This document shows, piece after piece, positions 1 through 64,000 of a stretch of 64,000 bases of DNA. The notes under the pieces were generated by a model. The model was not told the origin of the DNA. It saw nothing but the letters and a program-made list of their open reading frames with translations, and did not search any database. The stretch covers positions 1 through 64,000 of the forward strand of contig JARGNI010000029.1 of NCBI GenBank assembly GCA_029213195.1. Reading direction: 5' to 3'. The translations under genes and the position numbers were made by a program. Numbering within the stretch: position 1 is the stretch's first letter; every line of letters begins with the position of its first letter. This DNA comes from Verrucomicrobiales bacterium (GTDB taxonomy: Bacteria > Verrucomicrobiota > Verrucomicrobiia > Verrucomicrobiales > DEV007).

Positions 1-2184
1 TCAAGCCTTCTCTCAGCTTTTCGGCTCGGGTGTCATTTATTTTGGCTCAATTCGCTGGCGGCATCCCTCGAGCGCGCTCGGGAGGCTCGACCCGATCTCT
101 GGCAGGCCTGGTCGGTCTTGATCGAGCAGAAGCTTGCGATGGGAGCGACCGAGGATGCCCTCGGCCTCGCTCGCGAGATGACGGAGCGATTCCCGATGCT
201 TCCGAGAGCCTGGTTCAGTTTGTCGGAGGTTCACAGTGATCGGGGAGAAGCGGAGGAGGAGGTCGCCGCCCTCGAAGAGGCCTTGCGAATCAATCCGAAC
301 TGGGACCGAGCCCTGCGGAAACTGTCGGACGGGCGGGAGAAGCTGGGAGACTACGAGGGCGCCGTGAAACCCCTTCGCAGGGCCGTCGAGTGGGATCCCC
401 TCACGGCAGCGAATCATGGTTGCCTCGCCGACACCCTTTGGAAACTGGGTGAGACGGAGGAAGCTTTTCAATCGATCCAGACCGCGGCCGAGATCGATCC
501 CGACTACGGTTGGGCCTGGGACCAACTGGGCGACTGGGCCCGACTCCTGGAACGAGAGGACGAGGCCATCGCGACGGGGCGCAAACTCTGCGAGGAGCGC
601 CCCGCCTCTTCGGATTCCTGGCTGAGGCTTCGCCGGATTTATGCCTCCTTTCCCGGTCGGCAGGATGAGCAACTCGAGGTCCTGGCCGAAGGGCTCGAGC
701 ATTGCCCGAGCTCGATCGATCTCCACGATATCCGGTCCATGGTGCTCGCGCAGATGGGGCGTTATCGCGAGGCAATCGAGGCGAGTCGGCCGGAAGTTTT
801 CGAGGAGAACCGTCCGCACTATCTGCAGGGTCGCGAGGCCTGGGTCGAGTGGGAGCGAGGCAATCGCGCGGAGGCGATTCGCATCCTCGAGAAAGCGATG
901 GAGGGGCACTCCGACTGGCTCTGGGGCTATGAAATGCTCACGGACTGGTGCACGGAGGAGGAGGAATTCGACAAGGCCGTCTCAGCGGTCGACCACCTCG
1001 TCCGGCTTTCTCCGAGATCCTCGACGTCTCATGGCTTCCGCGGAGATCTCATGTTCCGAAAAGGGGAGGACAAAGAGGCCATCGCCAGCTTTGAGCGAGC
1101 GTTTCAGTTGTCGCCCACCTACACCTTCTCGGCCTGGCACCTTGTTCGGCTCTATCTCAAATCCGAAGAATACGAAAACGCCGAAGAGACGCTGCAAGTC
1201 TGGCGTTATCACAATCCCGAGGACTCGGGTCCGGCCGAGATGGAGGTCCGACTCCACGCCGCGAAGAAGGATCGAGAAAAAGCCCTCGTCGCCTTCAATG
1301 AGCTGGTCCGGCACCGGGCGGCTTCGGAGCAACGGCTCATCGATGCCGAAGATGTCCTGAGAGAAGCTGGGTGGCAGAAGGAAGTTTTCAAGAGATACCG
1401 GGCCGCGGCCCAGGCCGAGCAGCTCATCAACACGGAAGCGGCCATCCGTTGGGCGGCCTGGGGAGTGTATGATTCGAAGAAGAAACTGATCAAGGATTTG
1501 CAGGGATTCCGCCTCGATGAGCCCGTCCTCGAGGCGGCGTGGAGGTCGCTGATCATGGAGTTGATCAACGACAACCGGACGGATAAAGCCTTGCAGACGA
1601 TCCGGAAGCACCGCGATCAGTATCGGAGCACGACGCTCCTCTGGGCGACCGGCTGCTATGCTTGTCGGATGGCGAAGGAATTCGGACAGGCCGTGAAATG
1701 GAGCGAGGGATGGGAGGAACGGCAGGGTCTCGAGAGCTGGATGCTGATCAACGTGGCTCTAGCTCATCTCGTGCAATCCGGTTTGGGTGCCTCGGGACCG
1801 ATTCATCTCTTCGCGATCGAGAGTCTGCCTGTCGATCACGACACCGTGATGCATCACCCCTTTGCCGCGCTCTACGAGGCCCGGGATGGTTCCGTGGAGA
1901 AAGCCATCGCGATCCGTGAAGCGACCGAGTTGGGGGTGCTCAATCCCTTCTACCAGTCGATCCATCAGCTTTCCGAATACCTGATCGAGCATCGGGAAAC
2001 CGGGATCGTAAATCCGGCGATTCTCGACAAGGCACGGGAGATTTATCCGGATCTGAAAGGAAACCCGATCTCGAGAAAGACCTTTGCCCTGATCGTCAAA
2101 GAAACTTCTCCGGCGCTTAGAAAAGCGGGTTGGACTGGGTGGAAGCACTGGTTCTATGGCTTCCGCTGCTCGGTGGGTCTGTAG
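1..2184 (+). CDS. TPR-repeat protein, 5' end outside the window
   Basis: The reading frame is open from the first base, and the first codons already look coding, so the true start lies upstream. About 727 residues are visible. The first half is a run of tetratricopeptide units, for example the segments containing RAWFSLSEVHSDRGEAEEEV and ALEEALRINPNW, a scaffold fold for protein binding. No catalytic motif or membrane segment is visible, and the C-terminal 250 residues are less regular helical sequence. The gene converges on the minus-strand E2 gene with only 14 bp between the stop codons. An internal ATG at 118 could be mistaken for the start, but the repeat pattern already runs through the residues before it. 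The specific role is unknown. Confidence 0.85.
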   Translation, partial: SSLLSAFRLGCHLFWLNSLAASLERAREARPDLWQAWSVLIEQKLAMGATEDALGLAREMTERFPMLPRAWFSLSEVHSDRGEAEEEVAALEEALRINPNWDRALRKLSDGREKLGDYEGAVKPLRRAVEWDPLTAANHGCLADTLWKLGETEEAFQSIQTAAEIDPDYGWAWDQLGDWARLLEREDEAIATGRKLCEERPASSDSWLRLRRIYASFPGRQDEQLEVLAEGLEHCPSSIDLHDIRSMVLAQMGRYREAIEASRPEVFEENRPHYLQGREAWVEWERGNRAEAIRILEKAMEGHSDWLWGYEMLTDWCTEEEEFDKAVSAVDHLVRLSPRSSTSHGFRGDLMFRKGEDKEAIASFERAFQLSPTYTFSAWHLVRLYLKSEEYENAEETLQVWRYHNPEDSGPAEMEVRLHAAKKDREKALVAFNELVRHRAASEQRLIDAEDVLREAGWQKEVFKRYRAAAQAEQLINTEAAIRWAAWGVYDSKKKLIKDLQGFRLDEPVLEAAWRSLIMELINDNRTDKALQTIRKHRDQYRSTTLLWATGCYACRMAKEFGQAVKWSEGWEERQGLESWMLINVALAHLVQSGLGASGPIHLFAIESLPVDHDTVMHHPFAALYEARDGSVEKAIAIREATELGVLNPFYQSIHQLSEYLIEHRETGIVNPAILDKAREIYPDLKGNPISRKTFALIVKETSPALRKAGWTGWKHWFYGFRCSVGL

Positions 2185-2198
2185 AGGACTCGCGGCGA

Positions 2199-3458
2199 TT
2201 AGAGCTCGGCGGGATTCTGCAGGAGCTCCCCGACGCGCTGGAGAAGTCTTCCCGCAGCACCTCCGTCGAGGATGCGGTGATCGAAACTGAGTATGAACTG
2301 GGATTCCAGTTTGGGAACGAAATCTCCCGACTCGGGATCCCAGATCGGAGTCTTGCGGCCGGCCATGAGCCCGAGGACGAGATTCTGCTCGGGGAGCGGA
2401 ATCGGGGTCGCGGCCGTGATTCCGAAAGGACCGACATTGGTGATCGTGGCGATCCCGGCACCGGTCGCATCAGCCGGGAGCTTTCTTTCCTGTGCTCGCT
2501 GGATCAGGGTTTCGTAGGGCTCGCGCAACTCGCCGAGGGACTTCTGGTCGACGTTGCGAATCACGGGCACGAGGACCCCGTCCTCCGCTTCGACCGCGAA
2601 TCCGATATCGATGGCATTGGGGTGGACGATCCGGTTTCCGATCAATCGTCCGGCCACCGCGGTGTTCTCCGAAAGCGCGATCGCGAGAGCGCGCATCGCG
2701 TAGAGGGTCACTCCCGGTTTGGCTTCAAGAGACTTCCGGTGCGCGAGGACTTCGTCCATGATCACCGGCACGGTCACGGTAGCGAGAGGGCGAGTCCAGC
2801 TGCGCCGCATCGAGTCGGCCACGGCGATCCGCATCGGGGATGCATCGGTCATGTGGCTTTGCTCGATCTCCTGGATGAACTTCTCGAAATCCTCGACCGT
2901 GACACGACCACCGGCTCCACTGCCGGGCAGGCCGGCGAGATCGGCGGAGTTCAACCCCAGTTCCTCCATCCGGTGACGCATCCGGGGACTGAGATAGACG
3001 CTGGAGCGAATCGGGACGGGGAGCTCGCCCTCGACGGTGGGCTGGACGGGACGGGGATCGACGTAGGAGGCGCCAGGCGGCTGGCTTTCGATCATGTCTT
3101 TTTCGTCGATCGCAAAGTGCAGATTGGCTTCGCTATCGCCACTCCCGGCCGAGGACGCTGCTTCGGATTCGGTCTCTTCCTTGGGCTTCAAGAGCCCGGC
3201 ACGGATCGCGTCCTCTTCGCTGGCCTCGATGAAGGCGAGCTGGGTCCCCACGGAATAGCTCGTCCCGATCTCGGCGATGACTTCGGAAATAATCCCACCG
3301 CAGGGCGTGGTCACCTCCATCATCGCTTTGTCGGTCTCGACTTCGAAAATATTTTGATCAGCCTTCACCTCGGCTCCAGACTCGATAAGAATCTCTCGCA
3401 CCGTGGCTTCAGCCATGGATTCTCCCAGTTGGGGCATCTTGATCGGAAAATGAGGCAT
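2199..3458 (-). CDS. 2-oxoacid dehydrogenase complex E2 (dihydrolipoamide acyltransferase), probably of pyruvate dehydrogenase
   Basis: Predicted 419-residue E2 core enzyme, which moves an acyl group from E1 to CoA on a lipoyl arm. The lipoyl domain is at residues 1-80 (KMPQLGESMAEA; lipoyl-lysine motif ETDKAMMEV). A peripheral-subunit-binding domain follows around residues 130-170 (SPRMRHRMEELGL, GSGAGGRVTVEDF). The acyltransferase domain ends with the catalytic motif FDHRILDG. The frame stays open to 4151, but the family N-terminus MPHFPIKMPQLGES begins at 3458 and leaves a 99-bp intergenic space to the divergent ABC gene, so I start it there. No E1 or E3 gene is adjacent, so the complex must be completed from elsewhere. 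Assignment to pyruvate rather than 2-oxoglutarate dehydrogenase is inference: a separate sucB is at 24678. Confidence 0.88.
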   Translation of the reverse strand: MPHFPIKMPQLGESMAEATVREILIESGAEVKADQNIFEVETDKAMMEVTTPCGGIISEVIAEIGTSYSVGTQLAFIEASEEDAIRAGLLKPKEETESEAASSAGSGDSEANLHFAIDEKDMIESQPPGASYVDPRPVQPTVEGELPVPIRSSVYLSPRMRHRMEELGLNSADLAGLPGSGAGGRVTVEDFEKFIQEIEQSHMTDASPMRIAVADSMRRSWTRPLATVTVPVIMDEVLAHRKSLEAKPGVTLYAMRALAIALSENTAVAGRLIGNRIVHPNAIDIGFAVEAEDGVLVPVIRNVDQKSLGELREPYETLIQRAQERKLPADATGAGIATITNVGPFGITAATPIPLPEQNLVLGLMAGRKTPIWDPESGDFVPKLESQFILSFDHRILDGGAAGRLLQRVGELLQNPAEL

Positions 3459-3490
3459 GATGTGGTGGGGGCTGGGTCGGGGAAACTCAT

Positions 3491-3540
3491 GGATACAGGG
3501 AACTTGTTCTCTGGTCCTGACGGGCTTCCCTGTCGTATCC
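3491..3540. repeat. Large imperfect inverted repeat in the divergent promoter region
   Basis: GGATAC plus AGGGAA (3491-3502) can pair with TTCCCT (3526-3531) and GTATCC (3535-3540), with a 3-nt bulge between the two blocks. The dyad lies between the start of the E2 gene (3458, minus) and the ABC ATPase gene (3558, plus). It could be an operator for either gene or a leader hairpin. No regulator is implied by the sequence. Confidence 0.4.
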
Positions 3541-3557
3541 TCTAACGGTGTAGAAAA

Positions 3558-4235
3558 ATGAAAGCGCTGCAAGTCTCCAAGGTAACAAAATCGTATGGCG
3601 AAGTCCCTGTCCTGAAAGGGGTTTCGTTCGGTCTCGCCGCTGGAGAGCGAGTCGCGCTGATGGGACCGTCCGGATCGGGCAAAAGCACCCTCCTCAACTG
3701 CATCGGAGGCATCGACCGGTCCGACGAGGGAACCATCACGATCGAGGAACAATCCCTCGAGGGGCTCGATGAGAACGAACTCTGCCGGCTCCGGCGCGAG
3801 AGCGTCAGCACAATCTTCCAGTTTTTTCACCTGCTCCCGACACTCTCGGCTCGCGAGAATATCGAGTTTCCTCTCCAACTGGCGGGGCTGGAAGGAGCTG
3901 AGCGGGAAGAACGAGTCGCCCAACTCATCGATGAGGTGGGGCTTTCTCATCGCGCCGATGCCATGCCCGACGAGCTCAGCGGAGGCGAGATGCAACGGGT
4001 CGCGATTGCCCGAGCCCTGTCGATTCGTCCCCATCTCATCCTCGCCGATGAACCGACCGGAAATCTCGACACCGTGACGGGAGAGTCCATTCTCGATCTT
4101 CTTGCCGAGCTCAGCGACGCGCATGGGATCGCCATGGTCCTCGTCACCCACAGCGAATCCGTCACCCGCATCTGCCAGCGGACCCTGAGGATGCAGGATG
4201 GGGTCATCCTCGAAGAAATCGCCACGGCCGGATGA
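3558..4235 (+). CDS. ABC transporter ATP-binding protein (LolD/MacB type)
   Basis: A 225-residue ATPase of the family that drives FtsX/MacB-type exporters and lipoprotein release. It has Walker A GPSGSGKST (residues 36-44), the signature LSGGEMQRVAIARAL, Walker B LILADEPTGNLD and a late switch histidine in LVTHSES. Length is normal for the family. Its end overlaps the permease start by 4 bp (ATGA), so the two are translationally coupled. With the permease and the AttH-like lipocalin that follow it resembles the att(E)FGH type of operon. The substrate is unknown. Confidence 0.93.
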   Translation: MKALQVSKVTKSYGEVPVLKGVSFGLAAGERVALMGPSGSGKSTLLNCIGGIDRSDEGTITIEEQSLEGLDENELCRLRRESVSTIFQFFHLLPTLSARENIEFPLQLAGLEGAEREERVAQLIDEVGLSHRADAMPDELSGGEMQRVAIARALSIRPHLILADEPTGNLDTVTGESILDLLAELSDAHGIAMVLVTHSESVTRICQRTLRMQDGVILEEIATAG

Positions 4236-6889
4236 AGTCCTCTTCTCCCTCCACCCTCCCGCCCGTCGCGGTGGGGCGCATTCTCTGGTCGCGCGTGATC
4301 TGGCGGCACTGGAAGCGGGAACCGTGGCTCACCGCCGTGCTCGTGGGCATCTTGTCCCTGGGAGTCGCGGTCTTTCTTTCGGTGCGTCTTGCGAACAAGG
4401 CGGCCGTGAGCGGCTTTGGGCTCTTCACCGAGTCGATCGCCGGGGAGAGCGATTTTATCCTGCGACCGGGGGCGGGGAGGTTGCCGGTCGAGGAACTGTG
4501 GAGAATCCGGGAGGAGCTGACTCGTTCGCCTGCCGAGATCTTTCCAGTCCTCGAAGTCTCCGGAGCCCTCGCCGATGAACCCAATGGCCCGCTCCTGCGT
4601 TTTGTTGGGGCGGATCTTGTGGCCCTTCAGAACACGGCCAATTCGATTCGCAACGATTCGTCCGGACCGGGGCCTGATTCCGAGAGCGATGGGCAGGGCA
4701 GGTTCGGAGGAGAAGACTCGCTGCTGGGGCGAGCCGATCGCGTGCTCGTGGGAGAAGCCTTTGCGAAGCGCTTCCAGGTCGAGAAAGGCTCCGTCCTCTC
4801 CGTCTTGATCCATGACCGAAAGGCGGAAGTCGAGATCCGGGGCGTGCTTCCTGCGAACCCGAATCTCCCTGAAGTACCCGATCATCTCCTCCTCATGGAC
4901 CTGCCGGGATTGCAGGCCCTCGCTCGAGAGCCGGATGCCCTCTCCCGGGTCGAATTTCGTATTCCCGAGGGGGTTCATTTCGCCGAGAACCGACGCCTTG
5001 TCGGAGAACGGATGTGGGACTTCGCCTCGGAAAATGGATATCTTCTCCATACTCCCGAGGATCGAAAGTCTTCCGTGACCCAGATGAGCGCGGCCTTCCG
5101 ACTCAATCTCACGATCCTTTCGGGACTCGCTCTGCTTGTTGGTGTCTACCTCATCCTCCAGGCAATGGAGGCCGCGGTGATCAAGCGTCGTTCCGAGATC
5201 GCGGTCCTCCGCTCCCTCGGGGTGACGCCGGCACAGATTCGGGCGGCTTGGATGTGGGAGGGAGTCGTTTTTGGAATTCTCGGATCCATTCTCGGAATCC
5301 TCCTGGGACGAATCCTAGCGATGGGCATGGTCGGAGCGATCGCGCGGACGGTGAACACGCTTTACTATGAGACGACGACGACCTCGATCTCGCTCTCGGG
5401 CGGGGAGGTGCTTTTCTGCCTCGCCTTTGGCTTGGGGGCGAGTCTTTTCGCGACCTGGCTCCCCGCTCGGGAGGCTTCGCAAACCCCACCTGCGCAATCC
5501 TTGAAACAAGGTACGAGGGGAGGCGGCATTGCCGTGCTGAAACGTTGGCCGCTCGGGCTGGTTCTCATCGCTGCCGGGATCGGGTTCGCCTTCCTGCCCC
5601 CGTTCCAATCCGGAATCGAAAACCAGGTGCCGCTCGGGGGCTATCTCGCCGCGATTCTCGCCGTCTTTGGCGCCAGTATTCTCATCGGTCTCTTGTTTCG
5701 GCCGGTTTCGAGAGGGCTCCGGTCGGGTCGGCCCGGCCCGATGAGGCAATACGCAGCGAGCCAGCTACAACGTCCCGGGGGACGGCATCGACTCACGGCG
5801 GCGGGACTCGCCGTCGCCATCGGGATGTCGGCTGCCATGGCGATTCTTGTCGCCAGTTTCGAAAACACCCTGACCGGCTGGATCGGCCAGCTTCTCAAGG
5901 CCGATGCCTATGTCGCCGCGGCAGGGGCGAACTCCGTGGCCAACGAGAACACCCTTTCTCCGGCTGTCTGGAAGGAGATCGAGGCGAGTGAGGGTGTCGC
6001 GGGAGTCGATCGCTTGCGGCGCTATTCGGTGACGGTCCAGGGACGCGAGTTTTTCCTCGGCGGAGCCGACTACAACAACGACCCGGAACGCTATCTCCAG
6101 CTCATCTGGATCGATCCACCTGCGAAGAAAGGCCCCAGGGTTCTCGAGGAAAAAATGGAGCAGGTTCATCCCGGCTGGATCAGCGAATCGTTGGCTCGTC
6201 GACTTTCGATTGAAAAGGGGAGTCCTGTCGTTCTCCCGACCCCGGCAGGCCCGAAAAAGATCGAGGTCACCGGCGTCTTTGCCGAGTATGGAAACGAGAC
6301 TGGAACGATGATCGTGTCCCGTCGCTTCACCCGCGAGTGGTATGGCGACGAACGACTCACGAACATGGCGGTCTACTTCGACGAAGGAGTCGATGCCGAG
6401 GAGAAAGTCGCTCGCCTTTCCGAGCAATTTCCCGCGATCAACGTGCGGACTAATGCGCGGCTCCGGGAAGAGTCGATCCGGATTTTTCACCAGACCTTCG
6501 CGGTCACCTATGCTCTCGAAGCGATCGCCGTCCTCATCGCCGTGACCGGTCTTGGTTTGGCTCTCGCGGGTCTGCTTCTCGAGAGAAAGAACGAGCTCGC
6601 CACCCTCAAGTCCATTGGGGCGACGCGGAAGGAGGTCGCGCTGGCCGCGATGTGGGAGAGTTCGGGCATCGCCGTGATCGGCTATCTCGGCGGCATCCTG
6701 CTCTCTTTCTTCCTCGGATGGGTTCTCATTTTTGTCATCAACCCCCAGAGCTTTGGCTGGACCTTGAGCTATCGGATTCCCTGGGGCGCTTTCGCCATGC
6801 TCGGGATCCTCACCGTGCTCACCGCCGGGCTGGTGGGATACGTCGTCGGATATCAGAAAGCCCAACTCGATTCAGATCGCGAAGAGTAA
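4232..6889 (+). CDS. FtsX-like ABC transporter permease
   Basis: An 885-residue inner-membrane permease. About ten hydrophobic segments are visible: one near the N-terminus (TAVLVGILSLGVAVF), a group of three around residues 290-410, two near 435-490, one near 525, and three at the C-terminus. Large extracytoplasmic domains follow the first segment and the seventh. This is the duplicated FtsX-domain layout in one chain (two AttF/AttG-like halves fused), so one gene can serve with the single upstream ATPase. The motif LRSLGVTPAQIRAAWMWE and its C-terminal echo LKSIGATRKEVALAAMWE are the usual coupling regions. The substrate is unknown; lipophilic compounds or lipoproteins are typical of the family. 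Confidence 0.92.
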   Translation: MKSSSPSTLPPVAVGRILWSRVIWRHWKREPWLTAVLVGILSLGVAVFLSVRLANKAAVSGFGLFTESIAGESDFILRPGAGRLPVEELWRIREELTRSPAEIFPVLEVSGALADEPNGPLLRFVGADLVALQNTANSIRNDSSGPGPDSESDGQGRFGGEDSLLGRADRVLVGEAFAKRFQVEKGSVLSVLIHDRKAEVEIRGVLPANPNLPEVPDHLLLMDLPGLQALAREPDALSRVEFRIPEGVHFAENRRLVGERMWDFASENGYLLHTPEDRKSSVTQMSAAFRLNLTILSGLALLVGVYLILQAMEAAVIKRRSEIAVLRSLGVTPAQIRAAWMWEGVVFGILGSILGILLGRILAMGMVGAIARTVNTLYYETTTTSISLSGGEVLFCLAFGLGASLFATWLPAREASQTPPAQSLKQGTRGGGIAVLKRWPLGLVLIAAGIGFAFLPPFQSGIENQVPLGGYLAAILAVFGASILIGLLFRPVSRGLRSGRPGPMRQYAASQLQRPGGRHRLTAAGLAVAIGMSAAMAILVASFENTLTGWIGQLLKADAYVAAAGANSVANENTLSPAVWKEIEASEGVAGVDRLRRYSVTVQGREFFLGGADYNNDPERYLQLIWIDPPAKKGPRVLEEKMEQVHPGWISESLARRLSIEKGSPVVLPTPAGPKKIEVTGVFAEYGNETGTMIVSRRFTREWYGDERLTNMAVYFDEGVDAEEKVARLSEQFPAINVRTNARLREESIRIFHQTFAVTYALEAIAVLIAVTGLGLALAGLLLERKNELATLKSIGATRKEVALAAMWESSGIAVIGYLGGILLSFFLGWVLIFVINPQSFGWTLSYRIPWGAFAMLGILTVLTAGLVGYVVGYQKAQLDSDREE

Positions 6890-6896
6890 CAAACAA

Positions 6897-8009
6897 ATGA
6901 GAACGCCAAGACCTGTTTTCGCCATCTTTCTCCTCCTGGGCGGCCTGTTCCTTTCAGGAGGCGGCGCCGCTGCGGAGTGGTCGAAACCCCGGGTGGGCCA
7001 CGTCCTCCAGTTTCCGAGGGATCATGGAAGTCATCCCGATTTCAAGATCGAGTGGTGGTATCTCACCGGCCATCTCTTCGCGGGAGATCGACGTTTTGGA
7101 TTCCAGGCGACTTTCTTTCGACTGGGACAGCGGCCCGAGACGGTACCCGATGACGAGGCCTTTGGCGATGCCCAGATCTACATGGCTCACATGGGGTTGA
7201 GCGACCCGGAGACTGGAGAATTCTATCACCAGGAGCGTCTCAATCGCGCAGGTTGGAATGCGGGTGCCAAGGAAGGCGATCTCCAGGTCTTCAACGGCGA
7301 TTGGAAACTGGAGCGAGTGGGAAATTTCCTGGAACTGTCAGGCTCCGTCCGCTCCGAAGTCCGTTTCGATCTTCGTCTCCTTGCTCACAAACCCCAAGTC
7401 ATCTTTGGAGAAGAGGGGATCTCACGAAAAGGACCCGAGGGCACCGCAGCCAGCTATTACATCACCTTCCCGAGACTGGATGTGGAGGGAACTCTCCTAC
7501 TTGGGGAGGAGAAGCTGGAGGTCGCCGGCGAAGCGTGGATGGATCACGAGATCTCGAGCAGCCAACTCGATCGCAACCAGATCGGATGGGACTGGGCGGC
7601 GTTCCAGTTTTATGACGGGCGCGAGATCATGGGCTATGTCCTGAGGGAGAAAGAGGGCTCCGTTTCTCCGTATTCCAAGCTCGTCTGGATCGATCGCGAA
7701 GGAAACCTGACCCACCAGAAGGCCGAGGAGTATCGCTGGATTCACCAGGGCGAATGGGAAAGCCCGAAGACCGGAGCCGTTTATCCCATCTCCCCGCAGA
7801 TCGAGACCACCGATCCGGCGACCGGAAAGCGACGCAAATTTCTCCTCCAACCCACCATGGCCGCCCAGGAGATGGTTGGAGGATCGGGCGGCGTCAGCTA
7901 CTGGGAAGGTGCCTGCGACATCATCGACGTCGAGACCGATGAGATCATCGGCCGCGCCTTTCTCGAGATGACCGGCTACGCTGACAACATCTCCGAGAAG
8001 CTCCAGTGA
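6897..8009 (+). CDS. AttH/CrtC-like lipocalin-fold protein, exported
   Basis: A 370-residue protein with a cleavable signal peptide (hydrophobic residues 8-26, ending GGGAAA). It contains the family hallmark IEWWYLTGHL at residues 51-60 and the second conserved block WMDHEISSSQLDRNQIGWDW. AttH and hydroxyneurosporene synthase (CrtC) share this lipocalin-like fold. The gene begins 7 bp after the permease stop, so the protein is probably the periplasmic partner of the ABC exporter. Carotenoid hydratase activity is possible from the family but unsupported here, since no carotenoid genes are near. The operon reading is inference from spacing. Confidence 0.88.
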   Translation: MRTPRPVFAIFLLLGGLFLSGGGAAAEWSKPRVGHVLQFPRDHGSHPDFKIEWWYLTGHLFAGDRRFGFQATFFRLGQRPETVPDDEAFGDAQIYMAHMGLSDPETGEFYHQERLNRAGWNAGAKEGDLQVFNGDWKLERVGNFLELSGSVRSEVRFDLRLLAHKPQVIFGEEGISRKGPEGTAASYYITFPRLDVEGTLLLGEEKLEVAGEAWMDHEISSSQLDRNQIGWDWAAFQFYDGREIMGYVLREKEGSVSPYSKLVWIDREGNLTHQKAEEYRWIHQGEWESPKTGAVYPISPQIETTDPATGKRRKFLLQPTMAAQEMVGGSGGVSYWEGACDIIDVETDEIIGRAFLEMTGYADNISEKLQ

Positions 8010-8166
8010 AGGGGGACATCGAGTTCCTGGGTGTCAGGCACACGAGCTCGGTGCCCCCCTGCGCAACACCCAGCCGAGAGGGCGCATGGATTTTCACGGA
8101 TGAAACGGATGTCCATGGATTTCTCGAACCGCATTCCCAAGCCAATCCATGCCTCAGGAAACGCAT

Positions 8167-8190
8167 GTAGCGGAAGATGCGAATCTTCCG
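8167..8190 (+). repeat. GTAGCGGAA-type palindromic element, single hairpin
   Basis: GTAG is followed by the perfect 8-bp stem CGGAAGAT / ATCTTCCG with loop GCGA. It shares CGGAA...TTCCG and a GCNA loop with the elements at 10805 and 58811, while the inner stem bases differ but stay paired. It lies in the 239-bp gap between the AttH-like gene and the NosR-like gene. Confidence 0.6.
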
Positions 8191-8248
8191 ACCGCCGTTC
8201 GAGCCATCATCGCCCCTCTTTGGACACTACGTATTTTAGGAAGTTGGC

Positions 8249-9538
8249 TTGTCTTGGATTCCGAATACACTGCCCCTCATCAAGACTTGGTTGTTACAGC
8301 TCTATCGACTCGCGGTTCTCGTGGCCATTGCCTGGCTGATCCGAGGGCACCACGATCAGCTTCGAGTCCAGGGCGATTGGCCGATCACGGTGGCTGAGGT
8401 CAAAACCTTTCTTCCCGAGGCCCATCGCCTCGTCGTCGACTCGGGAGAACGAGGAGGGCTCGAAGTTCGCAACGCCGCTGGAGAAAAGATCGGATACACG
8501 GTGCGCACCATGCCCGAGTCTCGAGAGATCGTTGGCTACTCGGGGCCGAGTGATGTTCTCGTCGTCTTCGACGCCGAAGACAAGGGGGTGGGGATCGCGT
8601 TTCGTCACAGCTACGACACCCCGAGTCATGTCGAGGATGTGAAGCTGGATTACTTTTTCATGGAATCGTGGAACGGTCGCACCTGGGATGCCATCGCCGA
8701 GATCGAGGACATGAACGAGGCCGAGATCTACAGCGTGACCGGGGCGACCCGGACGAGTGAGGCGGTCGCCGAAAGTATCACTCATCGTCTCGCCATCGCG
8801 AGTGGCCAGGAGGGGATGGATCGCTCCGTGCAGTGGGAGTGGCGGGACTTCGCCCTTCTCGGCTTCCTCGCCGGAGGCTTGCTCTTCGCTTTCCAGAAAA
8901 AGAAGAGCGTCCAGAAATGGCGATGGATCTACTCCATCGCGACCATTCTCCTGCTCGGATTCTGGTTGGGGGATCTCATCGCCCAGTCTCTCCTCGTCGG
9001 CTGGGTCGAGAGTCGCGTGCCCTGGGAGGCCACTCCCGGGCTCGTGCTGTTTGTTCTCGCTGCTTTCCTGCTCCCCTGGTTCACCAGGCAGCCGCTCTAC
9101 TGCCAGTTCATCTGCCCTCATGGAAACCTGCAGCGCTGGGCCATGAAGGTGGTCCCGGCCGGGTGGAAGCGCCCTTTGCCTGGAGACGGGAAATGGATCG
9201 GACGTTGGATCCCAGTCATGCTCCTCGCCGTGGTTCTCGGCGTCTCCTTTCTTCAGCTCGATCTCGATCTGGCAGGCATCGAGCCGTTCGATGCCTACCT
9301 CGTGAAATCGGCTGGACTGGCGACCATTCTCGTCGCCGTGATCGGTCTGGCCCTCTCGCTCTTTTATCCCATGATCTACTGCAAATACGGATGCCCAACT
9401 GGCTGGCTTCTCGAGTTTGTCCGTCGACGATCCGGGAAAGATCGCTTCGGGGAGCGCGACTGGATCGGGCTCGGATTGCTCGTTCTCGCCTTTGCGCTGT
9501 CCCGCATTCCCTTGTCCTCGATCTTCAGCATGACGTGA
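8249..9538 (+). CDS. NosR-like membrane protein with covalent FMN domain and two CxxxCP motifs
   Basis: A 429-residue electron-transfer membrane protein. After one N-terminal membrane segment comes an extracytoplasmic FMN-binding domain with the flavinylation motif SVTGAT (residues 162-167). Thr167 is the expected FMN acceptor after action of an ApbE enzyme. Then come about five or six membrane segments carrying YCQFICP (Cys285, Cys289) and YCKYGCP (Cys378, Cys382), as in NosR/NapH/RdhC. There is no ferredoxin-like C-terminal domain, so it is shorter than NosR. The start is TTG, chosen because AGGAAG sits 5-6 nt upstream and no ATG fits better. The gene ends in TGATG shared with the next gene. 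Electron donor and acceptor are unknown; no nos or rdh genes are near. Confidence 0.85.
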   Translation: MSWIPNTLPLIKTWLLQLYRLAVLVAIAWLIRGHHDQLRVQGDWPITVAEVKTFLPEAHRLVVDSGERGGLEVRNAAGEKIGYTVRTMPESREIVGYSGPSDVLVVFDAEDKGVGIAFRHSYDTPSHVEDVKLDYFFMESWNGRTWDAIAEIEDMNEAEIYSVTGATRTSEAVAESITHRLAIASGQEGMDRSVQWEWRDFALLGFLAGGLLFAFQKKKSVQKWRWIYSIATILLLGFWLGDLIAQSLLVGWVESRVPWEATPGLVLFVLAAFLLPWFTRQPLYCQFICPHGNLQRWAMKVVPAGWKRPLPGDGKWIGRWIPVMLLAVVLGVSFLQLDLDLAGIEPFDAYLVKSAGLATILVAVIGLALSLFYPMIYCKYGCPTGWLLEFVRRRSGKDRFGERDWIGLGLLVLAFALSRIPLSSIFSMT

Positions 9539-9948
9539 TGACAGCTCGAACTTTCTTCATTCGCTTCCTGGGAGTCGTCGTCGTTGCTGCCATCGGCGCG
9601 GCAATCTTCGTGCCTTCGCTCCAGGCCAAGCGGGAAGAATACCGGGTCCGAGCTTTGCTCCTGAAACTCCAGGAGGGCTTGCAGAATTTCCATGTCCGGG
9701 AAGAAATCTATCCGCGCAAGATGATGAAGGGAGCCGAGTTGGCCGCCTTTCTCAAGGAGAAGAAGTATCTCGAAGAAGACCTCCGCAATCCGTGGACGGG
9801 CGAAGCCTACGCCGGCACGCACGACGAAGACTGGCTTCAATATCGGACTGGGGATATTGCCGAAACCTACGAGCTCATCGTCTTTCATGCCGGGACCGAG
9901 GAGGTTCAGTTCCGACTCGACAGCACCGAGAATCAGTCGCTGGAGTAG
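9538..9948 (+). CDS. Small membrane-anchored pseudopilin-like protein
   Basis: 136 residues. One N-terminal hydrophobic helix (IRFLGVVVVAAIGAAIFVPSL) is followed by a domain reminiscent of GspG C-termini (YPRKMMKGAELAAFLKEKKY, then NPWTGEAY). There is no prepilin cleavage motif (no Gly-Phe with Glu at +5), so it is not a processed pilin. The ATG overlaps the stop of the flavoprotein by one base, which suggests translational coupling and a shared function. That function is unknown. Confidence 0.7.
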   Translation: MTARTFFIRFLGVVVVAAIGAAIFVPSLQAKREEYRVRALLLKLQEGLQNFHVREEIYPRKMMKGAELAAFLKEKKYLEEDLRNPWTGEAYAGTHDEDWLQYRTGDIAETYELIVFHAGTEEVQFRLDSTENQSLE

Positions 9949-9980
9949 CCGGGATTCCGTCGTATGGTGGCGGCCCCGGT

Positions 9981-10766
9981 ATGAACATTTTCGAATACAA
10001 TCGCAACGCCTGGAACCTCCAATCGGAGGAAGGGTGTCGCTGGAGCACTCCCTTTTCCGGCGAGAGAATCGAGGCAGCGAAAGAAGGCGAGTGGTCCGTC
10101 ATCCTGACGCCCAACAAAGCCGTTCCCACCAACTGGTTCCCGAGTTATCCCGATCTTTCCGGAGTCCGCATCCTCGCCCTCGCCAGCGGGGGAGGGCAGC
10201 AGGTGCCGATTTTTGCGGCGGCCGGTGCCGAGGTTCTCTCTTTCGACGCCTCCGATACGCAGCTTCGGAAAGACGAGGAGACCTGCGCCCGTCATGGGCT
10301 GACCGTCCAGACTGAACAGGGTGACATGGCCGACCTGACAGGGTTGGATGACCAGTCCTTCGACCTGATCTTCAATCCCGTTTCCAATGTCTTCGCCGAG
10401 TCTCTCGCTCCGATCTGGGAAGGGTGCTACCGCATCCTCAAACCGGGAGGCGCTCTCCTGACTGGCTTCATGAATCCCTGCTTCTTCCTCTTCGACCACG
10501 AGGTATTGGAAGAAACCGGCAAACCCGTCGTGAAGCATCGGCTTCCCTACTCGGATATGGAATCCGCCGATGCGGAGCTTCTTTCCGATCAGTTGGACGC
10601 TCAACTCAGTCTCGAATACAGCCACAGTTGGGAAGACCAGATCGGAGGGATGTGTGAGGCTGGTTTTGCCATCACCGGCTTCTACGAGGACGATTGGGAC
10701 GAAGAGTCCACCCGTCTCCAGGGCTGGATGCCGACCTCCGCCGCGGCTCGAGCCGTTCGGTGGTGA
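9981..10766 (+). CDS. Class I SAM-dependent methyltransferase
   Basis: 261 residues with a Rossmann-type methyltransferase core. Motif I is ILALASGGGQQ, an acidic strand end (SFDASD) follows, then GDMADL and the post-motif SFDLIFNP, and RILKPGGALL is motif III. The start ATG at 9981 gives MNIFEYNRNAWN, typical of this YcgJ/UbiE-like group; the same frame runs upstream but only as a shadow over the previous gene. The substrate cannot be told from the sequence. It lies 32 bp after the pseudopilin-like gene and may be co-transcribed. Confidence 0.87.
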   Translation: MNIFEYNRNAWNLQSEEGCRWSTPFSGERIEAAKEGEWSVILTPNKAVPTNWFPSYPDLSGVRILALASGGGQQVPIFAAAGAEVLSFDASDTQLRKDEETCARHGLTVQTEQGDMADLTGLDDQSFDLIFNPVSNVFAESLAPIWEGCYRILKPGGALLTGFMNPCFFLFDHEVLEETGKPVVKHRLPYSDMESADAELLSDQLDAQLSLEYSHSWEDQIGGMCEAGFAITGFYEDDWDEESTRLQGWMPTSAAARAVRW

Positions 10767-10804
10767 GTTGTCGCCTGAGGCCGCTTCGTTGGATCTCGTT
10801 TTCC

Positions 10805-10930
10805 GTAGCGGAATCGGCCACGATTCCGATCCCGCTGGCGCCGGATGACCTATTTTCGGTCCCGCAGGCGCGGGATGGCACGTTGCCTCCGGCTGTCTCC
10901 ACCCGCATCCGCGGGTACCAGCTCCGCTAC
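10805..10930. repeat. Composite palindromic element bounded by GTAGCGG and CCGCTAC
   Basis: It begins GTAGCGG (10805-10811) and ends CCGCTAC (10924-10930), its exact reverse complement. Inside are three hairpins with 4-nt loops: CGGAATCG/CGATTCCG (10809-10828, loop GCCA), TCCCGC/GCGGGA (10860-10875) and ACCCGC/GCGGGT (10901-10916). It fills the space between the convergent methyltransferase and SDR genes, where REP/BIME-like elements and terminators are commonly found. Confidence 0.6.
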
Positions 10931-10958
10931 ACGATTTGCGAAATTCGACGAAGGAAAA

Positions 10959-11702
10959 CTACGTCGCCTGCCCGGTGGGGCGGACGAGGATATCAGTGAC
11001 CTCAGCCGTTTCTGGCAGGGTCAGCTGATGCAGGACCAATTCGGCGATCTCTTCCGGCTTCAGGATGGGGTAGGAGATCGCGTCGTAGTGGGAGCCGGAG
11101 CCGCTGCTCTGGAAATAATCCTCGAGCAACTCAGTGTCGACGAATCCGGGAGAAATGCTGCTGACGCGGGTGAGGTTGCCCTGGGCGCGCAGTTCCTGCC
11201 GGAGACCTTCGGTCATGGCGCGGACGGCGAACTTGGTCGCAGCGTAGAATCCACCTTTTCCCGGGACTCGATGTCCGGACATGCTGCTGATGTTGACAAT
11301 GTGGCCTCCTTTTTCGGGGATGTGAGGCAGCGCTTCGCGGGTCACGATGGCGAGGGCCATAACATTGATATCGAGCATGGTCTGCCAGTCATCGATATCG
11401 CCATCGATGAGCTTGGCCTGTCGACCGACTCCGGCGGCATTGATAAGGATATCGACTCCTCCGAGTGCGCTGGCGGCGAGATTGACCGCGTCCTGGGCGG
11501 CACCGCGATGGTTGAGATCGACGGGGAACGAGTAAGCGGGTGTTTCCGGAGATTCGAGTTCGGCAGCGAGAGATCGGATGCGGTCTTCCCGTCTCGCGAG
11601 CAGGGCAACGCCGGCACCTTCGGCCGAGAGAGCCTTGGCGATGGCTTGTCCAATTCCACTCGAGGCACCCGTGATGATCGCTTTGCGGCGTTCCAGTTTC
11701 AT
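10959..11702 (-). CDS. Short-chain dehydrogenase/reductase (SDR family)
   Basis: 247 residues with the classical SDR pattern: cofactor motif TGASSGIG (residues 11-18), NAAGVG (88-93), catalytic Ser near 139-140, and Tyr153/Lys157 in YAATK. Arg residues after the second strand (LLARRED) favour NADP(H). The start at 11702 (MKLERRKAIITGAS) was chosen over the longer frame because it follows a GAGAGGAT Shine-Dalgarno-like stretch and puts the first strand at the N-terminus. The substrate is unknown; 3-oxoacyl reductases and YdfG-like serine dehydrogenases are the closest classes. Confidence 0.9.
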   Translation of the reverse strand: MKLERRKAIITGASSGIGQAIAKALSAEGAGVALLARREDRIRSLAAELESPETPAYSFPVDLNHRGAAQDAVNLAASALGGVDILINAAGVGRQAKLIDGDIDDWQTMLDINVMALAIVTREALPHIPEKGGHIVNISSMSGHRVPGKGGFYAATKFAVRAMTEGLRQELRAQGNLTRVSSISPGFVDTELLEDYFQSSGSGSHYDAISYPILKPEEIAELVLHQLTLPETAEVTDILVRPTGQAT

Positions 11703-11781
11703 GGGATATCCTCTCGCCGCATTGGCGCAATTTTCCAAGAAAAAAGCATCCCTGTGCCGAGATCTGACCTACCGTTTCTCG

Positions 11782-13104
11782 ATGAAAGCCAAAGAGAAAC
11801 TCCGATGGGCGAACTGGGGGATTGGATTCGCGTTGATCCTCGGTGTTGCCGATGCCGAGGACTGGCCGCATTTCCTCGGGCCTCGCCACGATTTTCACAG
11901 CGCTGAGACCGGTCTGAATTTTGACTTTGATGAAACCGGGCCCCGGATCCTCTGGGAAGTGGAGCGGGGGAAAGGGCATTCCGGTCCTGTCATTGCCGAT
12001 GGGAAGCTGGCTTTCATTCACCAGGTGGGCGAGACGGAAGAGGTGCGTTGTCTCGATGCGGTGACGGGGAAGGAGATCTGGAAACACGCTTATCCCGTCG
12101 ATGTGGCCCAGAGCTATGGGATCACGGACACCCCTCGGTCGAGTCCGGTGATCGATCCGGAGACCGCGAAGGTCTATACCTTGGGGAACGATGGGGATTT
12201 GATCTGCTTCTCCCTCGAGGAGGGAAAGATCGAGTGGCAGATGGAGCTGGCGAAAGAGTTCGGCCCGTCGCCCTTCTTTTTTGGCTACGGTTCCTGTCCG
12301 CTGGTCTATGGAGATATGCTGATCGTCCACGTGGGGGCGGACGAAGCGTGTGTTGTCGCCCTGGAGAAGACTACCGGGAAACTGATCTGGTCGGCCGATC
12401 ATGAGTGGAATGGGAGCTATGCGTCTCCGGTGATGGCGACGATCAACAACCAGGACCGTCTCCTCGTCTTTGCAGGAGGAATGGTGAAACCTCCCCACGG
12501 CGGTCTCTTATGTATCAATCCCCAGGATGGGCAGGTCGAGGATGCCTTTCCGTGGCGTTCCGACAATTTCGCGAGCGTGAACGCCGCGACTCCGGTTCCC
12601 TGTGGACCCAACCGTGTTTTTCTCACCGAGGACTACGGTCTCGGCGGGGTGATGTTGGAATACGGGAGCGATTTCAAGGCACGGGTAGCTTGGACTTCCC
12701 CGGAGTTCGGATGCCAGTTCCAGACGCCGATCTATCACGATGGAATCCTCTATGGATTTGGCGGAAATGGCGGGCTCATGCTTGCCATGGATGTCTTCAG
12801 TGGGCGACCCTACTGGAATGAAGCGTTCTACCAGACCACGATTCCCTGGAACGGACGAGACATTCCCATCAGCCTGGGCCATGCGCATCTCATCCATGTC
12901 GACGACGGGTTTGTCTGCTTGAGTGAGAACGGGGCGCTCTTGCGGATGGATCTCGATAGCAATGGATTCCGCATTCTATCCAAAGCACGACTCTTCTATG
13001 CGCCCGAGACCTGGGCGCCACCGGCGTTGTCGAATGGCCTGCTCTACATCAATCAGAACGAGCTCGGATCTCGCCTGATCTGCTACGATCTTCGGGCGGA
13101 GTAG
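11782..13104 (+). CDS. Exported PQQ-like (quinoprotein) beta-propeller protein
   Basis: 440 residues with an N-terminal signal peptide (WANWGIGFALILGVADA) and an opening WPHFLGPRHDFHSAE, common in planctomycete and verrucomicrobial propeller proteins. Repeated PQQ-like blades are visible (GPVIADGKLAFIHQ, LDAVTGKEIWK, VVALEKTTGKLIW, LAMDVFSGRPYW). Such proteins bind partners or, in true quinoproteins, PQQ; no dehydrogenase active-site motif is evident. The gene is divergent from the SDR gene with 79 bp between starts. Function unassigned. Confidence 0.88.
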   Translation: MKAKEKLRWANWGIGFALILGVADAEDWPHFLGPRHDFHSAETGLNFDFDETGPRILWEVERGKGHSGPVIADGKLAFIHQVGETEEVRCLDAVTGKEIWKHAYPVDVAQSYGITDTPRSSPVIDPETAKVYTLGNDGDLICFSLEEGKIEWQMELAKEFGPSPFFFGYGSCPLVYGDMLIVHVGADEACVVALEKTTGKLIWSADHEWNGSYASPVMATINNQDRLLVFAGGMVKPPHGGLLCINPQDGQVEDAFPWRSDNFASVNAATPVPCGPNRVFLTEDYGLGGVMLEYGSDFKARVAWTSPEFGCQFQTPIYHDGILYGFGGNGGLMLAMDVFSGRPYWNEAFYQTTIPWNGRDIPISLGHAHLIHVDDGFVCLSENGALLRMDLDSNGFRILSKARLFYAPETWAPPALSNGLLYINQNELGSRLICYDLRAE

Positions 13105-13237
13105 AGGGCTTGTCCGGATTGGGCAGCGCGGGGCGTGCCTTTCGATCCGGTAAAATTAACGGGTGCAATTTTGCTCTCTCGGGATACTATGCGCGCTCCT
13201 ATCCGGCGACTCTCGTCGGGAGAACCTTGGTAGATTT

Positions 13238-13957
13238 ATGAATACGGAACCGATCTCCGGTGTGCTCCTCGTCGACAAGGGGCAGGACATGACCTCCCAT
13301 GATGTCGTAGCCGTCGCTCGGCGCACGCTCGCTACGAAGAAAATCGGTCATTGTGGTACTCTTGACCCGATGGCGACGGGGCTTCTCATTCTCGTGATCG
13401 GGAAAGCAACCAAGATCCAGGATTTGCTCATGGCGGAGGACAAGGAATACACGGGTTCGCTCGAGTTGGGGAAGACCACGAACACCCAGGATGCCGAGGG
13501 CGTCGTCGAGACAGAGGTGGAGGTGCCCGATTTCACTCCAGAGCAGATCACGGAAGCTTTCGACAAATACAAGGGCGATTTCTACCAGACTCCGCCCATG
13601 GTTTCAGCGATCAAGAAGGACGGGGTCCCACTCTACAAGCTGGCGCGCCAGGGCAAGGAAGTGAAACGCGAGCCTCGTTTCGTCCACGTCTTCAGCTATC
13701 GGATCGATGGAATCGAGCTTCCCGTGGTGGATTTCACGGTCCGGTGCAGCAAAGGATTCTATGTCCGGACGTATGCCCACGATATCGGGCACGATCTCGG
13801 TTGTGGAGCGCATCTCAAGTCTCTGAGGCGCACCCGTTCGGGGAAATTCGATCTCGAACGATCGGTGACGTTTGAGGAGCTGAAATTCGGGGATCGTGAT
13901 GAGATCCTCGCGAAAATGTTGAGCCTTCCCGAGGTGTCACGCCTGCGGGGAGCCTAG
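13238..13957 (+). CDS. truB: tRNA pseudouridine-55 synthase TruB
   Basis: 239 residues. It isomerises U55 in the T-loop of tRNAs. The catalytic motif GHCGTLDPMATGLL puts the nucleophile at Asp43. KEYTGSLELGKTTNTQDAEG and SKGFYVRTYAHDIG are the other family blocks. The start at 13238 (MNTEPISGVLLVDK) matches the family; the frame extends upstream without homology. It is slightly short at the C-terminus (no PUA domain), which is usual outside gammaproteobacteria. It is followed after 32 bp by ribF, a common bacterial pair. Confidence 0.96.
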   Translation: MNTEPISGVLLVDKGQDMTSHDVVAVARRTLATKKIGHCGTLDPMATGLLILVIGKATKIQDLLMAEDKEYTGSLELGKTTNTQDAEGVVETEVEVPDFTPEQITEAFDKYKGDFYQTPPMVSAIKKDGVPLYKLARQGKEVKREPRFVHVFSYRIDGIELPVVDFTVRCSKGFYVRTYAHDIGHDLGCGAHLKSLRRTRSGKFDLERSVTFEELKFGDRDEILAKMLSLPEVSRLRGA

Positions 13958-13989
13958 TCCCGGGTCCCGGAATCCTCCCGATCGGTCCG

Positions 13990-14928
13990 ATGAATGTCAT
14001 GCTGCAGATCGATGCGTTGAAAGACGTCCCGGGTCCCCTGCATCTCGCGATCGGAGTTTTTGACGGAATTCATCTCGGTCACCAGGCGGTGATCCAGGCT
14101 GCGGTCGACTCGGCGGAGAAAAAGGGCGGCACGGTAGTTGTCGTGACCTTTGATCCTCATCCCGTCGAGATTCTTTCGCCCCAGAATGCGCCACGATTGC
14201 TGACGGCCTCGCGACACAAGATGCATCTTCTCGGGCGTGTCATGGGAATCCGGAATGTGTTGGTGGTGCCGTTTACACAGGATTTCAGTGAGAAAACCGG
14301 AGAAGAGTTCGTGAACGCGCTCCTGGCGGCTTCTCCCGGAGAGGGGATCGCGAGAATCTGCGTCGGCAAGAATTGGCGTTTCGGCAAGGGACGCTCGGGG
14401 ACGACGGAACTTCTGCGCGAGATCGGGAAAGTCCACGATTTCGAAGTCTCGGCCGTCGAGACCGTCAAGCTGGAGGGGATGCGGGTGTCCAGCACCCGGA
14501 TTCGTGAAGCGGTCGGGGCAGGGGACTTCGGAATCGCGGAGGCTCTTCTCGGGCGCACCTATACGGTCTTTGGAACCGTCATCGAGGGACGCAAGCTCGG
14601 AAGAACGATTGGGTTTCCGACGGCCAATTTCACCGTCCATCGCGAGCAACTGCCGCCGACGGGAGTTTATGCGGTTCGAGCCACGGGTTCCGGAGACGGA
14701 TGGAATGGCGTCGCCAACCTCGGGTATCGCCCCACGGTAGAAGGCGGGGCCATGAAGCGTCTCCTCGAGGTGCATCTCTTTGGCCTCGAGCACGAAATCT
14801 ATGGAGAAGAACTCGAGATCGAGTTCGTCGAGTTTCTCCGTCCCGAGCAGAAGTTCGACGGGGTCGATGCGCTGAAAGACCAGATCGCGCGTGACGTCGA
14901 AGCGGCGAGAGCGATCCTGGGACTTTAG
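13990..14928 (+). CDS. ribF: Bifunctional riboflavin kinase / FAD synthetase
   Basis: 312 residues. The N-terminal FAD synthetase (nucleotidyltransferase) domain has AIGVFDGIHLGHQAV and VVTFDPHPVEIL, with SSTRIREAVGAGD near residue 165. The C-terminal flavokinase domain has GRTIGFPTANF and GVYAVRA, ending in EFLRPEQKFDGVDALKDQIARD. It converts riboflavin to FMN and FAD, which also feeds the covalent flavoprotein at 8249 indirectly. Length and order are normal. A strong hairpin terminator follows at 14953. Confidence 0.96.
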   Translation: MNVMLQIDALKDVPGPLHLAIGVFDGIHLGHQAVIQAAVDSAEKKGGTVVVVTFDPHPVEILSPQNAPRLLTASRHKMHLLGRVMGIRNVLVVPFTQDFSEKTGEEFVNALLAASPGEGIARICVGKNWRFGKGRSGTTELLREIGKVHDFEVSAVETVKLEGMRVSSTRIREAVGAGDFGIAEALLGRTYTVFGTVIEGRKLGRTIGFPTANFTVHREQLPPTGVYAVRATGSGDGWNGVANLGYRPTVEGGAMKRLLEVHLFGLEHEIYGEELEIEFVEFLRPEQKFDGVDALKDQIARDVEAARAILGL

Positions 14929-14952
14929 GACGAGGTTGGACGAGGACACGAA

Positions 14953-14982
14953 AAAGGCGACTCCCAATCGGAAGTCGCCTTT
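14953..14982. terminator. Bidirectional hairpin terminator between ribF and a convergent small gene
   Basis: AAAGGCGACT (14953-14962) pairs perfectly with AGTCGCCTTT (14973-14982) around a 10-nt loop. An A-run on the left and T-run on the right let it act on both strands. It lies between the end of ribF (14928) and the minus-strand gene ending at 15008. Confidence 0.85.
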
Positions 14983-15007
14983 CGCTGAATTCAGTTGGTT
15001 CTCCTGA

Positions 15008-15280
15008 TTAAGGAGCCATCTCAGGCATGCTCATCACTGCTCCAGCACCACCGAGGGCGAAGCCGACGATGTAAACGATCAGTGCGATGATGAACTTCAT
15101 TCCGAGGCTCTTGTGCCCGTTCATGAAGCACCAGATTGGCGCGAGAATTCCGAAGAAGATGGAAAGCACGCCCCAAAGGGTGTCACCAGACTTGAACTGC
15201 TTGACGAGTGTCATGATCCAGAAAACGAGGAGTGCGATAAATCCGGCAATTGCGAGGATGGTTCCGATAGTAGCTAGCAT
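15008..15280 (-). CDS. Small three-helix membrane protein, unknown function
   Basis: 90 residues, almost all hydrophobic. Three predicted membrane segments: IGTILAIAGFIALLVFWIM, LWGVLSIFFGILAPIWCF and FIIALIVYIVGFALGGAG. The frame stays open to 15382, but the added residues are polar and basic with no family look, so I start at the ATG at 15280. No family recognised beyond general small integral membrane proteins. A strong shared terminator follows. Confidence 0.72.
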   Translation of the reverse strand: MLATIGTILAIAGFIALLVFWIMTLVKQFKSGDTLWGVLSIFFGILAPIWCFMNGHKSLGMKFIIALIVYIVGFALGGAGAVMSMPEMAP

Positions 15281-15649
15281 AGTAAATGAAGGATAATTCT
15301 TTAGTCTTTCAGGGTTCCAAGCAGGTGCAGAGATGAAGTAATGCACCCGACTCGGTCCCTTTCGTAAAGGTTTCCGTATCAATCGTCAATGACTCTTATG
15401 CATGGAATTTGTTGCGAAATAGACGGGGCAGCGGGTGCGGATTCGGGGGAGTGGTTGACCGAAGCGCGGGAGTGATTCGTCCACCGGAAATGCTTTTCAC
15501 CTAACGAAGGAACTGGTATCGCTGTCCAACTTTCATTGGCGCAAATCGTCCGGGTGGATTTCAATCGGGTTGCCAGGGAGCGAGTCGTGACGGAGTAGTC
15601 GATCGTCTCTTCCTGTGATAGAGTAAATCTCATCTTTCCTTTTCGTCAG
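15281..15649. other. Intergenic region between divergent genes, no gene supported
   Basis: 369 bp upstream of both the small membrane protein (minus) and the sensor kinase (plus). Presumably holds both promoters. An 84-codon minus-strand frame (15379-15633) crosses it but shows no recognisable motif. I see no clear palindrome or consensus promoter. Confidence 0.4.
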
Positions 15650-17749
15650 TTGACTTCCTTTTCTCTCAGAATCCTTCGGACCGGCCTTCTCCTTCCTGGA
15701 GTTTGCCTGCTGTTTCCCGGTGGAGTCTTGCAGGCCCAGCTCTCGCCCTTTCCGGATACGGGGATGCAGTCTTCATCGGGCCGCGAGCTGCCCGAGATCA
15801 TCGCGCCGGATATGATCGAGCCGGTCATCAATCCCCGCCAGACCAGTGCCGACCGGATTGCCCGTCTTTTCAATCGAGACTTGCGGGACATCGAAGAGGC
15901 CCAGGAGGACATCGTCGACCAGCTCGAGGAATTGCCCCGGGTCGTCCGGGAGTCGCAACGGGTCACGGGATTCGGATTTCTCTCGGTTTTCTCCAAGAAG
16001 CGTCCCAAGTGGTTGCAGATCGATATGGGGGAAATGGTGTCTCCAGATGCGATCGCCCTGTTTCCAGTGACCGCGGAACTCGAGGGGGAGACCGTCTATG
16101 GCTATGGCTTTCCTCGAAATTTCCGGGTCGACATCTCGAATGACGCCGATTTTCGGAATTACGAGACGATGGTGGAGGGGCGCCTGGATCAGGCGCTCGG
16201 GGTGCGGCGTTGGCCCTACTATCGCGAGGTCAGTGGCTATGAGGGCAGGTATCTTCGGATCACGGCAACCGGACTCTGGAGGTCTCCCTCCAACAACCAG
16301 GAGGTGTTTTCTCTCAGCGAAGTCATGGTCCTCAAGAATGGGCGCAACATTGCGGTCGGGAAAGAAGTCACGGCTCTCGACAGCGAGGAGCGTTCCGATC
16401 AGTGGGCGAAGCGATTCGTGACCGATGGCATTACGACCCTGGGGATTCCCCACGGAATAGAGGAAAGTCCCACACTGGGTTTTCGGGCCCAATCGGAAGA
16501 GCCCGCACCGAACAGCTGGGTGCAGGTCGACCTGGGAGAAGCCATGCCGATCGACGAGGTGCATCTCATTCTCGCCGATTCGCCGGAGTCGGTTCCGGAT
16601 CCCACGGTGCGATTTCCCTACCCGATGCGTATCGAGGTCTCGGAGTTCCCGGACATGCGAAATGCGGAGGCAATCGGGAGATTCAATCCCTCGCAGATCA
16701 GCATGATCGGAAACAACCCGCTCATCGTCGCGGGTGGGGATCCCTACGGTCGGTATGTTCGGGTGACTGTTCTCGGGCCGAAAAATCCCGCACGTCTCAG
16801 TTTTGATCTGGCCGAGCTGATCGTTTATTCCGATTCGCAGAACGTGGCCTACGGGCAACCGGTGAAGGCCCTGCATGCCGTTCGAAAGGGCGGATGGGCT
16901 CCCAATTTCCTCGTCGATGAGTTCAGCAGCCGCCGGAATCTCGTTTCCTACTCCTCCTGGCTGTCGGATCTTGATAAGCGGAATCGACTTGTTCGCCGCT
17001 GGCTGGAGAAAGAGGAGCGTCGACTGGATCTCGTCGATGGCACGGTGACTCGCGGGGTGACCTACATCGGGAGCGGAGTGACCGGGATCCTGGCCTTTGT
17101 TCTCATCGTTCTTTCTCGGGGGCGCGTTCGCCGGAGGAAGGATCTCGAAAATTTGCGGCAACGCATCGCGAGCGATCTGCATGACGATATCGGGAGCAAC
17201 CTGAGCAGTATCGCGCTCCTTGCCGAGTTGGGGAAAACCGAAGCCGACGAACCCGAGCTCGTCACCGAGGAACTGACCGAGATCAAGACGACAGCGGACA
17301 AGACGATCGAGTCGATGCGGGACATTGTCTGGTTGATTCGTCCTGGAGAAGAGACCTGGCAGCAGATGCTGACCCGCTTCCGCGAGACGGCTGCGAAGTT
17401 GCTGCGGACCCACGAATACACCTTTACGGTGAATGGGGAGGCGCACGACGATCGGCTTCCTCTCGAGTTCAAGCGAGACATCTTCCTGATCTACAAGGAG
17501 GTGCTGAACAACATCGTTCGCCACGCCAAGGCAGAAAATGTGACCATAGAGATCGAGAGCAAGCGTAACCGTTTGCAGCTCTCGATTGAAGACGACGGGA
17601 TCGGTTTCAACAACCTGGACCAGGAGTTCCGGGAAGGAAATGGATTGCGGAATCTACGAATGAGAGCGCAGGCGATCGGTGCCAGCTTGAAAGTCCGGAG
17701 TGCCCTGACCGAGGGGACGTCGGTTTTGCTCACAGTTCCGATGCCTTGA
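15650..17749 (+). CDS. Sensor histidine kinase (NarL-partner class, HisKA_3) with extracytoplasmic discoidin-like region
   Basis: 699 residues. A signal/anchor (LLLPGVCLLFPGGVLQAQ) is followed by about 430 extracytoplasmic residues. These hold two F5/8-type-C-like segments, marked by WLQIDMGEMVSPDAIALF and SWVQVDLGEAMPIDEVHLI, which usually bind carbohydrate or cell-surface ligands. A membrane helix near residue 470 leads to HisKA_3 with the phospho-acceptor His511 (DLHDDIGSNLSSI). The HATPase domain has EVLNNIVRHAKA (N box), DDGIGFN and GNGLRNLRMRA. The start is TTG with a poor ribosome site; no in-frame ATG upstream fits, so the exact start is uncertain. The response regulator follows after 65 bp. 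The ligand is unknown; a polysaccharide signal is inference. Confidence 0.9.
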   Translation: MTSFSLRILRTGLLLPGVCLLFPGGVLQAQLSPFPDTGMQSSSGRELPEIIAPDMIEPVINPRQTSADRIARLFNRDLRDIEEAQEDIVDQLEELPRVVRESQRVTGFGFLSVFSKKRPKWLQIDMGEMVSPDAIALFPVTAELEGETVYGYGFPRNFRVDISNDADFRNYETMVEGRLDQALGVRRWPYYREVSGYEGRYLRITATGLWRSPSNNQEVFSLSEVMVLKNGRNIAVGKEVTALDSEERSDQWAKRFVTDGITTLGIPHGIEESPTLGFRAQSEEPAPNSWVQVDLGEAMPIDEVHLILADSPESVPDPTVRFPYPMRIEVSEFPDMRNAEAIGRFNPSQISMIGNNPLIVAGGDPYGRYVRVTVLGPKNPARLSFDLAELIVYSDSQNVAYGQPVKALHAVRKGGWAPNFLVDEFSSRRNLVSYSSWLSDLDKRNRLVRRWLEKEERRLDLVDGTVTRGVTYIGSGVTGILAFVLIVLSRGRVRRRKDLENLRQRIASDLHDDIGSNLSSIALLAELGKTEADEPELVTEELTEIKTTADKTIESMRDIVWLIRPGEETWQQMLTRFRETAAKLLRTHEYTFTVNGEAHDDRLPLEFKRDIFLIYKEVLNNIVRHAKAENVTIEIESKRNRLQLSIEDDGIGFNNLDQEFREGNGLRNLRMRAQAIGASLKVRSALTEGTSVLLTVPMP

Positions 17750-17814
17750 TTAGGATGAAATTTCAGATGCAAAGTGACCGAGCTTCGCGAAAGTAAGAGT
17801 ACGAGGACGTCAAC

Positions 17815-18495
17815 ATGAGTGAGGAGACCAAAACCGAAGAAGCGCCCAAAGCACCGACCAGGGTCTGGGTTGTCGAGGACAACGAAACACTGCGACGCAC
17901 CGTCGCGAGAGTTCTGGATCGTCAGAAGGACATGAAGTGTGTCCACCAGTTCGAGCGTTGCGAGGAGGCGATCGAAGCTCTCGTTGCGGGTGAACGTCCG
18001 GACGTGATGCTTTTCGACATCGGACTTCCCGGGATGAGCGGAATCGAGGGGATCCGGAGAATCAAGACGGCCCTTCCCGAGATCGAGATCCTCGTTTTCT
18101 CGGTTTTCGACGACAACGAGAAAGTCTTCAACGCCATCTGCGCAGGGGCCTCCGGGTATCTCCTGAAGACCTCCAGCATGGGAGAAATTCCCGATGCGAT
18201 TCGCGAAATCCTCGCGGGTGGAGCACCAATCAATGCGCTGATCGCACGGAGAGTGCTCGATATGTTCAGTGATCTTGCTCCGGAAAGCCGGGACTACGGG
18301 CTCACCGAGCGGGAAAAAGAAGTCCTCGAACAGATGGTCGAAGGGCTCACCAAAAAGGAGATCGCCGACCAGCTCGATCTCAGCTTTCACACGGTCGACA
18401 AGCACATCCGTGGCATCTATTCCAAGCTTCACGTCAATACGATGACGGGAGCGGTGGCCAAGGCGCTCAAAGAGGGGCTCTTGCCAAAGGGCTGA
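17815..18495 (+). CDS. NarL/FixJ-family response regulator with LuxR-type DNA-binding domain
   Basis: 226 residues. The receiver domain (residues about 15-135) has the phospho-acceptor Asp68 (VMLFDIGLPGMSG), early acidic pair VVEDNE, and the late Lys in YLLKTSS. The C-terminal LuxR helix-turn-helix (about 160-220) has LTEREKEVLEQMVEGLTKKEIA and SFHTVDKHIRGIYSKLHV. It is the evident partner of the kinase just upstream. Its targets are not shown by the sequence. Confidence 0.95.
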   Translation: MSEETKTEEAPKAPTRVWVVEDNETLRRTVARVLDRQKDMKCVHQFERCEEAIEALVAGERPDVMLFDIGLPGMSGIEGIRRIKTALPEIEILVFSVFDDNEKVFNAICAGASGYLLKTSSMGEIPDAIREILAGGAPINALIARRVLDMFSDLAPESRDYGLTEREKEVLEQMVEGLTKKEIADQLDLSFHTVDKHIRGIYSKLHVNTMTGAVAKALKEGLLPKG

Positions 18496-18594
18496 GTCTC
18501 CGACTGCAAGGTATCGCCCGCCACGTCTTTTCTTCTCGGGATTTCCTCGAAAGGAACCTGACTTCGTTGTTTTCCGAGCTTGATCCGGTTCTTT

Positions 18595-18612
18595 TTCACC
18601 GCTAGCGGTGAA
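18595..18612. promoter_or_regulatory. Perfect 18-bp palindrome next to the xylB start codon
   Basis: TTCACCGCTAGCGGTGAA is a perfect palindrome ending 2 nt before the ATG at 18615. It covers the only plausible ribosome-binding sequence (GGTG...AAGG). It could be an operator for a dimeric sugar regulator, or a hairpin that hides the ribosome site. The palindrome is seen; the function is inference. Confidence 0.5.
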
Positions 18613-18614
18613 GG

Positions 18615-20099
18615 ATGCTTTACCTTGGAATTGATAGCGGAACGCAAAGCACGAAAGTAGTCGTTCTTGACCTGGAATCGGGAGAGATCCTTGCCCAAGC
18701 AGCTCGAAGCTACGACCTGATCGCTGGGCTCCCCGACGGACACCTCGAGCAGCATCCTGCCGATTGGACCACCGCACTCGACGACGCGATTGCCGAATGT
18801 CTGGATCACATCGGGGATCGTCGCTCCGCGGTGCGCGGAATGGGAGTGAGTGGACAGCAGCATGGCCTCGTCGTGCTCGACTCCCGGGACGAGGTTGTCC
18901 GCCCCGCGAAACTCTGGTGCGACACCTCGACGACCGCCCAGTGTGCTGCTTTCGAAGAGAATTTTGGTGGAACTGCGGGTCTCATCGAGAAAGCAGGGAA
19001 TGCGATGCTGCCGGGTTACACGATTCCCAAGCTGCTTTGGCTGAAGGAAAACGAGCCGGAGCAATTTGCCAGGGTGGCCACGATTCTCTTGCCTCACGAC
19101 TATCTCAATTTCCACCTCACCGGGGTGAAGCGGATGGAATACGGGGATGCCTCCGGGATGGGGATCCTGAATGTGCGTACTCGCGAGTGGGACCAGGAGT
19201 TGATCGATTTTGTCGATCCCCGGGTTTCCGAGATGCTTCCTCCCCTGGGTTCTTCGAACGAGGTCCACGGGACGCTTCGTCCCGAGCTCGCCGATCGTTG
19301 GAGGCTTTCGTCGGAGGTGATCGTCAGTGCAGGAGGGGGAGACAACATGATGGGAGCGATCGGGACCGGCAATATCTCGAACGGAATCATCACTGCGAGT
19401 TTCGGAACCTCGGGAACGCTCTATGGTTGCTCCGAGAAACCCATCATCGATCCCGAGGGCGAGATCGCGGCTTTCTGTGATAGCACCGATCGTTGGCTGC
19501 CGCTGGCCTGCACGATGAACGTGACCGTCGTGACCGAACAAGTCAGGGGTTGGTTTGGCTGGAGCCTGGAAGAGCTGGAGTCCGCCGTTTCTTCGGTGGA
19601 AGCCGATGCGAGCAACCTGCTTTTTCTGCCCTACCTGAACGGAGAACGAACTCCGAATTTGCCTGGAGCCTCGGGCGTCATCCACGGGCTTTCCGGAAAC
19701 CAGTCCTCTCCCGCCCATCTCGCGCGCGCCGCAATGGAGGGAGCTACCCTCGGGCTCGCCTATGGGCTGCGCCGGTTTGCCTCGCTCGGCCTGGAGCCAT
19801 CGGAGATCCGTCTCACGGGTGGAGGGAGCAAGAGTGCGACCTGGCGCCAGATCTCGGCCGATGCGTTTGGCGTTCCTGTCGTCGCGCTGGCTACTGCCGA
19901 GGGGGCCAGTCTCGGGGGGGCGATCCAGGCGGCGTTTGCCGACGGGCAGGGCACCTACGAAGAACTTTGCGAGCGACTTGTGGCGCTGGACGAATCGACC
20001 CGTTGCCTCCCGCAGTCAGACCAGGTCGATGGCTATCGGGAAAAGCTGGATCGTCAGGTCGAGCTGACCCAGGTTTTGAAAGACTCTGGATTCCTCTAG
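18615..20099 (+). CDS. xylB: Xylulokinase, FGGY family
   Basis: 494 residues. It phosphorylates D-xylulose to xylulose-5-phosphate, feeding the pentose phosphate pathway. N-terminal phosphate-binding loop LGIDSGTQSTKVVVLD; the substrate pocket motif SGQQHGLVVLD has the xylulokinase-type GQQHG; FGTSGTLYG and the C-terminal FGGY block TGGGSKSATWRQISADAFG. Length normal. No xylose isomerase or transporter is adjacent, so it is a stand-alone kinase here. A palindrome overlaps its translation start. Confidence 0.93.
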   Translation: MLYLGIDSGTQSTKVVVLDLESGEILAQAARSYDLIAGLPDGHLEQHPADWTTALDDAIAECLDHIGDRRSAVRGMGVSGQQHGLVVLDSRDEVVRPAKLWCDTSTTAQCAAFEENFGGTAGLIEKAGNAMLPGYTIPKLLWLKENEPEQFARVATILLPHDYLNFHLTGVKRMEYGDASGMGILNVRTREWDQELIDFVDPRVSEMLPPLGSSNEVHGTLRPELADRWRLSSEVIVSAGGGDNMMGAIGTGNISNGIITASFGTSGTLYGCSEKPIIDPEGEIAAFCDSTDRWLPLACTMNVTVVTEQVRGWFGWSLEELESAVSSVEADASNLLFLPYLNGERTPNLPGASGVIHGLSGNQSSPAHLARAAMEGATLGLAYGLRRFASLGLEPSEIRLTGGGSKSATWRQISADAFGVPVVALATAEGASLGGAIQAAFADGQGTYEELCERLVALDESTRCLPQSDQVDGYREKLDRQVELTQVLKDSGFL

Positions 20100-20110
20100 T
20101 CGAAAACGCG

Positions 20111-20785
20111 ATGCCCATCACTCCGGAAGACGAGATCTCGGTCCAGGATCTTTCCCCCAAATCCCGAAGGATCGGGGGCGCGATTTATGCCCTCATGGTC
20201 GTCCTCGGGTGGACGTTTCGGTGGCGATTTCATGATCCGGGGAAGATTACCGAAAATCCCCCCGATCACCCCATGATCTGGATTTTCTGGCACAACCGGA
20301 TTTTTGCGGTCCCGGGTTCGCGCACCCGAAGAGCCAAGGGGAGGGGAGGCGCGATCCTTTCCAGTGCGAGTCGAGATGGAGAAATCATCGCGGTGCTTGC
20401 AGCCAAAATCGATTGTGCGGCGGTTCGCGGATCGACCTCGAGACGGGGGGTGAAGGCGCTCTTCGGACTGCTCGACTGGGTTCGCCGAGGTTATGATGTA
20501 GCCGTGGTGCCGGACGGACCGCGAGGTCCGCGGTATCGACTCGGCCCGGGCGTCATCAAGCTGGCCCAGCTGACGGAAGGCAGGATTCTTCCCATTCGCG
20601 TGGAATACGGCTCTTACTGGTCCTTCAAGAGTTGGGATCAGTTTCGCTTGCCGAAACCCTTCACGACGGTGGATGTCTATTTCGAACCTCTCATCGATGT
20701 TCCCGAAGATCTGAGCGAAGAAGCATTTGAAGAGAAGCGAAAGCAAGTCGAACTCGTGATGAATCCGAACCATGAAACTGATTGA
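20111..20785 (+). CDS. DUF374 lysophospholipid acyltransferase-like protein
   Basis: 224 residues. The DUF374 pattern is clear: [10 protein letters not shown] (variant acyltransferase motif I), [22 protein letters not shown] and [17 protein letters not shown]. Members are thought to acylate lipid A or related envelope lipids. One hydrophobic segment near residue 30 ([12 protein letters not shown]) suggests membrane association. The ATG at 20111 lies 11 bp after xylB; the stop is 14 bp inside folD, so folD translation is likely coupled to it. Confidence 0.87.
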
Positions 20786-21659
20786 AGGAAAACCGATCGC
20801 CGAAATCGTCTACGCCGAGTGTCTCCAGTCTTTCGAGAAGCTGAAAGCCGCCGGGCATCTTCCGGGTCTCGCCGTGGTGCTGGTCGGAGAGGATCCGGCA
20901 TCCCAGGCCTATGTCGGTTCGAAAGAGCGAAAGTGCCAGGAGCTGGGAATGCACTCCGTCAAGATCGAGAAGCCTGCCGACACCACGCAGGAGGAGCTGC
21001 ATGCGGTCATCGATGAGTTGAATGCCGATGAGGCGATCCATGGGATTCTCGTGCAGTTGCCCCTGCCCGACCATCTCGATGAGGACCAGGTGATTCTCCG
21101 TATCGATCCCGCCAAAGATGTCGATGGGTTGCACCCCGTCAATATCGGCAAGCTGGCGATGGATGACCCCACCGGTTTCGCCCCGTGTACGCCGTCCGGC
21201 TGTCAGCGGATGTTGATCGAGAGTGGCATCGAGACCTCCGGGAAGGATGTCGTCATCGTCGGGCGCAGTCTGCTTGTCGGGAAGAGCCTCGCCCTCCTCA
21301 TGATGGGGAAGAGGAAAGGCGGAAATGCTACGGTGACGGTGGCCCATTCCCGGACGAAGAACCTGGCCGAGTTGACTCGTCGTGCGGACATCCTTGTCGC
21401 AGCGATCGGGATCCCTCATTTCATTGGAAAAGAGCATGTCAAACCAGGCGCCGTGGTCATCGATGTGGGGATCAATCGGATCGACGATCCGACCGCGAAA
21501 AAAGGTTCCCGGCTCGTTGGCGATGTGGATTTCGATGCCGTCGCCGAGACGTGTGAAGCGATCACCCCCGTGCCGGGAGGAGTGGGGCGCATGACCATCG
21601 CCATGCTCATGGCCAATACGATTCGAGCCTGCGAGTTGCGTGCCGGACTCGCCGATTAG
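20772..21659 (+). CDS. folD: Bifunctional methylenetetrahydrofolate dehydrogenase / methenyltetrahydrofolate cyclohydrolase FolD
   Basis: 295 residues, one-carbon metabolism. Family blocks: [19 protein letters not shown] with the catalytic Lys in [48 protein letters not shown], and the NADP-binding [18 protein letters not shown]. The last block differs from the usual GRSxxVGxP by having Lys-Ser in place of a proline after [18 protein letters not shown] ends the core. It overlaps the DUF374 gene by 14 bp. Confidence 0.96.
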
Positions 21660-21670
21660 GGGCCCCTGCA

Positions 21671-21760
21671 GTAGCGATCCCGTTTCAGGATCGAAAAAGA
21701 TCGTAGGAAGTCCCTATTTTGGAACGAGTCCTGCGTTTGGTCCGTAGCGATAGGGAGGTG
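21671..21760 (+). other. Hairpin-rich leader upstream of sucA
   Basis: Between folD and sucA. GTAGCGATCC...GGATCG resembles a diverged GTAGCG element. TCCCTAT (21711-21717) can pair with ATAGGGA (21750-21756) across a 32-nt loop. Further down, TCCCG...CGGGA is a short dyad near 21769-21786. This may be a transcribed leader or eroded palindromic elements; no riboswitch class is recognised. Confidence 0.3.
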
Positions 21761-21855
21761 ATGGGCGTCCCGTTAGAATTCGGGAAGTTTCTCTAGCGAT
21801 CCCACCGATTCGAGCGACGTTTTATGGCCCCTTTGATTTTTCAACCTGCCTTTTG

Positions 21856-24642
21856 ATGAGCCATTCTATTCCCGCACGTGCGAATGCCGATCTGATCGAT
21901 CAGAAGTATTCCGAGTGGAAGCAAAACCCCAAGTCCGTAGACGAGAATTGGGCGATGTTTTTCGAAGGTTTCGAGCTGGGGATGACGCAGCCGGAATCCT
22001 CGACCGCATTTGCGGATACGAAGTCGGGCTCCGGAGCCGAAGTCGTCGGAGGTCTCGATATGGCGACCCGGGCGAGAATCGTCTCGATGGTGCACCAATA
22101 TCGGTCGCTGGGGCACACCAAGGCCTGGTTGGATCCTCTCGACGACCAGGGCCCGGACCAGCCCCTCCTGGGACTCGAGGAATTGGGATTTCTCCCGGAG
22201 CATCTCGAGGAAGAAGTTTCGACCCAGTTTTTCCAGCAGGGCCAGAGAATGAAGCTGGGAGCGATGATCGACCAGCTGGAGACGATCTATTGCGGGAAGA
22301 TCGGATTCGAGTTTATGCACATGCAGACTCCTGATGTCCGTGACTGGATCCAGGAGCGGATCGAAAAACGCTTCGAAAATTTCATTCCGGATAGCCAGAA
22401 GAAAGAATCAACCCTGCGATGGCTCGCCGAGGCGGAGCTTTTCGAAAGGTTTCTCCACCGGAAATATGTCGGGCAGAAACGTTTCTCTCTCGAGGGCGGC
22501 GATGCGCTCATGGTGGCCCTCAACGGAATGGTCGATGCCTTTCCCAGGTTTGGGGTCTCCGAGATGTGCATGGGAATGGCCCACCGGGGGCGACTCAACG
22601 TCCTTGCCAATCTGCTCCGCAAACCACTGACGGTGATTCTCTACGAGTTTTCTGAGAACTATGTTCCGAACCTGGTTGCCGGGGATGGTGATGTGAAATA
22701 TCACCTCGGATACGATGCGGAGTACGAGGTGCATGGGCACCCGGTCACCATTCATCTTGGGGCGAACCCGAGTCACCTCGAAGCTGTGAATCCCGTGATC
22801 GAAGGCAAGTGCCGGGCTCGTCAGCGAGCAAGGGATCCCGAGCTCCGGGATTCGTTTGTCGATCGCGATGCCGTTCTTCCTGTCTTGATTCATGGAGATG
22901 CCGCGTTTGCAGGGCAGGGGAGTGTCCCCGAGACCCTGAACCTTTCCCAGTTGCTTGGGTATCGGACGGGAGGAACCGTCCACCTCGTGGTCAACAACCA
23001 GATTGGTTTCACGACGACGCCAAAGGATGCTCGTTCATCGGTATACTGCACGGATGTCGCGAAGATGATCGAGGCTCCCGTGTTCCATGTGAACGGCGAC
23101 TCGCCTCTCGATGTCCTCTTTGTCACCGAATTGGCACTCGAGTTCCGCCAGACCTGGGGTCGGGATGTCGTCGTCGATATCGTCTGCTACCGGCGCCACG
23201 GGCACAACGAGGGGGACGAACCCGCCTTCACCCTGCCAAAGACCTATCGAGACATTCGTCGACACGAAACTCCACTGACCTTGTTCCGGCGCGAACTGGT
23301 CGAGTCGGGGGATATCGATCATGCCGGGGCGGATGAGATCGAGAACGAATACCAGGCCAAGCTCGATGGCGAGCACGCCGAGTTGGAACTGGCGACGGAG
23401 CGAGGCGAGGGTCATTCGATGGCGGAAGCCGTCATCGAGCCGCAGGCAGACTATTCCCATGCTCCGGCGATGACAGGGATTCCCGTCGAGAGAGTCCGGG
23501 AAATCGGGATGTCCATTTCCGGTATCCCGGATGGAGTCAACGTGAACAAGAAACTTGCGAAGCGGTTCCTGGCAGCGCGTCGAGAAGCGATCGAGTCGGG
23601 AGAGGGGATCAACTGGGCCTTCGCCGAGGCGCTTGCTTTCGGCTCTCTCATCCAGGACAAGAAATCGGTGCGCCTTTCCGGGCAGGATTGCCGTCGGGGC
23701 ACCTTCAGCCAGCGCCACGCGGTTCTCTATGACCCCGAGACTCGCGAGCGCTACACTCCCTTGAATCACGTGGCGCCTGACGAGAAGCACAAGCTCTGGG
23801 TCTACAACAGTCACCTTTCGGAATTCGCAGTGCTCGGATTCGAGTATGGGTATTCACTGACAGCCACAGATACACTTGTCTTGTGGGAAGCCCAGTTTGG
23901 TGACTTCTCGAACGGAGCCCAAGTGATCATCGATCAGTTTATCAGCTCGGCCGAATCGAAATGGCAGAAAGCGAGTCACCTCGTGATGTTGCTTCCCCAC
24001 GGATACGAAGGGCAGGGACCTGAGCACAGCAGCGCGAGGTTGGAGCGCTTTCTCCAACTCTGTGCCGATCAGAACATGCAGGTCTGCAATCTCACGACCC
24101 CCGCGCAATACTTTCACGCCCTCCGTCGTCAGATGACGCGTGATTTTCGGAAGCCTCTCGTCATCATGACGCCGAAGAGCCTCCTGACTCACCCGGAGTG
24201 CGTCTCCAAGGTGGACGATTTTGGAATGGGAACCTCATTCCAGGAAATTCTCGACGATGCCTCGATCGATTTGGCTGAGCGAGACCGGATCAATCGTCTC
24301 ATCTTTTGCTCGGGCAAGGTCTACTACGACCTGGTCAATTTCCGAAGGCAGAACGAGTTGAATCACGTTGCGATCATTCGGATGGAACAGATCTACCCTT
24401 TTCATCGCGAGAGGCTGCAGGAGATCGCGGATTCGTATCCACGAGCGACCAAGTGGGTCTGGTGTCAGGAAGAACCGCTCAATATGGGAGGCTGGACTTT
24501 CGTAGGTCCCCGACTCCAGAAGCTGACCGACCACCATGTTCGTTACGCAGGTCGTGATGCGGCAGCAAGTCCCTCAACAGGATCAAAAACAGTTCACAAG
24601 AAGGAGCAGTCTCGCCTCGTCGAAGAAGCTTTTCACAAATAG
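21856..24642 (+). CDS. sucA: 2-oxoglutarate dehydrogenase E1 component
   Basis: 928 residues, the normal length for SucA/OdhA. The thiamine-diphosphate enzyme decarboxylates 2-oxoglutarate in the TCA cycle. The N-terminal E2-binding helix is present (ANADLIDQKYSEWKQNPKSV). GMAHRGRLNVLANLL, HLGYDAEYEV, GDAAFAGQGSVPETLN with VNNQIGFTT (diphosphate site), RRHGHNEGDEP, and LPHGYEGQGPEHSSARLERFL are all intact. A TTG at 21853 directly precedes the ATG; I use the ATG. sucB follows after 35 bp; no E3 gene is in the window. Confidence 0.97.
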   Translation: MSHSIPARANADLIDQKYSEWKQNPKSVDENWAMFFEGFELGMTQPESSTAFADTKSGSGAEVVGGLDMATRARIVSMVHQYRSLGHTKAWLDPLDDQGPDQPLLGLEELGFLPEHLEEEVSTQFFQQGQRMKLGAMIDQLETIYCGKIGFEFMHMQTPDVRDWIQERIEKRFENFIPDSQKKESTLRWLAEAELFERFLHRKYVGQKRFSLEGGDALMVALNGMVDAFPRFGVSEMCMGMAHRGRLNVLANLLRKPLTVILYEFSENYVPNLVAGDGDVKYHLGYDAEYEVHGHPVTIHLGANPSHLEAVNPVIEGKCRARQRARDPELRDSFVDRDAVLPVLIHGDAAFAGQGSVPETLNLSQLLGYRTGGTVHLVVNNQIGFTTTPKDARSSVYCTDVAKMIEAPVFHVNGDSPLDVLFVTELALEFRQTWGRDVVVDIVCYRRHGHNEGDEPAFTLPKTYRDIRRHETPLTLFRRELVESGDIDHAGADEIENEYQAKLDGEHAELELATERGEGHSMAEAVIEPQADYSHAPAMTGIPVERVREIGMSISGIPDGVNVNKKLAKRFLAARREAIESGEGINWAFAEALAFGSLIQDKKSVRLSGQDCRRGTFSQRHAVLYDPETRERYTPLNHVAPDEKHKLWVYNSHLSEFAVLGFEYGYSLTATDTLVLWEAQFGDFSNGAQVIIDQFISSAESKWQKASHLVMLLPHGYEGQGPEHSSARLERFLQLCADQNMQVCNLTTPAQYFHALRRQMTRDFRKPLVIMTPKSLLTHPECVSKVDDFGMGTSFQEILDDASIDLAERDRINRLIFCSGKVYYDLVNFRRQNELNHVAIIRMEQIYPFHRERLQEIADSYPRATKWVWCQEEPLNMGGWTFVGPRLQKLTDHHVRYAGRDAAASPSTGSKTVHKKEQSRLVEEAFHK

Positions 24643-24677
24643 GATGATTCCTTTTTCAGTCTTAAGATAGCCATCGC

Positions 24678-25907
24678 ATGTCTCACGAGATCAAAATACC
24701 ATCGGTAGGAGAATCCATCACTTCCGCCACGCTGGGCACCTGGCACAAGCAGGACGGAGAATACGTCAAAGCGGGAGAAGTCATTCTCACCATTGAGACG
24801 GACAAGATTTCTACAGAACTGGAGTCCGACAAATCCGGGATCCTCAAGCATCTTGCGGAAGAGGGAGACGAGCTCGACATCGGAGCCGCCGTAGCCGGAA
24901 TCGAAGAAGGAGAGGCACCTGCCGATACCGGGAATGTGGAGGAGGGAGCCTCGGATCCAGGCGAGAAAGAGCAGGAGAATTCAGGAGGCGACGAAACTTC
25001 CCCTGCGTCTGGCGATTTCAAGGTCACTCCGGTAGCGAAGAAGATTGCCGACGAAGAGGGCATCGATCTCAGCCAGGTGACCGGAACGGGTGCAGGTGGG
25101 AAGATCACCAAGTCGGATGTCATGGGAGCGACCCAGCAGTTGGCCGCGCCCGAGACCTCTTCTCCGGCTCTTGCTACCCCGGCAGCGGTCAGTAAGCCGA
25201 GTGGCGAGAAGCCGACCACTCGGAAAAAGATGTCGCCACTGCGAAAGAAAATCGCAACTCATCTCGTGAATGCTCAGCACGAAGCTGCGATTCTGAGCAC
25301 ATTCAACGAGTGCGACATGACCAATATCATGGCCCTGCGGAAGCGGGTGCAGGAGGACTTCGTTGCTCGTCATGGCGTGAAACTCGGCTTCATGTCCTTT
25401 TTCATCAAGGCTGTCGTCGAAGCGCTCAAGGCGGTTCCCTCCGTCAATGCCCAGATCGAAGGAGATGAGATTGTCGAGAATCACTTTTACGACATCGGGG
25501 TCGCAGTCGGTACCGACAAGGGACTCTTTGTGCCGGTGGTTCGAGATTGCGACCGGAAGTCTTTTGCCGAGATCGAGCAAAGCATCATCGACTATGCGAA
25601 TCGCGCCCGAGAAGGCAAGATCGGCCTCGAGGATCTCCAGGGAGGTGTCTTTACGATCACCAATGGGGGGATCTACGGCTCTCTCCTGAGCACACCGATT
25701 CTCAACCCTCCCCAGTCCGGAATTCTTGGGATGCACAGCATCCAGCAGCGCCCCATTGCCCTCGATGGCGAGGTCGTGATTCGTCCCATGATGTATCTCG
25801 CACTGAGCTATGATCACCGCATCGTCGATGGAAAAGAGGCCGTGACATTCCTGGTTCGTATCAAGGACTGTCTCGAGAATCCCGAGCGGATGCTCGTGGG
25901 CGCCTGA
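24678..25907 (+). CDS. sucB: Dihydrolipoyllysine-residue succinyltransferase (E2 of 2-oxoglutarate dehydrogenase)
   Basis: 409 residues. One lipoyl domain ([18 protein letters not shown], lipoyl motif ETDKISTEL), an acidic linker, a peripheral-subunit-binding domain around 115-150 ([32 protein letters not shown]) and the catalytic domain ending [17 protein letters not shown]. It is operonic with sucA. The single lipoyl domain and VGESI start are typical of SucB and differ from the E2 at 2199. Confidence 0.97.
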
Positions 25908-25930
25908 TTGTAGGTCAAAGAAGGAAGATT

Positions 25931-25960
25931 TTGACAAGTTTTGGCGTATTTATTTAAAAT
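25931..25960 (+). promoter_or_regulatory. Sigma-70-type promoter for the LysM protein gene
   Basis: TTGACA at 25931-25936, an 18-bp spacer, and TAAAAT at 25955-25960, inside a strongly AT-rich stretch that starts just after sucB. It is about 90 bp upstream of the LysM protein start. It is the clearest consensus promoter I find in the window. Confidence 0.6.
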
Positions 25961-26046
25961 AGCGAAAATATCAAAATTTGAGAAACAAAGTTGAGAATTT
26001 TTAAAATCCAACTTTCTCAGGCCACTGGAGAGTGGTATTTGTTCCC

Positions 26047-26778
26047 ATGTTTGCTGGGCAACACCTCCTGAGAATCACGTTTCTTTGTCTTTTCGCCACC
26101 TTTTCCGTGAGCTGCTTGAGTCGCAAGAAGGACCAGGCGTCCTCGACTCCTGCCGAAGCTCCCCCAGCGGCTGCCTATCCCGAGTCTCCCGAAGGATATG
26201 CCGATACAAATGCCGCTCCACCCGCGACGGCACCTGCTCCCTACCAAGTGGCTGCTGCGGCCGAGAAGAAGCCCGAGCCTTTCGAGTTGCGTGCGGATGA
26301 GGAATTGGTCACCCACCAGATCCAATCCGGAGAGAATCTCTCAGTTATCGCTTCGAAATACGATTCCAGTATTCGCCGGATTCAGGCTGCCAACGGGATG
26401 ACGAACACCAAGATTTATGCCGGGAAAACCCTGAAGGTGCCGACTCGAAAGAAGATGGGTGTCGCCTCGAGCGCTCCGTCGTTGGCTCCCGCTCCTCCTT
26501 CCGCAGCGCCTGCTCCTGCGAGCGGTTCATACTCCGGCGGTCGGTTTGGAGCTGCTCCATCCGTTTCTTCGGGGACTCCTGCGCCTTCTGCGACGACTCC
26601 TCCGGTGTACCAAGGTCCGGCCGACGGCAGCTACGTCAGCAACAATGCGGGGGCCGGAACCATTGCGCCTCCCCCCGTGGATCCCGCTTCGACTTCCTAT
26701 CCTCGCGTATCCACGCCTGCCGTTCCACCCTCTCCCGAGGAAGCGTTCCCGACGCCGAATCTCGGTGGTCGCAACTAG
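26047..26778 (+). CDS. LysM-domain protein, probable lipoprotein
   Basis: 243 residues. The signal segment LLRITFLCLFATFSVSC ends in a likely lipid-modified Cys23 (lipobox not perfect). A single LysM domain is at about residues 78-130 (VTHQIQSGENLSVIASKYD, IQAANGMTNTKIYAGKTLKVP), which binds peptidoglycan or chitin-like glycans. The second half is Pro/Ala/Ser-rich low-complexity sequence. A GTG 15 bp upstream in frame is an alternative start. Likely anchors or spans near the cell wall; no enzymatic domain seen. Confidence 0.82.
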   Translation: MFAGQHLLRITFLCLFATFSVSCLSRKKDQASSTPAEAPPAAAYPESPEGYADTNAAPPATAPAPYQVAAAAEKKPEPFELRADEELVTHQIQSGENLSVIASKYDSSIRRIQAANGMTNTKIYAGKTLKVPTRKKMGVASSAPSLAPAPPSAAPAPASGSYSGGRFGAAPSVSSGTPAPSATTPPVYQGPADGSYVSNNAGAGTIAPPPVDPASTSYPRVSTPAVPPSPEEAFPTPNLGGRN

Positions 26779-26819
26779 CCGGTCCTGCGCTGTTTCCACA
26801 ACGTTTGATCCGCTCTCGC

Positions 26820-27308
26820 ATGAGTCAGGACATCCCTGTCGGGATCATTACGGTTTCCGATCGTGCCTCGGCGGGGGAATACGAAGATCACGGCGGCCCG
26901 GCTCTTCGGCAGGCTTGCGAGGGCTACGGATGGAGTGTCGCTGCCGAAGCGGTCGTGCCGGATGACAAGGAGCGGATCCAAACCTCGATCCGCGCCTTTT
27001 CGGATCAGGGTTGTGGATTGATCCTGACGACCGGGGGCACGGGGATTGCAGTTCGCGATGTCACCCCCGAAGCGATCCGAGAAATCATGCGTGTCGAGAT
27101 TCCAGGGTTTGGAGAAACGATGCGAATGCGTTCGCTGGAGATCACCCCCAACGCGATTCTTTCACGGAGCCTCGCTGCGATCGTCGATCGTTCCCTGGTG
27201 ATTGCTCTGCCGGGGAAACCCAGTGGGGCAGTGGAGTGTCTCAGCTTCGTTGAGGGTGCAATTCCTCACTCGGTGAAACTTGCGTTGAGAGTCCCGACTT
27301 CCTGCTGA
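26820..27308 (+). CDS. Molybdopterin adenylyltransferase-like protein (MogA/MoaB family)
   Basis: 162 residues. VGIITVSDRASAGEYEDHGGP, LTTGGTGIAVRDVTPEAIR and LPGKPSGAVECL are the defining blocks of the molybdopterin-binding fold that adenylylates molybdopterin during Mo-cofactor synthesis. The start ATG at 26820 gives MSQDIPVGIITVSD. The gene is alone, with no other moa/moe genes near, and converges on the antiporter gene. MogA versus MoaB cannot be separated with confidence. Confidence 0.93.
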   Translation: MSQDIPVGIITVSDRASAGEYEDHGGPALRQACEGYGWSVAAEAVVPDDKERIQTSIRAFSDQGCGLILTTGGTGIAVRDVTPEAIREIMRVEIPGFGETMRMRSLEITPNAILSRSLAAIVDRSLVIALPGKPSGAVECLSFVEGAIPHSVKLALRVPTSC

Positions 27309-27359
27309 GTGTCGTGCGGTCTGTGAAGGGCTCGCACGTCAGCTGTTCTCGGAATGCGA

Positions 27360-28628
27360 TCAATCCGAAGCTTCCTCTAATGTCTCTTCCTCCTTGTTGA
27401 TCGAGCGGTAGAGTTTGCCCACGGTCAGCCCCTGCACAGCGATCGAGAAAATAACGATCATGTAAGTCAGTTTCAGGAAAATGCTTCGCCCGGCTTCCTC
27501 GGGCAGAGCCAGGGCCAGGGCGACTGAAATGCCTCCTCGAAGTCCACCCCAGGTCAACATTTTCAAGGTGCCTTTGCTGAAGGATCGAAAAGGGCTGAGC
27601 GTCAGGACGGGGAGTGAAACGGCGGCTGCTCGGCAGATCAGGACCACGATGATCATGAGGAGACCGAGGGCAAAAGTGGCAAGGGAGAACTGGTTCGCGA
27701 CGATCAGCAATTCGAGTCCGATGAGGGCAAAGAGCAGTGCGTTGAGAATCTCATCGATCAGCTCCCAGAAAAGATCGAGGTGTCTTCGGGTCGTATCCGA
27801 CATCGCGAGGAGTCGTCCATGGTTCCCGATCATCAGCCCCGCCACCACCATCGCGAGCGGACCCGAGAGATGAAAGTGGGAAGCGAGTGCATAGCCCCCG
27901 GTGACAAGGGCTAAAGTGATGAGGACCTCGACCTGGTAGTTGTCGATGTTTCGCAGGAGATAGTAGCCAGTAAAGCCAAGGGCTGCTCCAAAAGCGATCC
28001 CACCCAGAACTTCGACCGCAAATAGTTCCCCGATGTAAGCCGCAGATGGCTCGTGCTTTCCCGTCGCAATGGAAAGCAGGGCGAGAAAGACGACGACACC
28101 AACTCCATCATTGAACAGGGACTCCCCGGTAATCTTGGTTTTGAGGCTCTTGCCGACCCCGGCTTTCTTGAGGATGCCGAGAACTGCGACGGGATCGGTC
28201 GGCGAGATCAAGGCTCCGAAAAGCAGGCAGTAGAGGAACTGCGTTTCGAATCCGAAAATCGGAAGGAGAAAATAAGTCGCCGTTCCAACGAGGAGGGTGG
28301 AAAGAACGACTCCCACCGTTGCCATCAGCGCGATGACCCACTTCTGTTTCGCGAGGTCGGAGAGGTCGACATGGAGGGCACCGGCAAAGAGAAGATAGCT
28401 CAGCATGACTTCGAGAAGGACATCCTGAAAGTCGATCTGGCTTACGATGTTTTCCGCGGCAAGCTCGATCGAGGGCACAAATAGCCCTACGACCACGAGC
28501 ACGAGCGAAAATCCCAGGCTCAGCAGCATGATCCCGATCGTCGTCGGGAGTCGCAGGTAGCGGGTGTTGAGATAGCCAAGAAAGCCGGCTATCGCGAGAA
28601 GGACGGCGATGAGTTCGAAGAGTGACAT
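27360..28628 (-). CDS. Cation:proton antiporter, CPA1 (NhaP-type)
   Basis: 422 residues with about 11-13 membrane segments. The transport core shows SPTDPVAVLGIL and ITGESLFNDGVGVVVF, the paired ion-binding Asp motifs of NhaP/NHE antiporters. The start at 28628 (MSLFELIAVLL) puts the first helix at the N-terminus; the frame extends 14 codons upstream without support. No regulatory C-terminal domain. Likely Na+/H+ exchange for pH or salt balance, consistent with a marine or saline habitat, though that is inference. Confidence 0.93.
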   Translation of the reverse strand: MSLFELIAVLLAIAGFLGYLNTRYLRLPTTIGIMLLSLGFSLVLVVVGLFVPSIELAAENIVSQIDFQDVLLEVMLSYLLFAGALHVDLSDLAKQKWVIALMATVGVVLSTLLVGTATYFLLPIFGFETQFLYCLLFGALISPTDPVAVLGILKKAGVGKSLKTKITGESLFNDGVGVVVFLALLSIATGKHEPSAAYIGELFAVEVLGGIAFGAALGFTGYYLLRNIDNYQVEVLITLALVTGGYALASHFHLSGPLAMVVAGLMIGNHGRLLAMSDTTRRHLDLFWELIDEILNALLFALIGLELLIVANQFSLATFALGLLMIIVVLICRAAAVSLPVLTLSPFRSFSKGTLKMLTWGGLRGGISVALALALPEEAGRSIFLKLTYMIVIFSIAVQGLTVGKLYRSINKEEETLEEASD

Positions 28629-28853
28629 GGGAAGCGGTGGGTTGGCAGGCACTGGGAACAGCCCTGCCACATCCTGTGCCGTTCTTACTCAACAGGAGGT
28701 GGGCCGTCAAAGCCATTTCGCATCGATTGTGATGGAGGAGGGCACCGCCACTTCGGAAAAGTGAGAGGGCGGGAGATGCCGTGTTTGAATCGAACCGAAA
28801 ACACTTTTCCTTGAAGCCTCGGAAAATCACGCTACTTTCCCCTCCCGAAAAAC

Positions 28854-28925
28854 GCGTGAATAGCTCAGCGGTAGAGCATCTCGTTTACACCGAGGCGGTC
28901 GGGGGTTCAAATCCCTCTTCACGCA
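28854..28925 (+). tRNA. tRNA-Val (anticodon TAC)
   Basis: 72 nt fold into a full cloverleaf: acceptor GCGTGAA/TTCACGC, D stem GCTC/GAGC, anticodon stem TCTCG/CGAGG with loop TTTACAC (anticodon TAC, Val), five-base variable loop, T stem GGGGG/CCCTC with loop TTCAAAT, discriminator A. The 3' CCA is not encoded. The last 20 nt are repeated twice downstream, at 29080 and 29254. Confidence 0.96.
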
Positions 28926-29351
28926 CGTTTTTTGGAGAAGGTTTCATCGAAGAATTCGACGCTCGAATCACCGAAACCAAACCCCCGACCGCAGGTCGGG
29001 ACTGCCTGTTGAGTTTCACTCAACGAAAAAAAACGCGAAGCGCATAAACGGCAGGTCGGCGAGCGAAGCGAGCCAACAATTCAAATCCCTCTTCACGCAC
29101 GTTTTTTGGAGAAGGTTTCATCGAAGATTTCGACGTTCGATCTACCAAAGACCAACCCCCGACCGCAGGTCGGGACTGCCTGTTGAGTTTCACTCAACGA
29201 AAAAAAACGCGAAGCGCATAAACGGCAGGTCGGCGAGCGAAGCGAGCCAACAATTCAAATCCCTCTTCACGCACGTTTTTTGGAGAAGGTTTCATCGAAG
29301 ATTTCGACGTTCGATCTACCAAAGACCAACCCCCGACAGCAGGTCGGGACT
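28906..29351 (+). repeat. 2.56 tandem copies of a 174-bp unit that starts with the tRNA-Val 3' end
   Basis: Copies start at 28906 (inside the tRNA), 29080 and 29254, an exact 174-bp period; the third stops at about 29351. Each begins with TTCAAATCCCTCTTCACGCA, the tRNA's last 20 nt, then a T-run. Each full unit carries two perfect 7-bp hairpins: CCCGACC/GGTCGGG (28984-29000) and GTTGAGT/ACTCAAC (29008-29024). Copies 2 and 3 agree in a variable stretch where copy 1 differs. The layout closely resembles the rtT/tpr repeat array behind E. coli tyrT. Confidence 0.9.
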
Positions 29352-29364
29352 TTCGCGAGTTGTA

Positions 29365-30843
29365 TTAAGGCTCCGTGGGAGCCGTTTTTTCGGGATCTGG
29401 CCTTACGAGCCATCCATCCGTGGTAGTTTCGGGCCAGGAGTCGCTGAGGACCCTGGTCTCCAGGGTTTCCGCATCCCAGAGTTGCCATTGAATTGACTTT
29501 CCTTCCGGGCCCAAGGCTACGAAACTGAGTTCCGTGTTGGAACGCCAGGCGGGAAGTGTGCGGCACTTCCACTGGCTGTGCTCGGGTGAGACCAAGGTCA
29601 CTTGACCACCTTCCAGTTCGAGGACGGAAATGGCATCCGAACTTGTCTCTACGATCGCTACTCGTTTTCCGTCCGGGGAGACTACATAGTGGCCATCACT
29701 GGGCAGGGCATCTGCTTGGTGTGCGATGGGCTTCATCGCGTTTTCACTTTCCGAGATTCGATAAAGCCTCGATTTCTCGTTGGAATCCTCTGCGAGGACC
29801 GTAGGAAAGGTGCTGGGTGTGGAAGAAAACAGGATGTCGTTCGAAGAGAGCACCTCCAGCCAGGGGCCATGGTGAGAAACCATGTTTGCTAAAACTGTAG
29901 TCTCTTCCTCTTCGCCCGTAAGCTTTCGGCCTGATTCATGAAACAAAAGTCGGCGGCGGATGCTGTGAAGTTCGTCGTCGCCTTGAGAACTCATGATCAC
30001 AAGCGAGAGTCCGTCGAGTGACCAGGCGAAATCGAACTCGGACTCTTGCTTTCCGAGTTGATGGTGCAGGCTGCCGTCCATTGAGTGGACTTCCAATTGC
30101 ACGACGTCGGATAGGAATCCGGGGGAACGCGTTGTCGCAAGGATGGGGAGTGTCGGGGAGGCCTTGATCTGGCTGAATGAAGTAAGGCTGCGCAAGAAAG
30201 GGATTGCAGGAGTGGCTCGACTGATCGCAGATGCGTTTCCTTTTAGAGTCACCAATTCGTGTAGTTCCCATTCCTCAAAAGGAGGCTCCACATCCGACGC
30301 GAACTCCTCATGCAATTCAGGCGAACCCTCGAGGGACTCGGCCAGCGCATCGGGAATATCAATCATGGCGTGGGCAAGGGCGGCAAAGTAGTTCGTGTCT
30401 TTGAGAATGATCTCTTCGAGGACAGGGTTCGAATCGGATTCGGGATCGTAGCAGGCAGCCATCGCCGAAAAAAGCTGAGGCATCGCTTTCGAGAGGCGTT
30501 CGACATCAGATACCTGCTCCTCGGGAAGGAGGAGCCGAACTTCGGCCCACGTCTGGAGGGTGCGGGTGCGATGTATCCACATTCCCTCCGGGCCAGGCAG
30601 CCAGCCAAACGATTGAATTTCCAACACGCCAGGATCTTCATCGCTGTTCTTGAGGGTTTCGACGATGGCACCATCTTTGGAGACGAGGTGCAAGGTTCCG
30701 TTCGAAAGTACTCCCGCTCGACTTCCATCTGGCGACCAATGAAAGCGTGATTCTGGATCTGATTCGCAGGAAACGAGGGCGAGAGCGAGCATCGCACCGA
30801 GAGAGAACCCCGTGACTTGTTTGATTTGGGAGTAGAGAGTCAT
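29365..30843 (-). CDS. Lipoprotein with TolB/WD40-like propeller repeats, unknown function
   Basis: 492 residues. The signal peptide ends in lipobox LVSC (Cys26), so it is probably a membrane-anchored lipoprotein. Several PD40/TolB-like blades are recognisable (FHWSPDGSRAGVLSNG, FDFAWSLDGLSLVIMSSQ, YVVSPDGKRVAIVETSS). A helical, acidic insert is at about residues 110-200. I recognise no specific family and no enzyme motif. It begins the transition toward the AT-richer T2SS region and ends next to the tRNA repeat array. Confidence 0.8.
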   Translation of the reverse strand: MTLYSQIKQVTGFSLGAMLALALVSCESDPESRFHWSPDGSRAGVLSNGTLHLVSKDGAIVETLKNSDEDPGVLEIQSFGWLPGPEGMWIHRTRTLQTWAEVRLLLPEEQVSDVERLSKAMPQLFSAMAACYDPESDSNPVLEEIILKDTNYFAALAHAMIDIPDALAESLEGSPELHEEFASDVEPPFEEWELHELVTLKGNASAISRATPAIPFLRSLTSFSQIKASPTLPILATTRSPGFLSDVVQLEVHSMDGSLHHQLGKQESEFDFAWSLDGLSLVIMSSQGDDELHSIRRRLLFHESGRKLTGEEEETTVLANMVSHHGPWLEVLSSNDILFSSTPSTFPTVLAEDSNEKSRLYRISESENAMKPIAHQADALPSDGHYVVSPDGKRVAIVETSSDAISVLELEGGQVTLVSPEHSQWKCRTLPAWRSNTELSFVALGPEGKSIQWQLWDAETLETRVLSDSWPETTTDGWLVRPDPEKTAPTEP

Positions 30844-31366
30844 GGGGATCTAGGGAGAGAATGCTAGGGCGATTTTCGGCTCGACGCTTTCACGCAGTCC
30901 CTGAGGTCCAAAGCGAACTGGCAAGTCACCTTTGTTCTTGGAAGAGACGAAGCGGGAATTTTGATAACTACTTCCGCCCGATGAAAAAGGGGTGCTGGAT
31001 GTTACCGCCTGAGAAAGAATAGGTTACGTTCCTTTCATGCTGTTTTCAAGCTCAGGAAGGAGGCAGCGAGAGCCTGTGGAGGAAACTCAACTGGTTCCTG
31101 GTCCAAATACGGTCTTATCAGCATTTGCTCGTAGATCGCGAGAATGAGTTCTTCGGACGGTGGGGACCCGTGAAATTCCGGGGTGAGTTGTTTCTCGGAA
31201 ATGCCAAAGATTCGAAGAAATATTCAGAATAATCAAAATATTAAGCTCTTAAAGAAATCTAATGATTTCCTGTAAAAAAAAGCATAAAACAGTTGCAACC
31301 ACACTCCGAAAACTATAAATATTACATATTGCGACTCAAGGGTGGGGGTTTTCTCATTTTTGAATT
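30844..31366. other. Intergenic region, AT-rich toward the right end
   Basis: 523 bp upstream of the first gspC-like gene and of the minus-strand lipoprotein. The right half (31200-31330) is very rich in A and T, as expected for promoters. No motif, RNA or gene is recognised in it. Confidence 0.4.
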
Positions 31367-31519
31367 GTGGCTATACCCATAGGAAAACCATTTGATCCAG
31401 GCACCTACGAATGGGGCGCGGTTCAGTGGGATGGAGATGGGAGACAAAAGTTGAAACGCGGAGAGCCCTTATTGGAATTCAAGGATCTCCTTGAATTCGC
31501 CAATCATTCCAACTCATGA
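31367..31519 (+). CDS. Possible 50-residue small protein coupled to the gspC-like gene
   Basis: Starts GTG (31367) just after an in-frame stop and ends TGA at 31517-31519, overlapping the next ATG as ATGA. The product begins VAIPIGKPFDPGTYEWGAVQ and has no signal or membrane segment. The amino-acid composition looks protein-like, and the 4-bp overlap suggests coupling. No family recognised, no clear ribosome site; it could be a chance frame. Confidence 0.35.
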   Translation: MAIPIGKPFDPGTYEWGAVQWDGDGRQKLKRGEPLLEFKDLLEFANHSNS

Positions 31520-32076
31520 AAACTCTGCTCAGATATTTTACTTCTAGGGGGCCATCTGTCGCTTCATCCGTATTCTGCCTCCTCGTTCTTGGCGTTGCGA
31601 ATTTCGAAAACGCATCTGCCTCTTCCGGTCCTGATACGGCTCACAAAGGTTATTCCATAAACCGATATACAAAGCTGTGGACAGCGAAGTTTTTTCAACA
31701 AACTGCTTTGCCAAAAAGCGCCAAACCCAGGCCTTCGGCACCACCTCCTGCCGCGGTATGCAACTATAGGCTGGAAGGAATTGCTGAAATTGGCGGAAGA
31801 AAATATGTGTATTTAAGCGACAAGGGAAGTGGAGTGCTGCATGAGTTGCAGCTCAATCAACCGATGGGAGACCTTGTGGTATCGAAGATTTCGGTTGGAG
31901 AGCAAGCTGCCACTCACAAAGTGAAGATCCGTTCCGGTGGGAACTCATTTGATCTCAAGTTCGATATGGTTTCAAGCACTTCGAGCCAGGAGACATCAAA
32001 GCCATCGGGTGATCCCCTGCCTGATGTAACTGTGGGAGAGGGCGGAGATGGTCGGGACGAACCGGAGGAGCGGTAG
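31516..32076 (+). CDS. GspC-like exported protein, first of two related copies beside gspD
   Basis: 186 residues with a signal/anchor segment (SVASSVFCLLVLGVANF). The mature part has GYSINRYTKLWTAKFF, then a proline stretch, then YRLEGIAEIGGRKYVYLSDK and VVSKISVGEQAATHKV. This matches the order in the second copy at 34784 (YSVDRYRAIWDG; WEVAGVFSFGDEDGAIVINR). The pattern of short periplasmic beta domain following an N-terminal segment recalls the GspC HR domain, which docks on the secretin. There is no long cytoplasmic part. Assignment as GspC-like is inference from pattern and location. Confidence 0.6.
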   Translation: MKTLLRYFTSRGPSVASSVFCLLVLGVANFENASASSGPDTAHKGYSINRYTKLWTAKFFQQTALPKSAKPRPSAPPPAAVCNYRLEGIAEIGGRKYVYLSDKGSGVLHELQLNQPMGDLVVSKISVGEQAATHKVKIRSGGNSFDLKFDMVSSTSSQETSKPSGDPLPDVTVGEGGDGRDEPEER

Positions 32077-32317
32077 CCCCGAATCTATCCCGTAGAAGCA
32101 CCCTTGGAACCTGAGGAATGCTTCATTCCAGTTTCGATGAAACGTTCTGTGAACTTTCTGAATCGACTTCGGTATTGCTAGGATCGAGTTCTTCCGCAGG
32201 GCAGTCTCAGCTATTCGGTGCCTTGCCAAACAGAGCGCTAGCTCGATTTGTGTGTTTCTTCTCGCATGACCAATCAGATCCCAACTGCTCGACTCGAGGT
32301 TGACTTCTCTTCGTCCC

Positions 32318-34594
32318 CTATGGATGAGGGTATGCTGCCTTCCGCTTGGAATGGATCCGAAAGTTGAACAACCCTTTCTTCCTCGGTTCTGGTTCAGGAC
32401 AGATTTGCTTCGCCGTTGCTTGCGGAACCAACTGAGGCTGTGCAAAATCGAGCGTCTCTTCCAACACCGTGCTTCTGCATCTCTCGAGGTCGGTGGGGTT
32501 CCGGTTGTTCACCCCATCAATGATATGAGGTTGAATGAAGATCAAGGTTTCCTCTCTCGATGAGCTTTTGCGGGTGGAGCCAAGCATTTTTCCAAGCAAT
32601 GGAATTCTGCGAATTCCAGGTATTCCAGTAACCGTTTCGTCCGCTCGTTCGGTGATCAGACCTCCCAAGACGATCGTTTCCCCCCCATTGACTGTAACTG
32701 TGGTAATGAGTTCCTGGGTGCTGAGCGTGGGGATTTCATTTCCGGAAATTGTCTGACTCCCTACGACATTGTCGTTCACTTGAGCGATCTTCAGTGTGAC
32801 TTGATTGTCGGAATTGATCAGCGGGATTACCTCCAGCTTCAATACCACATCTCGAAATTCGATGTTGGATGTGATCGCTCCACCGATTCCATTGTCAAAT
32901 CCGAGGCCACTTGTCAGCGTCGAGGTCGGAATCGCGATGCGCTGACCTGAAGAGATTGTCGCTTTTACATTGTTCTGAGCGTAGATGCTTGGGCGGGAGA
33001 GGATCTTGAAATTTGTATCTCTCGCGAAAAGCCTAAGCATGCTATCAACACTAGCACCGTTCCCACCCCACTCGAATTTCCCGTAGAGTGAGAGACCTTT
33101 GAATGCATTTTGGAATGATCCAGAATTGTTGAGCCCGCTTACGTTCTGTTGGGGATCTGCTCCATTGAAGAGTGATGCAGCACCAGAGAGAAGATTTCCA
33201 CTCGGCGATGTGTACGTTGCCAAGGTTTGAAGGGCATTGAATGAATAATCAAAGTCATCTCCGATTGTCATTTGTCCGATGACGGTAGAGAGATACACTT
33301 GTCTTGGCTGAACATCGATCTCGTCGATCAAGCGATCGATGATTGCGATATTCTCAGGAGAGCCAGATACCACCAGGCTATTTGCCTGGGGATCGCCTAT
33401 GAGAAGGGTGTTTCCAATGGTGTAAGAAACCGGGGTTCCTACGTCATCAGGAGTACCAAGAAGATCTCTGGTGACACCCGATCCGAGGAAGCCAGAAGAC
33501 GAACTGCTGAAGCCGGGGTCGAAAGATGCGAACTCTCGACCGCTCTGCCCGTTGCCTCCGGAAGGAATCGGGCCACCTTCAAGAAGATCTTCTCCCTGTG
33601 TGATGTCGGTTCCTCTTGAGAGTGCGTTGTAGAACGAGGACATGTAGTCCAGAACGGAGACAAACTGTAGCTTACGAGTAAGGAAATGGCCGTTTTCTCC
33701 GGGACGATCAAACGACTTGATCAGATTCTCTACGAATAGGAAATCGGATGGGGGAGCGACGACTAGAATGCTGTTTGTCCGGCGATACGGAACGATCGAA
33801 AGTCCGCTCGTGTCTTTATCACCTCGGTTAGTGACTGCTTCTGGATTCCCGCCTTCGGAAGTTGCGATCGCTTGAACAACCCCGTTCGCAACAGTGTCTC
33901 CCGTCAATTCCTGTTGCTCGACAATTGTGTTGATGATTTCTGCAACTCTTTCAGCATCCGCTCGCTCAAGTTTCACGAAATCATGAATCAAGTTGTCTGG
34001 AGGCACATCGACAAACTGCTTCAAATTCAGCAACATTCTGATGATGGAAGCGTTCTCCGTGATTACGACTGCATTACTTTTCTCGAGAGCTGTCATCGCT
34101 CCGTAGGTATTGAGCGAAACAATGTCAGAAAAAGCCCGTATGGCGTCGTCCGGAGACGCATGATTCAGATGCATGACGTAGTTGATCACGCCGACTCCTT
34201 CAGGAATGGCGTCTTCGGACGTGATGACAGGTAGCTCCTGTGCACGAATACTTTTTCCGGCCTCGTAGTTGATGATCTTCAAAGTCTTCTCATCAACTGG
34301 AAGCATGGCATACCCGTTCAGAAGCAGTGCATTGTCGATAAACTGCAGGGCCTCTTCTCTTGTGAGCCTGGATTCTGTCACGATTGAGATATTGGTCGAA
34401 CCAAGATCTCCACCCCGCACGATTTTCTTACCAGACAACTTTTCGTAGTATGGAAGAATCGCTGCAACAGGAGCATTGGGAAAACTTACGAGCAGTGAAG
34501 CGTCCTCACCTTCCTGGGCAAATACGCCGCAGAAGAGGAATGTGATAAGCCCGAAGATATGAATCCTGGTTTTGGAATTTAGTTCATTAATCAT
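32318..34594 (-). CDS. gspD: Type II secretion system secretin GspD
   Basis: 758 residues, outer-membrane channel of the T2SS. Signal peptide at the N-terminus (HIFGLITFLFCGVFAQ). N0/N1-like ring domains are visible at about 35-330 (VVITENASIIRMLLNLKQFV, RTNSILVVAPPSDFLFVENLI, NSLVVSGSPENIAIIDRLIDE). The secretin core follows with VTLKIAQVNDNVVGSQ, STQELITTVTVNGGETIVLGGL and IPLLGKMLGSTRKSSSREETL. A basic, proline-containing C-tail extends about 70 residues past the core. It is on the opposite strand from the rest of the system, with the gspC-like genes on both sides. Confidence 0.93.
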   Translation of the reverse strand: MINELNSKTRIHIFGLITFLFCGVFAQEGEDASLLVSFPNAPVAAILPYYEKLSGKKIVRGGDLGSTNISIVTESRLTREEALQFIDNALLLNGYAMLPVDEKTLKIINYEAGKSIRAQELPVITSEDAIPEGVGVINYVMHLNHASPDDAIRAFSDIVSLNTYGAMTALEKSNAVVITENASIIRMLLNLKQFVDVPPDNLIHDFVKLERADAERVAEIINTIVEQQELTGDTVANGVVQAIATSEGGNPEAVTNRGDKDTSGLSIVPYRRTNSILVVAPPSDFLFVENLIKSFDRPGENGHFLTRKLQFVSVLDYMSSFYNALSRGTDITQGEDLLEGGPIPSGGNGQSGREFASFDPGFSSSSSGFLGSGVTRDLLGTPDDVGTPVSYTIGNTLLIGDPQANSLVVSGSPENIAIIDRLIDEIDVQPRQVYLSTVIGQMTIGDDFDYSFNALQTLATYTSPSGNLLSGAASLFNGADPQQNVSGLNNSGSFQNAFKGLSLYGKFEWGGNGASVDSMLRLFARDTNFKILSRPSIYAQNNVKATISSGQRIAIPTSTLTSGLGFDNGIGGAITSNIEFRDVVLKLEVIPLINSDNQVTLKIAQVNDNVVGSQTISGNEIPTLSTQELITTVTVNGGETIVLGGLITERADETVTGIPGIRRIPLLGKMLGSTRKSSSREETLIFIQPHIIDGVNNRNPTDLERCRSTVLEETLDFAQPQLVPQATAKQICPEPEPRKKGLFNFRIHSKRKAAYPHP

Positions 34595-34783
34595 GAAAAT
34601 TAGGAGAAATTATAAACGGGTTTTCATGAAGATCAAGAAAAGTTTAGTTTTAAAAGAGATTGATCGTCGATTCCGCTTCTCGGTGATGATCCCTCTAGAG
34701 TCTCAATCTAGGAGCCTTGCGTGAATTTTATTCAATATTTTTAATAATTTATATAATTTAATCTTGCGGATTGCTTAAATTTG
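34595..34783. promoter_or_regulatory. AT-rich divergent promoter region between gspD and the second gspC-like gene
   Basis: 189 bp between two diverging starts. The stretch 34725-34785 is almost entirely A and T, so promoters for both directions are expected here. No clear -35/-10 pair stands out. Confidence 0.4.
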
Positions 34784-35284
34784 ATGGAAAATGTAAATAT
34801 CATGCGAAACACAATTTTGGTATTACTTCTCATAGGGGGTGCTTTCCCTGCATTCTCCGAACCCAGGCCATATTCGGTCGATCGCTATCGTGCGATCTGG
34901 GATGGCGCTTCGATCCTGGTAGAATCGAGTGAACCTTCAGGATCCACTCCAATTGAAGGAGATTGGGAGGTCGCAGGGGTTTTCTCTTTCGGGGACGAAG
35001 ACGGTGCAATTGTAATCAATCGGCGGAATGGTTCGATTGAGTATTTAAGCAGCAGCTCCCCAAGCCCATCTGGCTTGACATTGAGCCAGGTATTTCCTTT
35101 TGCTCCGGGGAGCGCACCACGTATCTCAGTGGTGCATCGTGGAGAAATTTTCGATATCTCAGGTTTCGGTTCAGATCCTTCATCCTTGCAAAATGCAGCT
35201 CTTTCCTATGCTCCTGTAGTGCAACCCGAGAAGCGGAAGCCTGTGAAAGAACTCGAATCCATTGCGCTAGCGGAGACTCCCTAG
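34784..35284 (+). CDS. GspC-like exported protein, second copy
   Basis: 166 residues. The signal peptide is RNTILVLLLIGGAFPAFS. The mature part has YSVDRYRAIWDGASILVESS, then WEVAGVFSFGDEDGAIVIN, then SSPSPSGLTLSQVFPF, parallel in order to the copy at 31516. The start is uncertain: TTG 34781, ATG 34784 and ATG 34802 all precede the hydrophobic segment; the last gives the tightest signal peptide. A dyad with the 12-bp palindrome TGCAACGTTGCA (35312-35323) follows the stop. Likely periplasmic partner of the secretin, by inference. Confidence 0.6.
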   Translation: MENVNIMRNTILVLLLIGGAFPAFSEPRPYSVDRYRAIWDGASILVESSEPSGSTPIEGDWEVAGVFSFGDEDGAIVINRRNGSIEYLSSSSPSPSGLTLSQVFPFAPGSAPRISVVHRGEIFDISGFGSDPSSLQNAALSYAPVVQPEKRKPVKELESIALAETP

Positions 35285-35742
35285 TTGTCAACGGATTGCA
35301 ACTCGATGTGCTGCAACGTTGCACAAAGTTTCCGAGTTGAACTGGAATTGGGCCAGCCTGAGAAAAAGAAGATTTAGGCATGTCTGGTGCGCCTATTTCT
35401 AAGGATTATCGTCCCACCGTCATGGGACCGACGGAATCGAGGTGCTCCCGAGAATTCTAGCGAGGGAACCAGGATCTTTGGGGGCACTCCTCGGCCTTTT
35501 TCGCCTCGATCAAGAACGCTTTACTCGAACCTGGTGAATCCAAAGGGAATTATTCTGGGATGGAGAGCTTGATGGTTCTCAATTGCCGAATCAAGATCAC
35601 CCGTCGAATGGCGAATCAAATTCGATTCGTCTTGCTGTAAGTGAATGTTATAAAAACAATAAATAAAAAATTTCCCAGTTCCAGCAGAAATAAATTGAAA
35701 TTCAACACGATTTGTGATTAAATTCAATTTTGAGACGGAAAT
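35285..35742. other. Intergenic region before gspE, AT-rich, with one large dyad
   Basis: 458 bp. AACTCG (35300-35305) pairs with CGAGTT (35333-35338) around the palindrome TGCAACGTTGCA, right after the second gspC-like gene; it may end that transcript, but there is no T-run. The part 35640-35740 is strongly AT-rich and probably carries the promoter of the gspE-M operon. A 61-codon frame at 35387 is not convincing. Confidence 0.4.
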
Positions 35743-37503
35743 ATGATAAATCATATCAGGGAGATTGCGCTGCGATCAGGGTGTTCAAGCTCTGAGGCGC
35801 TGGATGGAGCATTGAGAGGTATTCAGCCCGGTGGGAGTTCGCCCATCAAGGTTTTGCTGGATTCGGATCTCGTCGATGAGGATTCGTTTCTTCAGATTCT
35901 TGGGGATCACTTTGGAATTCCTCTATGGAAAGGGTTTGGAACCCTGAGCCAGCAGAAAACGCGACAATTGCGAAAGCTTTTCCCGGCTGATTCAGCCCGA
36001 AAGCGGGGGATCGTACCGGTCGACTTCCTGAATGATCCCGAGCAGGAAAATTCCACGGTAGTTTTTGCGTCTACGGATCCATTCGATCTACAGTCCCATT
36101 CTTTGGCATCGCGAGTCTGCGAGTTTCCCTTCACTTGGCAAATTGCGAGTCCACAGACGATTCAGAATGGACTTCATTCTCTCTACGGTGTGGGAGATGA
36201 TTCACTCGATGAGCTTATTGAATCTAGGCTCAATGCTGCTGACGGTGATGATTGGGAGAATGCGATGATTCTCGATAGTGAAGACGGTGCGGCATCGCTT
36301 ACATCTCTCGTAAACGAGATTATCCGAGGAGCACTCGAGCAACAGTCGACGGATATTCATCTGGATTCAATCGGCGCCGATCTCAGAATTCGATATCGAA
36401 TCGATGGAAAGCTTCAGGATGTTCCTACTCCAGAGAACATGGGGAGCCTCAAAAACTCTGTGATCTCGAGGATTAAGATCATGGCCAAGCTTGATATCGC
36501 GGAGCGACGCCTGCCACAGGATGGGCGGATTAATTTGGAATTAGACGGCAAGTCTATCGATGTGCGAGTAGCGACTATTCCATCGGTGGAAGGAGAGACG
36601 GTTTCGCTAAGGCTTCTTGGACAGGAAACCTTTACTTTGGACAAGATGGGGATGAACCCGAAGATGGCGGCGACGGTGAAGAATCTCCTGGAGATGCCAA
36701 ATGGAATCATCCTTGTCACTGGGCCAACAGGATCCGGAAAGTCGACGTCCCTCTACGCTTTTCTATCGGAGATCAATCAGCCGGACACGCGGATTGTCAC
36801 TATTGAAGACCCAGTCGAGAACAGGCTTGAAGGGGTTGTTCAGATTGCGGTGAAGAGCGATATTGGTCTTACCTTCGCAAACGGTTTGCGCTCCATCCTG
36901 AGGGGAGATCCCAATGTGATTATGGTGGGTGAGATGAGGGATCTCGAAACCGCTGAGATTGCGATTCGAGCGGCGCTCACGGGACACCTGGTGTTCAGTA
37001 CGCTTCACACGAATGATGCGATATCGGGGGTTACGAGACTCATCGATATGGGAATCGAGCCATTCCTCGTAGCGTCTTCAGTAAGAGCATTCATTGCGCA
37101 ACGTCTCGTGAGAAGACTTTGTAGTAACTGCAAGCAGCCCTATCGGCTCGATCCTTCTATTCTCTCGAGTCATGGCTGGGATTTTCCAGACGATGTCGAT
37201 CACGAACCGATTTTGTATCGTCCTTCTGGTTGCCAACAGTGTCGAGGTACGGGGTATCGCGGGCGTCTCGCAATCTATGAGTTGGTTGTGGTTACAGGGG
37301 CCCTGGAGGAACTGATCGCAAGGAGGGCTTCTTCAAAAGAGCTCCTGCAGCAGGCGTTGCAGGATGGCTTTTTGCCCATGCGAACCTACGGGCTTAACAA
37401 GGCGGTTGAAGGCGAAACGAGTCTTGATGAAGTCATCTCTGTGACGATTACGCCGAGCCAGGCGAACGAGAGCGCACTGTCTGAAGCTGAATTGATGAGA
37501 TGA
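35743..37503 (+). CDS. gspE: Type II secretion ATPase GspE
   Basis: 586 residues; cytoplasmic hexameric ATPase that drives pseudopilus assembly. N-terminal MshEN-type region (residues 1-140). Walker A GPTGSGKSTSLYAFL begins at residue 327; the Asp box TIEDPVENRLEGVVQI, Walker B IMVGEMRDLETAEIA (Met in place of the more common Ile) and STLHTNDAISGVTRLIDMG follow. The zinc site has four cysteines in CSNC and CQQCRGTGYRGR. The stop overlaps gspF by 4 bp. Confidence 0.95.
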   Translation: MINHIREIALRSGCSSSEALDGALRGIQPGGSSPIKVLLDSDLVDEDSFLQILGDHFGIPLWKGFGTLSQQKTRQLRKLFPADSARKRGIVPVDFLNDPEQENSTVVFASTDPFDLQSHSLASRVCEFPFTWQIASPQTIQNGLHSLYGVGDDSLDELIESRLNAADGDDWENAMILDSEDGAASLTSLVNEIIRGALEQQSTDIHLDSIGADLRIRYRIDGKLQDVPTPENMGSLKNSVISRIKIMAKLDIAERRLPQDGRINLELDGKSIDVRVATIPSVEGETVSLRLLGQETFTLDKMGMNPKMAATVKNLLEMPNGIILVTGPTGSGKSTSLYAFLSEINQPDTRIVTIEDPVENRLEGVVQIAVKSDIGLTFANGLRSILRGDPNVIMVGEMRDLETAEIAIRAALTGHLVFSTLHTNDAISGVTRLIDMGIEPFLVASSVRAFIAQRLVRRLCSNCKQPYRLDPSILSSHGWDFPDDVDHEPILYRPSGCQQCRGTGYRGRLAIYELVVVTGALEELIARRASSKELLQQALQDGFLPMRTYGLNKAVEGETSLDEVISVTITPSQANESALSEAELMR

Positions 37504-38717
37504 AGCTTTTCCACTATCAGGCCGCAACTCGCGATGGCTCAATTTCGAACGGGACACTGAGTGCTCCTGATCGTCGTACTGCGCTCGAGCAGTTTGAGGC
37601 TCTGAAGCTGGAACCACTCTCTCTGAGTGAGGAGCCATCGGGAAGGAAGGAAGCGAAGAAACAGCCTGAGGAAAAAGGGAATATAAGGTTGCGTCAATCC
37701 GATGTGCTTGAGTTCACCGAGGAACTTGCCGAGTTGCTACGTGGAGGCGTACAGTTGGAGAAATCCCTCCTGATTATCGAGCGGAGGGAGGGGAAGAGCC
37801 GCCTTCCGGAGGTCGCGAGACAGGTGAGGGAGAAGATCCGTGATGGTAAGACTCTGTCGGAAGCTCTGAAGATCAGTTCCCCGGCATTCGGAGAACTCTA
37901 CTGTCGTCTCGTTGCGGCCGGGGAAGAGAGTGGAGCCCTGAATCGGATACTTGAGAGGCAGGCATCTCATCTGAAGGCGCTACAGAATCTGAAGTCAGGT
38001 GTGGTTTTCGCCTTGATCTATCCCGCTTTCCTTTGTGTTTCTGCGGTCGGGGTTTTGGCAATGTTTGTGACCTTCCTGATTCCTAAATTGGTGGAATTGC
38101 TTGAGTCTACCGGTGGAACTCTGCCAGCGGGAGCAGAGTTGATCGTCAAGACTTCAGAGATGTTCAAGTCAACTTGGGCAATCTGGCTCGGGTTGGGGCT
38201 TGGTGCCTGCTTGTTCTTCTCGTGGTTGTCCCAAAACCGGCGAGAGATATGGGATGCGATCGTGATGAGGGTCCCCCTGTTCGGGAAAGTTTTGCACCTC
38301 AGGCAGCAAGTCCTGTTCCTCGAAACAATGGCCAGTCTCGTTGAAAATGGTCTCACCGTTACGAATGCTCTCACGCTGACTCGCAACGCGGTTCCCAGCC
38401 CACTGTACCAGAGTGAGATCGATGTGATCCGGAAGCGGGTTCAGGATGGGGAGCGACTTTCCACTTCCCTTGTCCACTCATCGTATTTCCCCGCGATTCT
38501 TGCTGATCTCATCTCAGTTGGGGAGGAAACTGGGGATCTTTCGGGTGCTCTGGGTCGAGCTGCAATTCGCTTCGACGGGACGCTAACTCGAAAAGTAGAA
38601 AGGCTGAGTGCCATTATCCAACCGACTGTCGTGATCGTTATGGCAGCGATGGTGGGAGGAATGGCATACCTGATGATCACTTCGATTTTTCAAACCGTAT
38701 CTGGATTAGGAGCATAA
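37500..38717 (+). CDS. gspF: Type II secretion inner-membrane platform protein GspF
   Basis: 405 residues with two T2SSF domains (about 70-195 and 270-395) and three membrane segments: one near 170 (FALIYPAFLCVSAVGVLAMFV), one near 220 (WAIWLGLGLGACLFFSWL), and one at the C-terminus (VVIVMAAMVGGMAYLMI). ELAELLRGGVQLEKSL and GEETGDLSGALGRAA are family blocks. ATGA overlap with gspE upstream; gspG 10 bp downstream. Confidence 0.94.
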   Translation: MKLFHYQAATRDGSISNGTLSAPDRRTALEQFEALKLEPLSLSEEPSGRKEAKKQPEEKGNIRLRQSDVLEFTEELAELLRGGVQLEKSLLIIERREGKSRLPEVARQVREKIRDGKTLSEALKISSPAFGELYCRLVAAGEESGALNRILERQASHLKALQNLKSGVVFALIYPAFLCVSAVGVLAMFVTFLIPKLVELLESTGGTLPAGAELIVKTSEMFKSTWAIWLGLGLGACLFFSWLSQNRREIWDAIVMRVPLFGKVLHLRQQVLFLETMASLVENGLTVTNALTLTRNAVPSPLYQSEIDVIRKRVQDGERLSTSLVHSSYFPAILADLISVGEETGDLSGALGRAAIRFDGTLTRKVERLSAIIQPTVVIVMAAMVGGMAYLMITSIFQTVSGLGA

Positions 38718-38727
38718 AAATACAAAA

Positions 38728-39162
38728 ATGAAATACAGACAGTTAAAGAAACGCAACAGGGCATTCTCGATGATGGAGATGATCCTCGTATTGGGTATCA
38801 TTACCCTTCTCGTTGGAGCCGGTGTAGGAGGGCTGATGAACGTGATGGAGCTCGGAAAGGAGACCAAGGCAAAAGCCGATATCAACACGATTTCGAGTGC
38901 GCTGCGGGCCTATGAATCCCAGCAGCTATACCTTCCGACTACACGCCAGGGAATTGAGGCGCTGGTATGGAAGCCATCGTCCAGGCCTGAGCCAAAAAAC
39001 TGGAAACCGTATCTCAAAGAGAAAGTTCTTACAGATCCTTGGGGGAATAAATACATTTATCTTCGCCCCGGGAAGAAGGATGGCGGTGGGTTCGACCTCT
39101 ATTCCGCAGGTGCTGACGGGGTTGCTGGCAACTCGGATGATATAGGTAACTGGGACATCTAG
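38728..39162 (+). CDS. gspG: Major pseudopilin GspG
   Basis: 144 residues. The prepilin segment reads RNRA/FSMMEMILVLGIITLLV, with Glu at +5 but Ala rather than Gly at the cleavage -1 position. The C-terminal GspG domain shows LPTTRQGIEALVWKP, LKEKVLTDPWGNKYIYLRPG and FDLYSAGADGVAGNSDDIGNW, the calcium-site pattern. Main building block of the pseudopilus. Confidence 0.94.
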   Translation: MKYRQLKKRNRAFSMMEMILVLGIITLLVGAGVGGLMNVMELGKETKAKADINTISSALRAYESQQLYLPTTRQGIEALVWKPSSRPEPKNWKPYLKEKVLTDPWGNKYIYLRPGKKDGGGFDLYSAGADGVAGNSDDIGNWDI

Positions 39163-39191
39163 GTAACTGGGTGTCCTAGGCGAAAGACAGG

Positions 39192-39671
39192 ATGAACGTC
39201 CCTATCGGAGTGCCGTTGCGCCGTGGGTTCACGATGCTGGAGATATTGCTGGCAATATCGATATTGGTAATCGTTCTGGGCCTGGGCTCCGGCTTGGCGC
39301 TTCAGTCGATCCCTCTTGAGCGGTCGCTCAACCGAACTGCGTCAAAAATTGAAGTCGAAGCGAGGAAGGCGGCCATGGAGGCGGCCATGTTTTCTCGGGA
39401 TGCCTTTCTCGTAATACACTCCGACTCATTGGTGGGATTGGACTCAAGAATCGAATTTGATCGTGCGAAGATCTCGTTCTCACATCCAGGAGATTTCAAT
39501 TCTTTCAAGGAACCCTCGTCTAGGGGCTATCGATGGAAGTTCAGCGCGAATGGGCTCTGTGAACCGCTGTTGATTAGGGTTTCCCAGGAAGGGGGACGGA
39601 TTGACTTGGGATTCGATCCACTGACAGGCGAGATCCGAGATCAAGTTCTAACGCTCTTTGAAACAGAATGA
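39192..39671 (+). CDS. Minor pseudopilin, GspH-like
   Basis: 159 residues. Prepilin motif RRG/FTMLEILLAISILVIV with Gly -1 and Glu +5. The rest has no strong signature; position between gspG and the I-like gene, and length, point to GspH. The end overlaps the next gene by 4 bp. Confidence 0.8.
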   Translation: MNVPIGVPLRRGFTMLEILLAISILVIVLGLGSGLALQSIPLERSLNRTASKIEVEARKAAMEAAMFSRDAFLVIHSDSLVGLDSRIEFDRAKISFSHPGDFNSFKEPSSRGYRWKFSANGLCEPLLIRVSQEGGRIDLGFDPLTGEIRDQVLTLFETE

Positions 39672-40096
39672 TTGTTCGAAGAAATACGAGTTTGAGGACC
39701 CGCGGCTCCATGCTTCTGGAGATCATCGTTTCCATTGCGCTCTTCGGTGTCGTTACCACTGCCATGGTCAGTGCTCTCCATCAGCTTTCAAAGACTTCGA
39801 AGACCGCAAGAGATGAAGTTTCCACACAGCGAAGGTTTGAGTCAATATTTGCTGAGCTTGCCTCAGGTTCGAATCCGCAACTTACCAGCGGAAAGAGACT
39901 GATTCCGGCGGACGGGACCGGGATAGCCGTGATGCTGAATGTCGTACCTGAAGAACTGCTCAGTAATGAGGGAGCACCTCTGGGGTCTGTTTTTCGAGTG
40001 ACTATGACCGCAGGGATCGAGGGCGATTCATCATTCGAAAGAACAGCAGAGCGTTTGATCTATGCTCCTCCGAAAGGAAGGACCAGCAATAGATGA
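39668..40096 (+). CDS. Minor pseudopilin, GspI-like
   Basis: 142 residues. Prepilin motif TRG/SMLLEIIVSIALFGVV (Ser at +1, Glu at +5). ATGA overlap with the gene upstream. Assigned to GspI by order and size; the sequence alone only shows a type IV pilin-like N-terminus. Confidence 0.75.
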   Translation: MIVRRNTSLRTRGSMLLEIIVSIALFGVVTTAMVSALHQLSKTSKTARDEVSTQRRFESIFAELASGSNPQLTSGKRLIPADGTGIAVMLNVVPEELLSNEGAPLGSVFRVTMTAGIEGDSSFERTAERLIYAPPKGRTSNR

Positions 40097-40131
40097 AGGG
40101 GGGATTCCGCCCCTTTTTGGAATGATGGCTG

Positions 40132-40758
40132 ATGCACTCCGAGCAGATGACTAGATTACATTCCCATACTCGCGCATTTACGTTGATCGAGGTTGTCGTC
40201 AGCTTGGCGGTCACCGCGATCATCCTGGCGGGAGTGTTTGGAGTCGCGGGAGCAGCGATCGATTTTTCTACCGCTTCCAATCAATTGAGGGTGGAGGAGA
40301 TGCGGTACAATCAATTGTCGCGCTTGGTAAGAACGAGCCTCCTTCAGATGTCTCCCCGCGCGAGAGTGGCACTGGAGAGCGGTCAGTCCCTTACGTTTCT
40401 GGACGCGGGTTCATTGTTCCAATGGCCTGGTTCTGTTTCGAATGGTGCACGAACTGTATTGAGGGGCAGGGATCGGTCACTCGAGATTGTTCAGTATCTA
40501 GGCGACGCCGAAACTTCTTCGCTCGCGCTCCTTACCAATCTGGATCGAATCGCGATTGAGGTCTATGATTTTCGCAGTCGGCAATGGACTAGCTCGGTCC
40601 CCGAAAGTGCGCCAATACGACCTACGATGGTGAGAATGCGTTACCAATTGGATTCGGATTCCGCGGAGCGTGAGGAGGTTTTCAGAATCCCTCGGTATTC
40701 TCAAGTCAACTTCAACAATCGGCAACCGCCCGAAAGTAATGAAGAACCGGCTCAATAA
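40132..40758 (+). CDS. Minor pseudopilin, GspJ-like
   Basis: 208 residues. Prepilin motif TRA/FTLIEVVVSLAVTAIILAG, with Ala instead of Gly at -1, as in GspG of the same operon. The longer, beta-rich C-terminal part fits GspJ. An ATG at 40147 is an alternative start. The end overlaps the gspK-like gene by 20 bp. Confidence 0.78.
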   Translation: MHSEQMTRLHSHTRAFTLIEVVVSLAVTAIILAGVFGVAGAAIDFSTASNQLRVEEMRYNQLSRLVRTSLLQMSPRARVALESGQSLTFLDAGSLFQWPGSVSNGARTVLRGRDRSLEIVQYLGDAETSSLALLTNLDRIAIEVYDFRSRQWTSSVPESAPIRPTMVRMRYQLDSDSAEREEVFRIPRYSQVNFNNRQPPESNEEPAQ

Positions 40759-41650
40759 GGAGAAGCAGATTTCGGGGGCATCTCTCGTAGTTGTCCTTTG
40801 GTTGATTGGGCTTCTTGGATTTCTCATCCTGGGACTTGCAAAGTTCGTTAGCCTTGACTCCCAGTGGGCGATCGCTGTTCGAAAGGAGGCCATCGCGAGA
40901 GACCGTGCCGAAAGCGGCCTGGCCATAGCATCTCATCCGCAAGTGAAGGAAGATGATCCACTCTTGGTCTTTGCGAACGAATCTGGCACTTCAGGGTTCG
41001 AGGTTCAGATTACTTGGGAAGAGGGTCTGGTCCCCCTCAACAATATTTTGATCTCCGGGCGAAAAGACATTTTGAAAAGACTTTTTGAAAGTTGGGGGCA
41101 GCATCCTGATGCTGCAGCCGCACTGGTGGATGCTTTGACTGACTGGGTTGATCAAGATGACCTCGTCTCGTTGAATGGAGCCGAGTCTGATAGCTACGCC
41201 CAGCAAGGGGTCGCTGGCTTTCCGCTAAATCGTCCGTTCGAGTCCTTTGGAGAAGTGGAGTGGGTTCTTGGGATGGGCGAGATTGCGAATCTGAAACCGG
41301 ATTGGAGAGAGTACTTCACTTTTTGGTCAAATGGACAGATCGACCTGAACGAAGCCAATGCCGAAGTCGTTTATGCAGCCATGGGTGGAATAGATCCGGT
41401 TCGGGCATTTGAGTTCGTTCAACAGAGAAATGGTCAGGACGGAATCCCGCGGACGCCTGATGATCGGAGGTTCGACTCTGTCGCTTCAGTTCGTTCCTTT
41501 CTCGGGGCAGCCAGTGAGGCTGACAATGGTATTCTGGCGGTGCGAAGCACGACCAAGCGAATATACAGTGTCGGGTACTTTCAGAACATGAGAGTGGAGA
41601 TCGCTGAGACTCGCCGTTCTGATCTCCTGCTTTGGAGAATGGAGTATTGA
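40739..41650 (+). CDS. gspK: Minor pseudopilin GspK
   Basis: 303 residues. N-terminal hydrophobic helix (SLVVVLWLIGLLGFLILGLA) without the usual Glu at +5, as is typical of GspK, the pseudopilus tip. The helix-hairpin-helix-like insert is visible (LVDALTDWVDQDD; FESFGEVEWVLGM; QIDLNEANAEVVYAAMGG). Start chosen at 40739 (MKNRLNKEKQIS), giving a basic N-terminus just ahead of the helix. Confidence 0.87.
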   Translation: MKNRLNKEKQISGASLVVVLWLIGLLGFLILGLAKFVSLDSQWAIAVRKEAIARDRAESGLAIASHPQVKEDDPLLVFANESGTSGFEVQITWEEGLVPLNNILISGRKDILKRLFESWGQHPDAAAALVDALTDWVDQDDLVSLNGAESDSYAQQGVAGFPLNRPFESFGEVEWVLGMGEIANLKPDWREYFTFWSNGQIDLNEANAEVVYAAMGGIDPVRAFEFVQQRNGQDGIPRTPDDRRFDSVASVRSFLGAASEADNGILAVRSTTKRIYSVGYFQNMRVEIAETRRSDLLLWRMEY

Positions 41651-41680
41651 CATGGTGCGCAACAGTTCTAGCCTTTACGG

Positions 41681-42877
41681 ATGATCGGAAATTCATTCGA
41701 TGCTTACCAAATTTTGTTTCCGGGGCCCCTTGGATGGGAGCTTTGGCTTCTGAAAAATGGTGAAGCAAAACTCCTTTCTTCGGAGAGTACGGGAGGTTCC
41801 GATAGTTTTGACCCCTCGGTTCAAGGGAAGCTTGTTCTTGCCCAAGCAACAACGCAGCAGATAGCTCTGCCCCTCGTTTCCAGCGCATCAGACCCTGAAT
41901 CTCTGGTCCAGGCGGCCCGCCTTCATGTGGAGAAGCAGGGGAGCGAATTCGACGAAGAGGGCATCATGGTAGAGCAGATTCGGGGATCTTCGCAAAAAAC
42001 GGTCGCCAGAGTCGATGCACCGTTGTCCAAGCTGAATGAGGATGCACCCGTTGATCAGACCCCCGATCTCATTGTTGCTGCGCCTACCTTGATGCCATTG
42101 AAAGAGGATTCGATAGCGATTTGGGTAGAACTTGGTAACGTCGTCGTTGCCTTCGAAAAAGGCGGTTCGGTAATCTATTATGACAAGCTTTCTTGTACGG
42201 GGCATGAGCTTGCGAAAGAGGTATACCGGATCATGATCCAGTTGGAGGGAGACGGGTTGATCGAGAGCCCGAAAGTTCTTTCCCTCTGGGGTGTCCCGGG
42301 AGAGTTCTTTGAGGATAAGCTTCAGTTGGAGGTCGAAGTCGAGCCTCGTCCTGCTCCCACGAGAATTCCGAAAGAACCCGGGCAACATCCTTCCTGGTTT
42401 CGGGAACGAGAGGATCAAAATTCTAAGAGTGCGCGCAAGAAACGTCAGCTCCAGATCATGCTGATCGTCTTCGGGGTTTTGGCTTTTTCCTTTTCTGTAT
42501 TTTTTCTGACCAGGTATTTTCAAGTTCGAACACTGAAGGCCGAGATTGCAGCATTGCGTCCCCAAGTCGAAAGAATCGAAGGGATCCAATCGCGTTGGAA
42601 TGAAGTTTCGACCGGGGTGGATCCTGATTCTTCGTTTCTCGAAGTATGGATGAACATCTTCAGCCTGGAGAGCATTGCATCCGTAAAGATTGAGAGAATG
42701 AGGATTTCGAGAGCTGAGATCGAACTTATGGGAAATGCGGAGGAAGCTTCGCAAGCTCTCGAGTTCATTGAGGAACTCTCCACGAGCGACATGTTCCAGG
42801 GATACGCGTGGGAATTTCACCCCCCCAATATCGCGGCAGGTGGAGCTGCTACTTTTGAAATAAAGGGGGGGAAATGA
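41681..42877 (+). CDS. GspL-like inner-membrane protein
   Basis: 398 residues. The N-terminal 240 residues look like the divergent actin-like cytoplasmic domain of GspL/PilM (IAIWVELGNVVVAFEKGG). One membrane helix near residue 270 (IMLIVFGVLAFSFSVFFLT) is followed by a coiled-coil start and a ferredoxin-like periplasmic domain resembling PilN. Order before the GspM-like gene supports the call. It binds GspE in known systems. ATGA overlap with the next gene. Confidence 0.75.
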   Translation: MIGNSFDAYQILFPGPLGWELWLLKNGEAKLLSSESTGGSDSFDPSVQGKLVLAQATTQQIALPLVSSASDPESLVQAARLHVEKQGSEFDEEGIMVEQIRGSSQKTVARVDAPLSKLNEDAPVDQTPDLIVAAPTLMPLKEDSIAIWVELGNVVVAFEKGGSVIYYDKLSCTGHELAKEVYRIMIQLEGDGLIESPKVLSLWGVPGEFFEDKLQLEVEVEPRPAPTRIPKEPGQHPSWFREREDQNSKSARKKRQLQIMLIVFGVLAFSFSVFFLTRYFQVRTLKAEIAALRPQVERIEGIQSRWNEVSTGVDPDSSFLEVWMNIFSLESIASVKIERMRISRAEIELMGNAEEASQALEFIEELSTSDMFQGYAWEFHPPNIAAGGAATFEIKGGK

Positions 42878-43410
42878 CCTCGAGAGAGAAAAAATTGGGC
42901 ATCGCCTTTGCGATTTTGTTTGCCGTAGTAACTGTCGGGTTTATTGCTCCGATGATCTCCAGAATGGGAAAAGGTGGATCTTCAGATCCATCAGAATTGC
43001 TTGAGCAATTGCAATATATGCGATCGACCTTTGACGCCAGGGAGCTTTGGAACGATCGAGAATTCTGGCTGGATGGGAATACGCCATATCACCAGTCGGA
43101 TGTTGTTGCATCTTCGGTGTTGTTGGAGAGGCTCAGTGGGATCCTGGAGTCCCACGACTTGAAGGTAGTGAATCAACAGATTGCGGAAGATGATGATGAC
43201 GCGATTTCAGAAGAAGCAGAGATTCAGCACTTCAACCAGGTGACTGTGCAGATCGTTGCCGAGGGAGAGATGCGAGACATTGTGCAGTGCATTCACGAGA
43301 TTCAGACTCCGAAGAAGTTTACCGGAATTGAAGAATTGGAGCTCACCGTCGCCGAGGCTGGTGCCTACAGAATTGATCTGCGAGTTACTCATTGGTTTTC
43401 TGTTTTCTAG
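42874..43410 (+). CDS. GspM-like inner-membrane protein
   Basis: 178 residues. One N-terminal membrane helix (IAFAILFAVVTVGFIAPMI), then a predicted coiled coil and a small alpha/beta periplasmic domain with VTVQIVAEGEMRDIVQCIHEI, reminiscent of GspM/PilO. Last gene of the gspE-M operon. Sequence similarity is weak, so the call rests on order and topology. Confidence 0.7.
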   Translation: MTSREKKLGIAFAILFAVVTVGFIAPMISRMGKGGSSDPSELLEQLQYMRSTFDARELWNDREFWLDGNTPYHQSDVVASSVLLERLSGILESHDLKVVNQQIAEDDDDAISEEAEIQHFNQVTVQIVAEGEMRDIVQCIHEIQTPKKFTGIEELELTVAEAGAYRIDLRVTHWFSVF

Positions 43411-43833
43411 ATTCCATGCCTCTCAGCAAGGAGGCCGAAGCAGGGGACCCGCGGCAGGAATTATAGGAAATTTCGTCTTTCTTGCGGTCAGGGCTTTTCC
43501 TGTCTGGGGGCTTTAGGGCGGCATTTTCTTCTTTCAGCTCCATCAGACTTACTGCTTGAGGCTCAGGGGAATAGGGCCCGTGGCAAAGCACCGATAACCG
43601 CTCATCCGGGAACATCAGGGAAGTGCGCTATCGTGTCGATCCGGTGAGCGCAGCCCTCAAAAAAATCCCCTTAAACTGCAATTTTTCACGGGCTTCGTCG
43701 CATGAATTATAGCAAAAAATGCGAAAATTATCACTTGCGCCTAAGCGCATAAGAGTTTTAATTATAGTTGTTACATAAAATGTAATAGAAATTGAATTTA
43801 TACTGAAATATAAAATTTTAAATCATCTTAAAA
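43411..43833. other. Intergenic region after the T2SS operon
   Basis: 423 bp. The left part is GC-balanced with several short dyads but no recognised RNA. The right part (43700-43833) is very AT-rich and presumably holds the promoter of the small lipoprotein gene and perhaps the SCO gene. No gene supported. Confidence 0.4.
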
Positions 43834-44064
43834 ATGAGGATAATCACACTACTTCTTCTTACGTTGTTTCTTTCCAGCTGCGGAAGGGCACCTACGGATG
43901 AGCAAGTTCGCTCCCAGAATCCAGAGGTAGAGGAGTCTGATGATTTCGGTGCTCGGGTGATCGAGCGCTTTGAATCGAATCAGTCCGAAGCAGATCAGAT
44001 TATCGAGAGGGTCAATCTTTCTACGGAGGACGAAGTGGAGCCTCAGGATTCAGACGAGAATTAG
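43834..44064 (+). CDS. Small acidic lipoprotein
   Basis: 76 residues. Clear lipoprotein signal: MRIITLLLLTLFLSSC, with Cys16. The mature 61 residues are strongly acidic (many Glu and Asp), without membrane segments, and no family is recognised. It lies between the T2SS operon and the SCO1-cytochrome gene. A role as T2SS pilotin or copper-binding helper is possible but unsupported. Confidence 0.7.
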   Translation: MRIITLLLLTLFLSSCGRAPTDEQVRSQNPEVEESDDFGARVIERFESNQSEADQIIERVNLSTEDEVEPQDSDEN

Positions 44065-44211
44065 GAAACTCCTCATGGCGCAGGTTCAGGCGCCAGATTT
44101 GAACATCGATACTACGTCCCAGCCATTCCGGACTTGCCATTCAGTGTTTCGCTTCGTTGAGAACTTACCAAGTTGCCGCCGCCGAACGGTAACCAGCCTT
44201 CACAGATTCCC

Positions 44212-45336
44212 ATGAAATCGATCAAACTCGTTCCCGTACTATTGGTTCTTGTTCTGGCCTTCAGTCCGTTAAGTACAATTGCTGAACAAAAGGAGAGCTC
44301 AAGCCGCTGGGGGGCGAACTACTTTCCGGATCATGAACTGACCGATCACAAGGGTAAGAAGGTGAAGTTTTTCACTGATCTGCTCAAAGACAAGATTGTA
44401 GTAATCAATTTTATCTATACATCCTGTCCCGATACCTGTCCCCTCGAGACGAGCAGACTTCGGGAGGTGTATGCCTTGTTGGAGGAACGCATGGGGAAAG
44501 ACATTTTCTTCTACTCCATAACGATTGACCCAGAGAATGATTCTGTCGCTGTCCTCAAGGACTACGCTGATCGATGGGATGTTGGAGATGGTTGGAAGTT
44601 TCTAACAGGGAATGAGGCCAACATAACGGAGCTCCGGAAGAAGCTCGGTCTTCTCTCTTCACGAGATTCAGTGAATTTGTCGGCCCACCAGGTCAACATG
44701 GTCATGGGAAATCAGAAGACCGGCCGTTGGATTCACCGGACTCCATTCGACTCCGCCGTGGTTCTTGCGGAGCACCTAGGCACTTGGCTCAACAACTATC
44801 GAAACGTCAAGACCTCCTGGAATGATTATGAAGATGCTCCCGAACTGAGGCCAATTGACGGCGGCGAGTATATCTTTCGAACTCGCTGTGCGTCTTGTCA
44901 TACGATCGGTGGAGGTGACGTGCATGGAAACCAATCGAATGTAGCAGGACCCGACTTGCTGGCTGTAGGAGATCGGAGAGATCCCGATTGGCTAAAAAGA
45001 TGGGTTCGCGAGCCCGATGTAATGCTTGCGGAGAAGGATCCGCTGGCGATGGCTTTGTTAGAGCAATACAACGGAGTTGTTATGCCGAATTTTCGTCTTT
45101 CGGAACAGGACGTGGACAATGTTCTCGCATTCATCAAGAGAGAGAGTGATGCCCATCTGAAGGGAAGGGCGGGTGAGTTTCAGCAGGCACGGAAACCAGC
45201 AAATGCAGGGAAGCCGAAAGAGGATTGTCCGGGATGTTCGAAGAGGGCTCAAGAAACGGGTTCTTCTACCCGGGGCGCCCCAAGAACGTGGAATGCAGAT
45301 CAAAGAAGAGTTTTACCTAACACGCCACAGAAATAG
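44212..45336 (+). CDS. SCO1-type copper chaperone fused to a cytochrome c domain
   Basis: 374 residues, exported (signal KLVPVLLVLVLAFSPLSTIA). The SCO thioredoxin-fold domain has the copper motif CPDTC (Cys72, Cys76) and the partner His159 (SAHQVNMVM). A C-terminal class I cytochrome c domain has CASCH at 226-230 and a likely axial Met in GVVMPNF. The tail adds a CPGC pair at about 339. SCO proteins deliver copper or reduce thiols for copper-enzyme assembly. The gene ends 38 bp before the giant multicopper oxidase gene, its probable client. Start at the ATG at 44212, ahead of the signal peptide. Confidence 0.9.
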   Translation: MKSIKLVPVLLVLVLAFSPLSTIAEQKESSSRWGANYFPDHELTDHKGKKVKFFTDLLKDKIVVINFIYTSCPDTCPLETSRLREVYALLEERMGKDIFFYSITIDPENDSVAVLKDYADRWDVGDGWKFLTGNEANITELRKKLGLLSSRDSVNLSAHQVNMVMGNQKTGRWIHRTPFDSAVVLAEHLGTWLNNYRNVKTSWNDYEDAPELRPIDGGEYIFRTRCASCHTIGGGDVHGNQSNVAGPDLLAVGDRRDPDWLKRWVREPDVMLAEKDPLAMALLEQYNGVVMPNFRLSEQDVDNVLAFIKRESDAHLKGRAGEFQQARKPANAGKPKEDCPGCSKRAQETGSSTRGAPRTWNADQRRVLPNTPQK

Positions 45337-45374
45337 CAAGACCACCGAGTGTTGCGTAGAGAATCGCAAATAAA

Positions 45375-48300
45375 ATGAAAACCATACACGCCACAAAGCG
45401 CGCATCATTCCTGCGCGCTCTAATTGTCCAGTTCGTCGCAGTTTCGATTGCCATACTCGCGCTGGGTCAGGAACCCGAAGGGCCACCGCCGCAGGACGAT
45501 CCGTCTAAGCACACGGGTCCATGGATCGATGAGAAGGGTGCAGATGATCTTCTTCGCTCGACTCCCAAAGTATTTAAATCGGCATACGAAGGAGGAGAAC
45601 CGCATGGACGTCCTCTGCCGGAGCAGTCTGGAAACATTCCTACGGGAGGAATTGCGAGCCCACTTTTTGGAGCGACAGAGTTTGAACAGCAGTTCCTTCG
45701 GTTTGAGGAATTCGGTCCGAAGAAAATGCAAGGCGCTCAAGAGCATTTCCAGACGCTACCCTTGCCGGAGAGCCCAACAGGATTTCCGGAAGGAGGTAGT
45801 CTCGATTCGTTCTTGTCCTTGGAGGGTTTTTCGTTCCTTCCATCTGAATTCTCGAATACTGAGGAATTGAACCCGTGGCAGACAATTGTGGAGTCATTCC
45901 TCGGTCGCCCATTACAGACTCCTCCTGCTGAAGGGCGTCCTCCGGGAGTTGGCTGGGCTCACCAGAGATGGGATGAGTTTCTACCAGAAGTCTACTTTAA
46001 GACGGCCCAGACGGGGGCGCGTATCAACGGTGGATTGCGGAATCCATTGCAACGCCACAATTACCAAAAAGGAGAGTTTGCTCCCGGGGGACTATATCAC
46101 ACGGTCTACGCGACCGATGGTCTGGGGGCGCTTTTCAGCGGGACGACTGAGGGAATCAACGTTCAGTTTCACCCGAACTTCCCGATTCAGGATCGGAGGA
46201 GTTTGTGGACTTTCGATGGGACCTTCCCACCAAAGCTCCTCATGGCACGTTATGGTGAGCCCGTCTTGATGCGGCACTACAACGCACTTCCCATTGATCC
46301 TGCCGCAAACAATGGCTTCGGCTTGCACACCATAACAACTCACGAGCACAACGGACACAATCCGGCCGAGAGTGATGGTGTTGCGGGTGCGTTCTATTTT
46401 CCAGGGCAGTTCTGGGATTATCGCTGGCCGATGACATTGGCAGGGTATGATACAGTCAACACGACGGCTTCGGATCCGCGGGCTGCTTTTCCTGCTGAGC
46501 CTGGAGAACAGCTATTCGTAAATGACCTCAATCCTGGTGTAAGGCAGGAGCAAGATGGGCGGATCAACATTCGAGGTGACTGGAGAGAGACTATGTCAAC
46601 GCACTGGTTTCATGATCACATGATCGACCACACTGCAGAGAATGTTTACAAAGGAAATGCGGCAATGTTCAACTACTACAGTGCGGTTGATCGAGGAAAC
46701 GAAGGCTTTGACGATGGTGTGAACCTGAGATTTCCTAGCGGAACGGGGCTTAGTTGGGGCAACCGGGACTATGATGTGAACATTCTTGTGGCGGATAAAG
46801 CCTGGGATGCTGATGGGCAGCTTTTCTTCAATCCGTTCGATCGTGATGGATTTCTTGGAGACCAGGTTCTTACCAATTTCCTCTGGAAGCCCTATCTGAA
46901 TGTTAGGCACCGTTCTTACCGGCTCCGAATTTTGAATGGGGCTGTCGCGCGCTACTTCAAAATTGCCTTGGTCAAGGAGGTCCAGGGAAGTGGAGGCGAG
47001 CTCTCCGGCCCTCCAGGATCAGGAGTGTCCTATGATCGCATCGGGTTTCACATGATCGCGAACGATGGAAACATTCTTGAACACGCTGTCCCATTCGATG
47101 GGATTAGTGACTTGAACGCGAACGGAAATGCAGACGAACACAAAGGAATGTTGCCTAGTCTGGGAATTGCCGAGCGCTACGACATTATCGTGGACTTCGC
47201 CAGCCAGGGGATTGTTCCTGGAGATAAACTCTATTTCGTCAACACTCTCGAGCACGATGATGGTCGTGGGCCGGATGGAATGATTCCGTTGTCGGAGATT
47301 CTCTCGGGGCAGTACGTTGCAGAGCAGCGTGATGGTGTCTGGGTTTCGAATGATCCAGCAGTTGGAAAGTTCTTGGAGTTCCGTGTCACGGAATATGACG
47401 GTGAGGACTTGAGCATGAATCCTGCGGACTATGTTCCCGGGGCGCAGAAGATGATCCCATTGCCGATCGATAGAACGGCTCTTGGAAATCCTAAGAGAAG
47501 GACATTCGAATTTGGAAGAGGGTCCGGTACGGACAACGCGCCTTGGACCATCAAGACGGACGGGGGGCCATCATTGCTTGGAGACCCTCGAAGAGTTTCG
47601 GCCGCGGCTCAGATAGCCACGGGGCCTACTGCCGCCGGATTCGATGGCACCAATGCTGAGGGGTACGATGTGACAGGAACTCTTGAAATCTGGAATTTTA
47701 GTACAGGAGGAGGTTGGGATCACCCTGTCCACGTTCACTTTGAGGAGGGCGTCATTCTTTCAAAGGATGGTGAGAGGCCTCCCGTCTGGGAATGGTGGGC
47801 TCGAAAGGATCTCTATCGTATTGGGCCTTCCATTGATAGCGCACGTGAAATGGAGATTGCGATGCGAATCCGTGAGTTCGCAGGGACCTTTGTGGAGCAC
47901 TGTCACAATACAACTCATGAGGATCATGCCATGCTGTTGCGTTGGGATTCTGAGCTGCCTGGTCAAGTTAAGTTGATGCCCACTCCTGTTCCATCATGGG
48001 ATGGTGTCGAGTATGTTGACACGGTCGCGTTGCCCACTTTCCGAAGTGGAGTCAATGGTCCCGAATTACCCGAGAATAACCCTTTTGTCTCACCAGTGAT
48101 CGACTCGTTTACCGGTACGTCGGAGAATGGTGAGTCGGTCTTGTCGTGGAGTATCAATCAAGATTCCGGTGACAATATTCTCGCTCTTGATCTGTCACCT
48201 GGTGTCGGATCCGTTCTGGGAAGAACGTCGACCGTGGTCAACCCTTCCCAAACGACGATTTATCGTCTCACTGCGAGGACTCCGGGAGGAACCTCCACCG

Positions 48301-51300
48301 CAACGATCACAGTTTCTCCAGATGGAACGATTGGAGAAGGGGATATCAACAACGGAGGAATACCAGGAGATGACCTGCTTACGAACGGTGATTTTGAAGC
48401 TGAACTTGATGGATGGACCTTTGTGAATTCGAATGTCGGATCTACAGAAGTTGTTCTTGATTCCGTGAATGGTTCCTCCGTGGCGGTGCTCAATGATAGC
48501 CGAATTCATCGAAGTGTTCCCGTTGAAGGTGGGCAAAATTATATCTTCTCTATCATGTATAGAAACGAAGATGATCCTTCAATGAGGATGTCGATCGAGT
48601 TCTTCGACGCTTCCGGTGGCTCTGTGGGACTGTTCGAAAATACTCCCACGACGAGCGTGAATTATCGAACGACCTCGGTCAGGGGGCTTGCTCCGGCTGA
48701 AGCGGTTAGCGCTACCATCTCATTCGCGTCGAGCCAGCCTGGATTGACTTATGTCGATAATGCGTTTTTCGCTGTGGAGGAACTCGTTGAACCGGAGCTT
48801 CCGGCACGATACCGAATCAACTTCAGTGGTTTATTCAATAGCACCACGCATCCGGATGCAAACTTTCCGGCGGATCCAAAGTTCTCGAAGCTGCTCGCGG
48901 CGACGCATGCTGCAGATGAGCGGATCTGGGCAGTGGGTGAACTTGCTTCCGGACCGGTCGTCACACTGGCGGAGACGGGATCGGAAGCTGCTTTGGCAGA
49001 GTTGATTGATTCCCAAGTGGGGAATGGTTTTGGAGGGTATGCGGTCTCGCCTGAATTCCTGGATGGAACGGGATCAACCAGTGTGGAGGTCCAAGCATTG
49101 CCTGAGTTCCCCATTCTCTCCCTGATCAGTCAGATCTCTCCGAGTCCCGACTGGTTCACCGGTCTCGATAGTATCAATCTGAAAGACGATGATGGAAACT
49201 GGATTTCAGTGATCGAACTGGACCTGTATCCATTGGATGCTGGGAGCGATAGCGGAACGACTTATGGAGCCGATGACCTCAGCACCATCCCGCGTTCGGT
49301 TGTTACCGCGTTGCGCGATACTTCGCCCTTCTCGAGTTTGCCAGTCGGTCGGGTAACGATCTCGCTTGTGAATGATGGACCAGTCATCAAGGGTGATAAT
49401 TTGCTGGCTAACCCTGGATTCGAGGATGAATTCACAAGCTGGGAAACTTTCGTTACTGTTAACGGAAGCGCAAGCATCACCACTGTCTCTGCAAATGGAT
49501 TGTCTGCTGCCGAGCTGAATGGAGCCCTGGTTTATCAGGGCGTGCCTGTTGAGCCGGAAGAGAATTATGAGCTGGCAGTTCAATACTTCTCGCCGGGTGC
49601 GGCCGAAACCCTTGTGGGAATCGAATTTTTTGATGCGTCAGGAAACTCACTTCTGGTGGAAGAGGTAAGCCCGTCGACGAATTCTCGATATGAGTCGGTA
49701 ACGGTAAGTGCTACCGCGCCAGAGGGCTCGGTCTCCGCAAATGTATATTTCTGGAGTGCCGAAGGAAGCGTCACAAAGGTTGATGACTTCGATTTTCACA
49801 CCATTAACGTTGTGATCGATAACCCCGAACCGGAAGTTCAGGAGAACTCCCTGAAGAATGGGGGATTCGAGAACCGTTTCTCATCCTGGAATCGGAAGAA
49901 GCTTTTTCGTCGGGGATGGAGGATTTCGATCTCGAGGAAGGAGTTCGAAGGAAGGTATGCCGCTTCGATAAAAGGTGGGATGATCTATCAGAATGTATCG
50001 GTTAAGGAAGGGGCGGAGTTCTCATTCAGCGGGAAGTACATTTCGACGCATAAAAAGTCGGACTCCGAGGTTGGTATTGCATTCTTCAATGCTAGCGGAA
50101 AATTGATCGATGCAGCGAGCTATAAGCTCACGCCCATCAGGGAATACACGGGGTTTGCAATTTCTGGCGAGGCTCCTGAAGGCACTGTAAGCGGTAAGGT
50201 CTATGTTGTCGGAGATCGGAGAGGTAGGATATTGATCGATGATCTCGTATTGAATGTGGTGAGTGGCGAGTCAGAGGTTCCTCAAGAGCTCCTTGGCCCA
50301 ACAGTGCGCCTGACGACCGCTGCTACGGGAGTCGAGCAACCGTTTACCGTGAATGTCATTTTTTCTGAGAACATCTCGGGACTGGAGTTGTCGGATTTCA
50401 TTATCGCGAATGGAGTAGCTAGTGGTCTATCCACCATTGCTGAATGTGAGTATTTCGTGACAGTGACTCCTGCAGGAGCTGATGCTGTTCGTATCTCCCT
50501 TCCTTCAGGGGCAGTTACAAATGATGTTGAGCAGCCTAACCGGCCTTCGAACACCCTGATCGTCGGAGAAGGGGGGCTTCCTGAAGATCCCGGAGCAGAC
50601 CCAGAGCCGCAGCCGGAGTCTCTGAAGAATCGGGAAGTCCCTGAACCTTCGAATCTCAGTGAATTCATTCGAGACAAAGAGGCCGCGATTGAGCTTGGTA
50701 AGGCACTCTTCTGGGATATGCAGGTAGGGAGCAACAATTCGGTTTCCTGTGCGACTTGCCATTTCCATGCTGGTGCTGACAATCGTATTGTGAACCAGGT
50801 GAGTCCTGGGCTACTTCGTGTCAACAGCAACGGTGAGAGCGATCCCGACAACACTTTTCAGGTGGGTGGGCCGAACTACGAGTTCAAGCGGGAGGATTTC
50901 CCTTTCCACAAGCTGGAAGATGTAGATGATCGAGACTCTGAAGTGATCTCAAGTGTCAATGATATCGCAAGTTCTCAGGGGGTATTCCTTGAGGAAGCCG
51001 GAGGGCTCAAATACACGAGAGACCGAGAGCGAAACACTGTCATTCCAGATGACGTGTTCCATGTAGGTGTCGTGAATACGAGACGGGTTGAGCCTCGAAA
51101 TACTCCTACGGTTATCAACTCGATCTTCAATCTCAGGAACTTTTGGGATGGAAGAGCCCAGGATACCTTTAATGGGGTGAATCCGTTTGGAGGGCGTGAT
51201 CAGGGAGCCTATGTCTGGAAGGCGGAGAGCAAGAAGAAGGTAGAGAAAGTGCAAATCAGGATTGATAAGGCGAGTCTCGCTTCTCAAGCGGTCGGTCCTC

Positions 51301-52505
51301 CTTTGAGCAACTTTGAGATGTCTGCCACTGGCCGGAGATTTCCCGAGCTCGGAAGGAAGCTTCTCAACAGGCGTCCTTTGGATGCTCAGCTTGTCCACAG
51401 AGACGATAGCGTTCTCGGGAAATACAGCCGTCATCCTCGTCAGGGTATGACTGTCTCCAAGTATTCTACCTTGGTGAAGCGAGCCTTTCATCCAGAGTGG
51501 TGGCAAGGAACCACCCGATTGATTATCGAGGATGAAGAACCAATGAATGACACGGCTGACGCAGGTGGAATCCCCGCTCTCTCGAAAGCCATGAAGAAAG
51601 GTAAAGGGAACAAGAAAGGTAAGGTTTTCAAGAATGGATTCACGCACATGGAGGCGAACTTCAGCCTCTACTTCGGTTTGGCGATCCAGCTCTATGAAGC
51701 TACTCTTGTTTCTGACGATACTCCATTCGACCGGTATGTTGAGGGTGATACCACCGCTCTAACCGCCGAGGAGCAAAAGGGAATGGATATCTTCTTTGGA
51801 AAAGCAAAGTGTGCGAGCTGCCACGGTGGTGCCGAGTTTACCAAAGCAACAGTATCCCACGTCGAGAAAGAGCGACTGGAGCGAATGATCATGGGCGACG
51901 GAAATCAGGCCGTCTATGACAACGGATTCTATAATATTGGGGTTCGACCTACCTTTGAGGATTTGGGTGTAGGTGGATCTGATCCGTTCGGGTTCCCGCT
52001 TTCTGAATCGCGTTTGGCCGAGCAGTTTGGCTCCGAAGTCTTCAAAGAAGTCATCGGAGACAGCCCAAATCTGTCGGTAGCATCAGGGGAGCGAATTGCG
52101 GCTGACGGCGCATTCAAGACACCGACATTGCGGAATATTGAGCTGACAGCTCCGTATTTTCACAATGGGGGGACGCTTACCCTGATGGAGGTGGTTGAGT
52201 TCTACAATCGAGGCGGGGATTTTCACGATGAGAATATCGATAACCTTGATCCCGATATCGAAAGCCTTGGGCTGAGTGACGAAGAGAAAAAGGCTCTAGT
52301 GGCCTTTATGAAATCTCTTACAGACGAGAGGGTCCGGACCCGTCGTGCTCCTTTTGATCACCCGCAACTAATCATCCCGAATGGGCATAAGGGCGATGAA
52401 ACAAGCGTGGAAGACCGGGGCAACGGAACGGCTCGCGATAATATCTTCATTCTTCCTGCTACCGGTAAGGAAGGTGGCGAGCCTTTGCCAAACTTTCTTG
52501 AATAG
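45375..52505 (+). CDS. Giant exported fusion: multicopper oxidase, galactose-binding-like repeats, spondin, and di-heme (MauG/CcpA-type) peroxidase
   Basis: 2376 residues with signal peptide (residues 8-31, ALIVQFVAVSIAILALG). The CotA/phenoxazinone-synthase-like multicopper oxidase spans about 190-880 with all four copper-motif regions: HEHNGH (323-328), HWFHDH (410-415), HPVHVHF (783-789), HCHNTTHEDHAM (842-853). Three repeats of a galactose-binding-like domain start LLTNGDFE (999), LLANPGFE (1342) and SLKNGGFE (1491). Between the first two is a spondin domain (about 1145-1310; PSPDWFTGLDSINL, LYPLDAGSDSG). An Ig-like module is near 1640-1735. The C-terminal di-heme peroxidase (about 1755-2340) has CATCH (1792) and CASCH (2146), RNTPTVINSIFN and FKTPTLRNIELTAPYFHNGG. 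The substrate is unknown. Confidence 0.93.
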   Translation: MKTIHATKRASFLRALIVQFVAVSIAILALGQEPEGPPPQDDPSKHTGPWIDEKGADDLLRSTPKVFKSAYEGGEPHGRPLPEQSGNIPTGGIASPLFGATEFEQQFLRFEEFGPKKMQGAQEHFQTLPLPESPTGFPEGGSLDSFLSLEGFSFLPSEFSNTEELNPWQTIVESFLGRPLQTPPAEGRPPGVGWAHQRWDEFLPEVYFKTAQTGARINGGLRNPLQRHNYQKGEFAPGGLYHTVYATDGLGALFSGTTEGINVQFHPNFPIQDRRSLWTFDGTFPPKLLMARYGEPVLMRHYNALPIDPAANNGFGLHTITTHEHNGHNPAESDGVAGAFYFPGQFWDYRWPMTLAGYDTVNTTASDPRAAFPAEPGEQLFVNDLNPGVRQEQDGRINIRGDWRETMSTHWFHDHMIDHTAENVYKGNAAMFNYYSAVDRGNEGFDDGVNLRFPSGTGLSWGNRDYDVNILVADKAWDADGQLFFNPFDRDGFLGDQVLTNFLWKPYLNVRHRSYRLRILNGAVARYFKIALVKEVQGSGGELSGPPGSGVSYDRIGFHMIANDGNILEHAVPFDGISDLNANGNADEHKGMLPSLGIAERYDIIVDFASQGIVPGDKLYFVNTLEHDDGRGPDGMIPLSEILSGQYVAEQRDGVWVSNDPAVGKFLEFRVTEYDGEDLSMNPADYVPGAQKMIPLPIDRTALGNPKRRTFEFGRGSGTDNAPWTIKTDGGPSLLGDPRRVSAAAQIATGPTAAGFDGTNAEGYDVTGTLEIWNFSTGGGWDHPVHVHFEEGVILSKDGERPPVWEWWARKDLYRIGPSIDSAREMEIAMRIREFAGTFVEHCHNTTHEDHAMLLRWDSELPGQVKLMPTPVPSWDGVEYVDTVALPTFRSGVNGPELPENNPFVSPVIDSFTGTSENGESVLSWSINQDSGDNILALDLSPGVGSVLGRTSTVVNPSQTTIYRLTARTPGGTSTATITVSPDGTIGEGDINNGGIPGDDLLTNGDFEAELDGWTFVNSNVGSTEVVLDSVNGSSVAVLNDSRIHRSVPVEGGQNYIFSIMYRNEDDPSMRMSIEFFDASGGSVGLFENTPTTSVNYRTTSVRGLAPAEAVSATISFASSQPGLTYVDNAFFAVEELVEPELPARYRINFSGLFNSTTHPDANFPADPKFSKLLAATHAADERIWAVGELASGPVVTLAETGSEAALAELIDSQVGNGFGGYAVSPEFLDGTGSTSVEVQALPEFPILSLISQISPSPDWFTGLDSINLKDDDGNWISVIELDLYPLDAGSDSGTTYGADDLSTIPRSVVTALRDTSPFSSLPVGRVTISLVNDGPVIKGDNLLANPGFEDEFTSWETFVTVNGSASITTVSANGLSAAELNGALVYQGVPVEPEENYELAVQYFSPGAAETLVGIEFFDASGNSLLVEEVSPSTNSRYESVTVSATAPEGSVSANVYFWSAEGSVTKVDDFDFHTINVVIDNPEPEVQENSLKNGGFENRFSSWNRKKLFRRGWRISISRKEFEGRYAASIKGGMIYQNVSVKEGAEFSFSGKYISTHKKSDSEVGIAFFNASGKLIDAASYKLTPIREYTGFAISGEAPEGTVSGKVYVVGDRRGRILIDDLVLNVVSGESEVPQELLGPTVRLTTAATGVEQPFTVNVIFSENISGLELSDFIIANGVASGLSTIAECEYFVTVTPAGADAVRISLPSGAVTNDVEQPNRPSNTLIVGEGGLPEDPGADPEPQPESLKNREVPEPSNLSEFIRDKEAAIELGKALFWDMQVGSNNSVSCATCHFHAGADNRIVNQVSPGLLRVNSNGESDPDNTFQVGGPNYEFKREDFPFHKLEDVDDRDSEVISSVNDIASSQGVFLEEAGGLKYTRDRERNTVIPDDVFHVGVVNTRRVEPRNTPTVINSIFNLRNFWDGRAQDTFNGVNPFGGRDQGAYVWKAESKKKVEKVQIRIDKASLASQAVGPPLSNFEMSATGRRFPELGRKLLNRRPLDAQLVHRDDSVLGKYSRHPRQGMTVSKYSTLVKRAFHPEWWQGTTRLIIEDEEPMNDTADAGGIPALSKAMKKGKGNKKGKVFKNGFTHMEANFSLYFGLAIQLYEATLVSDDTPFDRYVEGDTTALTAEEQKGMDIFFGKAKCASCHGGAEFTKATVSHVEKERLERMIMGDGNQAVYDNGFYNIGVRPTFEDLGVGGSDPFGFPLSESRLAEQFGSEVFKEVIGDSPNLSVASGERIAADGAFKTPTLRNIELTAPYFHNGGTLTLMEVVEFYNRGGDFHDENIDNLDPDIESLGLSDEEKKALVAFMKSLTDERVRTRRAPFDHPQLIIPNGHKGDETSVEDRGNGTARDNIFILPATGKEGGEPLPNFLE

Positions 52506-52526
52506 GAAGGGCGGATTCATTTCATC

Positions 52527-52560
52527 TCACCCCCTTCTTCGAGAAGGGGGTGATGATTTT
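52527..52560 (+). terminator. Strong hairpin terminator after the giant oxidase gene
   Basis: TCACCCCCTTCT (52527-52538) pairs perfectly with AGAAGGGGGTGA (52542-52553) around a 3-nt TCG loop, followed by TTTT. It begins 21 bp after the stop codon at 52505. Confidence 0.85.
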
Positions 52561-53098
52561 CGCGCCACCAGCGAGCTGGGATTGTGGGTTTCATGAATCT
52601 GGGGTGATCCGAGATCAGGAACCGAGATAAGGCCGACCCAAGAATAGGAATTGCCGCTATCGAGCTGTTAAACGGAACCCGGCGTGAACGTGGTTGACGT
52701 CGCGCAAGCCAGCTGTAGAGCCTTGCGACAAATTTGAACCGTTCAAGGGGCTTGGCCGAGTCGCCCGAACGGGTCCACAGGGAGAGTTAGTCTGGGTAGG
52801 GTTCGTATCGGGCTTGAGGCTCCTTGAGCCGCTTGGCCTGGAATACCTCCACCAGGCCGGATGGAAGTCACCTGCGACTTCGCCGTACGAGCTGCCACTT
52901 CGTATTGGTCTATCTCGCCTTGCTCGTTTCCATCGGTGAAAGATTTGTTCACTATGGTTGTGTGTGATCTCGGCAAACGTTGAAGATGCAGATTCTTTCT
53001 TCAGTGGCGTCACGCCAGCTTTTCATTCTCCGGGTCCTTTCGATCAGATCCCATAAAATCATTCCAGGAAACGGATCAAAATTGCGAGATTCACCCCC
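52561..53098. other. 538-bp region with no supported gene at the right edge of the AT-richer block
   Basis: Several frames of 70-118 codons overlap here on both strands, but none has a recognisable domain or start. Composition is higher in GC than the oxidase gene to its left. An eroded mobile element or pseudogene is possible, but I could not identify any family. Confidence 0.35.
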
Positions 53099-54544
53099 CT
53101 ATTTTGGTTCGGGGCCAGGTGCGATTTTGTCGTAGTGCTTGGCGCTTTCGCCACGCCAGAAAGGACTCGATCCCCACAGCGGAACCGTGGGAAGGAAAGC
53201 CTCCCATTGCGCCATCTGTTGAAAAAGCTCGGCGAGCTTTTCGGGTTCGCTGGCGGCGAGGTCACTTCCTTCGCCCAGGTCGGAACCGGGAGCGAAGAGC
53301 TGTGCGGGACGATGGGCAAGACGAATCAGTTTTCGATCGCCGGAGAGGATCGCGGTTTGCCCTTGGAGACGCCAGTGGAGGACGCGATTCCTGAGTGCTT
53401 CGATTTCTTTCTCCTGACCCGAGAGTGCCAGGAGAAGATTGGTGCCGTCATAGGCTCCGTAGGTCTTCACGGAACGCTCCTGGTTGCGCTTGTCTTCGTG
53501 GGGAAGGGCGGGAGCGAGGGGTAGTGGCTCGGCATTCGCCGCTGCGAGAAAAGTCGGAAGAACATCGAGGGCCGAGACGGGAGCTTTCAGTTCGGAGTCT
53601 TCAGGCAGTGCACCCGGCCACGACCAGATCATGGGGATGCGGATGCCTCCTTCTCGGAGTGTTCCCTTGGCGCCCGAGAGAGGTCCGTTCCAGGCCGAGT
53701 TGGACGTCGCTCCGCCGTTGTCCGAGAAAAAGACGATGAGAGTCTCTTCGCGGATTTCCTTCTCTTCCAGCGCATCAAGAATGCGACCGACATTGCGGTC
53801 GAGGTTGTACATCATGGCGGCGTAGGTGCGCCGTTTTGGATTCTCGATCTGTGAAAAGACAGCCAGGTCCTCTTCCGTCGCCTGCATCGGCGTATGCGGA
53901 GCGTTGTAGGAAAGAAAGGCGAACCACGGCCGATCTTCAGCCTCCTGCTTCTCGATCCAGCGAAGTCCTTCGTCGGTGAAGAAGTCGGTCAGATAGGGAC
54001 TGGAGAATTCGGGGATCTCTTCTCGATTTCGCTCCAGGGAATTTCTTTCCGGTGTTGGGAAATAGCCATGGCTTCCGCCTAGCATGCCGCAAAAATAGTC
54101 GAAACCGCGATCGAGTGGGTGAAACCCTTCGCCGGTGCCGAGATGCCACTTTCCAATGAGGGCGGTTTCGTACTCCGCCGCTCCGAGGTGATCGGCGAGG
54201 GTGTGTTCCCCGGGAGCGAGGCCGAGGAGTTCAGGACGTGTCTGGTAGCTGGCGCTCCCTTTGTTGAGGTTCGCCTGGTAGCCGAAACGCCGCGGGTCCC
54301 GTCCTGTCATGATCCCGGCACGGGAAGGGGAGCAGACCGAACTGGGCACGTAGGCCTGGGAACAGAAGATGCCTTCCTCCGCCAGTCGGGTCAGGTTGGG
54401 CGTCTTGAGGTACTGGGTGCCCGTGATCTCCAGATCGCCATAGCCCATGTCATCGGTCAGGATGACAAGGAGGTTGGGCTGGGCGGCGGTCGGTTGAGGC
54501 AGGCACGCAAGAAGTGCCAGGAGGCAAAGCAATACCGGTTTCAT
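53099..54544 (-). CDS. Family S1 sulfatase (arylsulfatase-like), exported
   Basis: 481 residues with signal peptide (LLCLLALLACLPQPTAA). The metal site ILTDDMGYGD (29-37) and the formylglycine motif CSPSR (Cys71) with AGIMTGRDPRRFG make it a functional-type S1 sulfatase needing Cys-to-formylglycine conversion. GKWHLGTGEGFHP and FFSDNGG are further active-site blocks. It removes sulfate esters, probably from algal or animal polysaccharides. It is transcribed in the same direction as the Gfo/Idh/MocA gene, 39 bp downstream of it. Confidence 0.95.
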   Translation of the reverse strand: MKPVLLCLLALLACLPQPTAAQPNLLVILTDDMGYGDLEITGTQYLKTPNLTRLAEEGIFCSQAYVPSSVCSPSRAGIMTGRDPRRFGYQANLNKGSASYQTRPELLGLAPGEHTLADHLGAAEYETALIGKWHLGTGEGFHPLDRGFDYFCGMLGGSHGYFPTPERNSLERNREEIPEFSSPYLTDFFTDEGLRWIEKQEAEDRPWFAFLSYNAPHTPMQATEEDLAVFSQIENPKRRTYAAMMYNLDRNVGRILDALEEKEIREETLIVFFSDNGGATSNSAWNGPLSGAKGTLREGGIRIPMIWSWPGALPEDSELKAPVSALDVLPTFLAAANAEPLPLAPALPHEDKRNQERSVKTYGAYDGTNLLLALSGQEKEIEALRNRVLHWRLQGQTAILSGDRKLIRLAHRPAQLFAPGSDLGEGSDLAASEPEKLAELFQQMAQWEAFLPTVPLWGSSPFWRGESAKHYDKIAPGPEPK

Positions 54545-54583
54545 GAAGGGCTTCTCAATGCGGCGTTTGGGGAAAGCCTCCGA

Positions 54584-55945
54584 TCAGACTCCCTTCACTT
54601 CCCAGCCCTCTCGATAGTCTTCGTGGAGGAGATCATTGGCTTTCTTGGAGTTCCGGAAGCGGCACTTCTCCGAATTCCATTCCAGCTTTTCTCCTGGAAC
54701 TTGCATGGCCACCGTTCCCAGCAGAACCGCTTCGGTCATGGGACCGGAGTATCCGAAGTGGCAGCGAGCCGGTTTGCTGATCTTTCCGCGAATGGCATCG
54801 GCAAAGTTGGTGTGGTGATGCTCGTTGCCGACCATCTCGATGGGTTCATCGGAAGGGGTTCCATCTCGGTAGAGGACAGGCTTGCCGCTTCCCCCATGCG
54901 GAATGACGAGTGCTCCGCTTTCTCCGATGACGACGGAACCGCTCTTCGGAATCCGGTTGGCATTTCCTTCAGGGCCATCGGTTACTCCGAGGGCGGCCGC
55001 GACCTCGGCGCCCGGCTTCTGGTTTCCGTCATACCAGGTGAAATCGAAGTCACCACCGGATTCCTTGGTGCCTTTCATCTGGTGTTTGACGAGTCCGTTC
55101 AACGGCCAGCTGTCGCCATCGACAGGAGCGGGGCCTTCGGAAATCACCGAGAGAGTTTCTGGATGCCCCAGCCCCATGAACCAAGGGTGATAAATGTGAC
55201 AGCCCATGTCGCCGAGCGTTCCTGTTCCGTAGCCGATCCGCTTTCGCCATTGGCTGGGATGAAACTCGCGGGGAATGTATTCGCGCATTTTCCCAACGCT
55301 GATCCAGAGATCCCAGTCGAGGGATTCCGGCACGGCTTCGGAAGGGGCGGGGAGGGGATTCATCGAGCCCCAGGATTTCGGGTTCATGCTGTGCACCGAA
55401 ATGATCTTCCCTACGATTCCTTCCCGAAGAAGCTTCACGGCGGTGCGGTTTCCGGAGCCGGATGCCAGCTGGTTGCCCATCTGGGTGGCGAGCTTGTTCT
55501 CGGCGGCGAGATTCTGCGCGACCCGGCACTCATGCAGGGTTCGAGTGAGTGGCTTTTCGCAATAGACGGCGAGACCCAGCTGCATGGCCGAGATCGCGAT
55601 TGGCGCATGGACATGGTCGGGAGTTCCGATCACGACGGCATCGAGCTCCTTGGCCTTTTCATCGAGAAGCTTTCTCCAATCCGCATAAATAGGAACGTCG
55701 GGATGCGATTCCTTGACCTTGTTGGTGCGGGCGCTGTCCACTTCCGCGACGGCAACCAGGGAAGTGTTGGGTGCCTTCAGCATTTCCGTGAGGTCGCTCC
55801 AAGCGCGTCCATTGCCTCCAAAGTTGGCAAATCGGAGTTCTTCGCTGGGGGCTCCTCCCTCGGAGGTGGAACTCCAGCCGATCCAGGGAGCGGCGATGGA
55901 AGTGGCGGAAGCGGTTTTGAGAAAGCGGCGTCTTGAAAAGCTCAT
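54584..55945 (-). CDS. Gfo/Idh/MocA-family oxidoreductase with Tat signal
   Basis: 453 residues. Twin-arginine signal SRRRFLKTASATSIAAP at the N-terminus means the folded protein is exported with its nucleotide cofactor. The Rossmann part has ELRFANFGGNGRAW (glycine loop), VAVAEVDSARTNKVKESHP, VVIGTPDHVHAPIAISAM and the EKPLTRT motif with catalytic Lys. MGCHIYHPWFMGLG holds the conserved C-terminal-domain His. These enzymes act on sugars or inositols. Start at 55945 chosen because the Tat motif begins there; 88 bp separate it from the divergent SGNH gene. Confidence 0.93.
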   Translation of the reverse strand: MSFSRRRFLKTASATSIAAPWIGWSSTSEGGAPSEELRFANFGGNGRAWSDLTEMLKAPNTSLVAVAEVDSARTNKVKESHPDVPIYADWRKLLDEKAKELDAVVIGTPDHVHAPIAISAMQLGLAVYCEKPLTRTLHECRVAQNLAAENKLATQMGNQLASGSGNRTAVKLLREGIVGKIISVHSMNPKSWGSMNPLPAPSEAVPESLDWDLWISVGKMREYIPREFHPSQWRKRIGYGTGTLGDMGCHIYHPWFMGLGHPETLSVISEGPAPVDGDSWPLNGLVKHQMKGTKESGGDFDFTWYDGNQKPGAEVAAALGVTDGPEGNANRIPKSGSVVIGESGALVIPHGGSGKPVLYRDGTPSDEPIEMVGNEHHHTNFADAIRGKISKPARCHFGYSGPMTEAVLLGTVAMQVPGEKLEWNSEKCRFRNSKKANDLLHEDYREGWEVKGV

Positions 55946-56033
55946 GGGATAGATGCTGCCAGAAAGCGAGGTCCTCGTCAGTAGACGGGATTGCGTCTTG
56001 CAGCCCGCCGCATGGAAGTGCAGAATCCGCGTC

Positions 56034-56774
56034 ATGAGTGAACTTGATCGAAGAAAATTTATGGCTGGCTCCGGGGCCGTTCTCGGGATGAGCGCAATGG
56101 CAGCGGCGGCGGAGACGGATAAGCCTGAGGTGAATCTGGGCTCGGGAGGAGTTGTTCTGTTTCAGGGCGATTCCATCACGGATGCGGGAAGGGACAAGAA
56201 AGGACAGCGACCCAACCAGGCGAGAGGCCTGGGCACCGGGTATCCGGTCCATATTGCTGGCGGTCTTCTCCGGGATCACTCGGAACTGGGCCTGACTGTC
56301 CACAATCGTGGGATCAGTGGCAACAAGGTCCCCGATCTCGTGAAGCGTTGGCAGGTCGACTGTCTCGACTTGAAGCCGGATGTGCTGAGCATTCTCATCG
56401 GGGTGAATGACATCTGGCATAAACTCAATGGACGCTACGATGGCACTCCCGAAGTCTACCGGGATGGTTTTGCCAAGCTGCTCGAGGACACCCGGGCGGC
56501 TCTGCCGGAGACGACCTTTGTCGTTTGCGAGCCCTTTGTGCTGCGGTGTGGAGCGGTCAAGGACAACTGGTTTCCCGAGTTCGAGACCCGACGTGCCTTT
56601 GCCGAGGAAGTGGCCAAGGAAGCCGGAGCGATCTGGGTGCCATTTCAGCAGAAGTTTGACGAAGCCGTTGCGGCAGGAACCGAGCCCGCTTACTGGGCCG
56701 GAGATGGCGTGCATCCTTCGCTGGCGGGCCATGCCCTGATGGCGAAGACCTGGCGGGAGGCAGTTGGGATTTAG
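56034..56774 (+). CDS. SGNH/GDSL-type hydrolase with Tat-like signal
   Basis: 246 residues. N-terminal DRRKFMAGSGAVLGMSAMAAAA is a probable twin-arginine signal. Catalytic Ser47 in FQGDSITDAG (block I), NRGISGNKV (block II), IGVNDIW (block III) and the Asp224/His227 pair in DGVHPS (block V) are all present. Such esterases commonly remove acetyl or other acyl groups from glycans. Its position beside a sulfatase and a Gfo/Idh/MocA enzyme suggests polysaccharide breakdown, by inference. Confidence 0.92.
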   Translation: MSELDRRKFMAGSGAVLGMSAMAAAAETDKPEVNLGSGGVVLFQGDSITDAGRDKKGQRPNQARGLGTGYPVHIAGGLLRDHSELGLTVHNRGISGNKVPDLVKRWQVDCLDLKPDVLSILIGVNDIWHKLNGRYDGTPEVYRDGFAKLLEDTRAALPETTFVVCEPFVLRCGAVKDNWFPEFETRRAFAEEVAKEAGAIWVPFQQKFDEAVAAGTEPAYWAGDGVHPSLAGHALMAKTWREAVGI

Positions 56775-56792
56775 AATCCGCCAGGGGATCCA

Positions 56793-56827
56793 ACCCTGTT
56801 GGGTCAGTGACTTGACCCTGTCGGGTC
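56793..56827 (+). promoter_or_regulatory. Short leader with mutually exclusive hairpins before the ABC-F gene
   Basis: Four segments alternate: ACCC (56793-56796), GGGTCA (56801-56806), TGACCC (56813-56818), GGGTC (56823-56827). Segment 2 can pair with 1 or 3, and 3 with 2 or 4. This is attenuator-like in form, although the stems are only 4-6 bp. Function is inference. Confidence 0.3.
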
Positions 56828-56896
56828 GTTAGCGAGACCGCGTTGGGTGTTGAGTACGCGAGCTGGCGCGTTAGGGTGTCGGCCCGATTCCCGATC

Positions 56897-58807
56897 ATGT
56901 CGACCCCCTCCCTTCAGAAAGACGCTATTCTCTCTGCCAACGAGCTCAGTCTCGCCTTTGGTGGGGCTCCGATTCTTGATGGCGCGACTCTCGCCATCTA
57001 TCCGGGAGAGAAAGTCGGGTTGGTGGGGCGAAACGGCTGCGGAAAGTCCAGTTTCCTCCGTGTCCTCGCGGGAGATGAGGAGGCGGACGCCGGGTTGATC
57101 TCGAGGAAGCAGGGACTCGTCACCGGCTACCTCCCGCAGGAGTTCCAGCTCGATGACGAGGCCACGGTGGAGGAGAATATTCGCTCGGGAGCGGCCGACC
57201 TGATTGCCAAGATCGAGCGATTCGAAAGTGCCGCCGAGCTCAGTGAGAATGAAATGGATCGGCTCCAGGCGGAGATCGAGCATCTCGATGGATGGAACCT
57301 CGAGTCACGCATCGAGATCTTGATGAGAGAACTCGCGGCTCCTCCTGCGGACCGGATCGTGGGATATTTGTCAGGAGGAGAGAAACGTCGCGTTGGACTC
57401 TGTCGTGCGCTCCTCGCACAGCCCGACCTGCTCATCCTCGACGAGCCCACCAACCATCTCGATGCGGCTGCGATCTCCTGGCTCGAGGGATACCTCGCCT
57501 CGATGAGTGGAGCCTGCCTCTTCGTAACCCACGACCGGTATTTCCTGGATCGGATCGCGACCCGCATTGTCGAGTTGTCCGGGGGGCGTTTCTATTCTCA
57601 CGACGGAAACTACAGCGACTATCTTGTCGCCAAGGACGAGCGAGATCAGCGCGAGCAGGCGGCCGAGCACAAGCGCCAACGATTTCTTTCCCGCGAGATC
57701 GAGTGGGTGCGTGCCGGCGTGAAGGCCCGAGGAACCAAGCAACGCAACCGCCTCGAGAATTTCTATGCGGTCAAGGCACAGAAAGCACCGGACCAGGAGC
57801 TCGATATGGAGTTGGTGATTCCGACGCCTCCGAAGCTGGCCAATCTCGTGGTCGAGGCCGAGAACCTGGGGCATTTCTATGACCGGGATCCCTTGTTTCT
57901 CGGGATCGACCTTTCCTGCAAGGCGGGAGAATGCATCGGGATCGTCGGACCGAATGGGGCCGGGAAAACCACCTTTCTCCGATTGCTGATGGGGCAGTTG
58001 GAGCCGGCCGAGGGATCGGTTCGGGTCGGGAAGCGCACCGAGTTCAACTATGTGGACCAGACGCGACTCGAGCTCAATGAGGACAACAGTGTCCTCGAAG
58101 AGGTTTCCCAGGGAATCGATTCGGTGCGATTCGGAGACGAGGCACTCTCGGTCCGGGCCTACCTGAAGCGCTTTCTTTTCTCGGACGACCGCATCAACGA
58201 TCGGGTGGGGAATTTGTCAGGAGGGGAGAAGAATCGGGTTCTTCTCGCCAAGATCCTGAAGCGCGGGGGGAATTTCCTGGTCCTCGACGAACCGACCAAC
58301 GACCTCGATCTCCAGACGCTCCGAGTCCTCGAAGAGGCGCTCATCAATTTCGGAGGTACCGCGATGGTCGTCAGTCACGATCGCTGGTTTCTCGATCGAG
58401 TCTGTGATCGAGTCATCGTCTTCGACGGCGAGGGCCATGTCGATATCCAGGAGGGGAACTACTCCTACTATCTTGAGAAACGGAGAGGTCGCGAGGCCGT
58501 GATCGCTGCGGCGAAACCGAAGCCTGCGAAAAAGAAACGGGAGCGTCGGGATGACGGAAAGCCTCGCAAGCTGAAGTGGAAAGAGGAGCGTGAACTCGAA
58601 GGGATGGAAGAGACGATTCTCGAAGCGGAGTCGAAGATCGAGGAGATCGAAGGGAAGCTGAACGATCCGTCCTTCTTCATCGACCATTCGGAAGAGGCCG
58701 TCGGGCTTGCTGCAGATCTGGAGAAACGAAAGACCGAAGTGCAGGGTCTCTACGAGCGCTGGGAGGAACTGGAAGCGATTCGAGTTGCCTTCGAGGGAGC
58801 GGGGTAG
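56897..58807 (+). CDS. ABC-F family ATPase (Uup-type)
   Basis: 636 residues, two ABC domains in one soluble chain without membrane segments. Walker A GLVGRNGCGKSS and GPNGAGKTT; signatures LSGGEKRRVGL and LSGGEKNRVLL; Walker B LLILDEPTNHLD and FLVLDEPTNDLD. The linker between them is charged and helical, and a C-terminal coiled coil (about 560-636) resembles the Uup C-terminal domain. ABC-F proteins act on the ribosome, and Uup also on DNA intermediates. Start at 56897; the frame extends 18 codons upstream without support. Confidence 0.93.
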   Translation: MSTPSLQKDAILSANELSLAFGGAPILDGATLAIYPGEKVGLVGRNGCGKSSFLRVLAGDEEADAGLISRKQGLVTGYLPQEFQLDDEATVEENIRSGAADLIAKIERFESAAELSENEMDRLQAEIEHLDGWNLESRIEILMRELAAPPADRIVGYLSGGEKRRVGLCRALLAQPDLLILDEPTNHLDAAAISWLEGYLASMSGACLFVTHDRYFLDRIATRIVELSGGRFYSHDGNYSDYLVAKDERDQREQAAEHKRQRFLSREIEWVRAGVKARGTKQRNRLENFYAVKAQKAPDQELDMELVIPTPPKLANLVVEAENLGHFYDRDPLFLGIDLSCKAGECIGIVGPNGAGKTTFLRLLMGQLEPAEGSVRVGKRTEFNYVDQTRLELNEDNSVLEEVSQGIDSVRFGDEALSVRAYLKRFLFSDDRINDRVGNLSGGEKNRVLLAKILKRGGNFLVLDEPTNDLDLQTLRVLEEALINFGGTAMVVSHDRWFLDRVCDRVIVFDGEGHVDIQEGNYSYYLEKRRGREAVIAAAKPKPAKKKRERRDDGKPRKLKWKEERELEGMEETILEAESKIEEIEGKLNDPSFFIDHSEEAVGLAADLEKRKTEVQGLYERWEELEAIRVAFEGAG

Positions 58808-58810
58808 GGG

Positions 58811-58869
58811 GTAGCGGAACGGGCAACCGTTCCGATCGCCTCTTTCGGAATTCTTGCGAATTCCGCTAC
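58811..58869. repeat. GTAGCGGAA-type palindromic element, head-to-head pair
   Basis: Begins GTAGCGG (58811-58817) and ends CCGCTAC (58863-58869). Contains CGGAACGG/CCGTTCCG (loop GCAA, 58815-58834) and, inverted, CGGAATTC/GAATTCCG (loop TTGC, 58846-58865). It sits between the convergent ABC-F and PVC heme-protein genes and may help end transcription of both. Confidence 0.65.
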
Positions 58870-58892
58870 GTTCTCTGACCTGACACGCTCGC

Positions 58893-61800
58893 CTATTTCG
58901 CAATCTTCTCGTCGTCTCCGTGGCTTTCTTCGCCGTGAGAAGAGCTGTTCTTTTTCCCTCCCTTTTTCTGTGCTGCAAGGTAAGCAACGAGATCTCGCAG
59001 ATCCTTGGGAGGAAGTGCCATGGCGACCGGAGGCATCGCCGATACCGGTGGGGCGACTTCCTTCACCTTCTCTCGATCGACACGAGTGGGCTTGTTGTCG
59101 AGGCCGACGACGACAAGGTGGTCCTTGGCCTCCGAGGCGAGGCGACCGACGATGGAGTCGCCACTCTTCAGCGAAATCGTGGTCATGCCATAGCCTTCGG
59201 TGATTTCTGCTCCCGGGTTCACGATGGCTTCGAGCACCTTCTCACGTGAAAGTTTCTTTCCGACTCCCGAGAGGTTGGGGCCCTGGACTCCGCCTTCTTT
59301 TCCGACCTTGTGGCACTGCAGGCAGGCGCCCTGGTTCTTGAAGACGATCTCACCCCGGGCGATATCTCCGCCCTGGAGGCTCAGGTCAAATACTGCATTG
59401 GGACTCGTGGCCGCATAGGTAGCCGCCGCTTCGTCACCGGCGGCGCTCAGGAGGAGGTAGGCGTCGAGCCAGAGTCCGCGGCGGAGGTCTTTCTCCCGAC
59501 CCGACCAGAGAGCCTGGATCTTTGTCGGCTCCGATTTCCCCCAACCTTCGAGAGCGGCGCGGGCGACGATGAGATCGTCTTTGGCGATGGCTTCGGAGGC
59601 GACCGTTGCGACATCGGCGATTCCGCGTGCGAATCCTTCCCGAATCGCTGCAGCTCGAACCGCTGCGGCGGGATCTTTCCAAAGTCCCGTGATGATTCCG
59701 TTGAGCGCCTCGGCGTCTTGGACTTCTTCGGATTTGACGAGGCTGTCGAGGATGGCGACCCGGAGGTCCGGGGTGAGGGCTTCGTTGACGACCTGGCTCA
59801 TCAGGGTATCGGGGTCGAGATCGATACCGGTAGAGGTTGCGAGTTCCATCCCGAGGGTCATGAGCGCAGAATCGTGGGGTTGGGTCAGGAATTTGCGAAG
59901 GTCCTTTCCGATGGCACCGGCGAGGGCCTCCGCGGAGCGATCGGCAGAGGTCGAGACAGGGCGGAAGGTCCCATGGACGGGATCGGTGACGATGGGGGTT
60001 GTCCACATCTGCAGGGCGAGCAGGGCCGACTTTCGGACCGAAAGCTTGAGCTCGGGAGTGCCGGCAAGCGAGAGGAGTTCCCTGGCGTGGTCGACCCCTC
60101 CTCGGCGATAGTTGGCGGCGATGATACGTCGCTGAACCGTCTCGGGAAAGTTGGCCGTAGCCGATCCCAGGGCCGCGAGTTGGTCACCCGCTTCGGAATC
60201 AACGGCTGCGGTGTCGTAGACCGCGCGGACCGCTTCCCGGGCGATCAGCGGATTGCCATCATCGAGAAACTCGGCAGTGGCGGGACTTTCATGACGGCGC
60301 AGGGCGAGAAGGGCGAGGAGTCGGATTTCACTGGAGTCGGAGTCTGCCTTTTCAATCAGGCTTTGCTCTGTGGCGAGGCGGTCGAGAGCGGTGAGAAGAG
60401 CATGGCGAAGAACCACGTCGGTGTCATTGGCTTCGTTCTGCTGCACTGCTGCGAAGATCGTCTCGATCAAATTCTCGTCGCCTCGTTCTCCGAGTCGGCT
60501 CAGGGCAATCGCGGCGAGGGAACGGACCCGGTCGGAAGCATCGTTCTTCACGACGGCGACGAGAGCTTCCTTGGCCGAAGCCTCCCCGAGGTCTCCGAGG
60601 ACACGGGCAGCGTTCGCACGGATTTCGGGTTCGCTGTCCTCAAGCAGGCTGATGAGAGGTTTTGTCACCGCGACTCCGCGACGACCGGCCTGACCAAGTC
60701 CCCAGGTCGCGTGGAGCCTCGAGTAGAGAGAGGCACCTGTCGTGGCGACCGAGGCGAGATGCGTTTTGCCTTCGACTTCCCGATCGACGAGAGCGAACTG
60801 CGCTTCCTGGCGGACGCGACGATCCGCGTGGCTGAGGAGGTCGAGGAGTTCCTTGTCCTCACGCTTGGCAAATCCTTTGGCGAACAAAGCAGCGACTTCC
60901 TGCCCAGCCTTCTGCTTGGCCGGGTCCGTCGAGCCGGCGACCTGGATAGATCCGTTGGTGTTGACACTCCAGCCGCCACCGAAATCGCAGAGATAGATAT
61001 TTCCATCAAACCCGAGTTCGACATCGCTCGCTCCGACGCCTTTGAAAACGACCTCTTCGGAGGTAGCGTGGTAACCGGCGCCTTTGGGTTCGACACCGAC
61101 GGAGAGAACCGTGCAGTTGGCGGAGGGGCCTCGGTAGTTCGCGAGGAGAAACTTACCCTTGAGATCGTCGGGGAGAGAATTCCCGGTCAGGTAGGTGACC
61201 CCGGAAGGTCCTCGCGCGACATGGGAGGCGGGTGGATAGACCCACTGGGGCTGGTTTTCATTCCAGGTGTCGTACATTTTCTCCGCGACCCACATGGATT
61301 TCTCGGGATGAAAGTCACCCCAGTCGAGATGCGTCACGTAGTGGTGAGGAGACTGGTGAGACATGTCCCAACCGGAGTCGGTCCCTTCGAGAGCGTAGAC
61401 CATGCGGGCGAGGTCTCCGATGTCGCCAGTGTTGTCGAAGGTGAAGAGATTCCCGTAGTCGTCAAAGGCGAGTTCCTGCGGATTGCGAAGGCCCTCACAG
61501 AACACCTCGAGACCGGAACCATCGGACTCGCAGCGAAAGATCGCGCCTCGTCCCGAGCCGGGGTGGGTTTCTCCCTTGGCATCGGTCACGTGATACCCTC
61601 GGTCTCCCACGGAGAAGTAGAGCCGTCCATCGGGTCCGCGAATGATCCCATGCAGGTCGTGCCCGATGAAGGACACCCGGACTCCGTATCCCGTCGAGAT
61701 CACTTCCTCTTCATCGGCAATGCCGTCATCGTCGGTATCGGTCAGCTTCCATACGTGTGGGATGCAGGTGAAAAAGACCGAGCCCTCGTCGGCGAGCACA

Positions 61801-62330
61801 GAAAATCCGATGCCATCGAGAGGTTCTTTGAACCGATCGGAAAAGAGCGTCCGATGATCGGCAACTCCGTTGCCATCCTTGTCCTCGAGGCGGATGATGC
61901 GATCGGCGACCCGGCTGAACCATCCCTCCGGAAAGCTGGTTGCGTATTTTTCATACATCTTGAGTCGGTCTTCGACCGTGACTGCCTGGAAGTCGTCGCG
62001 AATCAGTTCGTTGGCCCCGCGAAGATCGGGGACGCCCAGCCAGAAACGATTGGCTTCTGCCACAAAGAGTCTTCCTTTCGCATCAAATCCGAAACTGCCT
62101 GGATTCTCGACAAAGGGAAACGCGACCCAGGTGTGACCCTCGAGTCCCTTGTGCTCGATCAATCCTCGAAAGGAAGTCTTCTCGTTCGGGAGCTCGGGAA
62201 TTTCCGCTTCGAGAACGGTTGGCAATGGCTTGAAACGGCTCTCCAGTTCTTCCGGGGTGATCGCAGAAGCGTTCGGCGCAGCAAGAAGAACGAGGAAGGA
62301 GAAAAACAGGAAAAGCTGGAATTTTCGCAT
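58893..62330 (-). CDS. PVC-type propeller / HEAT / cytochrome c protein
   Basis: 1145 residues with signal peptide (LFLFFSFLVLLAAPNASA). Residues about 50-480 form a soluble-dehydrogenase-like propeller (PGSFGFDAKGRLFVAEANR, IIRGPDGRLYFSVGDRG, LRNPQELAFDDYGNLF). HEAT-like helical repeats fill about 500-960 (EIRANAARVLGDLGEAS, DRVRSLAAIALSRLGE). The C-terminal cytochrome c domain carries CLQCH at 1003-1007 and MPPVAM as likely axial-ligand region. This architecture is characteristic of Planctomycetes and Verrucomicrobia, often near sulfatases; its reaction is unknown. The tail is rich in Lys, Ser and His. Confidence 0.93.
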   Translation of the reverse strand: MRKFQLFLFFSFLVLLAAPNASAITPEELESRFKPLPTVLEAEIPELPNEKTSFRGLIEHKGLEGHTWVAFPFVENPGSFGFDAKGRLFVAEANRFWLGVPDLRGANELIRDDFQAVTVEDRLKMYEKYATSFPEGWFSRVADRIIRLEDKDGNGVADHRTLFSDRFKEPLDGIGFSVLADEGSVFFTCIPHVWKLTDTDDDGIADEEEVISTGYGVRVSFIGHDLHGIIRGPDGRLYFSVGDRGYHVTDAKGETHPGSGRGAIFRCESDGSGLEVFCEGLRNPQELAFDDYGNLFTFDNTGDIGDLARMVYALEGTDSGWDMSHQSPHHYVTHLDWGDFHPEKSMWVAEKMYDTWNENQPQWVYPPASHVARGPSGVTYLTGNSLPDDLKGKFLLANYRGPSANCTVLSVGVEPKGAGYHATSEEVVFKGVGASDVELGFDGNIYLCDFGGGWSVNTNGSIQVAGSTDPAKQKAGQEVAALFAKGFAKREDKELLDLLSHADRRVRQEAQFALVDREVEGKTHLASVATTGASLYSRLHATWGLGQAGRRGVAVTKPLISLLEDSEPEIRANAARVLGDLGEASAKEALVAVVKNDASDRVRSLAAIALSRLGERGDENLIETIFAAVQQNEANDTDVVLRHALLTALDRLATEQSLIEKADSDSSEIRLLALLALRRHESPATAEFLDDGNPLIAREAVRAVYDTAAVDSEAGDQLAALGSATANFPETVQRRIIAANYRRGGVDHARELLSLAGTPELKLSVRKSALLALQMWTTPIVTDPVHGTFRPVSTSADRSAEALAGAIGKDLRKFLTQPHDSALMTLGMELATSTGIDLDPDTLMSQVVNEALTPDLRVAILDSLVKSEEVQDAEALNGIITGLWKDPAAAVRAAAIREGFARGIADVATVASEAIAKDDLIVARAALEGWGKSEPTKIQALWSGREKDLRRGLWLDAYLLLSAAGDEAAATYAATSPNAVFDLSLQGGDIARGEIVFKNQGACLQCHKVGKEGGVQGPNLSGVGKKLSREKVLEAIVNPGAEITEGYGMTTISLKSGDSIVGRLASEAKDHLVVVGLDNKPTRVDREKVKEVAPPVSAMPPVAMALPPKDLRDLVAYLAAQKKGGKKNSSSHGEESHGDDEKIAK

Positions 62331-62514
62331 GGGGCGGGAGATTACGATCCTTCGAGACGTTCGGCAACTGGCGATTATGGCGAGAGATCGCGAAAGTTGG
62401 ACGCGAGAACGCGTGATAGGTACTCCGCAAAAAGACTTTTCTATGCCCGATATCTTTCGTAGCTTCCCGTGCCCGTGGTTCTTTTCGCCTTGGCTTTATC
62501 CCTCCTCTTTTTTC

Positions 62515-62997
62515 ATGTCACAGTCTCAGTATGCGCTCATTGTTGCCTTGCCCGAGGGAACGATTCACCACTACCTGCTTTCGGCGAAGGAGATCACGAT
62601 CGGAAGAGGCGAGGGGAATGCGATCGTTTTGGATTGGGAGACCGTTTCGAGCCGCCATTGTTGCCTGAAGAGAACGGAAAAGGGATTCGATCTCATCGAC
62701 CTCAACTCGACCAACGGGACCAAGCTCAAAGGCGAGCCCGTCAGCGAGAAGCCCGTGAGTCTTTCCCATGGGGATGCCATGGTCATCGGAACGAACGTGA
62801 AAGCCCGCTTCGTCGAGCTGGAAGAGATCACGGAGCAGGAAAAGAAGACCCCAGCCAACCAGGGGGGGCGGACTCAACGTCTTCAAGTGACTCCAAAGCT
62901 CCCCGAGATGCCGTCGATCAACCCGGTCGCAGCCGCCGTAGCCAAGGCGGGTAAGCAGGGGGGGGCGTCGATAGCGGAGCTTCGGAAGCTCTCCTGA
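62515..62997 (+). CDS. FHA-domain protein
   Basis: 160 residues. A forkhead-associated domain is at about 20-90: ITIGRGEGNAIVLDWETVSSRH with the phosphothreonine-binding Arg and SSRH, and DLNSTNGTKL with the conserved NG. The C-terminal part is Lys/Pro/Ala-rich and disordered. It binds phosphothreonine peptides, so a Ser/Thr kinase partner is expected, but none is in the window. Start at 62515; an upstream ATG at 62443 is possible but adds a hydrophobic stretch unusual for the family. Confidence 0.88.
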   Translation: MSQSQYALIVALPEGTIHHYLLSAKEITIGRGEGNAIVLDWETVSSRHCCLKRTEKGFDLIDLNSTNGTKLKGEPVSEKPVSLSHGDAMVIGTNVKARFVELEEITEQEKKTPANQGGRTQRLQVTPKLPEMPSINPVAAAVAKAGKQGGASIAELRKLS

Positions 62998-63007
62998 TTT
63001 AACGTAA

Positions 63008-63024
63008 TTCTCTTTCAAAGAGAA
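63008..63024. repeat. Short dyad TTCTCT...AGAGAA between the FHA and OB-fold genes
   Basis: TTCTCTTTCAAAGAGAA, arms of 6-8 bp, 38 bp upstream of the ATG at 63062. It may be an operator or weak hairpin; there is no further evidence. Confidence 0.3.
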
Positions 63025-63061
63025 CTGGAAGGCGAAGCCAAAAAGCAGCACAATACTCAGC

Positions 63062-63796
63062 ATGAGATATCGTCGACCCTTCTTGCACTCTTCACTCATC
63101 CTGGGTCTCGCGCTTTCCGGAGTTTCAGGAATTTCTCAAGAAAAGGAAGAGGAGGGGAACTCTCTCGGTGATCTCTTCAAGAAAGTGAAGGAGATCAAGG
63201 TGCCGGAATCTGTCACCGGTCTTCCCGATCAGATTACGGAGTTGAAGGAGTCCTACCTCGAGACGGCGAAAACGGTCGAGGATTTGCGACACGAGGTGGA
63301 GATGCTGCGCCAGGAGGTCTACGATCTCAAAAAGAAGAACGAAGAGCTCTCCAAGGCTGTCGGAGCCAACGTCGAAGCGGAAGGCGTCAGCAATCTACTG
63401 AAGCCGGTCGAGGTCAGCTCCACGCAGTTGGTGGAAAGGTTTGTCGAGGATCGCACCACGGCCGAGGAACGATATCGTGACCGCTACCTGAAAGTCGTGG
63501 GAATCATCGATCGATTCGAGACCGGGCCTCAAGCCATCTATGTCTACCTGCGGGCCGAAGGGCAGGATGCCATGGTCAAAGCGCAGGTTCAGACCGGCAC
63601 CGACATGCATGTGGAAGCCCTGACGGCCCAGGGACGTCTCATCAGTCGAAATGATCGACGGACTCTCCTCAGTGTCGGGCAACCGGTCGCAATCGTGGGA
63701 ACCTGCCGGGGGTTTTCGCTCAATGTGGAAATCATCAATGGCCGAATCGACGGGCTCAGCGAGAAAAAAACGGCCACCGCTCCGGCGAAGAACTAG
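63062..63796 (+). CDS. Exported coiled-coil protein with OB-fold (tRNA_anti-like) domain
   Basis: 244 residues. The signal peptide ends near residue 25 (LILGLALSGVSGISQ). A heptad-rich coiled coil covers about 55-100 (LETAKTVEDLRHEVEMLRQE). Residues about 125-230 resemble the tRNA_anti-like OB-fold found in exported proteins of this phylum (YLKVVGIIDRFETGPQAIYVYL, GQPVAIVGTCRGF). The coiled coil suggests trimer or dimer formation at the envelope. Function unknown. Confidence 0.75.
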   Translation: MRYRRPFLHSSLILGLALSGVSGISQEKEEEGNSLGDLFKKVKEIKVPESVTGLPDQITELKESYLETAKTVEDLRHEVEMLRQEVYDLKKKNEELSKAVGANVEAEGVSNLLKPVEVSSTQLVERFVEDRTTAEERYRDRYLKVVGIIDRFETGPQAIYVYLRAEGQDAMVKAQVQTGTDMHVEALTAQGRLISRNDRRTLLSVGQPVAIVGTCRGFSLNVEIINGRIDGLSEKKTATAPAKN

Positions 63797-63829
63797 TGGC
63801 GGAAGCCGTTCGCTCTGCGCTTTTTTGGC

Positions 63830-64000
63830 TTAGTGTTTCTCTCCCACGGGAGCTTTTTCGGCTCCCTTCAGGTTTTTCATCCACTCCCAGAGCGCTTCGA
63901 ACTGCTGATCGGCATCGCCTTCGTAGAAGCTCGGATTCAGGGCTGTCTTTTTGTCCGAGGTGTATTTCGGCATGATGGTGGTCGGGACGAAACGCTGCGG
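63830..64000 (-). CDS. C-terminal end of a probable cytochrome c-domain protein, cut by the window edge
   Basis: 56 residues before a TAA at 63830-63832; the rest lies past 64000. The visible sequence includes RFVPTTIMPKYTSDKK (a Met in the position of a cytochrome c axial ligand), then EALWEWMKNL and a Lys/Glu-rich end. This matches the tail of class I cytochrome c domains in PVC-type proteins. No heme CxxCH motif is in view, so the call is tentative. Confidence 0.55.
   Translation of the reverse strand, partial: PQRFVPTTIMPKYTSDKKTALNPSFYEGDADQQFEALWEWMKNLKGAEKAPVGEKH

Follow-up and report, generated by a model that had tools for sequence, protein, structure and literature searches.

The question raised by this locus is whether one bacterial protein really joins a multicopper oxidase (MCO) to a di-heme enzyme and, if so, what the two parts would do together. 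The window, i.e. the whole stretch of DNA analysed, comprises 64,000 nucleotides of contig JARGNI010000029.1 from a Verrucomicrobiales bacterium (GCA_029213195.1). A sequence-only reading had placed four copper motif regions and two CxxCH heme sites in one frame of 2376 codons; all were found at the positions it gave, and the frame runs from its ATG to its stop without an internal stop codon (Table 1). The order from the N- to the C-terminus is a signal-peptide-like segment, the MCO, a spondin domain among three repeats, a Big_12 Ig-like domain and the di-heme domain. Besides Spond_N and Big_12, Pfam matched Cu-oxidase_2 at residues 768-857 (3.5e-5) and CCP_MauG in three stretches (5e-23).

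An assembly error or frameshift joining two genes, the flaw that the sequence-only reading had itself named, is excluded because two other genomes of the same genus (G003 and G009) encode the entire protein as a single frame, with identities of 66% (residues 14-2376) and 65% (residues 20-2376), and because GC and GC3 are level along the whole ORF. Identity to both full-length relatives (loci L006/L025 and L007/L026) was approx. 80% in the MCO, 51-53% in the linker and 68-70% in the di-heme domain. The search for the same domain order in other genomes thus yielded two relatives; the full-length architecture occurs in only three of 57 related genomes, that of the window included, and a sample of 388 genomes of the phylum gave no fusion beyond the window's genome. 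Full-text literature searches found no published description of an MCO-di-heme fusion, in agreement with the earlier statement that no such combined enzyme was known.

Table 1. Features of the fusion gene, its surroundings and the compared loci. Positions are those of the window unless a locus is named; residue numbers are in brackets.
Feature	Position	Strand	Basis or remark
GspD-type secretin	32318..34594	-	Pfam Secretin 3.3e-40
Type II secretion operon: GspE, GspF, GspG, pseudopilins, GspK, GspM and neighbours	35743..43410	+	Pfam
SCO1/SenC copper chaperone fused to cytochrome c (CPDTCP and CASCH)	44212..45336	+	38 bp upstream of the fusion gene
Fusion protein, 2376 aa: signal peptide, MCO, linker with spondin and repeats, di-heme MauG/MbnH-type domain	45375..52505	+	
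MCO domain (201-880), bilirubin-oxidase/CotA type	45975..48014	+	Alignment, profile match, Foldseek
Copper motif 1, HEHNGH (323-328)	46341..46358	+	Invariant in MCO alignment
Copper motif 2, HWFHDH (410-415)	46602..46619	+	Invariant in MCO alignment
Copper motif 3, W781-D-HPVHVH (781-788)	47715..47738	+	W-x-H invariant; aligned to bilirubin oxidase GWTHPIHIH
Copper motif 4, HCHNTTHEDHAM (842-853), type 1 Cys/His and axial Met	47898..47933	+	Invariant in MCO alignment
Linker repeat 1 (from 1004), end approximate	48384..48779	+	
Spondin_N domain (1144-1318)	48804..49328	+	Pfam 9.2e-37; Spondin-2 3d34, 3.2e-28
Linker repeat 2 (from 1346), end approximate	49410..49754	+	Weak NTTRR-F1 match
Linker repeat 3 (from 1495), end approximate	49857..50264	+	
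Big_12 Ig-like domain (1643-1717)	50301..50525	+	Pfam 1.6e-7
Di-heme domain (1736-2340)	50580..52394	+	Alignment; best PDB match 6e1c; best NCBIfam TIGR04039 MbnH
Heme 1 motif CATCH (1792-1796)	50748..50762	+	Invariant in di-heme alignment
Inter-heme Trp1924 in FWDGRA	51144..51146	+	Trp in most members, His in a few
Candidate distal Glu1981 in EMS	51315..51317	+	Invariant in alignment; aligned to EMS of 1nml
Heme 2 motif CASCH (2146-2150)	51810..51824	+	Invariant in di-heme alignment
Axial Tyr2277 in EFYNRGG, as in MauG and MbnH	52203..52205	+	Alignment
MCO-SCO pair with large peroxidase gene, Limimaricola and Fuscovulum plasmids	L058:471-7376; L059:16814-19731		
Secreted family of approx. 620-840 aa, members	L046:6253-8487; L045:2927-4879, 4893-7379; L048:11136-13118, 13522-15396		
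Secreted family of approx. 620-840 aa, further members	L036:1981-4035; L126:4540-7050; L061:3062-5479		

The copper sites of the laccase-like oxidase are intact. The ligands are H323/H325 (and H328), H410/H413/H415, H783/H786/H788, H842-C843-H844, H848 and M853, and the ten His, the Cys and the axial Met of the four motifs are invariant among 24 aligned MCOs. In its description as a CotA/phenoxazinone-synthase-like enzyme the CotA part stood, but bilirubin oxidase is nearer: its structure 2xll gave the best profile match (5e-33), followed by CotA, with phenoxazinone synthase lower, and Foldseek, run on a predicted model of the putative three-cupredoxin fold that was partly confident (mean pLDDT 54), ranked 6iqz/bilirubin oxidase first and CotA next. 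The window's MCO shares with Myrothecium verrucaria bilirubin oxidase and CotA the four copper motifs, the axial Met and a Trp before the type 1 His, whereas it is only remotely similar to them overall, has an extra conserved N-terminal region and is accompanied by SCO1-cytochrome c and di-heme partners. The Trp in question, Trp781, lies two residues ahead of His783, a ligand of the type 1 copper; all homologues that span the motif retain this Trp, MCOs without a di-heme partner included. It aligns with Trp396 of bilirubin oxidase, which is covalently linked to the type 1 His398 (PMC6757100).

In the di-heme domain both CxxCH hemes, the distal Glu and the axial Tyr are invariant among nine aligned proteins. 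The axial Tyr sits on the second heme domain, in a context conserved across the family as F/H-Y-x-x-GG, and aligns with the Tyr of MbnH. Classical cytochrome c peroxidases (CcpA) have a Met as axial ligand. Since the ligand here is a Tyr, the CcpA half of the former label MauG/CcpA-type is unsupported and a CcpA-type peroxidase was rejected, while the MauG half holds; judged by its residues, the domain is MauG/MbnH-type and not classical CcpA. It was filed as neither MbnH nor MauG, because its NCBIfam scores (137 of 363 bits for MbnH and 119 of 444 for MauG) fall far below the curated cut-offs. The best PDB profile match, 6e1c, bears the title 'Di-heme enzyme'. The two CxxCH, axial Tyr, inter-heme Trp and distal Glu are shared with MbnH/MauG; the long family-specific insertions are not, and the partner of those enzymes is MbnP or methylamine dehydrogenase, whereas the window's family is fused to or lies next to an MCO. 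No match to TIGR04052 (MbnP) was obtained in genome G000, and control genomes likewise gave none.

Two rival readings concern the role of the di-heme domain. In the first, which is the main rival to an enzyme with two oxidants of its own, the protein would mature itself: the MauG/MbnH-like domain would oxidise an MCO or linker residue (e.g. Trp781), or help to form a copper site. We consider this unlikely, and its narrower form, in which the conserved MCO Trp (e.g. Trp781) would be oxidised to build the active site in a pair fused at least twice, a little more doubtful still. Such a role is consistent with MbnH and then MauG being the closest named models, with 6e1c as the best structural match, and with the presence of the MauG-type axial Tyr, distal Glu and inter-heme Trp; the position of Trp781 at that of the crosslinked Trp396 also fits, as does the pairing of copper proteins with MbnH/MauG-like genes, the copper site of MopE containing a Trp-derived kynurenine (PMC3621798). 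However, the crosslink of bilirubin oxidase is ascribed, with no helper involved, to the fold and the type 1 copper potential (PMC6757100), and MCOs without a di-heme partner also keep Trp781. G024 and G054 encode close relatives of the di-heme domain in the absence of the MCO, and several MCO genomes, though most of them incomplete, are without the di-heme family. In the second reading the di-heme domain would only remove H2O2 and useful oxidation would be left to the MCO. The CCP_MauG match and the peroxidases among the PDB relatives agree with it, but the axial Tyr in place of the CcpA Met does not, and an MCO produces water rather than H2O2, so that linkage is not obviously needed; we regard this reading as very improbable.

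The surroundings of the gene bear on export and copper loading. Export of the protein, as first proposed, is supported by its signal peptide and by the type II secretion operon next to the gene. L025 and L026 carry this operon as well, there on the opposite side of the fusion gene and converging with it, and type II secretion genes adjoin MCO genes in the window, L025, L026, L030 and a Fuscovulum plasmid. In G024 a separate di-heme gene, 62% identical, is found between the secretin and GspE genes (L055:2965-4905), and no MCO of the fusion's family was detected in that genome. This placement suggests that the di-heme protein itself may be cargo of this secretion system.

Elsewhere the MCO stands as a gene of its own: in Myxococcota, Pseudomonadota, Bdellovibrionota, Planctomycetota and one other verrucomicrobial lineage. 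Of the 28 loci of the genome scan (two fused loci counted), 24 have the SCO1-cytochrome c gene next to the MCO, and in three of the remaining four the locus ends close to the MCO or at it. Six scan loci (L032, L036, L043, L045, L046 and L048) have a separate di-heme gene near the MCO, and a Paraburkholderia plasmid is the seventh such locus. The di-heme family was present in 16 of 22 MCO genomes versus 14 of 274 sampled gammaproteobacteria. Within this sample the MCO occurred in four genomes (two of them already known from the locus search) and both families in two, i.e. the di-heme family in 2/4 MCO genomes versus 12/270 others (p=0.014). Addition of the gammaproteobacteria from the MCO locus search, which makes the set biased, gave 6/10 versus 12/270 (5e-6). 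Absences are weak evidence in this comparison, since many of its genomes are metagenome assemblies and incomplete. In two plasmids from Rhodobacteraceae that lack the di-heme family, a large heme peroxidase is encoded near the MCO-SCO pair; the peroxidase that was scanned, from Limimaricola, combines animal-haem-peroxidase with RTX, a composition also described for the Mn-oxidising MopA (PMC6247904). The two plasmids give a hint that an oxidising partner, rather than one particular fold, matters. The set of MCO, SCO1-cytochrome c and di-heme genes has apparently not been described, and the fusion would be its rare end-state.

A secreted protein family of approx. 620-840 residues (Table 1) adjoins the di-heme gene in several phyla and may be a third partner. 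Its core had no match in Pfam, NCBIfam or PDB, and no member was found in the window's genome.

A second fusion is present in Ramlibacter monticola, a cultured soil bacterium, as one frame of 1623 residues without spondin. This organism has four members of the MCO family, one of them fused to a di-heme domain. In the MCO tree the fused copy falls among the unfused Ramlibacter paralogues; in the di-heme tree its domain groups with the separate Paraburkholderia gene, and the window's domain with separate verrucomicrobial genes. A single origin was therefore rejected, as the trees of both domains set the Ramlibacter and verrucomicrobial fusions apart. When an alphaproteobacterial copy or another one from Burkholderiales was sought, only the seed genomes came up. 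The strongest evidence for cooperation of the two enzymes is that the same pair was fused twice independently and with the same order of domains. This second fusion and the separate neighbouring genes in other phyla, both missed by the sequence-only reading, support a joint function, of a protein pair rather than of one chimera; the two enzymes very probably cooperate.

The spondin domain predicted between the two enzymes was confirmed. Of the galactose-binding-like repeats proposed there, three mutually related repeats do exist, but the name of the fold is unproven, as no Pfam domain covers them and only NTTRR-F1 appeared, below its cut-off. The linker spans approx. 860 residues versus approx. 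40 in Ramlibacter, and its length argues against a fixed close contact of the copper and heme sites; the predicted models (AlphaFold2, mean pLDDT of 38 for the di-heme domain, too poor for use, and 54 for the MCO) gave no usable geometry or inter-domain distance. A further reading is an intramolecular electron relay, in which a donor would feed the hemes and these the type 1 copper, or the reverse, within one respiratory or metal-oxidising unit. Copper and heme centres do share one chain, the adjacent SCO protein has a cytochrome c domain, and metal redox processes are known to involve extracellular MCOs that have SCO1 and cytochrome partners (PMC5566968). However, the difference in linker length and the separate genes elsewhere mean that no geometry is conserved, and we hold the relay to be quite improbable.

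The reading that we favour, at about even chances, is that of a secreted bifunctional oxidative enzyme whose copper part would use O2 and whose di-heme part would use H2O2. It starts from what was observed directly (one frame, intact ligands, conserved architecture, genomic pairings, two independent fusions and the adjacent secretion operon). Following export by Sec, the SCO1-cytochrome c protein would assist in supplying the MCO part with copper; the type II secretion system would then take the folded product to the surface of the cell or into the medium. Electrons would enter the MCO at the type 1 copper and reduce O2 to water at the trinuclear site, while the tethered Tyr-ligated di-heme domain would turn H2O2 into a second, high-potential oxidant. 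This could act on the substrate of the MCO or on a coupled one, consuming peroxide. The spondin domain and the repeats would act as a spacer and would probably serve adhesion. Electron transfer between copper and heme, handling of peroxide where oxidation takes place and attachment to a surface, all raised by the sequence-only reading, are inferences. Counting against the two-oxidant enzyme, the characterised Tyr-ligated MauG and MbnH are mainly protein-modifying oxidases and not bulk peroxidases; the length of the linker also counts against it.

Candidate substrates are Mn(II), iodide or another halide, phenolics and protein, the first two heading the list because MCO-SCO1/SenC clusters occur in manganese oxidation (PMC11409713), in OmpB/MofA settings (PMC5566968) and with iodide. 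The iodide oxidase IoxA of Iodidimonas is accompanied by SCO1/SenC proteins and flanking gsp genes (PMC9415286); by gene context alone it resembles the window's locus in bringing an MCO, SCO1/SenC and general secretion genes together, but it has 62 kDa and no di-heme gene is reported. The manganese- or iron-linked clusters of OmpB/MofA and P. putida McoA/MnxG (PMC5566968, PMC11409713) are alike by gene content, combining an extracellular MCO with genes for SCO1/SenC and cytochrome c, whereas a MauG-type partner or fusion is not described there. In methanotrophs MopE/CorA with SACCP/CorB also pair a surface copper protein with a MauG-like di-heme protein (PMC3621798), but the former is a copper-binding protein instead of an MCO and the genes are separate. 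MCO-SCO-cytochrome clusters are suspected in the oxidation of manganese, iron and iodide, and their partner proteins are poorly understood; the repeated pairing and double fusion with a MauG-type enzyme point to a missing partner. The cultured Ramlibacter monticola makes this partnership testable.

Two further observations were made. Planctomycete di-heme proteins reach 1528-1634 residues (L126:7313-12202, L127:3854-8437 and L128:9601-14502), and beside each gene lies a divergent one of 773-775 codons, of which the one scanned gave only a sub-threshold chlorophyllase match. In the window, positions 58893-62330 encode a DUF7133/HEAT/cytochrome c protein (Pfam).
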